The notes: generated by a model not told the origin, from the sequence alone. A DNA stretch of 36,406 nucleotides from Magnetococcales bacterium (GCA_015228925.1 JADGCQ010000031.1:1-36406), one strand, 5' to 3'; positions 1-36,406 are shown, counted from the stretch's first letter. Translations and numbers: made by a program.

Positions 1-48
1 AAACCCTGGGGGCAATCCCCCAGACCCCTTTTTTCTTTTAATAATTTT
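1..48. repeat. Dispersed palindromic repeat, copy A (right-arm orientation, cut by window start)
   Basis: The core at 5-22 is the palindrome CTGGGGGCAATCCCCCAG, with 7-bp arms and a 4-nt loop, followed by ACCCC and a T-rich run at 29-43. The same unit recurs at 8030-8240 (two inverted arms), 34239-34426 (two inverted arms) and 36361-36406. This copy lies 16 nt beyond the stop of rph, read on the minus strand. It could act as a transcription terminator in either direction. Its partner arm is presumably beyond the window start. Confidence 0.85.
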
Positions 49-63
49 ATTTATTTTATAGTG

Positions 64-798
64 TCACGGCGCGGCAAGGGATTTGCGCTGGATGTCAATC
101 AATTCCTTAATCCCTTTTTCCGCCAACGCCAGCATGGCATCCAGGTCTTCACGGGAAAAAGGTGACCCCTCGGCAGTGCCCTGAATTTCAATAAAACGAC
201 CACTCCCTGTCATGACAAAATTCATGTCAGTCTGGCACATGGAATCTTCATCATAATCCAAATCCAGCAAACACCCCCCCTTCACCAGTCCACAACTGAC
301 CGCAGCCACATGATCCATGATGGGCAGTTCAGCAATAATACCCCCCCGGTGCAGCCGTCGGCAGGCATCCATCAATGCGATAAAAGCACCGGTGATGGAA
401 GCGGTCCGCGTCCCCCCATCCGCCTGAATCACGTCACAATCCAGCCAGATCGTCCGCTTTCCCAGTTTGCCCAAATCGACGATGGCACGCATGGAACGCC
501 CAATCAAACGCTGAATCTCCAAAGTCCGTCCCGATTGCTTCCCCCGTGTCGCCTCACGGGCAGTGCGCGTGTGTGTGGCGCGGGGCAACATCCCATATTC
601 CGCCGTCACCCAACCACGATTCTGATCCCGCATCCAAAAAGGAACCTTCTCCTCAATCGATGCTGTACACAATACCCGCGTGTTGCCAAAGGTGATCAAA
701 CACGACCCCTCAGCATGATCAACAAAAGAACGGGTGACAGTAACAGGCCGCAGTTGATCCGAATGGCGGTCCCCTTTCCGGGTCACGGTAGGTGCCAT
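64..798 (-). CDS. rph: Ribonuclease PH
   Basis: This 244-residue protein is a phosphorolytic 3'-5' exoribonuclease that trims the 3' ends of tRNA precursors in the cytoplasm. The length and the family signature segments match RNase PH. These include the N-terminal R-K-G-D-R region, the [12 protein letters not shown] stretch and the [18 protein letters not shown] region. The chosen start is the ATG at 798-796, which overlaps the dsrK stop as TGATG and has an AGGGA ribosome site about 9 nt upstream. A TTG one codon earlier is in frame but less likely. The overlap implies translational coupling to dsrK, so a housekeeping RNA-processing gene appears to be carried at the end of a sulfur-metabolism operon. 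Confidence 0.96.
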
Positions 799-2300
799 CA
801 AACGATCCCTTTGTTTTTGCCCAAAAGGATGGCATTACTCACCAGTTGATGAACCCCCCCGACGGTATCCATGGGAATCCCATACATGGGGAGCATTTTA
901 TTGAATTGGGCCTTGCAAATGGCACAAATCAAAGCCAAAAAATTAACCTTGTGTTCAGCCATGACCTTCTTGAGCGCGGTCACCCGTGGCATCGTCCCCT
1001 TGACGCGCAAATCCATCAACTCATCGGTCAAAAGTCCACCACCACCACCGCAACACAAAGTCTTTTCAAAAATGGTGTCCTCGTCCATATCCACAAAATG
1101 ATTGCAGGTGGCACGAATCAGATCGCGGGGAATGGTAAACTGCCCGCCAGGATTAGGCCCCATGCGCGAAGCCCGGGCGACGTTGCAGGAATCATGCATC
1201 GTTACCACATAGGCGTCGTTGGCCTCCTTGTCAAACGTCAAGGCACCACGACCGATCAAATCATGTGTAAATTCACAAATATGCTGGGGAACCGGATAGC
1301 GGTTGTCCAAAAAGTCAAAAGGACCATTCAACGTGTTCCAAAAACTATAGGCCACACGCCAAGCATGTCCACACTCACCCACCACAATCCGCTTGACCTT
1401 CAAAGCCCTGGCTTGCTCCGCAATTCTTTTGGAAATTTTTTTCTTTTGCTCGTAACTGCCGATAAACATACCAAAGTTGGCCGCCTCGGAAGCATAAGAG
1501 CTGATGGTATAGGAGATCCCCGCTTGATGAAAGACCTTGGCATACCCCATGAGCGATTGAATGTGCGGCTCACTGAAAAAATCGGCGGACGGGGCAACCA
1601 GCAACACCTCCGCCCCCTCTTGATCCAGGGGAAGCTTGATCTCATGCCCGGTGTTTTCCAACATGTCGTCTTCAAGAAACTGTAACGTCCCCGACAGGGC
1701 AGGCTTGGGAATCCCCAAATTGTTGCCGATGTCATGAACCTTGGCGACAATCTCCGTGGTGTACTTGTGTCCCACACCAATGGCATCCATGATCTCCCTG
1801 GCCGCCATGGTGATCTCCGCCGTATCGATGCCGTAGGGACAGAAAACCGAACAACGCCGACATTGAGAACACTGATGGTAATAGGTAAACCACTGCTTCA
1901 ACATCTCCTCGTCAAAATCCTTGGCATTGACCAGACCCGGAAACATCCGACCCGCCGGGGTAAAATAACGCCGATAAACACTCCGCATCAGTTCGGCACG
2001 CTTGACCGGCATGTTGTTGGGATCCCCAGTCCCCAGGAAATAGTGACATTTGTCGGCGCAGGCACCACACTTGACACAAATATCCATATAAACCTGGAGT
2101 GAACGATACTTCTTAAGCATCTCTCCCAGCTTTTCCACACCGCGTTTTTCCCAATCCGGTACCCGGGCCGCCGGAAAATTCAAGGGTACCATGTGCTTTT
2201 CAACGGCGGGATAGGGGGCCAGATGACCCATGCTGCCCGGCTGTAAGGCAGGGGTCTCTATGTCGTCGTGGATTTCGGGAACCTCGTGTGCATCGGCCAT
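798..2300 (-). CDS. dsrK: DsrK, iron-sulfur subunit of the DsrMK membrane complex
   Basis: This 500-residue cytoplasmic-side subunit is related to HdrD and exchanges electrons between the membrane quinone pool (through DsrM) and the DsrC thiol/trisulfide cycle. Two [4Fe-4S] motifs are visible: C75-x2-C78-x2-C81-x3-C85 and C144-x2-C147-x2-C150-x3-C154. A CCG-type site follows, with a Cys in H-D-S-C, then C416-C417-G and a C-A-I-C pair near residue 463. This is the noncanonical cluster site known from heterodisulfide reductases. The ATG at 2300 has a TGAGGA site upstream. It lies 60 nt after dsrM and overlaps rph. No dsrJ, dsrO, dsrP or dsrAB is present in this window. A paralogous HdrD-like subunit is the main alternative, but the adjacent dsrM and nearby dsrC favour DsrK. 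Confidence 0.93.
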
Positions 2301-2360
2301 CAGTGATTCCTCAGGATTGTGACAATGAAAAGAAAATTAGGCAACCGTCGCGCCCGCCCA

Positions 2361-3074
2361 TCAATCGGCGTACCAGGGATTGATGTGGCGCTTCTCCCTG
2401 GGATTGTCCACCTGGTTTCGTGTCGGACTGAAAAAGATTCCCCCCAAATGCATCAGCTTGCTGAAGGGAAAAACCACCAGAAGGACAGCGACCATAAGTA
2501 TGTGAATGATGAAAACCACATCCCCCGGGCTGGCCATGGATAACGATGCAGACGGCGAGGTCCACAACGTCGTCATGGCGCGTTTGATGGCGATAATATC
2601 GGGTCTGAGGAAAAAATCCATCACCAAACCGGTGCCGCCAATGCCCATGAGTAACCAAAGAAATAAATGGTCTGCCACCGAGGAAATGTGGCGAACCCGA
2701 TCAATGAGAAAACGCCGAGCTAACAGCAATCCCAAAGCACCAACCATGGCAATCCCCGCCAATATGCCGACAATCTGATAATGGGCGAAGATCGCAGGCA
2801 GAGGATCACAGAAATAACGGATATGGCGGATGAGAACCAATGCCAGGGCCGCGTGAAAAAGATAGCCGGCAATCCATAAAAATTTGTCTGCTTTGAACAA
2901 ACTTTCAAAAAAGGCAACCTCCCGAAAGAGACGCCATACAACACCGCCACGGGTCACCGGGGCCGGCGTCGTCGGAATCAGGAGCGGGGCCGGGGTTCGG
3001 GCATAAACGGAAATTTTCCATAAAAACCCAGCGACAAAAACCCCCACAGTAAAATAGGCAAGGAAGGTCAGCAT
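2361..3074 (-). CDS. dsrM: DsrM, NarI-like cytochrome b membrane subunit
   Basis: This is a roughly 237-residue integral membrane protein. It has hydrophobic segments at the N-terminus (residues 1-20), around 67-90, 98-122 and 130-160, and near the C-terminus before the K-L-M-H-L-G-G motif. Histidines in or next to the helices, such as those in the L-F-H and R-H-I-R segments, are plausible haem b ligands. The A-R-T-P-A-P-L-x-I-P-T-T-P-A-P-x-T-R-G-G-V segment after the first helix is characteristic of DsrM. The protein should link quinone chemistry to DsrK. The start chosen is the ATG at 3074, directly before the first helix. An in-frame TTG at 3125 would add 17 polar residues but lacks a convincing ribosome site. 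It is transcribed with dsrK. Confidence 0.9.
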   Translation of the reverse strand: MLTFLAYFTVGVFVAGFLWKISVYARTPAPLLIPTTPAPVTRGGVVWRLFREVAFFESLFKADKFLWIAGYLFHAALALVLIRHIRYFCDPLPAIFAHYQIVGILAGIAMVGALGLLLARRFLIDRVRHISSVADHLFLWLLMGIGGTGLVMDFFLRPDIIAIKRAMTTLWTSPSASLSMASPGDVVFIIHILMVAVLLVVFPFSKLMHLGGIFFSPTRNQVDNPREKRHINPWYAD

Positions 3075-3437
3075 CCGGTGAGTCCATCTTTGGGGTTGAA
3101 GACCATGGGTGACATGTCTCGCCAAGCCAAGTTATGCGTTTGGGTGAATGGGTTCGCTTCTCGCATAAAGCCTCCGCAGCCGATTACAGCCCCCATTCTT
3201 CTACCCTAAGCCCTCTTCGGCGTATCCTTCGAGCAAGGAAACCGTCGTGAGAAGGATACCATAGATGAGAAGGAAACCGTGGCGGACGATACCAGCCAAA
3301 CGCCTCAGACACCCTCAAAGCATTTCCTATCAAAATGCATAATTAGGTGTCCAGAGGCCGTTCGCGCCGGTCTTTGGGCTTTCCCCCATCGGATGCGGGC
3401 ACCGACGCAACGGGGAGAAGCCCAGACCGTGCCAAAA
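3075..3437. other. Structured dsrC-dsrM intergenic gap (no gene)
   Basis: No credible gene was found here. Two inverted repeats are visible. One is a perfect 9-bp pair, GTATCCTTC at 3222-3230 with GAAGGATAC at 3251-3259. The other is an imperfect long stem at about 3370-3427, just beyond the dsrC stop, pairing a GTCT-TGGGCTT-CCCC arm with a GGGG-AAGCCCA-GAC arm. Neither is followed by a T-run on the minus strand, so they look more like processing or attenuation structures than classical intrinsic terminators. Confidence 0.6.
3370..3427 (-). terminator. Imperfect hairpin downstream of dsrC
   Basis: A long imperfect stem-loop begins about 11 nt after the dsrC stop on the minus strand. The arms are roughly 16 nt each with mismatches and a loop of about 25 nt. 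There is no T-tract on the minus strand, so factor-independent termination is doubtful. A structure here could protect a short dsrC transcript or partly separate it from dsrMK. This is inferred only from the inverted repeat. Confidence 0.35.
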
Positions 3438-3773
3438 TCAGACGCAACCCGTCGGTTTGGGAAGGCCGGCGATCTTGCAGGCTTGCTTGGCAGGCCCGCC
3501 CGGATACAGGTCATAAAGATATTTGGTGTTGCCCTTTTCCTTGCCGAGCTTTTTGCCGATGGCTTTGGTGAGGATACGGATCATGGGGGCGATTTTGTAT
3601 TCCTCATAATATTCGCGAAGGAAATTGATAACCTCCCAATGATTTTCCGTCATGTTGACGCTTTCCTGCGTGGCGACGTAGGCGGCAACCTCAGGGTTCC
3701 AATCCGACAGATTGATCAGATAACCATCTTCATCGGTTTCATAGGTGCGGCCACTAAGTTCAAAGCTTGGCAT
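3438..3773 (-). CDS. dsrC: DsrC, sulfur-carrier / sulfite-reductase partner protein
   Basis: This 111-residue soluble protein belongs to the DsrC/TusE family. It ends in the canonical redox-active C-terminal arm with both cysteines, C99 and C110, spaced C-x10-C and followed by one residue. That pair marks true DsrC, which carries sulfur as a trisulfide or persulfide and is the substrate of DsrMK, rather than TusE, which has only the penultimate cysteine. The N-H-W-E-V-I-N-F-L-R-E-Y-Y helix region is also typical. The ATG at 3773 is preceded by AAGGAG at 9-nt spacing. An upstream TTG at 3782 sits on top of that site and is rejected. It is the first gene of the minus-strand sulfur cluster, 363 nt before dsrM. 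Confidence 0.96.
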   Translation of the reverse strand: MPSFELSGRTYETDEDGYLINLSDWNPEVAAYVATQESVNMTENHWEVINFLREYYEEYKIAPMIRILTKAIGKKLGKEKGNTKYLYDLYPGGPAKQACKIAGLPKPTGCV

Positions 3774-4162
3774 GATAGACAACTCCTTAAGATTTGAGAG
3801 GTTTTTTAACTAAACTTCAAGAGACGGCTTCGTCCAGAAGCTGCTTGGACACGGTGTGGCCAAACATTATTGGGCAACGATCGGCACCGCCATTTTATAT
3901 CAGGCAATATCAGTATATCATGATTCACTTGGACGACAAGGAACCATTCAGCGAAACAGCACCCACGGAACTTTCCACCTCGCAACCGATATTAAACCGA
4001 TGGTGTCCCAAGGATCAAGGGAGGTTTCGCAACATTAAAGAATTCAATCGATGAATTGACATTCGCGGTCCATGCAACCAAAATTACGACAGGAATCGTT
4101 TCACCATTTTTGATCCGAAGTCTGCCCTAAGCAGACGAGGGTACAGCCAGGAGTTTTAGATC
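3774..4162. other. Divergent intergenic region between dsrC and a ferredoxin gene
   Basis: This 389-nt region holds no gene I can support. Short open frames here lack family resemblance and ribosome sites. It must contain the promoters for both the leftward sulfur genes and the rightward ferredoxin. The clearest element is a TTGACA box at 4056-4061. No confident promoter for dsrC was found. Confidence 0.6.
4056..4085 (+). promoter_or_regulatory. Possible sigma70-type promoter for the ferredoxin gene
   Basis: A perfect TTGACA at 4056-4061 is followed after 18 nt by AAAATT at 4080-4085, a weak -10 match. It lies about 75 nt upstream of the ferredoxin ATG. Only the -35 box is convincing. Confidence 0.3.
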
Positions 4163-4474
4163 ATGAAACCAAAGCATCATGTTTTTGTGTGTATGAATCA
4201 ACGGCCTGCGGGGCATCCTCGGGGATCGTGCGGGTCTGCCGGGGCTGGGGGGGTGTTTGAGGCCCTTGCGGGTGAAGTCGAAAAACGCGGCTTGTTTGAA
4301 AAGGTTCAGGTCACGGGGACTTTCTGCATGGGGCCATGCGATCATGGACCGACGGTGGTTGTTTATCCCGATGGCGTCTGGTATGGAAGGGTGAAACCGG
4401 AGGATGTGGCGACAATCTTTGATGAGCATCTGGATAAGGGTAAGCCGGTTGAGCGTCTACGCCTGACGTAATCA
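4163..4474 (+). CDS. Thioredoxin-like [2Fe-2S] ferredoxin
   Basis: This 102-residue protein matches the small thioredoxin-fold [2Fe-2S] ferredoxins (Aquifex Fd / NuoE-like fold). It has four cysteines in the expected pattern: C10, C23, C55 and C59, the last pair in the T-F-C-M-G-P-C-D-H-G-P-T-V segment. The N-terminal H-V-F-V-C-M-N motif and the C-terminal W-Y-x-x-V-x-P-E-D segment are also family features. It probably acts as a cytoplasmic one-electron carrier. AGGAG at 4149-4153 sets the ATG at 4163. It is divergent from dsrC, so a role alongside DsrMK/DsrC electron flow is possible but only inferred from position. Confidence 0.88.
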
Positions 4475-4527
4475 CGGTGGGTTTGGGAGGGGGCCTCTTC
4501 GCTTGTGAAGGTTTTGGGATGAATGGC

Positions 4528-4562
4528 GTGGGCACCCCCTCGCCGAGTGGGGGGGTGCCCAC
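4528..4562. terminator. Strong GC-rich hairpin after the ferredoxin gene
   Basis: The 12-nt arm GTGGGCACCCCC at 4528-4539 pairs perfectly with GGGGGTGCCCAC at 4551-4562 around an 11-nt loop. No T-run follows on either strand, so it is not a textbook intrinsic terminator. Its position between the ferredoxin and the epimerase suggests transcript-end formation or mRNA stabilisation. Confidence 0.45.
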
Positions 4563-4625
4563 AGGGTGTGGTGTCCCTCGACAAGTTCAACATGGCCGTG
4601 TGCATCATTTCGGGGATAAAAGTCT

Positions 4626-5570
4626 ATGGGGTTTTATCTGATCACGGGGGGGTGTGGTTTTATCGGTTCGCACCTGGCGGATGCCTTGATCGCCCGGGGG
4701 GATCGCGTGCGGGTGTTGGATGACCTCTCCTCCGGGTATCGTGAAAACCTCCCGGAGGGGGTCGAACTGGTCCTGGGCGATGTCGCCGATGGTGAGGCCG
4801 TCCGGGCGGCCATGGCGGGGGTGCAGGGGTGTTGGCATTTGGCCGCAATCGCCTCGGTTGCCCGTTCCAACGAAGAATGGCTTGTTACCCATCGCATCAA
4901 CCAGACGGGATCGATCCAGGTGTTTGATGCGGCCCGCAGTGCCGGTCCCGGTCGGACATCCGTTCCTGTGGTATATGCCTCATCGGCGGCTGTCTACGGT
5001 GATAACCCCCATATCCCTCTGGCAGAAACCGCGCAATCCTGTCCCCTGACCGCCTATGGGGCCGATAAACTGGGTTCCGAATTCCATGCGGGTGTCGCGA
5101 CCCGGGTGCATGGCGTTCCGACGGTCGGATTCCGGTTTTTCAATGTGTTCGGAATACGCCAGGATCCCGCTTCACCATACTCTGGCGTTATTTCAATATT
5201 CGCTGATAAAATACTGAAACATCAGCCTATTACCATTTTTGGCGATGGGGAGCAAACCCGCGATTTTGTCCATGTGAAGGATGTTGTGCGTTTTTTGCTT
5301 GCGGGAATGGCTCGGGGGCGAGACAATCCAGAGATATACAATGTATGCACGGGCCGTCAGACCTCCCTGAACCAGCTTGTGCAGTCCATGTTTCAGGAGG
5401 CCGGTCACCAAGTGCCCATCGTGTTTTCCAGCCCGCGACCTGGGGATATCCGCTACTCCTTGGGAGATCCCACCTTCGGTGCCAACAATTTGGGGTTGTG
5501 CGCAGGCCAGGATATGGCCGGTGGTTTGCGTGAATTACTCTCCTACATGGATTCGGGATGCCGACGATGA
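4626..5570 (+). CDS. NAD-dependent sugar-nucleotide epimerase/dehydratase (extended SDR, GalE-like)
   Basis: This 314-residue extended short-chain dehydrogenase/reductase has the N-terminal NAD-binding motif G-G-C-G-F-I-G (residues 8-14), the D-D-L-S-S-G segment, an active-site S-S-A-A-V-Y-G region near 118-125 and the catalytic pair Y144-x3-K148. The R-D-F-V-H-V-K-D-V segment near residue 217 is typical of UDP-glucose 4-epimerase-like enzymes acting on nucleotide sugars. The exact substrate cannot be read from sequence. A GGGGAT site lies about 10 nt before the ATG. The gene overlaps the downstream AsmA-family gene at an ATGA junction, pointing to a shared role in envelope polysaccharide or outer-membrane biogenesis. 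Confidence 0.9.
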   Translation: MGFYLITGGCGFIGSHLADALIARGDRVRVLDDLSSGYRENLPEGVELVLGDVADGEAVRAAMAGVQGCWHLAAIASVARSNEEWLVTHRINQTGSIQVFDAARSAGPGRTSVPVVYASSAAVYGDNPHIPLAETAQSCPLTAYGADKLGSEFHAGVATRVHGVPTVGFRFFNVFGIRQDPASPYSGVISIFADKILKHQPITIFGDGEQTRDFVHVKDVVRFLLAGMARGRDNPEIYNVCTGRQTSLNQLVQSMFQEAGHQVPIVFSSPRPGDIRYSLGDPTFGANNLGLCAGQDMAGGLRELLSYMDSGCRR

Positions 5571-8014
5571 AGCGAATTGCTGTCCGTGTCGTCGCAGGTT
5601 TGGCACTGTTGGCGGTTCTGGCCTTCACCGCCCTGTTCGCTGTGCCTCCCGTGTTGGATTCCAATGCGATCAAAGGTCAAATCGCCCGGATCATCCAGGA
5701 AAAAACGGGGCACCCTTTGATCATCGATGGGGATTTGCGTTTTTCCTTCTTCCCCAGCGTCACCATCACCATCGGACATGCCCACGTCGATAATCCCGAT
5801 GGATTTTCTCAATCCTCCATGGTGGTGTTCCGTGGGGCGGAATTGACGGTGAGCGGTTTTGGGCTGATGTTGGGCCATCTGGATGTGGTGGAACTGGCCA
5901 TCGATGATTTGGAAGTGGCGTTGGAACGTCGCGAGGATGGCATTGTCAATTGGTCCGATGGACCGGGAAGCCTCATCGATTCGACCCTATTGCCCGAACT
6001 GGGCGAACTGGCGGGGATTGCATCGTCCGATGATGGATTGACCTTGCAGATTGGGCTGTCGGGAATGGCGGCTGTTTCTATGGGAGGTGTCAACCTCAGT
6101 GGTGCCAAAATTTCTTGGAATGATCGAAAAAAAGGTCAACAATACTCTTTGGAGAACATCGCCGTCGTAAGCCGTTCCCTTGGGGGAGGGGTGACAGGTC
6201 TGGAACTCAATGGCCATTGGAAATGGCTTTCAGCCGATACCCAGGGGCGGGTCTCCTTGAACTATGAGATCCATGGTTTGGGCGACAGGCTTAAACTGAG
6301 TGATGTTCATTTGTTTTTATCCAGTCAATCGCAACAGGCACTTTTGCGTGAATCCGAATGCCGTGTCACTACGGGCATCATCTGGGATATGAAAGGGGGA
6401 CACCTTGCTTTCAATGAATTGGAAGTTGGGGCGACGGGATGGTTTACCCAATATTCTCTCAGAGATTTGGACATGGTTCTCAAGGGGGCGGCGGAATGGG
6501 ATTTGAACAAGGCTTCCGTAACCATGGCCAATGCGCGTCTGGCACTCAAAGCCCGTTCCGATGATCTTCCTCCGACGGGGATAAGCTTTCTGATCCGTTC
6601 TGGATTGGCATGGGAGCGTAAAACGGGGAATGTGACCTTATCGGGCCTGCAAGCGGAGGGTCCGGCGAACATGCGTCTTCAGGGCGATCTTGTTGTGCAG
6701 GGTATCGCGGATGGGCTGAGCCATATCGGCGTCAAGGGTCAGGTGGCCACCGAACCGTTCGATCCCAAAGCTTTGTTTGTGGCCATGGGTCAACAGTTGC
6801 CTCATGTCATTCAGACCGATGAACTTTCTCAAGGGGCTGTCTCGGCCAACTTCCAAGCCGATGCCCAGGGGATTGTTGCCGATTCTATCCAGGTGGCGGT
6901 GGATGACACCCATATGGAAGGAAATTTTTCCTGGCGACACCAGGATCTTCCTGAAATTCGCTTTGATCTCTCCTTCGATCAGGTCAATATGGATCGGTAT
7001 TGGGATCTGTTGGCGGGAGCCGGGAATGTGCCGGATCATCAACCTTTGGCGGCCATGCTGCTTCCTGAATTTTCCTTGGCGGGTTTGTTGCGTTGGTTAC
7101 CGGGGGATTGGGATCTTGACGGATCGTTGCGTGGACAGCAGATGCAGGTATCTGGGGCAAATTTGGCCGATTTAAATTTGCACATGAACGCGGCTGGTGG
7201 TGTTTTGACTCTGGATCCTTTTCAGTTTGCTCTTTACCAGGGGGCGTGGAAACAAAAAATTCGGGTGGATCATGCCCGTGGAGACCCCCGATTATTGGTG
7301 GAAAAAGAGATGAAGGGGGTACAGCTTCAGCCATTTCTTGCGGCGATGGCGGGGGTGGATTGGTTGACGGGTACGATGGATCTTTCTGGTCAGGTGGAAA
7401 CGTCGGGGAGGGATTTTGCGTCTGCCAGGAAAAATTTGAAGGGTTCTTATTGGCTGGGGGTCAAGAATGGGGGGTTGCATGGGATTGATCTGACCGGGAC
7501 GATCCGTGACATTGCGGCGACGGTCGATGGGCGCAAGCCGCAAAAGGATGATGAAAATAAAGAGGTGGCAACGACGGTGGTATCCGAATTGACTGCGACC
7601 GTGCGCGTTGGGGAGGGGCGTGTGGTCAACAGTGATTTGCTGGCTGTTTCCGATTCTGTGGTGGTCAAGGGTCAGGGGGAGGCGGATTTATTGGAAATGA
7701 CCGTCGATTATACCTTTTCTGCCGATGCCCAGGCCGCTTTGAAAGGGATGGATATCCCTTATTGGGATCGTTTGGAGGGGGTTGTTTTGCCCATTCATGT
7801 TGTTGGACCGTTGAAACTGCTGAATAAACCTACGATTGGTGATCCCCAGTTGACGCGAAGCTTGATGGCTGCGAGACAGAATCATCAGAGTGGTGGTATC
7901 CGTTTTGGGGGGCAACCGTTTGCCGATGTATCGCAACTGCCTCCGGTGGCGGATGATATTCAACGTAATCGTCATCCGATGACACGATTCAAACGCGGTT
8001 TGTTTCCCCCTTGA
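5567..8014 (+). CDS. AsmA family protein
   Basis: This protein of about 815 residues starts with a single N-terminal transmembrane anchor (roughly residues 5-28, rich in V, A and L). A large periplasmic region follows with the AsmA-type opening: the D-S-N-A-I-K-x-x-I-A-R-I-I-Q-E-K-T-G-H-P-L segment, then F-F-P-S-V-T-I-T-I-G-H-A-H-V-D-N-P. The C-terminal part (about residues 590-740) contains the D-L-S-G-Q-V-E-T-S-G-R-D repeat-like beta region of AsmA C-terminal domains. Family members are thought to bridge the periplasm and support phospholipid or LPS homeostasis of the outer membrane. The ATG at 5567 overlaps the epimerase stop (ATGA). An earlier in-frame ATG at 5558 would add three residues. 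Confidence 0.88.
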   Translation: MKRIAVRVVAGLALLAVLAFTALFAVPPVLDSNAIKGQIARIIQEKTGHPLIIDGDLRFSFFPSVTITIGHAHVDNPDGFSQSSMVVFRGAELTVSGFGLMLGHLDVVELAIDDLEVALERREDGIVNWSDGPGSLIDSTLLPELGELAGIASSDDGLTLQIGLSGMAAVSMGGVNLSGAKISWNDRKKGQQYSLENIAVVSRSLGGGVTGLELNGHWKWLSADTQGRVSLNYEIHGLGDRLKLSDVHLFLSSQSQQALLRESECRVTTGIIWDMKGGHLAFNELEVGATGWFTQYSLRDLDMVLKGAAEWDLNKASVTMANARLALKARSDDLPPTGISFLIRSGLAWERKTGNVTLSGLQAEGPANMRLQGDLVVQGIADGLSHIGVKGQVATEPFDPKALFVAMGQQLPHVIQTDELSQGAVSANFQADAQGIVADSIQVAVDDTHMEGNFSWRHQDLPEIRFDLSFDQVNMDRYWDLLAGAGNVPDHQPLAAMLLPEFSLAGLLRWLPGDWDLDGSLRGQQMQVSGANLADLNLHMNAAGGVLTLDPFQFALYQGAWKQKIRVDHARGDPRLLVEKEMKGVQLQPFLAAMAGVDWLTGTMDLSGQVETSGRDFASARKNLKGSYWLGVKNGGLHGIDLTGTIRDIAATVDGRKPQKDDENKEVATTVVSELTATVRVGEGRVVNSDLLAVSDSVVVKGQGEADLLEMTVDYTFSADAQAALKGMDIPYWDRLEGVVLPIHVVGPLKLLNKPTIGDPQLTRSLMAARQNHQSGGIRFGGQPFADVSQLPPVADDIQRNRHPMTRFKRGLFPP

Positions 8015-8029
8015 TGGATCGGTGGGAAA

Positions 8030-8240
8030 ATTATTAAAAGAAAAAAGGGGTCTGGGGGATTGCCCCCAGGGTTTTGACTTTGTTTTTGACTTTAAAAAAA
8101 AAGGTTTCCATGCCTCGTTTTTGACTTTGTTTTTGACTTTAAAAAAAATCAAAATCGAAGAATGAAGCTTTTTATTTAAAGTCAAAAGCAAAACCCTGGG
8201 GGCAATCCCCCAGACCCCTTTTTTCTTTTAATCATTTTAT
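8030..8240. repeat. MITE-like inverted-repeat element, copy B, between convergent genes
   Basis: Two arms of about 43 nt face each other, the left at about 8033-8075 and the right at about 8189-8231. Each contains the CTGGGGG/CCCCCAG palindrome and an A/T-rich flank on its outer side. The interior is AT-rich and holds a direct repeat of a GTTTTTGACTTT-type unit (about 8072-8101 and 8118-8148). The element fills the space between the stops of the asmA-family gene (8014) and the AEC transporter (8244). It encodes no protein. It could terminate both convergent transcripts, or be a non-autonomous mobile element, or both. Confidence 0.85.
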
Positions 8241-8243
8241 CGG

Positions 8244-9155
8244 TCACAGCCCCTTCAGTACCATGGCCATCAGGGGCAAGAGTACCAAAGAAACCAAAAT
8301 ACCCAGTCCCACCATGGCGGCGGCCAGTTCCACCGCCAGACCCGATGCGGCAGCCATGGCACCGGCAGTGATCATCGGTGGCATACCCGCCTCGAAGATT
8401 GCAATGAGCGCGGGGAGGGTCTTCAGATCCCAAGCCAGGCACAGACCCAAGGCCACAAGCGGTGCCAAAATCATTTTGATGCCAAGACCGGTCAGAAGAG
8501 GTTGGAACAATGGTCTGGGTAAACTGGGTTTCAGGTTGAATCCTACCGCCACCATGACGACCGGTACAAGGGTGTCGGCCAGGCGTTGCAGTATGGCTTG
8601 GATGGATGGATCCTGAAAAAATGGGCCTGCCACCAGGGCCGTCATCAGGGCGATGAAGGCGGGAAAAGTAAAAATGCGATAGCCGATGGCCGATAGCGTG
8701 GGTCTTTGAGATGTGTTGGCCTGATAGAGGGCGACGACCACGGCACCGTAGATCGAAAGTGCTGGAAAGGATCCCATCTGGTCGTAGAGGACTCCGTAGG
8801 GGATGGCGTGCGGTCCAAACATCGCATCGATCATCGGAATGCCCAAAAAGGAAGTGTTGCCCAGGGGGACTGTGAGCATCAGGCATCCGGTGATTTCTCT
8901 GGACCAGCACCAATATCGTGCTAAATATTGAATCAAGACGACCGAAAAGAACAACATGATCCAAGGGATGATGACAGGGACAATCAGATCGATGGTGAAT
9001 TGCAGGTGGGGTATTTTTAACAAGACCAGGGCTGGCAATGAAATATGGATGACGTATTGGTTGAGGACTAGTGGGGTTTCTTTGGGAAAAACAGAGATAT
9101 GTCTGAGGGCTACACCCAATAAAAGAAGAAAAATGATGAAAAAAAGATTGCCCAT
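8244..9155 (-). CDS. AEC family (auxin efflux carrier-like) transporter
   Basis: This inner-membrane protein of about 303 residues has around ten hydrophobic segments. It shows the AEC/BASS-like layout of two five-helix halves, with conserved polar spots such as P-L-G-N-T-S-F-L-G-I-P in the first half and E-A-G-M-P-P in the second. The family exports organic acids such as malate or amino-acid-like compounds by secondary transport, and the substrate here is unknown. The ATG at 9155 has an AGGA site at about 9-nt spacing. An open extension of 25 basic residues upstream (to 9230) lacks one and is rejected. The gene converges on the asmA-family gene through repeat copy B. Confidence 0.88.
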   Translation of the reverse strand: MGNLFFIIFLLLLGVALRHISVFPKETPLVLNQYVIHISLPALVLLKIPHLQFTIDLIVPVIIPWIMLFFSVVLIQYLARYWCWSREITGCLMLTVPLGNTSFLGIPMIDAMFGPHAIPYGVLYDQMGSFPALSIYGAVVVALYQANTSQRPTLSAIGYRIFTFPAFIALMTALVAGPFFQDPSIQAILQRLADTLVPVVMVAVGFNLKPSLPRPLFQPLLTGLGIKMILAPLVALGLCLAWDLKTLPALIAIFEAGMPPMITAGAMAAASGLAVELAAAMVGLGILVSLVLLPLMAMVLKGL

Positions 9156-9329
9156 GATAGCGATCCTTTGGATCTTTTTAATCAAGAATATTTTTACGGC
9201 GATTTTTAACCCCAGGGCCTTTTTTTTCAAGGGGGATTCGTGGCATGTTGATGGTTTAGGTGCGGCATGAAAACTGCATTATTCTTTAAAAAATTTCTTC
9301 CGCTTTGAATTGATGGGAACGGGTTTCTA

Positions 9330-12300
9330 ATGAAAAAAGGTCTTATCCTAGCCGGTCGGTATACGCTACAGAAAGATCTTGGGCAGGGGCTGTTTGGTGA
9401 TGCCTATCTGGCCCACGATGAAGGGACCGGATTGGATGTCACCGTCAAAACATTGAATGAGCGTATCAGTCGGGATGAGCGGATTCTTGAGGATGTGCGG
9501 CGCAATTTTCAGCTTTTGCAAAATCTGGATCATCAGAATATCGTCAAGGTTCATGCGTTGGAATTCGATGCCCTGACCCAGGGGCATTTTTTGGTTCGGG
9601 AATATGTTGAGGGGGTGAGCCTGGCGGAATACCGGATGCGTTACGGTGGAGGCAAGGTTCCGTTGACGGAAGCACTGGAAATTTGCCGCCAGATTGCCAT
9701 GGCTTTGGATCATGCGCATCGCTCGTTGCTGCATCGAGACCTCAGGCCGGACAATATTCTGGTCAGTGAAGCGGGGGAGGTGAAACTGTTGAATTTTTGC
9801 TTGGTCCCCGAATCGTTGGCCAAAGAGATTCGGGCCGAAAATAGGCATCGGGATTTGGAATCTTCCAACCGAACGCATGGTTACATGGCACCAGAGCAAT
9901 TTTTTGGGTTTCCGCCGCCGGGTCCGGCGGCGGATCGTTATGCCTTGGTTGCTATTTTTTATGAGCTTGTTTCGGGGCGTCCGCCGTTTGACTATCCCGA
10001 ACCCCAGGCGTTGATGCATGCAATTTGCAATATGGCACCGCCCATGGTTCGGGATTTGGGTAGGCGGCGCAATCATTTGATCAGCCAAGGTATGTCGAAA
10101 GATCCCGGAAATCGGTTTCTTTCGGCGATGGCGTTTATCGAAGCCATGGAGGCCTCCCCATTATTGGTTTTAACTCGGTATGCCAAGCCATGGGTGGCGG
10201 CTGCGACTGTTTTGGGATTGCTTGGCGGATTGATTTGGTTTTTCAATGCGGGTGGGCGGGTGAAAGAATGGGGGGGGAACCCTGGGGGTGTGGCAACGGC
10301 ACCGGTACTTGGTGAAGACATCAAAAAGGAGATGGATCGGGGAACGACGGTCATGTTGCGGGTGGAGAGCCGACCTGCGGGGGCACAAGTGACGATGGAT
10401 GGTAAGCGGATGGGAATGACGCCGCTCAAGGTGGGTCAGGTGATCAAGGGGCGGTATGCTTTAAAACTGGAAAAGGTTGGCTATACGGATGTTGTGGTGG
10501 ATATGGAACTGGCGGAAGATACCGTGGTGGATCTAAGTTTGGATGCGGTGTTGCCAGGGGAATCGGTGGCGTCTTCGGAGAAGCCCAGTGAGGCACTGGA
10601 AGAAAAGAGAGGGGATGTCGCGGTTGATGATCATCGTTTTGAGGATCCGCAATCGCCTATAGGAAGTCCGGCCATGGTGGCACCATTGCCAACGTTGGCA
10701 GGGGGAGAGACTTCCGGTCCTCCAAGCGTGGCTGCCAGTGCGGCAGTAGGGCAAGGGGATGATCAAAATGTGGTCGCGTTGCCGGGTCCGGTGGCGGTGA
10801 TCCCTGAGCCAAGTTTGGTGGCTGCGGCATCGGATCCGGTTCCGGTGGTTGCGGCATCCGATCCGACTCCGGTGGTTGCGGCATCCGATCCGACTCCGGT
10901 GGCTGCGGTATCCGATCCGACTCCGGTGGTTGCGGTACCTGAACCGGCTCGTGGGGAGGTTGGTAGGTCGGAATCGATTGATGTGACGGCCATGCCGGAG
11001 CCAAAACCTTTGGTCAAAGGGGTGCCTGCGGTGTCCGTGCAGGAGGAGGAGACCGTTTTGGCGGTGAAGGCGGAACCTTTACCGGTTCCACCCCCATTGC
11101 GGGTTTTACGGTCTCCCGAGGCGGTTTCTGCACCATCGGGGGTGGTTTATGATGAAAAGGCCATTGCGCGACTTCTCAAGGATGCAACCCGGCATTTTCG
11201 TGCCGATCGGTTGACCTCTCCATTGGGAAACAACGCATTGGAAAGTTATAAGGCTGTGCTGGCCATGGATCCGGGTCGCCAGGAGGCGTTGTCGGGTGTT
11301 CAGCGTGTCGCGTCACGTTTGTTGATTTTGGCGCAAGAGGATATTGACGAGGGGCGTCTTTCTCAACCCGAGGGGCGCAATGCCTTGGTCAAAGTGGCCA
11401 AGGTTGGGGAATTGGATCCGGCCAATCCCAAAACGGGACAGTTATTGAAGGAAATTGCTGAGAAATATGTGATCCTGGCTCAGAGTGCTGCTGAAAAAGG
11501 TGATCGTGGCATATTGGAAGCTCGGTTGGCGCAGGCGAGAGCGGTGGCACCGGGGGATCCGTTTGTTGTTGAGGCCTATCAAAAGCTTCTCCAGAGGGAT
11601 ATCCACACGGAAAAACCTCCGGGGCCTGTTGTTGTCGATGATGGCAAGTCGGTGCCAATTCAGCCTGAAGCGGTATCGGAATTGGAGTCGGAACGGGATG
11701 GCACGGGGATCTCTTTGCCTGTCGCAAAGGTTTCTGTCCCCTCGCCGCTGCCGGAACCAGCGAAAGTGCCGGTCGTTTTATCCAAAGTCGAGAATCCCAC
11801 CGTGGCGGGTGCCGTGTGGAAAGATCCTGTGACGGGTATGGAGTTTGTTGAGATATCAAAAGGTTGTTTTAACATGGGTACGGAGATGGGTGACCCGGAT
11901 GAAGCACCTGCCCACCGGGTATGTTTGGATGGATATCGTATTTCCAAGTTGGAAGTGACCCAGGGGGTATGGAAAAAGATTATGGGATCGGATAACAATC
12001 CATCCAAGTTTAATCAGGATGATCGTTTTCCGGTGGATTCGGTTTCTTGGAACATGGCCATGGAATTTATCCATCGGTTGAATGAGAAAGCCCCGGTGGC
12101 GTTTCGTTTACCGACGGAGGCGGAGTGGGAAAATGCGTGTCGGGCTGGTGGGGTCGATAGTTATCAGTTTGGCCCATCCATTCAGACCAGTCAGGCCAAT
12201 TTTAATGGTACCCAACCCCTTCCTGGGGAGGAAAAGGGGATTTTTCGACGCACAACCACGACGGTTGGTTCATTTGCGCCGAATCGTTTTGGACTGTTCG

Positions 12301-12539
12301 ACATGCATGGTAATGTATACGAATGGGTAGAGGATTGGTATGTTAAGGATTATTATGGAAAATCGCCGGAGCGCAATCCGATAGCCCAGGATGATCGTTC
12401 GTTTCTTCACGTACTGCGGGGTGGGGCATGGCACAGCAATTCCGGCAATTTGCGGTGTGGTTATCGGTACAGAGGCCGACCCGATTTTAATAATTTTGGC
12501 AATGGATTCAGACTGGCCAGCTCGCATACCGGTGGCTGA
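9330..12539 (+). CDS. Degenerate Ser/Thr protein kinase with PEGA and formylglycine-generating-enzyme-like domains
   Basis: This 1069-residue protein starts with a Hanks-type kinase fold (about residues 8-275). It has a glycine-rich loop at 18-26, lysine K40, an H135-R-D-L-R-P-D-N catalytic loop and A187-P-E. The DFG position reads N155-F-C, so the Mg-binding aspartate is lost and the catalytic-loop lysine is arginine. A transmembrane helix lies at about 289-307. An extracytoplasmic PEGA domain (about 343-405) and a low-complexity Pro/Val/Ala linker with four 9-residue repeats follow, then a helical, possibly TPR-like region (about 610-770). A C-terminal FGE-sulfatase/SUMF1-type domain occupies about 831-1066. 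In that domain the second FGE active-site cysteine is present (L-R-C-G-Y-R-Y-R) but the first is not, so formylglycine generation is doubtful. It is likely a signalling or scaffold receptor. Confidence 0.9.
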   Translation: MKKGLILAGRYTLQKDLGQGLFGDAYLAHDEGTGLDVTVKTLNERISRDERILEDVRRNFQLLQNLDHQNIVKVHALEFDALTQGHFLVREYVEGVSLAEYRMRYGGGKVPLTEALEICRQIAMALDHAHRSLLHRDLRPDNILVSEAGEVKLLNFCLVPESLAKEIRAENRHRDLESSNRTHGYMAPEQFFGFPPPGPAADRYALVAIFYELVSGRPPFDYPEPQALMHAICNMAPPMVRDLGRRRNHLISQGMSKDPGNRFLSAMAFIEAMEASPLLVLTRYAKPWVAAATVLGLLGGLIWFFNAGGRVKEWGGNPGGVATAPVLGEDIKKEMDRGTTVMLRVESRPAGAQVTMDGKRMGMTPLKVGQVIKGRYALKLEKVGYTDVVVDMELAEDTVVDLSLDAVLPGESVASSEKPSEALEEKRGDVAVDDHRFEDPQSPIGSPAMVAPLPTLAGGETSGPPSVAASAAVGQGDDQNVVALPGPVAVIPEPSLVAAASDPVPVVAASDPTPVVAASDPTPVAAVSDPTPVVAVPEPARGEVGRSESIDVTAMPEPKPLVKGVPAVSVQEEETVLAVKAEPLPVPPPLRVLRSPEAVSAPSGVVYDEKAIARLLKDATRHFRADRLTSPLGNNALESYKAVLAMDPGRQEALSGVQRVASRLLILAQEDIDEGRLSQPEGRNALVKVAKVGELDPANPKTGQLLKEIAEKYVILAQSAAEKGDRGILEARLAQARAVAPGDPFVVEAYQKLLQRDIHTEKPPGPVVVDDGKSVPIQPEAVSELESERDGTGISLPVAKVSVPSPLPEPAKVPVVLSKVENPTVAGAVWKDPVTGMEFVEISKGCFNMGTEMGDPDEAPAHRVCLDGYRISKLEVTQGVWKKIMGSDNNPSKFNQDDRFPVDSVSWNMAMEFIHRLNEKAPVAFRLPTEAEWENACRAGGVDSYQFGPSIQTSQANFNGTQPLPGEEKGIFRRTTTTVGSFAPNRFGLFDMHGNVYEWVEDWYVKDYYGKSPERNPIAQDDRSFLHVLRGGAWHSNSGNLRCGYRYRGRPDFNNFGNGFRLASSHTGG
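10824..10931 (+). repeat. Four tandem 27-bp coding repeats (AASDPTPVV linker)
   Basis: Units at 10824-10850, 10851-10877, 10878-10904 and 10905-10931 each encode a variant of A-A-S-D-P-T-P-V-V within the linker of the kinase-PEGA-FGE protein. The near-identity of the DNA units suggests recent slippage and possible copy-number variation between strains. Confidence 0.85.
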
Positions 12540-12632
12540 AGAGGTGAATTCTTAGGTTGTACACGGTCGTGTGTGATAAAGGGTTGGAAAATTGGCAAGG
12601 AAAGAGTTACACTTATCAGACTCGTTTGAAGT

Positions 12633-13190
12633 GTGTTCTCAGTGGACCATCGGGTTGAGAAAGGACTTTATCTGGCCGTGCGGGATGGCGGTCAAGGAAG
12701 GCAGGTGGTTGGTGTGAGCGTTACAAAAATTCTTCTTGTCCTGATGGCGACCCTCGTTCTTGGGAAAGTTTTGTTTGATTCTGGGGATGCGGCAGGGGGG
12801 ACGCCGGGTGTTTTCACGGTTGTCCTTTTGGTTCTGGCGGGGTTGGTCGTTTATTTTCTCCGAAACATGATCAGTGGGGTCAGTTTTGGGGAAGGTGAAG
12901 GTGAAACCGGTACCGTGGACGCTTCGGGGGAATCGGTTCTTCGTCCCGGATCGCGTGCGTTGCGGGTGATTCACCATGAGCCAACATGGTCGGTCGTGGC
13001 CAAGGGACGTTCTCTGGGTGTTTTTAAAAACACCCCCATCCCTGCATGGATACGCACTTCGGATCAGCGCGAAGCCGATTATTGCGGTGTCTCTAACGTG
13101 CCTCTTCCAGAAAAATGTACCTGCATTGAAATTCCAGAGCGTTCCGAACTGATCGTCCCTCCCGGTTTGATCTATATCATCCGTACATGA
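12633..13190 (+). CDS. Hypothetical two-helix membrane protein
   Basis: I do not recognise this 185-residue protein. Two hydrophobic segments (about residues 25-48 and 58-78) are followed by an acidic, glycine-rich stretch. A C-terminal domain of about 90 residues has no obvious motif and ends in an I-V-P-P-G-L-I-Y-I-I-R-T tail. The start is uncertain: GTG at 12633 is the longest form, a second GTG at 12642 is in frame, and no clear ribosome site distinguishes them. It lies 93 nt downstream of the kinase-PEGA-FGE gene on the same strand and may be its partner, but that is only proximity. Confidence 0.6.
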   Translation: MFSVDHRVEKGLYLAVRDGGQGRQVVGVSVTKILLVLMATLVLGKVLFDSGDAAGGTPGVFTVVLLVLAGLVVYFLRNMISGVSFGEGEGETGTVDASGESVLRPGSRALRVIHHEPTWSVVAKGRSLGVFKNTPIPAWIRTSDQREADYCGVSNVPLPEKCTCIEIPERSELIVPPGLIYIIRT

Positions 13191-13253
13191 CATCAGAAGG
13201 GGCCGCGTCGTCTGGCGTTTGCGAGAACGATGCTTGCCCACATTTTTCTGCCT

Positions 13254-13340
13254 CCTTCTCCGTTGCTTTGAGAGAAGGGGTGGTTCATCGGATCTATCAA
13301 AGGAGGAGATGAAAGTTCCTCCGTCCCTCTCAATGGAGGG
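13254..13340. repeat. Three consecutive short hairpins
   Basis: CCTTCTC (13254-13260) pairs with GAGAAGG (13272-13278). GGAGGA (13302-13307) pairs with TCCTCC (13317-13322). CCCTC (13325-13329) pairs with GAGGG (13336-13340). They sit after the stop of the two-helix membrane protein gene and may form the 3' end of that transcript. No T-run follows. Confidence 0.45.
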
Positions 13341-13599
13341 TGGCGCATCGCTTTGATGGCTATTGCACACTGATCCGCCATATTTGAAGTCAGTTTATAA
13401 GGCCCAGCTCGCCAGTTTTTTCCTGCGAATATCACTGTCACTGGCATTTCTGTCACACTTATGCAGACCGCCACAACCGACCAGAGCGGCGTTATGCTCC
13501 CCCAGTTGCTTTGGGGTGAGTTTTTCGTGTTTCCTCTATTTACATAATTTTGGTTCAAGTCAGGTGATTGGAATTTCGGGTAATCGTGCAACAACGCCA

Positions 13600-13628
13600 T
13601 GGACATGTCACAATCTTTTTGGCATAAT
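13600..13628 (+). promoter_or_regulatory. Sigma70-type promoter of the accessory operon
   Basis: TGGACA at 13600-13605, a 17-nt spacer and CATAAT at 13623-13628 give one mismatch in each box at ideal spacing. The predicted start of transcription near 13635 leaves a leader of about 30 nt before the ATG at 13666. It is the best promoter match seen upstream of the five-gene cassette. Confidence 0.5.
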
Positions 13629-13665
13629 GGCACAACCATAAACAATTAAACAATGTAAGTTAATA

Positions 13666-14802
13666 ATGTCTCGGCAATTTCAGGCGCTAAACGCTATCAG
13701 TAGAATTTTGGGCTGGGATGATGATGAACAAGCCAACAAGGAATTCGGCTGGCTTAGGTTCATGGCCAAAAATAAATTCGATAATTATCAGGATTTTCTG
13801 GCTGGAGCACGTTTCATTGAGAGTCTGGTGGTCTGGTTGCAACAATTCAACAGTCTTGAAGAACGACTTATTGCTTATGACTTTCTACGAAAGCGCTTGC
13901 TTTTCATTTCAGCCTCGGAAATGAACCATTTGGTGGAACGTTTCTACGCCAGGGTCGTGGTACCCGACTTGATCTCACGAGCGGCGACGCAACATGGTAT
14001 TCAGACTTACCAAGTCTTGTCACACCCTGATGCTTCCAATACTATTCAAAAAATGCGGCAGCGAATTCTTTTCATGGGGTTAAGTGATGGGGCAAGAATT
14101 GATGTTTTACGTCGCGCCAATTCAACTATCCTCCACAATGATCAAATTGTGATGCAGCCCTTTTTGGACGATGAAAAATGGCGTGATTTATCAAAAAAGC
14201 TTAAAGATTTATCGGAGGATGTGGTTAAGAAGTTCGATACCGTCTATATTATAGATGATTTTGCTGGTTCTGGAACAACATTCATTAGAAAAAATTCTAC
14301 AGGAAAATGGAATGGAAAACTACCCAAGCTCTGGAGAAGCCTTAGTGAGACGCGATCCAGACTTAAAAATTATGATGAATTCCCAATTGTTGATGATCCA
14401 TCCGTCCATGTCCATCATTATATCGTCACTGAGCAAGCCAAATTAGCGATGTTGGAAAAAGAATTCGAAATTCGTAAAGATCTTAAGCAAGAAGGGTGGT
14501 TTCCAAAACCGATACCTTTTACTGAAGGGATGGTGTTGCCAAAAAATTTTTCATTGACCCCACCGGATGATCAGCAATTTTTTTCTCTCACGGATCACTA
14601 TTACGATAAGGATCTAGAAACGATTCATAGTAAAGAAAGCGGAAATCCAGACATGCGCAGAGGTTATGCGCAATGCGCTCTACCGTTAATTCTGGAACAT
14701 AACACGCCCAACAATTCCGTTTCCCTATTGTGGGCAGAAACAGAAGGGACGCAAGGACACGCTATGCGCCCCCTATTTCGTCGTCGCCAAAGACACAGTT
14801 AA
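13666..14802 (+). CDS. PRTase-CE-like phosphoribosyltransferase-fold protein (predicted conflict-system component)
   Basis: This 378-residue protein has an N-terminal helical region (about 1-110) followed by a type I phosphoribosyltransferase fold. The PRPP-binding loop is plain at residues 195-205: I-I-D-D-F-A-G-S-G-T-T, preceded by a beta strand. The closest family I can name is PRTase-CE, a phosphoribosyltransferase-like group described as a predicted component of prokaryotic conflict systems. I assign it from memory of the architecture, not a search. The retained D-D and S-G-T residues suggest it can still bind PRPP or a related ribose phosphate. The product is unknown. It is the first gene of a five-gene unit, 15 nt before the ATPase. 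The ribosome site is weak. Confidence 0.75.
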   Translation: MSRQFQALNAISRILGWDDDEQANKEFGWLRFMAKNKFDNYQDFLAGARFIESLVVWLQQFNSLEERLIAYDFLRKRLLFISASEMNHLVERFYARVVVPDLISRAATQHGIQTYQVLSHPDASNTIQKMRQRILFMGLSDGARIDVLRRANSTILHNDQIVMQPFLDDEKWRDLSKKLKDLSEDVVKKFDTVYIIDDFAGSGTTFIRKNSTGKWNGKLPKLWRSLSETRSRLKNYDEFPIVDDPSVHVHHYIVTEQAKLAMLEKEFEIRKDLKQEGWFPKPIPFTEGMVLPKNFSLTPPDDQQFFSLTDHYYDKDLETIHSKESGNPDMRRGYAQCALPLILEHNTPNNSVSLLWAETEGTQGHAMRPLFRRRQRHS

Positions 14803-14817
14803 ACCTCTTCCGATGCC

Positions 14818-16725
14818 ATGAGCAATCCCTTTGAAAGGCGTGCCAGCGAATATATGCGAGATGATCATGGGTTCCTGTCCATGGTCAGTCCAGAACCTTT
14901 AGAACGATTTGTTCCTTATGCCAAAGACGGTCGATTGTTTGACCGCTTAGTGCAGGTTATCGGAACACCGGGCAGTGGCAAAACAACTCTTGCTTCCTTG
15001 CTGGAATACCCGCGTCTTTCCCTGGCGGTACGATCAGGTCAGCCAGAACACAAAGAAATCGTTGCGATGCTACACGAGTGCTGCATGGTTGTCGATCAAC
15101 ATGCCGTTATCGTAGCAACTCGTTTACCGATGGAGTCAGAATATCGCGATTATCGTGAACTTCCCTATCCGCCGGAACTGCGCCATCGTCTTTTTTGGAC
15201 TATGATCCAGGCTAGGGCTATGCATGGATGGGTTCGGGGTATCATGCGTTCTGAACAAATTCAGGCTGAGGCCATAACATTTCATTATCGTTCCGGTACT
15301 GATTCTTTGCATGATGCAATCGGTGGTCATAATGGTTGCCATATTCTCACTCGCGCCTCAATCGTGGAAAAAGCTATTTATAACATCGGTGCTGCAATAT
15401 TTCCTATTCCAGAAAAAGAATTTACTGAAGATGCCAGAGAACCCTATAGGCCACTGGATATTATTGAGAAAATATCATTTATTGGCAAAGACGATACAGA
15501 GCGGTCTTTGCGTCCATTATTAATCCTGGATGACGTGCATGTGCTTCACCCTGAGCAACGTCAACGGTTGGAAAAAGAACTAGGAAGAAGAGAATTATCG
15601 TTTGCTCGATGGCTGCTTATGCGTTTAGACGCTCTCCCTTTCCAAGAGTCTTTGAACATTCCAGAAAAGGTGGATTCTGAGACAAAATCGGGCCTGCAAC
15701 ATCTTCGTGAAGTTGTCCAAATCAGGATGCAGGATGATGAAAGAATATTTAAGAAAATGATTGAAAAAATGGCTAACCGCTATTTGCATCAAATGGATAT
15801 TTTTGCAAGAAGACAAAGAAGTCTTACCAGTTTACTGTCTACCGAGCAGGTGTCCTTGCCAATAGGGAAAATGGAAAAATTAAGAAAGAAAATTGACGCA
15901 ATACAAAAGGAACATCAAGTAACACCTGAAAGACGTACTCAACTATTAGATTTGATCAACCAATCGAGCTGTCAAGACGTTGACCTGCATGACGACGACA
16001 TACAATTGGCTTTGCTTAGCATTCTGATGCATCGTTATGTCAACCGCATTCCAAAACAAAGATCATTATTTGACGATGACAATGACCCAGACCCAGCAAG
16101 ACCATTGAAGGTGGATAGCTCTATAGTTCACGCAGCAAGGTTACATCTTTTTCATAAATTTGACCGAGTTTATTATTATGGTTTTCAGTGTTTAATCAAT
16201 GCTGCATCACAAAATCCCGAAATCTTTCTTAAACTGGCCGCACCTTTGGTGGCTTTGGCGGAAACCCGGTTCATACGGGGAAAAGATGGTACTTTGGATG
16301 CATCGACGCAACAAAAACGTTTACGGGAACGCGCAAGGGAGATTCACGACCAGGAGTGGAGTTTTCCACGAAAGGAGGCAGTCCGCCGTCTCACCAGGGG
16401 TATGGCTAAAGAATGCCTAGCAACCACACTGGTGGAAAACGCCAGGAATGGTGCCGGCAATAACGCTTTTGGTATTCCTCAATATGAATTTAACGACTTG
16501 GTAAAAAATCAACAGGACTTCGCGGAGGTTCTTCATTACGCGGTAGCCTACAATGCCATTTTCCTGAAACAGAATTATAGGCAAGGGGGAAAAGAATGGT
16601 GCCTGTTGCAATTGGGGGGAACTTTGATTTTGGAGTATGGTTTGACCTGGATGCAAGGCGGATTTCTGGAACGGAGTGTCAATGACCTTGTAAAAATCCT
16701 GGGGGAACAGGATAGAACCGCATGA
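14818..16725 (+). CDS. P-loop ATPase of the accessory cassette (possibly ORC-CDC6-like)
   Basis: This 635-residue protein has a Walker A motif G-T-P-G-S-G-K-T at residues 49-56. A Walker B-like strand L-L-I-L-D-D-V-H lies near residues 234-242, with a long, charged helical region after it. The layout is that of an AAA+/STAND-type ATPase. I recall ORC-CDC6-like ATPases as frequent partners of PRTase-CE proteins in predicted conflict loci, which fits the order here, but this is not verified. It likely acts as the nucleotide-driven sensor or switch of the system. Its stop overlaps the next start as ATGA, indicating translational coupling. The gene is AT-rich compared with the flanking chromosome. 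Confidence 0.72.
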   Translation: MSNPFERRASEYMRDDHGFLSMVSPEPLERFVPYAKDGRLFDRLVQVIGTPGSGKTTLASLLEYPRLSLAVRSGQPEHKEIVAMLHECCMVVDQHAVIVATRLPMESEYRDYRELPYPPELRHRLFWTMIQARAMHGWVRGIMRSEQIQAEAITFHYRSGTDSLHDAIGGHNGCHILTRASIVEKAIYNIGAAIFPIPEKEFTEDAREPYRPLDIIEKISFIGKDDTERSLRPLLILDDVHVLHPEQRQRLEKELGRRELSFARWLLMRLDALPFQESLNIPEKVDSETKSGLQHLREVVQIRMQDDERIFKKMIEKMANRYLHQMDIFARRQRSLTSLLSTEQVSLPIGKMEKLRKKIDAIQKEHQVTPERRTQLLDLINQSSCQDVDLHDDDIQLALLSILMHRYVNRIPKQRSLFDDDNDPDPARPLKVDSSIVHAARLHLFHKFDRVYYYGFQCLINAASQNPEIFLKLAAPLVALAETRFIRGKDGTLDASTQQKRLRERAREIHDQEWSFPRKEAVRRLTRGMAKECLATTLVENARNGAGNNAFGIPQYEFNDLVKNQQDFAEVLHYAVAYNAIFLKQNYRQGGKEWCLLQLGGTLILEYGLTWMQGGFLERSVNDLVKILGEQDRTA

Positions 16726-17831
16726 TTATTCACCCTATGAAAGATCATTGGCGTAACTGTGTGCGACATGAGAATGATCATGTCTCTGATTTTGTAAAAC
16801 ATTATTTTACCGAGACTCGTCAGGTACTTCTGATTGCCGGGGCTGGCTTTGACCCTCGCAGCCGCATGGTCACCGAACTGTTGTCACCTCAATGCACAGG
16901 AAGAATAAAAGGGATTTTTTTGAGGGAAGAGCGACTCAGTACCCCAGATCCAGGGCTTAAATCCAGAGCTGATCAGAACGAAGCTGTCCTACGTCAACTC
17001 GTACCAAATTATGATATCTTCAAATTAAATATTTTTGCAAGTGACGGTGCTGTCATTCTTGGAACAGAACTTCAAAAATTAATAAATAACGAAATGCTGG
17101 TCGGAATTACAGATATTGTTTTTGATGTATCAGCTATTTCCTTGGGTGTTTGTTTTACATTGGCTAGAATGCTCCTTAAAAAATGTCATGAAGCATCACC
17201 GTGTATCAATATGCACCTTTTTCTGTCGTTTCATCCTGGAATTGATGCAGATATTAGGACAGATGACGATGATCGAATATCTACACTCCGTGGATATCTG
17301 AAGCCGAATGCTTTAGAGGAAGACAAGAACAAAGCAAGACTTTGGATACCGATTCTGAGTAAACGCAAACGGGCCGCTCTTATCCGTATTCGTGAAAAAC
17401 TCCGAGATGATCAAGATGATGTCGATATTTGCCCTGTCTTACCATTTCCTACTCAAAATCCTGGGATTGGAGATAGCTTGGTGGAAGCCTTTCAATCCGA
17501 ATTTGAAAATGCATGGGATGTGGACTATCGTAACATCATCTATGCGGCTGAGGATGATCCACTTGACCTGTACGAAACCATCCTCAAACTGTACGACAAG
17601 CGAGAGAAGGCGTTTGGTGGTCTGAACGGATCACAAATCATCTTGTCTCCCGGTGGTAGTAAAGTGCTGGCTTTGGGAGCCATGCTGGCGGCCATTGCCC
17701 TTGACTTGCCTGTCCTGTACGTCGAAGATGTCTCCTATCATTTGGGTGATTCCAGCGCAATGGATCAACGATCTCAAGCAAGCAAAATCGTTCATCTTTG
17801 GTTACTCGGTGATGCCTACCCGGCAGGATGA
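16722..17831 (+). CDS. Rossmann-like protein of the accessory cassette (possible ligand sensor)
   Basis: I do not recognise the family of this 369-residue protein. An N-terminal Rossmann-type start is visible: strand V-L-L-I-A-G-A-G-F-D-P-R-S near residues 35-47. A second segment near residues 305-335 reads I-L-S-P-G-G-S-K-V-L-A-L-G-A, then helix residues, then P-V-L-Y-V-E. That G-G-S/T-K plus L-Y-V-E arrangement resembles the T-G-G-T-K segment of CARF-like (nucleotide-ligand-binding) domains, so a sensor role is a reasonable guess. The start overlaps the ATPase stop and the stop overlaps the SIS-HAD start (ATGA at both ends), so all three are likely made in fixed proportion. A second in-frame ATG at 16738 is possible. 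Confidence 0.6.
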   Translation: MIIHPMKDHWRNCVRHENDHVSDFVKHYFTETRQVLLIAGAGFDPRSRMVTELLSPQCTGRIKGIFLREERLSTPDPGLKSRADQNEAVLRQLVPNYDIFKLNIFASDGAVILGTELQKLINNEMLVGITDIVFDVSAISLGVCFTLARMLLKKCHEASPCINMHLFLSFHPGIDADIRTDDDDRISTLRGYLKPNALEEDKNKARLWIPILSKRKRAALIRIREKLRDDQDDVDICPVLPFPTQNPGIGDSLVEAFQSEFENAWDVDYRNIIYAAEDDPLDLYETILKLYDKREKAFGGLNGSQIILSPGGSKVLALGAMLAAIALDLPVLYVEDVSYHLGDSSAMDQRSQASKIVHLWLLGDAYPAG

Positions 17832-19750
17832 GACTCATGGAACGCTCAATAACGCGCTTCCGCCAACAGATGGATCGTTTGCCGGAAACTATCCGAAATG
17901 TGGGTGTCATTGATCCCCAACGACTGTCCAGTGCCTTGGTGCATACTGAATCTGACTTGGTTGTGGCGGTAGGCTCTGGTGGATCACTGGTTACCTGCGA
18001 ATTTTTGCGTCTGTGTCGTGCCTATGCCTTAGGGGCTGAGACCATCTGTCTAACCCCTCTTGCATGGATAGGCCGTTCTGGATTGGTAGAAAGACGCCCC
18101 CTTTGGCTGTTCAGTGCGGGTGGAAATAATCCAGACATTCTTTCCACTGTTCAAGCAGCCGTGGGGACCGGGTGTCAACGGTTGAATTTACTAACGGCTA
18201 CCCCCACCTCTCCTCTTGCGGACATTATACAAAAGTATGCAGCAGGATGTGTGCATACACTCGATGGTTTGACCGAAAAAGATGGCTTTTTGGCTGTACA
18301 CTCTCTGATAGGATCCTGCCTCGCCATTGTCCGAGGTTTCTCACCCTGGGGGGAGAAGGAAATTTATCACGATCATGCCCTGCGTCTGGCGAACGCGCTG
18401 GAACCGGAATGTCGCCATAATCGGACCGACCACGCCACTGTGTTGCTCAATAAGTCCCATTGGCTCGTTTTGTACGATCCTTTGATCATCCCAGCGGCGA
18501 TTGCTATGGAAACGAGTTGCCATGAACTGGGTTTGGCTTCCGTTCAAATGACGGATTTCAGAAATTTTGCTCATGGACGCCACGTTGGGTTATTGCGTAT
18601 GCAGCACGCAACCGCCATCATATCCTTGGTGACCCCGCGAACGGAGGCTATTTGGAACGGCATTCGGGAATTGTTGCCCGTTGCAATTCCATCCATCACA
18701 CTTAATTATCAGACCCCCATTCCGTGGTCGGCACTTCATGCCATTGGAGATGTCTTAACCATTTTGGAACGGGTCAGTGAGTATCAGCATTTAGATGCTG
18801 CTAAACCAGGTGTTCCAGAATTTGGCAAAGCCATCTATTCAGAACCATCCATTCTGGGCTTAACCGAAGGTATGGATACCCCATGGAAAAGAAAGGCCAA
18901 CATCAATACCAAAAGCGGGTGGACAGACCACCGATGGATGACTGCTGAACGGACCGTTCGACGTACCTTACGCCAGACCGTGTTTCGGGGTCTGTTGCTA
19001 GATTTTGACGGTACTGTGGTCGGCAATCCCCAACAAGTTGCCGCAAACTGGGTCAAAGAATGGCTCACCACTTTGTTGGACAATGGTTCTATCCTGGGTA
19101 TTGCGTCTGGGCGTGGAGGATCCCTCACAGAGGCATTGCGCTCACTCATCCCAGAAAAATATTGGGACTGTGTTCTGGTGGGATATTACAATGGTGGATT
19201 GCTTCTTCCTCTGTCTCAATCTTTTGATAAAGAGACGCTGCTTTCCTCACCGGCATTATGCAAAATTATTGATGCCGTAGAGACACATCAGCAAATCCAA
19301 GGTTTGGTTCGAGATAGTAAATCGGGTTCCTTGCAATACGTCCTTTACCCAGAAAAGGGAATTTCTGTTAAAATATTGGCGGATGAAATTTTGATGTTGG
19401 TCAGTATGTTGTCTTTGAAGTCGGAGGTAAGGATCTTATGTTCCGACCATTCGGTGGATATCTGCCCCGTGACATCCAGCAAACGGAACGTTTTGGAAAA
19501 AATGATGTCTCAATATCAAGGAGATCAAAACAGGGCTATCCTCCGTGTCGGTGACAAGGGTAACCAGGGGGGAAATGATTACGATATCTTAGATAGCCCG
19601 TTTGGTCTGAGTGTTGCGGATGTCTCTGACCGACCCGAAGCGTGCTGGAATTTACTGCCGCAAACACTGTCGGGACCGGAAGGATTGCGCTACTATAGCC
19701 GGTGTATCCAATGGGTTGGGTCGGGAAATTTCTTGTTCGATCCAATCTAA
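17828..19750 (+). CDS. SIS (sugar isomerase)-HAD phosphatase fusion protein
   Basis: This 640-residue protein joins two domains. The N-terminal half (about 25-330) has SIS-type segments: V-A-V-G-S-G-G-S near residue 43, and L-W-L-F-S-A-G-G-N-N-P-D near residue 95. A second SIS-like repeat around 205-260 suggests the double-SIS layout of sugar-phosphate isomerases or GlmS-like proteins. The C-terminal part is a HAD hydrolase with motif I D392-F-D-G-T and a motif IV-like G-D-K-G-N-Q-G-G-N-D-Y-D near residues 576-587. It resembles sugar-phosphate phosphatases such as the sucrose- or trehalose-phosphatase/Cof type. Together these suggest isomerisation and dephosphorylation of a phosphosugar. It is coupled to the preceding gene by ATGA and followed after 60 nt by a PfkB kinase. 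Confidence 0.78.
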   Translation: MRLMERSITRFRQQMDRLPETIRNVGVIDPQRLSSALVHTESDLVVAVGSGGSLVTCEFLRLCRAYALGAETICLTPLAWIGRSGLVERRPLWLFSAGGNNPDILSTVQAAVGTGCQRLNLLTATPTSPLADIIQKYAAGCVHTLDGLTEKDGFLAVHSLIGSCLAIVRGFSPWGEKEIYHDHALRLANALEPECRHNRTDHATVLLNKSHWLVLYDPLIIPAAIAMETSCHELGLASVQMTDFRNFAHGRHVGLLRMQHATAIISLVTPRTEAIWNGIRELLPVAIPSITLNYQTPIPWSALHAIGDVLTILERVSEYQHLDAAKPGVPEFGKAIYSEPSILGLTEGMDTPWKRKANINTKSGWTDHRWMTAERTVRRTLRQTVFRGLLLDFDGTVVGNPQQVAANWVKEWLTTLLDNGSILGIASGRGGSLTEALRSLIPEKYWDCVLVGYYNGGLLLPLSQSFDKETLLSSPALCKIIDAVETHQQIQGLVRDSKSGSLQYVLYPEKGISVKILADEILMLVSMLSLKSEVRILCSDHSVDICPVTSSKRNVLEKMMSQYQGDQNRAILRVGDKGNQGGNDYDILDSPFGLSVADVSDRPEACWNLLPQTLSGPEGLRYYSRCIQWVGSGNFLFDPI

Positions 19751-19810
19751 AAACAACTCAATAAACAATGCGTTATACGGTAATTATTTCGGATGTATGA
19801 GGAAATTCCG

Positions 19811-20839
19811 ATGATCAGCATAGCCACCGGACAGGCCATCGATCCCGCAGTCTCTGGATCGGGTTTGTTGGCTCTGGATGTGATTTTTGGACCCGAAGGC
19901 CCTGTTGCCTTACCAGGAGGGACCTGCGGCAATGTTTTGTTAACCTTGGGTGAAATGGGTCATATCACGATGCCCCTCGCACATCTCGGTCATGACCAAC
20001 CCGGTCAAATGATCAATGATGAATTTCGTCGCGTTGGTGCCATCTTAGAAGGTCTGCATCACGACTCGTCAATCTCGACACCCATCATTCTACAATATTG
20101 GCATCGTGATCCCAAGGATGGGGAAGACCATTATTTTTCATTCCGCTCTCCGACGACCAATAAACGTTTTCCCGCCTATCGGACCATATCCAATACTTTG
20201 GTTGAGGAGATAGCACCAAGATTGTCGAAAATTGCAATTTTTTTCTTTGATCGCATCTCTCATCCGATATTACGCGCGGCTAAGTTGGCAAAACATGGGG
20301 GGGCGACGATTATTTTTGAACCTTCATCGATCGATGATCCGATACTCTTTCAGCAGGCCATGGAAACCTGCCATATCCTCAAATTTTCAGAAAAAAGATT
20401 GGGGCATGAAATGGAATCGATGTTGCGTTCCACTTCAAAGCCTGAGTTGATTATCAAGACAAAAGGGTGTCATGGTATTGAGGTTATCATGAGGGGACGA
20501 TCTGGTTGTGAACATGTTTCAATGCCCGCTCCGGTGGCTCCTCGATTAATCGATTCTTGTGGATCTGGAGATGCGGTTACTGCGATCTTGATTCATTTAT
20601 TATTGACACAACATGACAGAAGCTCACGCGCTATATTGGATTATCTGGCCTATGGTCAGGAAATAGCGGCAATTAATTGTGGATTTCTTGGTGCGCGTGG
20701 AGCATTTCTGTCTCTAGGATGGTCATCGCTGGTATCCAATGTCACTGATCGTCGCAAGGTTCCGAAAAGAATGATCAAGCGTACCAGCCCATTTGCAGGA
20801 CTCGAAAAGGGGCAATCTGGAACGCTTTTTTTGTCATAA
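19811..20839 (+). CDS. PfkB (ribokinase) family carbohydrate kinase
   Basis: This 342-residue protein belongs to the ribokinase/PfkB fold. Near its end it has the family ATP/anion-hole motif D248-S-C-G-S-G-D254, with D254 as the catalytic base. The N-terminal half has the substrate-side P-G-G-T-C-G-N-V-L segment typical of the family (G-G-x-x-x-N). It should phosphorylate a sugar or nucleoside, and the substrate is unknown. The start chosen is the ATG at 19811, which has a GAGGA site at about 7-nt spacing. An earlier ATG at 19793 lies before that site. It is the last gene of the co-directional unit. Its stop is 30 nt from the convergent NADAR stop. Confidence 0.83.
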   Translation: MISIATGQAIDPAVSGSGLLALDVIFGPEGPVALPGGTCGNVLLTLGEMGHITMPLAHLGHDQPGQMINDEFRRVGAILEGLHHDSSISTPIILQYWHRDPKDGEDHYFSFRSPTTNKRFPAYRTISNTLVEEIAPRLSKIAIFFFDRISHPILRAAKLAKHGGATIIFEPSSIDDPILFQQAMETCHILKFSEKRLGHEMESMLRSTSKPELIIKTKGCHGIEVIMRGRSGCEHVSMPAPVAPRLIDSCGSGDAVTAILIHLLLTQHDRSSRAILDYLAYGQEIAAINCGFLGARGAFLSLGWSSLVSNVTDRRKVPKRMIKRTSPFAGLEKGQSGTLFLS

Positions 20840-20869
20840 TTACGCCGATTATTTACAGGAAATTTAAGT

Positions 20870-21442
20870 TTATCCGTATGCCACGGTCTTTTCCATGCCG
20901 TATGACAAAGCAGATTCTGTAGACTGGGTACCCTTTGGATTAGGAAGGGATTTTTTCACCGATTCTGACGGTTGAAGCAAGATTTCCCGGATTTCCATCA
21001 ACAGAATACCTAACATATTTTTTCCTTTTCCGTTCACTTCTCCCCATAGACGATTGACTGGTGAGTCCGTGTTGGCGGCTTCGACCAAACGCGCATTCCC
21101 GGTAGACCGTAGCACATCGGCCAAATCTGGGTGCTGAACGAATTTCTCTTTCAGGATCTGTTTCATTCGGTCGAATTTAATGTTGTTCCAGTCTGATCGC
21201 ACATCCCAAATATAGAGTCCATGTGCTGCCATGGCTACCAGGGAGGGTGACGGGGCTGCCATCAACCAATCACGAACCTCTTTTTTCCGGGGCTTTCCGG
21301 CTTGGTAGGCGTGTTCAGCCGTTGGGAAAATCTCCCCTTCAAACAGGATTTCCCGCTTATATAAATTGCTAAACACACCATATGGTTTCTCATTGGCACG
21401 GTAGAATTGAATTTCATGGAGCATCTCGGTCTTTCTGACCAT
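20870..21442 (-). CDS. NADAR family N-glycosidase (DUF1768/YbiA-like)
   Basis: This 190-residue protein has the NADAR signature. It opens with F-Y-R-A-N-E-K-P-Y-G-V-F-S-N-L-Y, continues with F-P-T-A-E-H-A-Y-Q-A, and later has L-R-S-T-G-N-A-R-L-V-E-A and R-L-W-G. The acidic and aromatic residues in these blocks form the active site in the family. Known members cleave N-glycosidic bonds of riboflavin-pathway intermediates, and others remove ADP-ribose from guanine in nucleic acid as antitoxins. The C-terminal 35 residues are a non-conserved tail. The ATG at 21442 follows an AAGGGAA site. It faces the PfkB gene, so it may be an autonomous partner of the island rather than part of its operon. Confidence 0.88.
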   Translation of the reverse strand: MVRKTEMLHEIQFYRANEKPYGVFSNLYKREILFEGEIFPTAEHAYQAGKPRKKEVRDWLMAAPSPSLVAMAAHGLYIWDVRSDWNNIKFDRMKQILKEKFVQHPDLADVLRSTGNARLVEAANTDSPVNRLWGEVNGKGKNMLGILLMEIREILLQPSESVKKSLPNPKGTQSTESALSYGMEKTVAYG

Positions 21443-21456
21443 CGTGTATTTCCCTT

Positions 21457-21470
21457 AATCAACATTGATT
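21457..21470. promoter_or_regulatory. Palindrome in the NADAR leader (possible operator)
   Basis: AATCAA at 21457-21462 and TTGATT at 21465-21470 form a perfect 6+6 inverted repeat with a 2-nt centre. It lies between the predicted -10 box and the NADAR start codon. Binding by a regulator is possible but not shown. Confidence 0.25.
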
Positions 21471-21494
21471 ATTCTTTCCGGAACATCTCGTGCG

Positions 21495-21523
21495 ATCCTA
21501 TCATGGTTTTATCAATGGTTCAA
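21495..21523 (-). promoter_or_regulatory. Possible sigma70-type promoter of the NADAR gene
   Basis: Read on the minus strand, TTGAAC (21523-21518) is followed after 17 nt by TAGGAT (21500-21495). The start codon at 21442 lies about 45 nt beyond the expected transcription start. The spacing is ideal and both boxes are partial matches. Confidence 0.35.
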
Positions 21524-21945
21524 CGGAGTTAACCCAGGGGTACAGGATAATCGTAAATGAATGTCGCAAGATAGCAATATCTTTTTCCGGTAAAGAAACA
21601 GCAGAGAGATTGCTATCCATTTCAGAATCTTTCCTGGCTGTTGCGTTTAGGTGATGTTTACCGGATGACGGTGATTTACGGGAAGGGGTGGAGGAAAAAA
21701 CTGGAGATCAAACTGGGCGGTAAGGTAGAATGGGATGTGGCGTGCATGTGATCGCTGGTCACACAGGGAAGTCTGGATGCCGCCAAAAAGAAAAAAATGT
21801 AAGGGGTGACGCAGTCGTTTGTAGAGAGTGTGGGGATGTGGAACTCTGGAAAGGGAAAAATCGCCAATTTCCGGTTTGATCCAACATCTGGGGGAGACGG
21901 GAAAACTTACCGAAGGATAAAGAGTCAGAAAGAATAGGTAACTCG

Positions 21946-24603
21946 TTGATAAATACAGATGTCTCCAGCAATAGCAAGGGTTCCACGAAAGATCTGGAAA
22001 AGCATACGCCGATGATGGCCCAGTATTGGGAGATCAAGGGGCAGCATCCCGATGCCTTGTTGTTTTATCGCATGGGTGATTTTTATGAACTCTTCTTTGA
22101 AGATGCCAAGGTAGCTTCCCAGGTATTGGATATTGCTTTGACCGCCCGTGGCAAGGTGGCGGGTGAAGATATCCCTATGGCGGGAATTCCCTACCGCAAC
22201 CTGGATCAATATTTAAAAATCGCTGTGGAAGCGGGTTTCAAGGTGGCCATTTGTGAACAAATGGAACCTCCTGGATTGACCAAAGGTCCGGTGCGGCGTG
22301 AAGTCCTGCGGGTCGTTACCCGGGGTACGCTGACCGAAGAAACCATGCTGGAACCCGGAGCCAATAATTTTCTGGTCGCGATCGTGCCGCCAAACAAGCG
22401 GGATGAGGGGCCTGCCTTGGCCGCTTTGGACCTTTCCACGGGTGAGTTTCGTGTGGCCTTGGCGCAATCTTGGGACCATTGTGTGGGTCTTTTGTCCGCT
22501 TTGGCCCCCGTCGAGGTGGTGGTGGTTCAAGGTTGGAATCCACCGGAACTGTTAAACCCATGGAAAGAGATGTTGACCCGGCGTCCCTCCTGGGAGTTTG
22601 ATTTGAAACAGGCGCGGGGGGTGTTGTTGGAGCATTTTCAGGTGGCCAGTCTTGAAGGGTTTGGCTTGGAGCGTTCTTTGACAGGGCAGGCGGCGGCGGC
22701 GGCGTTGATTTATTATTGCCGCGATGCCCAGCGGGGGGCACTCAATCATCTCAGCGGCTTGTCGGTCATGACCTCCGATGCGGGGATGGTGTTGGATGAG
22801 GCCTGTCGCAGCCACCTTGAAATCAACGTCAGTTTGCGCTCGGGTGCGTGCCAGGGAAGTCTGCGGGGGGTGTTGGATCAGACGGTGACCGCCATGGGGA
22901 GCCGAATGTTCGGCCAATGGTTGAACTATCCTCTCCAGGATATCGATGCCATTGGTGCCCGTCAGGAAGGTGTCGCTTGGTTGTTGGAGCATGGATTGGA
23001 GCGGGATGGGTTGCGTGGTCGCCTCAAGGAGGTGCGCGACTTGGAGCGTCTGTTGGGGCGCATTGTATTGCGGCGGGCCTCTCCGAGAGATTTGGGTGCC
23101 CTGCGCGATACCCTGCTGGCTTTTCCCAAACTGGTCCACTTTTTGGAAGCGGAATCGTTGCCGGGACTGTTGTTGGAGGTGCGTCGGGGCCTTGTAGACT
23201 ATGAGCCATTGATGGCGCGGTTGCAATCGTGCCTCGTGGATGTTTTACCCGCATCTTTGAAGGATGGCCCTTTTTTTCGTCCAGGGTTTGATCTGGAGTT
23301 GGACCGGCTGCGTGATTTGGCCGGGGGGGGGCGTGAAGGGCTGATGCGTCTGGAGGCGGCAGAGCGGGAGAAAACAGGGATTCCCAGTTTGAAAATCAAG
23401 TTTCATCGCAGTTTCGGCTATACCATCGATATCACCAATTCCCATAAAGACAAAGTCCCTTATTACTATCAGGCGCGTCAGACCATGACCGGCTCCATGC
23501 GCTATACGACGCCGGAATTGAAAGAATTCGAAGAACAGATATTGGAAGCCGAGGAACGATTGGCGGTTTTGGAAGGGCAATTGTTTGAAACCATCCTCAT
23601 GGAAGTGACTCACTATGTGGGTGATCTGCAACGCAGTGCGCGCCAATTGGCCATTTTGGATTGTCTGGCATCGTTTGCGCATACCGCCTATCAGCGGGGA
23701 TTTTGTCGCCCGTTGGTGGATGGGGAGGATCGCATTCGGATTGTTCGTGGACGCCACCCGGTGGTGGAGGCGTTTACCGAGGCCGACTTTGTGGCCAATG
23801 ATGCGCTGATTGATGGGGAAGGTCATCGGATTGGTTTGATTACCGGACCCAACATGTCGGGTAAGTCTACCTTTATGCGTCAGGTCGCTTTGATCGTGTT
23901 GATGGCCCATATCGGTTCTTTTGTCCCTGCCCAGACGGCGGCCATCGGGTTGACGGATCGCATTTTTACCCGGGTCGGGGCGGCGGATGACCTGGCGGGT
24001 GGACGTTCCACGTTTATGGTGGAAATGAGTGAAACCGCTTACATCCTCAACCATGCCACCTCCCGCTCCTTGATTATCTTGGATGAAATTGGTCGGGGTA
24101 CGGCGACGTATGAAGGGCTTTCCATCGCTTGGTCGGTGGTGGAATTTTTGCTGACCAGTGGTCGGGGCCGTACTCTGTTTGCGACCCATTATCATGAACT
24201 GACCGCTTTGGAAGCGATGTTTCCGGGTGTGGTCAATTATACCGTCGAGGTTCGGGAATCGGAGGGACGCCCTTTGTTTATGCATAGTATCATTCCGGGG
24301 GCGGCGGATCAGTCCTATGGGATACACATTGCCGAATGGGCGGGTATGCCGACGTTGGTGACCGAGCGGGCCTGGGAGATTTTGGCCGATTTACAACAGC
24401 GTGAACGGGGTGTGGTTCATGCACCGATCAAACCACCTCCGTCGCGACGACGCCGGACGAAGGATCCGGCGCAGATGACCTTGTTTCCAGATCTTCCCGG
24501 GTCGGCGGTGGTGGAGATGCTGGCTGATCTGAATCCTGATATTTTGTCGCCACGGGAGGCTTTGGAGGCGATTTATCGTTTGAAAGGTCTTTTGGGATCG
24601 TAA
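21946..24603 (+). CDS. mutS: DNA mismatch repair protein MutS
   Basis: This 885-residue protein recognises mismatches and small loops and, with MutL, starts repair. The N-terminal mismatch-binding motif D-F-Y-E is at residues 45-48. The Walker A motif G-P-N-M-S-G-K-S-T is near residues 633-641, followed by the conserved T-R-V-G-A-A-D-D and D-E-I-G-R-G-T segments and the F-A-T-H-Y-H-E-L motif. The length is normal for the family. The start is a TTG at 21946, because an in-frame stop precedes it and no ATG lies before the conserved H-T-P-M-M-x-Q-Y block at residues 20-27. The ribosome site is poor. It is the first chromosome-core gene after the island. Confidence 0.96.
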
Positions 24604-24641
24604 GGGTGTATTGACATAATCATAGAAGAGGCAGTTTGACC

Positions 24642-27600
24642 ATGAACGACGAACCCACTGCCGATAACAAAACCCCACTGTTGCTTTTGGGAACCCCCGC
24701 CCGTTTCAACAAACGCCTCGCTGCCTGCTGGCCCCAGTGGGGGTGCCAGGCCATGCTGATCAACAATGGGGAAAAAGCCCGCGCACTGCTTCAAACATTC
24801 TCACTGGAACTGGTGCTGATCGATCTCTCCTGGTCGCGGCGCGAAGGTCATCGAACCCTTGGGATTCTCAAGGAACTCACCGGGTCGGCGACAACGTCGG
24901 TATTGGGATTGATCAACCATAACGAAACAGCCCAAGATATCCAACAAGCGGTGATGGCGGGGGTGGATGATTTTTTTGTGATGGCGGGGAATCTGGCCCT
25001 CCTGGAGAACAGAATCCGACTTTTGTTGGAGGCGGCACGCAGCAAGCGGATGATAGTGGCACAAGAGGAACGACTGAACGCCGTCTTGCAACGGGCGGCG
25101 GATGGTATTGTGACCATCGACGGGAGTGGCCATGTTTTGGCGATCAACCAAGGTGCCGTCCGCATTTTTGGTTGGGAAGAGGGCGAGGTCGTCCATGAAA
25201 AAGCGGATCGTTTAATCCCCGGTATTTTAAAAATTTTGCTTGCGACCGGCGACCCCGAAAAAACGGAGGCCATCTCCCGGTATGGCAGGGAGGGGTTGGG
25301 GGTGCATCAGGATGGTTCCCGGCTGCCATTGCATTATTCCGTTGCCCGTGTGCGCATCGATGGGGCCGTCCGCTATTCCATCATCATCCGCGATTTGACC
25401 GCTTTGAAGGATGTGGAAAACGAATATCGCAAGCTGGCCAATGTTTTGGAATATAATCCCAGCATGGTCATGATCACCAATGCTGCGGGGATCATTGAGT
25501 ACGTCAATCTCAAGCTGACCGAAGTTACGGGGTATCCCATGGAAGACCTCGTGGGAAGAGACCAGAAGATTCTTAAGTCTGGGTTGCAGGATCGCCAGTT
25601 CAACGAAACCCTGTGGACGACGATTCATCAGGGGCAGGTTTGGCGTGGGGAAATCCAAAACCGTAAACGGGATGGCAGTCTTTACTGGGCTTGGGTCAAC
25701 ATTTCCCCCATCCGTGGCCCCGATGGTTCCATGCAACAGTTTGTGGCGATATCCCGGGATATATCCGCCGAAAAAATGATGGCCGAGCAGATGGCCCAGG
25801 CCAAGAGGGAACGCCAGGAAACTCAGGCGCAGATGGAAGCGATTTTGAACAACATGTCCAGTATCGTTTTTCTCAAAGATGCGGGGGGGTGTTATTTATT
25901 CATTAACCGCTCTTTCGAGGTTTTTTTGGGGCGTCCGGCGGCGGAAGTTATCGGTAAACGGGCCGAGAGTCTGTTTGGGTTGGATGTGGCGGCGGCCATG
26001 GCGGAGGCCGACAAAGATGTCCTGGAACATAAACGGATGGTTGAGTCGGAAATTGTCATGGGTGGTGCGGACGGGGATCGGGTGTTTTTTATGACCAAAT
26101 TTCCCTTGGCCATTGGTGATAATCCGACGACGGTCTTGTGTGGCATCGCCACCGACATTACCAAACGCAAACGGATGGAACAGGAACTTCAGGTGGCCAA
26201 GGAGCAGGCCGAAGCGGCCAATCGGGCCAAAAGCGACTTTTTGGCCAATATGAGCCATGAGGTGCGTACCCCCATGAACGGTGTTGTTGGTATGCTGGAG
26301 CTTTTGGATCGGACGCCGTTGGAACCCAATCAAAGGCATTATCTGGCAACCGCCATCAAGTCGGCGGAACTGCAACTGGCAGTCATCAATGATATTCTTG
26401 ATTTTTCCAAAATTGAAGCGGGTCGGTTGGAATTGGAAGAATCCTTGTTTGATTTGGCGGAGGTGGTTGAGGAAACGGCGGCGATGTTGGCGGATCGTGC
26501 CCATGTCAAGGGGTTGGAATTGGCGGTATTTGTGCAGCCGGAGCTTCCTTCTCGACTCATCGGTGATGCATTGCGTTTGCGCCAAGTTTTGATCAACCTG
26601 ATTGCCAATGCCATCAAGTTTACCGAGAAGGGGGAGGTGGTGGTGGAGGTGACGCGGGAATCGGACCTGGAGGTTGATCGGGTCAAGGTTGGTTTTCGCA
26701 TCAGCGACACCGGTATTGGGATGGACCCGTCGGTGCGGGATAAAATATTTCAGCCGTTTACCCAGGCGGATGGTTCGACGACGCGCAAATATGGTGGTAC
26801 AGGTTTGGGGCTGGTGATTTCGCGGCAGTTGGTGGAGGCCATGGGGGGGCGGATTTCGGTGGAAAGCCAAGCGGCGCGCGGATCCACATTTCGTTTTACG
26901 ATTCCCTTCGCCTACAGCGATCAGGATCAGCGTGGGGTGATCGAAAGTTTGCGTTTGGCGTATGTCCTGATTGTCGATGACAATGAGACCAATCGTGGGA
27001 TTTTGGAAAGTTATTTAAAATCCTGGGGGATCCCCTATCGTAGTGTCGATTCGGGTGCCAAAGCGTTGGTGGCATTGCGGCGGCAAAAGGATCCTGATAA
27101 TCGCCGGGCTGCGTTTCGGATCGCGATTTTAGATTTTCACATGCCGGATATGGATGGTTTGGAATTGGCGCGTGCCATACGCCACGATCCCGATATTCCT
27201 CCGGTGAATCTGATGCTATTTAGTTCCGGGATGCAACCGGGCCGTGAGGAGTTACGTGCGGCGGGGATTGATTTATGTATCATGAAACCGGCGGGAAAAG
27301 GTAAAATGTTGGATGGGTTGGCGAGTTTGATCCAGTCCAAACCGCAGGCGGTACGGGAGCAGGGTGTTGGGGAGGCTGGTGGCGTGGGTGGTGTCGCCAA
27401 GTTTCGCGGTCGTGTGTTATTGGTGGAAGATACGGTGATCAATCAGCAGGTGGCCATGGGGATGCTCCGGCAACTGGGATTGGACGTGACTTTGGCCACC
27501 AATGGGGTGGAGGCGGTGGAACAGGTGGCGCGTGGCAATTTTGATCTGGTATTGATGGATGTGCAGATGCCGGTCATGGACGGTTTGGAAGCGGCGCGGG

Positions 27601-28226
27601 TGATTCGGGAGATGGAAGGGAGGCAGCATCGGGTTGCGGTTCCGATTGTTGCGATGACGGCGCACGCGATGGAGCAGGATCGGAGGGTGTGTTTGCAGGC
27701 GGGGATGGATGATCATCTGCCCAAGCCGGTCCGTTGGGACATGTTGGAACGGACACTGATCCGATGGTTGGGTGAAGGGGTGTGGACTGCGGAAGGGGAG
27801 GTCCAGGGGGCGGGTGGATCGGGTCATGACGTGGCATCGGTGGCGGGGGCGGTGCTTGATGAGACGGCGTTGGCTGCGATGGCGCAACTGTTCAACCAGG
27901 ATCCTGTGCAGTTGGGGCAGATGGTTCAAGAATATTTTTCTTCGGTAAGCCGACATTTGGAGACGATGGCACTGGAGTTGGCGGGTGAGGGGTTTGAGAA
28001 GTCGGCGCGGGCGGCGCACAGTTTAAAATCACAATCGGGTTATGTTGGGGTGCCGATCTTGGCGGAGTTGGGCCGGGAGATGGAGTCGCTCCCGGAGGGG
28101 CCTGAGCGGTCTGAGCGTGGGCGGCAAATTTTGGGGAAGATGCAGCGGTTATGGCCCGATATCAAGAAGGCGTTGGAGTTTTGGCTGGCGAAGGTTTCCG
28201 TGGGTCGGTTTGGTGTTACGCCATAG
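24642..28226 (+). CDS. Hybrid sensor histidine kinase with three PAS domains, two receivers and HPt
   Basis: This protein of about 1194 residues has no transmembrane segment, so it should be a cytoplasmic sensor. Its order of domains is as follows. A receiver-like N-terminal domain (about 10-130) keeps one aspartate in L-I-D-L-S but lacks the acidic pair. Three PAS domains follow at about 145-255, 262-382 and 395-510. HisKA has the phospho-acceptor H539 in S-H-E-V-R-T-P, then HATPase_c with the N-A-I-K-F-T and G-T-G-L-G-L boxes. Two receivers come next, with their V-D-D/V-E-D near 778 and 926 and phospho-acceptor aspartates near 830 and 972. The C-terminal HPt has its histidine near 1125 in A-A-H-S-L-K. 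The ATG at 24642 follows AGAGG. A TTG two codons earlier is rejected. No partner regulator is adjacent. Confidence 0.92.
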
Positions 28227-28240
28227 GATGGGAGTGGAGA

Positions 28241-29047
28241 ATGACGATTCAATTTTGGCTAAAAACATGGGTAATTCGGTTTCCTTTTTTTGATTCTTCC
28301 CAATGGCGTGCCTGGCGTCGGCAGTGGAATCCCCATTATGTTCACGAGCGTGATCGGCATCCCGTGCGAGAAAAGCATCATGGCAAGGGGGGATGGAAGA
28401 GTCGTTCTGATTCTGGGATTGTTTATCGGGATTATTCCGATTATCAGGAATATCTCAATCATCAGGAGAGTAAATGGGATGAAGTCCTGAAGATCAAGGG
28501 TGGTTTATCAAGGAAGGAGCTGATCAACTATCGGATAAAATTTTATAACAGGTTTAAGTTTTTGCTGGGTCATCTCGATACCAACGCCAAAATTCTTTGT
28601 CTGGGTGCCCGTCAGGGGACGGAGGTGGAAGTACTCAGGGATTTGGGATTTTTGAATGCTTACGGGATAGACTTGAATCCTGGTCCTGAAAACCCTTTTG
28701 TCAAAAAGGGAGATTTTATGCATCTGGAGGAATCCGACGGCAGTTTGGATATGATTTATACCAACTGCGTGGATCATGCGTTTAATCTGGATGCGTTTTT
28801 TCAAGAACATGCCCGTGTACTTAAGGAAGATGGTTTGGCACTGTATGATCTTCCTTTGGGACAGGGGCCATCTCCCATGGGCGGTCCTTTTGAGAGCGTG
28901 AGTTGGGACAGTGATGGGGTTGTTTTTGAGAAATTTTTCAAATATTTCCGATCTCTCCTCAAGGTTGAAACGGAACCTGGTTGGATGTGGGTTTTGTTGA
29001 AGGGAACCCATGCTGGGAAGGAAGATTCTATGACGATTGAAAAATAA
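28241..29047 (+). CDS. Class I SAM-dependent methyltransferase
   Basis: This protein of about 268 residues carries a class I methyltransferase core. The SAM-binding strand-loop reads I-L-C-L-G-A-R-Q-G-T-E, followed by an acidic strand end Y-G-I-D-L-N-P-G. Later come the D-M-I-Y-T-N-C-V-D-H-A strand and the R-V-L-K-E-D-G helix typical of motif IV/post-I regions. The N-terminal 90 residues are basic and aromatic with no clear domain. The substrate is unknown. The ATG at 28241 has GGAG at about 6-nt spacing and follows the hybrid kinase stop by 14 nt. A longer open frame reaching back into that gene is ignored. A polysaccharide- or lipid-related substrate is possible but unsupported. Confidence 0.8.
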   Translation: MTIQFWLKTWVIRFPFFDSSQWRAWRRQWNPHYVHERDRHPVREKHHGKGGWKSRSDSGIVYRDYSDYQEYLNHQESKWDEVLKIKGGLSRKELINYRIKFYNRFKFLLGHLDTNAKILCLGARQGTEVEVLRDLGFLNAYGIDLNPGPENPFVKKGDFMHLEESDGSLDMIYTNCVDHAFNLDAFFQEHARVLKEDGLALYDLPLGQGPSPMGGPFESVSWDSDGVVFEKFFKYFRSLLKVETEPGWMWVLLKGTHAGKEDSMTIEK

Positions 29048-29085
29048 AAGGGATCTGAAATGATTGCCATCAGGGTTTTGAATTG

Positions 29086-29126
29086 GGTGCTTGGTTTTTG
29101 TCTTTGAACTTAGACAAAACGGCACC
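29086..29126. terminator. Hairpin between convergent methyltransferase and higA
   Basis: TTTTGTCT (29096-29103) pairs with AGACAAAA (29112-29119). An outer GGTGC/GCACC pair (29086-29090 and 29122-29126) extends it with small mismatches. The structure sits 39 nt after the methyltransferase stop, between convergent genes. No clean T-run follows, so its terminator role is uncertain. Confidence 0.4.
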
Positions 29127-29209
29127 ATCGGGGAGGGGTTGTACGGATACGTCTGGGAGTGCGTTCCCGCAAGCTTTCCGAACCGATCCCGGCAACCAGG
29201 ATTCTTGAT

Positions 29210-29554
29210 TCAACCGGACGCTGCCATCCCTTGAACCGGAACCTGTTTCAGCCATCCGAGATTTTCCGCAGGGCGTTTCCGGTCGGCCAGACGGGCGATG
29301 TCCTCTTCATAAAGTCGTTGCAGATTGTTCCAAAAACTGGCGGAGTGGCCAACCGTGCGTGCCAATTTGAGCGCGGTATCGGGGGTAATCGCAGCTTTGC
29401 CATGGATAATCTCGTTGATATGCTTAAGCGTGAGACCTGTTCGTTTGGATAACTCTGTCTGCTTCATCCCCAGGGAATCGAGATATTCCTTCAGCATTTC
29501 GCCTGGATGGACGGCGTAATCTGGGACATAGTGATTTGCGATCAGACTACTCAT
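29210..29554 (-). CDS. higA: HigA-family antitoxin (HTH)
   Basis: This 114-residue protein has a helix-turn-helix of the XRE/HigA type in its centre (residues about 29-70: Q-T-E-L-S-K-R-T-G-L-T-L-K-H-I-N-E-I-I-H-G). An H-P-G-E-M-L-K-E-Y-L segment precedes it, as is typical of HigA/VapI-like antitoxins. It should bind and neutralise the upstream toxin and repress the operon. The ATG at 29554 overlaps the toxin stop by a few nucleotides and follows GGAGG at 6-nt spacing, so translation is coupled. A longer upstream frame is rejected. Toxin-first order is the usual arrangement of higBA. Confidence 0.88.
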   Translation of the reverse strand: MSSLIANHYVPDYAVHPGEMLKEYLDSLGMKQTELSKRTGLTLKHINEIIHGKAAITPDTALKLARTVGHSASFWNNLQRLYEEDIARLADRKRPAENLGWLKQVPVQGMAASG

Positions 29555-29891
29555 GGGGATCCTCCACATTAATGATCGTGATGGCCGTGACCCGGTGCCA
29601 GTCGATCCCACCGTCGGGCCGTTGCGGAACTGGATTATTGGCGGGTTTGAAGATCAGGCGATAGGGATGGTCCAGATCCATGGACAACTGCCCAGTTCGG
29701 TTGGCTTTCAATTCGTGGCAGCGTTCCGCATGTTCGTGAGGCGGCCAAAATTCACCGAGGTGAGCAGCCGCACGAAGTGCATTGAGACGGCGGGCAATGA
29801 ACCGGGCTTGTTTTTCTCCATAGGCTTTTTGCAAGGACTGCATGCTGCCGCACTGTTTCGCCAGTTTCCGGTTGCGAAAAACAATTTCCAT
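29547..29891 (-). CDS. higB: HigB-family toxin (RelE-like mRNA interferase)
   Basis: This 114-residue protein resembles the HigB/RelE plasmid-maintenance toxins. It has an N-terminal F-R-N-R-K-L-A-K strand-helix start. A helix of the R-F-I-A-R-R-L-N-A-L-R-A-A type follows, then the C-H-E-L-K-A-N-R-T-G-Q-L-S-M-D-L segment and Y-R-L-I-F-K-P strand, and a C-terminal I-T-I-I-N-V-E-D strand. Such toxins cleave mRNA at the ribosome. The W-H-R-V segment near the C-terminus is in the expected place. The ribosome site at the ATG (29891) is poor, as often seen for toxins kept at low expression. Together with higA it forms a complete type II module. Confidence 0.87.
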   Translation of the reverse strand: MEIVFRNRKLAKQCGSMQSLQKAYGEKQARFIARRLNALRAAAHLGEFWPPHEHAERCHELKANRTGQLSMDLDHPYRLIFKPANNPVPQRPDGGIDWHRVTAITIINVEDPHE

Positions 29892-30021
29892 AAATAGTTT
29901 AACCCATCAGGTAAAGGAAATCGATAGGTAATTTCGCTTTCGCACCGATTTCTCCCAGAACTTATTATTTTTTTAATAATTTTTTGATTTTGACCAGCAA
30001 TTTGTAGTAACAGAACGAGAA

Positions 30022-31578
30022 TTATAATATTTTTTTTCTTCTAGTGACAATGGTTTGGATGAGTTTGACCTCTGGGATTCCCAGAAGCCAAGCGGTGGCG
30101 AAATACATGAAGGCGGCGGCGATGATGACGCCGGTGAGTAGCAATGATCGTGAGGTCAGGGATAGGGCATCGTTTTCCAGATAAGGGACCATGATGGTGA
30201 GCAGTGCAGCCATGACGATGGTGGCGAGGATGGTCTTGACGCACATCACCCAAAAACCGGGGAGCGGTACGAATCCAGTTTTTTTATGCAGCATAAAGAG
30301 CAGCAGGCCGGCGTTGAGTAGGGCCGAAAGAGATGTGGCCAGGGCAAGTCCGGCGTGTTGCAGTGGACCCATGAGGATCAGGTTGAGGACCATGTTGGAA
30401 ATCATGGCGAAGATGGCGATACGGACGGGGGTGCGGGTATCTTTCAGGGCGTAAAAAGCGGGGGCGGTCACTTTGATGAGGGAATAGAATGTGAGTCCGA
30501 CCCCATAAGCCAAAAGGGCCTGCGCGGCCATACGGGTGGCTTCGGCGGTGAAGGCCCCCCGCTCAAAAAGAAAGCTGATGAGGGGTTCGCGCAGTAGGAT
30601 CAGTGCGGCGGTGGCGGGAAGATTGAGCATCAGCGTAAAACGTAATCCGGTGTTTAGTTGCTCATGAAGACCGTCGATATCCCCGGCGGCGGCTCGGGCG
30701 GAAAGGGCGGGGAGGATGGCGGTGGCCATGGCGATGCCGACCAGTCCCAGGGGGAATTCGACCAGCCGGTCTGCGTAATAGAGGTAGGAGATGGAGCCTT
30801 GGGGGAGCCAGGAGGCGAGGAAAAGGTCGAACAGCAGATTGATTTGGGCGACCGAGACGCCGAGTACCGAAGGGCCCATGAGTTGCAAGATCCGCTTGAT
30901 GGCGGGGTGACGGGGATCCCAACGCCATTGAAATCCCATGCCGATTTGTTTGAGGGCCGGCCATTGCAGGGCCAATTGTGTGACGCCGCCCAGAAATACA
31001 CCGATGGCTAGGCCCGTGGTGGGTTCCTGAAGGTGGGGGGCGAGAAAAACGGCACAGCCGATCAAGGATATGTTTAATAACATGGGGGTGGCGGCGGGGA
31101 TGGCGAAGCGGTTGTGGCTGTTGAGGATACCGCCAGCCAGGGCGACCAGGGCGATGAACAGGATGTAAGGGAAGGTGATACGGGTCAGGTCGATGGTAAG
31201 TTGTATTTTTTCTGGATTGTCGCTGAATCCGGGGGCTAGCAGGAAAATGAGCCAGGGCATGAGTAATTGGCAGGCCAGAACGAGTAGGGTGAGGGTTACC
31301 AGGAGCATGGAAAAGACCGCTTTGACGGCATCATGGGTTTCCTGGCGATCTTCACGGACCATGTAGTCGGAGAATACCGGGACGAAGGCGGTGCTAAAGG
31401 CCCCTTCGGCAAAGAGGCGGCGGAGAAAATTGGGGAGCTTCAAGGCGACAATGAAGGCATCGGCCCCCATGCCGGCACCAAATCCACGGGCGATGACGAC
31501 ATCGCGGGCGAAACCGAGAATTCGGGAAAGGAGGGTGAAAAAACTAACGACACCGGCAGAACGTAGTAGGCTGTGCAT
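30022..31578 (-). CDS. murJ: Lipid II flippase MurJ (MviN)
   Basis: This protein of about 518 residues is an integral membrane protein with around fourteen hydrophobic segments, as in the MATE-like MurJ family. It moves lipid II across the inner membrane for peptidoglycan synthesis. The family opening S-R-I-L-G-F-A-R-D-V-V-I-A-R-x-F-G is at residues 16-32, followed by A-D-A-F-I-V-A-L-K-L-P-N-F-L-R-R-L-F-A-E-G-A-F-S. The ATG at 31578 directly precedes this block. An upstream extension of 30 residues to 31668 is rejected because family members start here. It is divergent from rpsT, an arrangement common in proteobacteria. Confidence 0.95.
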   Translation of the reverse strand: MHSLLRSAGVVSFFTLLSRILGFARDVVIARGFGAGMGADAFIVALKLPNFLRRLFAEGAFSTAFVPVFSDYMVREDRQETHDAVKAVFSMLLVTLTLLVLACQLLMPWLIFLLAPGFSDNPEKIQLTIDLTRITFPYILFIALVALAGGILNSHNRFAIPAATPMLLNISLIGCAVFLAPHLQEPTTGLAIGVFLGGVTQLALQWPALKQIGMGFQWRWDPRHPAIKRILQLMGPSVLGVSVAQINLLFDLFLASWLPQGSISYLYYADRLVEFPLGLVGIAMATAILPALSARAAAGDIDGLHEQLNTGLRFTLMLNLPATAALILLREPLISFLFERGAFTAEATRMAAQALLAYGVGLTFYSLIKVTAPAFYALKDTRTPVRIAIFAMISNMVLNLILMGPLQHAGLALATSLSALLNAGLLLFMLHKKTGFVPLPGFWVMCVKTILATIVMAALLTIMVPYLENDALSLTSRSLLLTGVIIAAAFMYFATAWLLGIPEVKLIQTIVTRRKKIL

Positions 31579-31647
31579 GGGTTTTGTACCCCGGATTTTG
31601 ACGGGTGACGGGAGAGAAAACGACACGATGGAATAAATCCTTTGACG

Positions 31648-31668
31648 TTGACAGGGTAAATTTGTCAA
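31648..31668. promoter_or_regulatory. Inverted repeat TTGACA...TGTCAA in the murJ-rpsT divergent region
   Basis: TTGACA at 31648-31653 and TGTCAA at 31663-31668 form a 6-bp inverted repeat with a 9-nt centre. The left half also looks like a -35 box, although the matching -10 position (TACCGC at 31671) is poor. It is a possible promoter or operator in the divergent region. Confidence 0.25.
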
Positions 31669-31781
31669 ACTACCGCGTTTATGGTTGTCGTATCCGGTGT
31701 TCTGGAGTCGGTTTTCTACCGTCCCTGGACCGTAAACGTAAATGTTTGTTGGAATATCTAAAACTAAGGAGTCAATCGGCA

Positions 31782-32063
31782 GTGGCTAATATCAAATCCG
31801 CCATCAAGCGCAATCGCCAGACGGAGAAGCTGACGCAGCGTAACCGCGAGGTCAAGTCTCGTTATCGTACCTATGCTAAAAAAGTGTTGGAAGCGGTCAA
31901 GAGTGGCAATGTCGAACTTGCCCAGACGGCCATGAAGGAAGCGACATCGGTGATCACGGTGACGGCGCGCAAGGGGGTGATTCACCGTAATCAGGCTTCT
32001 CGGAGGATCAGCCGTCTGAACGCCATGGTCAAGGCGATGGCAACGGCAACGGTATCGGCGTAG
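31782..32063 (+). CDS. rpsT: 30S ribosomal protein S20
   Basis: This 93-residue basic protein has the S20 sequence from the N-terminal A-N-I-K-S-A-I-K-R-N-R-Q onward, through the A-x-K-G-V-I-H-R-N-Q-A-S-R-R-I-S-R-L segment. It binds 16S rRNA in the small subunit. The start is a GTG at 31782, preceded by AAGGAG (31766-31771) at about 10-nt spacing. Longer upstream reading frames are ignored. Non-ATG starts are common in this gene because of autoregulation in related bacteria. Confidence 0.96.
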   Translation: MANIKSAIKRNRQTEKLTQRNREVKSRYRTYAKKVLEAVKSGNVELAQTAMKEATSVITVTARKGVIHRNQASRRISRLNAMVKAMATATVSA

Positions 32064-32098
32064 GGATCAGGTCCGAATAACTTTAATAAAGAGACCTC

Positions 32099-33637
32099 AT
32101 GGAATTTGCCCAATTACCCATCCCCGAAGAAGTATTGGCGGGGATTCGGGGGGCTGGATTTGTGGAATGTACCGCGATTCAGTCTCTGACTCTCCCTCTG
32201 ACACTCAAGGGCAAGGATGTTGCGGGCCAGGCCCAGACTGGAACGGGTAAGACCGCTGCCTTCCTGATTGCCATTTTCAGCCGCATGTTGGGGTCTTCCG
32301 GCTGTACCAGAGGCGGACCCGATGCAGCTACTGGCGATGACGATGAACAGGGGGGGCAGACCGACCATTCGCAGCCTCCCGTCAGTCATCCTCGGGCGTT
32401 AATCATTGCGCCGACGCGGGAGTTGGTGGTCCAGATTGAACGGGATGCCCGGCTTCTTGGCCATCATACGCGCTTCAAAATCGCTGCTGTCTACGGCGGG
32501 GTGGATTATGAGAAACAAAAACAGCAGTTGGTGGATGGTGATGTTGATATCCTGATTGGTACTCCGGGACGGTTGATTGATTTTTACAAACAAAAAACCT
32601 ATCGGGTTGATCGGGTTGAGGTTTTGGTGATCGATGAAGCGGACCGCATGTTTGACATGGGGTTTATCGCCGATTTGCGTTATTTGCTCAGGCGACTCCC
32701 TTCTTACGAACATCGGTTGTCGATGTTGTTTTCCGCCACCTTGTCTTACCGGGCGCAGGAACTTTCGTATGAGTTTATGAACAGCCCGGAGATGTTGACC
32801 ACCGAGCAGGATCTTCGGACGGCGGAGATGGTGGTTCAGGCGTTGTATCATGTGGAGGGGCGGCGCAAGATCAGCTTGTTGGTTGGCATACTCAAACGGG
32901 ATCTTGCGGAAAAACTGGACGGCAGTGCGGGCCGGATCATGATTTTTGTCAACACCAAGCGGATGGGTGAAAAATTAAAAAAATGGTTGCGGGCGAACGG
33001 TATCCAGGCAGGTTATCTTTCTGGGGATGTCCCTCAGGCTATTCGTTTGCGGGTGTTGCAGCGGTTTGGGGATGGTGAATTGCCGGTGTTGATTGCCACG
33101 GATGTGGCGGGCCGGGGTTTGCACATCGATGGGGTCACCCACGTCATCAATTTTGATCTTCCAGAGAATGCGGAGGATTATATCCATCGTATTGGTCGCA
33201 CGGCGCGTGCGGGGGCCAAGGGGGATGCCATTTCTCTGGTGGATGAGGATGGTGCGTATAACCTGGAGGCCATTGAGACGTGTATTGGGGCGCGGATTTC
33301 CATTCAATTTGACGATCCTGAGCTTTATGTGGCGTTGCAGAGGCCGGCTCCAGAGGTCAAGGTGGATGGTGATGGTGGTGAAGACCGTCTTTTGGAGAGG
33401 AATGCGAGGGGGAGGCGGGGTCAGGTTTCCCGTCCGGCGGGGGGGAGTGGCAAACGTCCATCGCGTGTGGCCAAGGTTGTGCCGGTTGTTGCGGCCAAGC
33501 CGGAGGGTGCGGTGGAGGGTGTGGCCGGTCCCAAGAAAAAACGTCGGAAAAGGTCTCGGAAAAAGGGTGTGGGTGGTGGTGAATCGGGGCCGACGGTGGT
33601 GGTGGATGCGGGGACGATGCCCGATTCGGATGAATGA
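32099..33637 (+). CDS. rhlB: DEAD-box RNA helicase, RhlB-like
   Basis: This 512-residue protein has the DEAD-box motif set. A Q-motif reads T-A-I-Q (usually T-P-I-Q), and motif I is A-Q-T-G-T-G-K-T near residues 45-52. P-T-R-E-L lies near 104, D-E-A-D near 178, S-A-T near 211 and H-R-I-G-R-T-A-R near 363. The surrounding sequence (L-P-L-T-L-K-G-K-D-V-A-G-Q, F-S-A-T-L-S-Y-R and A-T-D-V-A-G-R-G-L-H-I) fits RhlB-like helicases that act on mRNA in degradation complexes. Two features are unusual: a low-complexity acidic insertion of about 33 residues between motif I and motif Ia (about 64-97), and a basic Lys/Arg/Gly-rich tail after residue 420. The name is by resemblance. A DeaD/RhlE paralogue is the alternative. 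Confidence 0.85.
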   Translation: MEFAQLPIPEEVLAGIRGAGFVECTAIQSLTLPLTLKGKDVAGQAQTGTGKTAAFLIAIFSRMLGSSGCTRGGPDAATGDDDEQGGQTDHSQPPVSHPRALIIAPTRELVVQIERDARLLGHHTRFKIAAVYGGVDYEKQKQQLVDGDVDILIGTPGRLIDFYKQKTYRVDRVEVLVIDEADRMFDMGFIADLRYLLRRLPSYEHRLSMLFSATLSYRAQELSYEFMNSPEMLTTEQDLRTAEMVVQALYHVEGRRKISLLVGILKRDLAEKLDGSAGRIMIFVNTKRMGEKLKKWLRANGIQAGYLSGDVPQAIRLRVLQRFGDGELPVLIATDVAGRGLHIDGVTHVINFDLPENAEDYIHRIGRTARAGAKGDAISLVDEDGAYNLEAIETCIGARISIQFDDPELYVALQRPAPEVKVDGDGGEDRLLERNARGRRGQVSRPAGGSGKRPSRVAKVVPVVAAKPEGAVEGVAGPKKKRRKRSRKKGVGGGESGPTVVVDAGTMPDSDE

Positions 33638-33727
33638 TGACTGTACGTGGTGTGGGTGGTTTTCGCCAGCGCGTTTTGTTTTTTGGGACGAACCGGCCAA
33701 TGTTTTGTTAAACGGGAATGGATGATC

Positions 33728-34207
33728 ATGAGTGAACAGCAGCCCAATATGCCTCCTTCAAACCAGCCCATGTTCAATGTGGAGCGTCTTTACATCAAGG
33801 ATCTTTCCTTTGAGAATCCCAATGCGCCGGAAGTTTATGCCCGGCACAATGAGCCTACGGTGGAATTTAATCTGGGCACGGGGGTTGTGCAGAAGGGGGA
33901 GGATCGTTATGAAGTGACGCTTCAGATGAACGCTCGGGTCAAGGAGGGGGAAGAGGTTTTGTTTTTGGTGGAGGTGACTTATGCGGGGTTGTTTAGAATC
34001 CGTAATGTACCTCAGGAGCATTTGGCACCGACTTTGGGTATTGAGTGTCCCCACATCATCTTTCCGTATGTCCGCCGGGTTGTGTCCGATTTGGTGACGG
34101 AAGGTGGATTCAAGCCGATGGTTTTGGATCCCATCAATTTTGCGGCACTTTATCACCAGGCCAAGGCACGGGAGGCCCAGGGAGATGGTGGTGGCGTTGC
34201 CATCTGA
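33728..34207 (+). CDS. secB: Protein-export chaperone SecB
   Basis: This 159-residue acidic cytosolic chaperone holds secretory precursors unfolded and delivers them to SecA. The family blocks are visible: Y-I-K-D-L-S-F-E-N-P-N-A-P near residues 22-34, the E-V-T-L-Q-M-N-A strand and V-x-Y-A-G-L-F. They continue with the C-P-H-I-I-F-P-Y-V-R-R-V segment and the L-D-P-I-N-F-A-A-L-Y region. The ATG at 33728 is favoured because GGGA lies about 10 nt upstream. An in-frame ATG at 33722 is two codons earlier. It follows the helicase by 90 nt. Confidence 0.95.
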   Translation: MSEQQPNMPPSNQPMFNVERLYIKDLSFENPNAPEVYARHNEPTVEFNLGTGVVQKGEDRYEVTLQMNARVKEGEEVLFLVEVTYAGLFRIRNVPQEHLAPTLGIECPHIIFPYVRRVVSDLVTEGGFKPMVLDPINFAALYHQAKAREAQGDGGGVAI

Positions 34208-34238
34208 GTCACTGGGTGGGGAAAAAAGCCTGGAAAAC

Positions 34239-34426
34239 GATTAAAGAAAAAAAGGGGTCTGGGGGATTGCCCCCAGGGTTTTGACTTTAAACAAAAAGAT
34301 TCATTACTTCGCTTTTGAATTTGTTTTTGAATTTAAACAAAGTATTGAAGCTTTTTGTTCAATATCGAAAAGAGAGTCAAAACCCTGGGGGCAATCCCCC
34401 AGACCCCTTTTTTCTTTTAATAATTT
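34239..34426. repeat. MITE-like inverted-repeat element, copy C, between convergent genes
   Basis: Two arms (about 34239-34282 and 34377-34421) are inverted copies of the same unit as copies A, B and D. Each has the CTGGGGG/CCCCCAG palindrome and an A/T-rich outer flank. The roughly 95-nt interior is AT-rich, with GAATTTGTTTTTGAATTT-like repeats analogous to those of copy B. It lies between the stops of secB (34207) and the coiled-coil gene (34483), again at converging 3' ends. Confidence 0.85.
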
Positions 34427-34482
34427 TTTTTGGGGGGTGTCAGCGCGTTATTACACCCTGGACGCCCCCCTCTTTTTTTGGA

Positions 34483-35073
34483 TCAATTGGCCACGGTTTT
34501 GAGAAAGACCTGCTCGGAAACCTCATCGCGTTGTTTGATCACCATGTCGATCTGTTGCAGAATGGCGTTGAGTTGTCCCTGCGCATTCGTGATGCTGGCG
34601 CGAGCCTGAGGAATCTTGCTGTTCAGTGTCTCAATCTCCCCCTTGCGCTTGTTGATGATGGGATTGTTGGCCTCCTTCACCTTGATCAACTCCAAACGCT
34701 GGGTCTCGGTCGATACCATGGGATCGATGAGAGAAAGCTCCTGGGCTTTGCGATATTTGGTCACAACCTCGGTCACGGGTCGCTCTTCCACGACCAACGC
34801 TTTTTGGGCCGCCGCAAGGCCCGCCTCAAGGTCCACCAAAGCCTTTTGCGATTGCCGGATCGCCTCCTGTTGCTGAAGGAGGGCGGCACTCAATTCATCA
34901 AGCAGACCGTTCAACTCCTGGATGCGTTGCGCCCTGGCGGTGGAACTGTCGGGATAGGTCCAATAATTGGTCCCCAGGGCATCGGGCAGTGGCACCAGAA
35001 CCCATGCGGTCGCCGCCAAAGAAACGGAGGCCAGAACCAGTTTGTTCGCTGATAATCGTTGTTTATACTTCAT
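34483..35073 (-). CDS. Hypothetical coiled-coil protein with N-terminal membrane anchor or signal
   Basis: I do not recognise this 196-residue protein. After a basic start (M-K-Y-K-Q-R), residues about 10-33 are hydrophobic and could be a signal sequence or single anchor. The rest is almost entirely Gln/Glu/Ala/Leu-rich heptad-like sequence, pointing to a long coiled coil (about 55-185). The ATG at 35073 has GGAGG at 6-nt spacing. An upstream extension of 43 residues is rejected. It starts divergently from the AI-2E family transporter gene, with which it may share a promoter region. Confidence 0.65.
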   Translation of the reverse strand: MKYKQRLSANKLVLASVSLAATAWVLVPLPDALGTNYWTYPDSSTARAQRIQELNGLLDELSAALLQQQEAIRQSQKALVDLEAGLAAAQKALVVEERPVTEVVTKYRKAQELSLIDPMVSTETQRLELIKVKEANNPIINKRKGEIETLNSKIPQARASITNAQGQLNAILQQIDMVIKQRDEVSEQVFLKTVAN

Positions 35074-35190
35074 GCCACGCCTCCAAAGTTTCCTGGGTTG
35101 TCCCTTTCCCGCGATCACCGATTTCCATGCCCGACATATTTTTTCCAAGTCATGTTGACAAATGAAGGGAGAACCCGCTTCAATGTTCCC

Positions 35191-36330
35191 ATGGCAAGGC
35201 ACCCCAAATCACAGACTTCAAATCCAAAATCTCCCCATCAACAGGGGTTCATGCTGCTGTTGCTGACGTTGGCCGCCGTTGGGTTGTTTTGGTTGTTTCT
35301 CCCTTTTTTGCCAGGATTATTTTTGGCGGTATTGCTGGCAACAGCCACCTATCCGTTGTACCAACGCCTCACCCAACGTCTCTCCTTAAGATCGGATCAA
35401 GCGGCTCTGATCATGACCGTTTTAATCTTTTTCCTGGTTGTTTCTCCCGTGTTGTACCTGCTTTCAGCCAGCGCGGTCATGATGGTCGATGTGGTCGGTC
35501 AGCTTCAAAACTGGTTCTCCGGTTTTGAAAGCAACGCCGCCCTGAACGCCGCCTTGAAAACCATCATCAACACGTTCCCTTTACCCGACTTTCTCCGTGA
35601 TTTTCTCCTGGAAAAGGCGGCGGGAAATCAGGATGTTTTGATTCAAGGGGCGACCAATGGTCTGTTATTCCTGTTCAAAGGGGTCACCAACAACAGCTTG
35701 GCCTTTATTTCCTCCCTGGTCTGGGTGGTTTTTGCCTTGTTTTTCTTTTATCGCGACGGCCCACAGTTGGTCCAAAAACTCCGTTTGTTGACACCACTGC
35801 CCAATCATTATGATGATTTCCTGCTGAACCGATTTGCGGGTTTGGCGACGGTACTCACCATCAGTACCGTCTCCATCTCCATGATCCAGGGGATTTCCTT
35901 CGCGACGGTGACGGCGTTTACCGATCTCCCCTGGTTTTTCCTCGGAGTTGGTTTGGCTGTCGCCTCTTTTATCCCGGTGTTGGGCGGATTGATCATCTGG
36001 GGACCGTTGTCGTACTACCTTGTTTCGACAGGAAGAGAAGGTCTGGGACTGTTTTTGTTGTTTTGGGGTGCTATCGTCAACGGTTTTCTCATTGATAATA
36101 TCCTGCGACCTGTTTTGATTGGCCGCTTATCCCAATGGCACACCGCCGAAGACCCCGATGATGGCCTTTCCGCTTTGGGACATACCCTGCTCACGACGTT
36201 GGCAACTTTTGGTGGTATCTTACATCTGGGAATACTGGGGCTTTTTTTTGGTCCGGTCATTGCCGCCATGGCCATTGCGGTTTTTGAACTGTATGAAAAA
36301 ATAAACCGGGATCACTTGGATCGATCCTGA
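35191..36330 (+). CDS. AI-2E family transporter (PerM-like permease)
   Basis: This protein of about 379 residues is an integral membrane protein with some eight hydrophobic segments. It has the family pattern of two or three N-terminal helices, a soluble middle stretch (about residues 95-155) and then a helical block. That block includes F-F-F-Y-R-D-G-P, the F-I-P-V-L-G-G motif and the D-N-I-L-R-P-V-L-I-G segment. Members were named for AI-2 export, but most have unknown substrates. The start is uncertain: ATG 35191 is used, and an in-frame ATG at 35152 would add 13 residues, without a clear ribosome site for either. The gene ends 31 nt before repeat copy D. Confidence 0.88.
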   Translation: MARHPKSQTSNPKSPHQQGFMLLLLTLAAVGLFWLFLPFLPGLFLAVLLATATYPLYQRLTQRLSLRSDQAALIMTVLIFFLVVSPVLYLLSASAVMMVDVVGQLQNWFSGFESNAALNAALKTIINTFPLPDFLRDFLLEKAAGNQDVLIQGATNGLLFLFKGVTNNSLAFISSLVWVVFALFFFYRDGPQLVQKLRLLTPLPNHYDDFLLNRFAGLATVLTISTVSISMIQGISFATVTAFTDLPWFFLGVGLAVASFIPVLGGLIIWGPLSYYLVSTGREGLGLFLLFWGAIVNGFLIDNILRPVLIGRLSQWHTAEDPDDGLSALGHTLLTTLATFGGILHLGILGLFFGPVIAAMAIAVFELYEKINRDHLDRS

Positions 36331-36360
36331 CCTTTGTGGTAGGGCAATCGCAAATGATCA

Positions 36361-36406
36361 ATTATTAAAAGAAAAAAGGGGTCTGGGGGATTGCCCCCAG
36401 GGTTTT
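36361..36406. repeat. Dispersed palindromic repeat, copy D (left-arm orientation, cut by window end)
   Basis: This copy has the same unit as copies A-C in left-arm orientation: an A-rich flank, GGGGT, the CTGGGGG-ATTG-CCCCCAG palindrome and GGTTTT at the very end. It lies 31 nt beyond the stop of the AI-2E family transporter gene. The matching right arm would be beyond the window. Confidence 0.85.

Follow-up and report, generated by a model that had tools for sequence, protein, structure and literature searches.

What does a gene set do that joins a PRTase and an ATPase of conflict-type families to enzymes of sugar-phosphate metabolism? The question is raised by contig JADGCQ010000031.1 of a Magnetococcales bacterium (GCA_015228925.1), of which a stretch of 36,406 nt, here called the window, was analyzed. 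The original prediction had proposed a possible undescribed conflict system consisting of five tightly spaced, co-directional genes and a convergent NADAR gene. These genes make up an island with a GC content of 45.5% over positions 13666-21442, compared with 52.7% and 53.2% in the flanks. Blastn comparison with five same-genus relatives (L158 and L159-L162) revealed an empty insertion site in all five; in the closest one, L158, whose mutS is 95% identical in DNA sequence to that of the window genome, the counterparts of window positions 13200 and 22003 are only ~5 bp apart. The neighbours of the island are genes for a kinase-FGE protein, a protein without family match and MutS. At the island ends we found neither terminal repeats nor an integrase, the only repeated segments being matches of 11-13 bp, a length expected by chance. 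The features of the locus are as follows.

13201-22002, no strand: accessory island of ~8.8 kb, delimited by blastn against five same-genus genomes
13600-13628, plus strand: promoter-like site, TGGACA-17-CATAAT with extended -10, a match in a consensus scan
13666-14802, plus strand: PRTase-CE protein, 378 aa (PF24390, E 1.1e-18; PADLOC PRTase_III-A, E 1.1e-17)
14818-16725, plus strand: ORC-CDC6-like P-loop ATPase, 635 aa (PF24389, E 5e-12; Walker A GTPGSGKT, Walker B LLILDD)
16722-17831, plus strand: tandem CARF protein (CARF6), 369 aa (PADLOC PDLC01916, E 2e-87; AlphaFold2 pLDDT 93)
17828-19750, plus strand: SIS-HAD fusion, 640 aa, with the SIS domain at residues ~5-345 and a HAD-IIB phosphatase domain at ~385-600
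19793-20839, plus strand: PfkB-family sugar kinase, 348 aa (PF00294, E 6.4e-6)
20870-21442, minus strand: NADAR (YbiA-type) N-glycosidase, 190 aa, convergent and accessory (PF08719, E 1.7e-25)

All six reading frames were found where they had been predicted, with the five co-directional genes (13666-20839) in the order PRTase-CE, ORC-CDC6-like ATPase, tandem CARF, SIS-HAD fusion and PfkB kinase. Both proposed ATGA couplings are present, the ATPase gene overlapping the CARF gene at 16722 and the CARF gene overlapping the SIS-HAD gene at 17828. The single good promoter that had been claimed has a candidate directly upstream of the PRTase-CE gene: the site at 13600-13628 agrees with 10 of 12 consensus positions, carries TG before the -10 element and is the best extended -10-like site of the region, as judged by consensus match only. 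Profile searches of the island identified no cyclase and no reverse transcriptase, each long gene belonging to another family, and the locus has no match in Rfam. The catalytic motifs are near-invariant in alignments of 82-93 homologues for each of the five genes and of 39 NADARs. Structures were predicted for the CARF and SIS-HAD proteins from alignments that excluded plasmid-derived rows; the folds of the PRTase and the ATPase were assigned from profiles and motifs.

The first two proteins are members of the PRTase-CE and ORC-CDC6-like families. The PRTase scores 68 bits against PF24390 (cut-off 27), and its PRPP loop, IIDDFAGSGTT, and its C-terminal motif, HNTPNNSVSLLW, are near-invariant in an alignment of 93 homologues; within the DDFxGSG loop, Asp197 and Asp198 are conserved at 0.98 and 1.00, respectively. 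The C-terminal HxxPNN was considered as a hallmark of NADAR-linked PRTases and rejected, because it is spread across the PRTase-CE family, including retrons. The ATPase matches PF24389 with 45.8 bits (cut-off 27) over residues 228-607; Lys55 of its Walker A motif is invariant in 91 homologues, and its Walker B motif has the form DD in 89 of them.

The third protein, previously described as a possible ligand-binding Rossmann protein, is more precisely a tandem CARF protein. It has no Pfam match, and its assignment to the CARF superfamily and to PADLOC CARF6 is based on the profile and on the predicted fold. The top 19 matches of the model in VIA-align are all CARF proteins (Z 14.5 to 7.7), led by Can1 (6sce; Z 14.5, 233 aligned residues, rmsd 3.2). 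Foldseek ranked chloride-transporter domains at the top, an assignment that we rejected in view of its poor superposition (TM 0.2-0.3) and the VIA-align result. The predicted structure contains no effector domain; the two CARF halves bear different conserved motifs in the homologue alignment, and the second half retains a CARF-like LSPGGSK motif. Within the class to which the window genome belongs, the gene occurs in no more than 2 of 48 genomes. The window's own genome gave no match to SMODS and only a weak, sub-cut-off match to Cmr2, and among 36 carrier genomes Csm1 occurs in only one and a SMODS cyclase in nine. Given this rarity of cyclases, the classical type III CRISPR or CBASS wiring of the CARF protein was rejected.

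The predicted identities of the remaining three proteins are borne out by profiles and, for the SIS domain, by the predicted structure as well. In the SIS-HAD model (AlphaFold2 pLDDT 92.9), the SIS domain superimposes onto sugar-phosphate isomerases with Z scores of 28-32 over ~300-340 residues; Z is ~30 for GlmS, AgaS-like and NagB-II structures and 24.9 for the FrlB deglycase (8glr). Glu233, His249, Asp392, Asp394, Lys552 and Asp576 are invariant in 87 homologues. The fold together with Glu233 and His249, which we take to correspond to the catalytic residues of GlmS, places the domain among the sugar-phosphate isomerases, and Pfam and NCBIfam matches identify the second domain as HAD-IIB. 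The PfkB kinase has GG and GxGD motifs that all 82 aligned homologues share; its best matches, which are weak, include ribose-1-phosphate kinases, and its relatives on plasmids (E<=1e-10) are confined to plasmids bearing the system. The NADAR protein scores 90.6 bits against PF08719 and matches YbiA (2b3w) with an E value of 4e-20. Its residues Glu37, Lys44 and Glu129 (in an alignment numbering that starts at MLHEIQF) are invariant in 39 system-linked NADARs, and the fold match and these conserved catalytic residues, with a glutamate in the last strand, assign it to the YbiA type. The spacing of Glu37 and Lys44 equals that of Glu88 and Lys95 in the E. coli C7 NADAR (PMC11543638). Most genomes in which the SIS-HAD gene comes first in the layout have no NADAR anywhere in the genome; the enzyme therefore cannot be an obligate antidote, the corresponding antitoxin role was rejected, and NADAR is an optional accessory part.

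To see how far the gene set extends beyond this genome, we surveyed 80 PRTase-anchored genome loci from 12 phyla. All five genes are present in 71 of the 71 loci that are not cut by contig ends, in unrelated genomes and both with and without NADAR, a recurrence far beyond chance that spans at least twelve bacterial phyla. The system lies on plasmids as well as next to T4SS and integrase genes, and its neighbours include established defence genes (Type I RM, Gabija GajB, HEC-01, PD-T7-1 and patatin effectors), all of which, along with the PF24390 and PF24389 matches, bears out the proposed PRTase-CE/ATPase conflict pair. Neither of the two outcomes named beforehand as contrary to the original prediction, co-occurrence limited to close relatives or assignment to a housekeeping pathway, was observed. 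Recurrence and patchy mobile spread instead show that the set is a real, horizontally moving system. A housekeeping sugar pathway was rejected on account of the patchy and often plasmid-borne distribution, the empty site in relatives and the existence of the first three genes without the sugar genes. The locus is very probably a mobile conflict system, most likely directed against phages or plasmids; its anatomy and its conflict role are well supported.

The five genes had been put forward as one unit. The set does recur as such, but its core is a triad, also found in loci that lack the sugar enzymes. Two modules emerge from the survey: a fixed, co-evolving PRTase-ATPase-CARF triad, with distance correlations of 0.88-0.94 among its members and a constant gene order, and a second block of SIS-HAD and PfkB, whose genes change place from locus to locus (0.94 between the two proteins, 0.74-0.82 between the blocks). 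NADAR goes with the second block, correlating at 0.74 with the sugar enzymes compared with 0.48-0.56 with the triad.

Sister triads without sugar genes show what may take the place of this second module. Represented by Klebsiella pKPHS2, Moraxella pNP7-2 and Acinetobacter phage MD-2021a, they keep the three proteins and their order and are likewise mobile, being located on Klebsiella and other plasmids and on viral contigs; matches to the sister ATPase came from ~129 sequenced plasmids of Klebsiella, of which many are conjugative. They differ from the island in a shorter PRTase and CARF protein and in a Walker B motif of DE rather than DD, and they are the strongest PF24389 and PF24390 members seen here. 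All 16 of 16 sister triads have an adjacent DNA methyltransferase of the amino type (motif NPPY/F in 13, TSPPY in 3), once together with a dUTPase, in the position of the island's SIS-HAD and PfkB. The island encodes no DNA methyltransferase, and in the five-gene loci no such gene belongs to the set, the only two matches being weak and more distant. The sugar block thus sits in the methyltransferase slot of the sister triads, seemingly replacing the enzyme. Not every one of these methyltransferases need be a protector; some could simply lie next to a triad and serve a different function.

Because the sugar block occupies the slot of the sisters' methyltransferase, self-protection is its likeliest role, and our confidence that it fills such a slot falls just short of evenly balanced. 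The explanation that we tentatively favour as a whole, a two-module conflict system of triad and self-protecting sugar block with amine-tagging chemistry, would work as follows. The ATPase would probably act as a nucleic-acid sensor or switch, the CARF protein as a nucleotide-ligand sensor gating ATPase and PRTase, and the PRTase as the effector. The latter would transfer phosphoribose from PRPP onto exocyclic amines, with those of DNA bases or nucleotides as the likeliest acceptors; DNA as the target we infer solely from the methyltransferase swap. In the sister systems, methylation of self DNA would block these amines. In the island, hydrolysis of the N-ribosyl bond would fall to NADAR, where present, and processing of a sugar-phosphate or amino-sugar adduct to SIS, HAD and PfkB, in presumed directions for each step. 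As the SIS domain is closer to GlmS, AgaS-like and NagB-II enzymes than to FrlB, removal of an adduct is not favoured over plain isomerization. The original suggestion that the sugar enzymes may act in the synthesis or removal of a nucleotide modification or of a metabolite derived from ribose is sharpened by the methyltransferase replacement. The amine-phosphoribosyl chemistry itself is doubtful. Its fullest form we regard as unlikely: a restriction-like immunity in which PRPP-based phosphoribosylation of amino groups would mark or poison foreign nucleic acid, with amino-DNA methyltransferase and tag-erasing NADAR plus amino-sugar-phosphate enzymes as interchangeable self-protection modules. 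Tagging alone leaves the role of the CARF protein unexplained.

In an alternative reading, the sugar block would make or destroy a small messenger, a nucleotide or sugar phosphate derived from PRPP or ribose phosphate, which the CARF protein would sense to switch ATPase and PRTase and which NADAR and HAD would quench. CARF domains are ligand sensors, the island protein carries no effector, the usual cyclases are missing from the window's own genome and scarce among carriers, and the differing motifs of the two CARF halves suit an asymmetric ligand. However, the CARF triad exists with a methyltransferase and without the sugar block, which means that CARF ligands cannot in general derive from this block, and the PRTase co-evolves more tightly with the CARF protein than the latter does with the sugar enzymes; we consider such signalling unlikely. 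Quite unlikely is a depletion mechanism, in which the PRTase would burn the PRPP or nucleotide pool on infection and halt phage replication, while SIS-HAD and PfkB would draw on ribose phosphate or refill it and so aggravate or relieve the depletion. It draws on the consumption of PRPP by PRTases, on the PRTase effectors known from retrons and on the weak ribose-1-phosphate kinase matches of PfkB, but leaves unexplained both the amino-type DNA methyltransferase in the sisters' slot and the pairing with NADAR.

The sugar block, which takes the methyltransferase slot, could also serve to mark self DNA, as the methyltransferase would in the sister systems. It would then make a sugar-derived donor or modified nucleotide, and the triad would attack unmarked DNA. 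Phages are known to employ arabinose-5-phosphate isomerases of the SIS type in producing the sugars with which their DNA is hypermodified. Yet the second module includes no glycosyltransferase or DNA-acting enzyme, and the sole transferase of the locus is the PRTase, which belongs to the triad common to both variants; we consider self-marking improbable. That the genes form an ordinary accessory sugar-salvage operon with no part in conflict is already disfavoured and highly improbable. SIS, HAD and PfkB are typical of sugar catabolism, and internal substrates would need no transporter, but the set has neither a transporter nor a catabolic regulator, PRTase-CE, ORC-CDC6-like and CARF are protein families of the conflict type, and a patchy, frequently plasmid-borne triad that occurs without sugar genes does not fit a salvage pathway.

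PRTase-CE, ORC-CDC6-like and CARF6 are each already catalogued in Pfam and PADLOC. In the open literature we found no account of the three as one system, parts of which may already be noted, and likewise none that covers the five-gene form or the exchange of sugar module and methyltransferase. Should the swap have its apparent meaning, it would offer a testable clue to the function of conflict PRTases, whose product would be prevented by amino-group methylation and removed by N-glycosidases or amino-sugar enzymes. The system hints at a new DNA- or nucleotide-tagging defence, and supplies a CARF sensor without a nearby Cas10 as well as a methylase-linked sister on Klebsiella plasmids.

Several known systems share parts with the island. 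DS-32 (DefensePredictor) is a distantly related PRTase-CE and NADAR pair with validated anti-phage activity, as holds by definition for the DS systems (PMC13092281); it has none of the CARF, ORC-CDC6-like, SIS-HAD and PfkB proteins of the island. In two of our loci (L131 and L132), PRTase-CE and NADAR form such a direct pair with a DUF1156 methylase next to it, and the two proteins score above the cut-offs of the NCBIfam anti-phage models DS32_1 and DS32_2 (NF053875/NF053876), whereas the window PRTase has no DS32_1 match at E<=1 and the window NADAR reaches 61.9 bits where 240 are required. Type III-A retrons employ a PRTase as effector (PMC12548924), of the same PRTase-CE family as the island protein, which matches the PADLOC PRTase_III-A profile. 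Reverse transcriptase genes adjoin some PRTase-CE genes, but not that of the island, which is thereby distinguished from these retrons. Can1, Can2, Card1, Csm6 and PADLOC CARF6 have the tandem CARF fold in common with the island protein; type III CRISPR and CBASS-like cyclic-oligonucleotide signalling differs in its co-encoded Cas10 or CD-NTase cyclase and its effector-bearing sensors, and most carriers of the island system are without a Csm1-type Cas10. NADARs undo guanine ADP-ribosylation as antitoxins (PMC11543638, PMC11125620). In DarT1-NADAR and YarT-YbiA, as probably here, NADAR erases an N-ribosyl modification, and the catalytic Glu/Lys/Glu set is kept in the island enzyme, but those systems use an ADP-ribosyltransferase, whereas the island has a PRTase and NADAR is dispensable. 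In fructoselysine salvage, the SIS deglycase FrlB and the PfkB kinase FrlD act on amino-sugar phosphates. The island resembles this pathway in pairing SIS with PfkB and differs from it in having SIS and HAD in one polypeptide, with a SIS structure closer to that of GlmS, AgaS-like and NagB-II proteins than to that of FrlB, and in its setting, which is a conflict-type operon.

The five reading frames of the original prediction, and the sixth that converges on them, are present in the window:

13666-14802, ORF 1: PRTase-CE (profile match)
14818-16725, ORF 2: ORC-CDC6-like ATPase (profile match)
16722-17831, ORF 3: CARF6 (PADLOC CARF6 group, E 2e-87; no match in the Pfam profile search)
17828-19750, ORF 4: SIS + HAD-IIB fusion (HAD-IIB from profile, SIS from predicted structure)
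19793-20839, ORF 5: PfkB kinase (profile match)
20870-21442, ORF 6: NADAR, convergent to the five-gene set (profile match)

The two proposed ATGA couplings were confirmed as overlaps at 16722 and 17828, and the single good promoter corresponds to an extended -10 promoter-like site ahead of the first gene. Homologue alignments revealed near-invariant catalytic positions across all six families, so every enzyme of the set looks active.

AlphaFold2 models of the third and fourth proteins, computed from alignments of genome and viral relatives, yielded a pLDDT of 93. Among chains pre-selected by Foldseek, the top 19 structural matches of the third protein were all CARF proteins, with Can1 the best (Z 14.5 over 233 residues), followed by Csm6, Can2, Card1, Csa3, Cam1 and a ring nuclease; as modelled, the protein has two CARF domains in tandem and lacks an effector domain. 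In the fourth protein, the N-terminal half matched GlmS, AgaS-like and NagB-II-like enzymes (Z 28-32) and FrlB (Z 24.9), and is in its predicted fold a SIS sugar-phosphate isomerase domain.

A PRTase scan over 84,980 species genomes yielded 290 relatives, of which the best 80 were retained. Our own HMMs detected all five genes at 71 of these 80 loci; at the remaining nine a contig edge falls in or beside the missing gene. The set is distributed over 12 phyla, bearing out its predicted recurrence in unrelated genomes. Plasmid tblastn with the CARF, SIS-HAD, PRTase and PfkB proteins returned a near-identical list of 16-18 plasmids per query, and annotated regions carry the five genes together in Bosea, Rhizobium, Shinella, Sphingomonas, Sulfitobacter, Paraburkholderia and Paenarthrobacter. 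As anticipated, loci occur with and without NADAR: it is found in 26/26 complete loci of layout A (PRT-ATP-CARF-SISHAD-PFKB, NADAR convergent) and in 6/45 of layout B (SISHAD-PRT-ATP-CARF-PFKB). Rarer orders are SISHAD-PFKB-PRT-ATP-CARF (locus L143) and NADAR-SISHAD-PRT-ATP-CARF without PfkB (L144 and viral contig L095). Transposase-like insertions split the CARF gene of L013 (12607-13958) and the ATPase gene of L028 (11862-13366). Several NADAR-linked loci have a small HTH regulator gene divergent from NADAR (e.g. L004:12607-12978, L009:5405-5794); none is apparent beside NADAR in the window.

Between-locus distances, correlated gene against gene, point to two modules. Correlations were 0.88-0.94 within the triad of PRTase, ATPase and CARF, and 0.94 between SIS-HAD and PfkB (the sugar block), but lower, 0.74-0.82, between triad and sugar genes; the within-minus-between difference was 0.13 (bootstrap 5-95%: 0.07-0.19). 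NADAR correlated better with the sugar block (0.74) than with the triad (0.48-0.56). The PRT-ATP-CARF order is constant, whereas the sugar genes shift position.

We surveyed 398 genomes of the same phylum for PRTase-CE and then checked the genomic context. This added more five-gene loci, two loci that pair PRTase with NADAR, and six confirmed loci of the retron type with a reverse transcriptase. It also gave one triad that lacks sugar genes (L134), whose third protein is CARF6 (E 7.6e-115). With the L134 ATPase as query, we matched two phage records and 152 plasmids, about 129 of them sequenced Klebsiella plasmids; across all genera, 135 of the 152 are conjugative. The inspected sister loci encode PRTase-CE, ORC-CDC6-like and CARF6-like proteins with an N6-type DNA methyltransferase, and once a dUTPase. 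Nine further viral-contig triads carry the N6-type enzyme (six) or a different methyltransferase, marked by DPFCGSGT and TSPPY motifs (three). In all, 16/16 triads without sugar genes adjoin a DNA methyltransferase whose NPPY/F or SPPY motif is intact and marks it as amino-methylating, whereas the methyltransferase search at five-gene loci gave only two weak, more distant matches. Sugar block and methyltransferase are therefore alternatives for one slot. The Walker B motif of the ATPase (14818-16725, residues D238-D239) reads DD in 89/91 five-gene ATPases and DE in the methylase-linked sisters; ATP hydrolysis by the sugar-type ATPase may be altered. On the inspected plasmid pKPHS2 (L166) the sister genes are annotated as hypothetical proteins; among 5426 complete E. 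coli genomes, sister PRTase-ATPase DNA occurs in only four, always on plasmids.

The cassette shows signs of mobility. Its GC content is 45.5%, against 52.7% and 53.2% in the two flanks, and its CARF gene occurs in only 2/48 genomes of the class. The island site is empty in five same-genus genomes; in the closest, the equivalents of window positions 13200 and 22003 lie 5 bp apart. Around homologous loci lie, among others, integrase/resolvase and conjugation genes, together with Type I restriction-modification, Gabija, HEC-01, PD-T7-1 and patatin effectors; because these neighbour matches come from single or few loci, they are consistent with defence islands rather than a measured enrichment. 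In relatives the stop of the upstream gene overlaps the mutS start (ATGA), and the island is inserted exactly at that overlap (13187-13200, 21946-22010), so that, judged from sequence, MutS translation here has to begin at a new site, such as the TTG at 21946, with about its first seven residues replaced. Repeated 45-60 bp elements lie in both orientations at 1-50, 8027-8240, 34234-34427 and 36357-36406. They recur in contigs of relatives (L158, L161) and frequently lie at contig ends. Window 9330-12539 encodes a Ser/Thr kinase fused to PEGA and formylglycine-generating-enzyme-like domains.

The reading with the best support is a conflict system: the triad attacks, while protection falls to the partner module. 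The PRTase would transfer phosphoribose to amines, a modification that amino-methylation would block and an N-glycosidase reverse; what these two activities share is that they act at exocyclic amines or bonds to them. SIS and PfkB would process the adduct, a role that fits known pathways, where SIS enzymes of the GlmS/NagB-II/AgaS type and PfkB kinases work on amino-sugar phosphates. Signalling, depletion and self-marking are the rival explanations. As to cyclases that might supply a CARF ligand, a search of the window's own genome gave no match for SMODS and, for Cmr2, no more than a weak one below the cut-off; among carrier genomes, Csm1 occurs in 1/36 and SMODS in 9/36.

PRTase and NADAR also occur in other systems. 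In type III-A retrons a PRTase is the usual effector (PMC12548924), and NADARs act as antitoxins that undo guanine ADP-ribosylation (PMC11543638, PMC11125620). In two genomes of the window's taxonomic order (loci L131/L132, genomes G034 and G030), NADAR lies 46-93 bp downstream of PRTase-CE; their operon also encodes a DrmD-like helicase, a DUF1156 methyltransferase and a DUF499 protein. The pair scores above the NCBIfam cut-offs for DS32_1 (phosphoribosyltransferase-like anti-phage protein) and DS32_2 (NADAR family anti-phage protein), and these loci are, by their gene content, a DISARM-like island enclosing a DS-32 pair; the DefensePredictor paper reserves DS names for experimentally validated systems (PMC13092281). 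A second NADAR in the window's own genome (G000:C111:112738-113193; L147:8739-9194), 72% identical to ORF 6, scores like system-linked NADARs and sits in a prophage near RecT, SbcC-like, Rha-type regulator and integrase genes; it is a candidate phage-borne counter-defence to the five-gene system.

The individual protein families are already catalogued, and the Pfam and PADLOC models were probably drawn from methylase-linked triads, because those score strongest in both. In the open literature available, neither the five-gene form nor the module swap turned up as already described.
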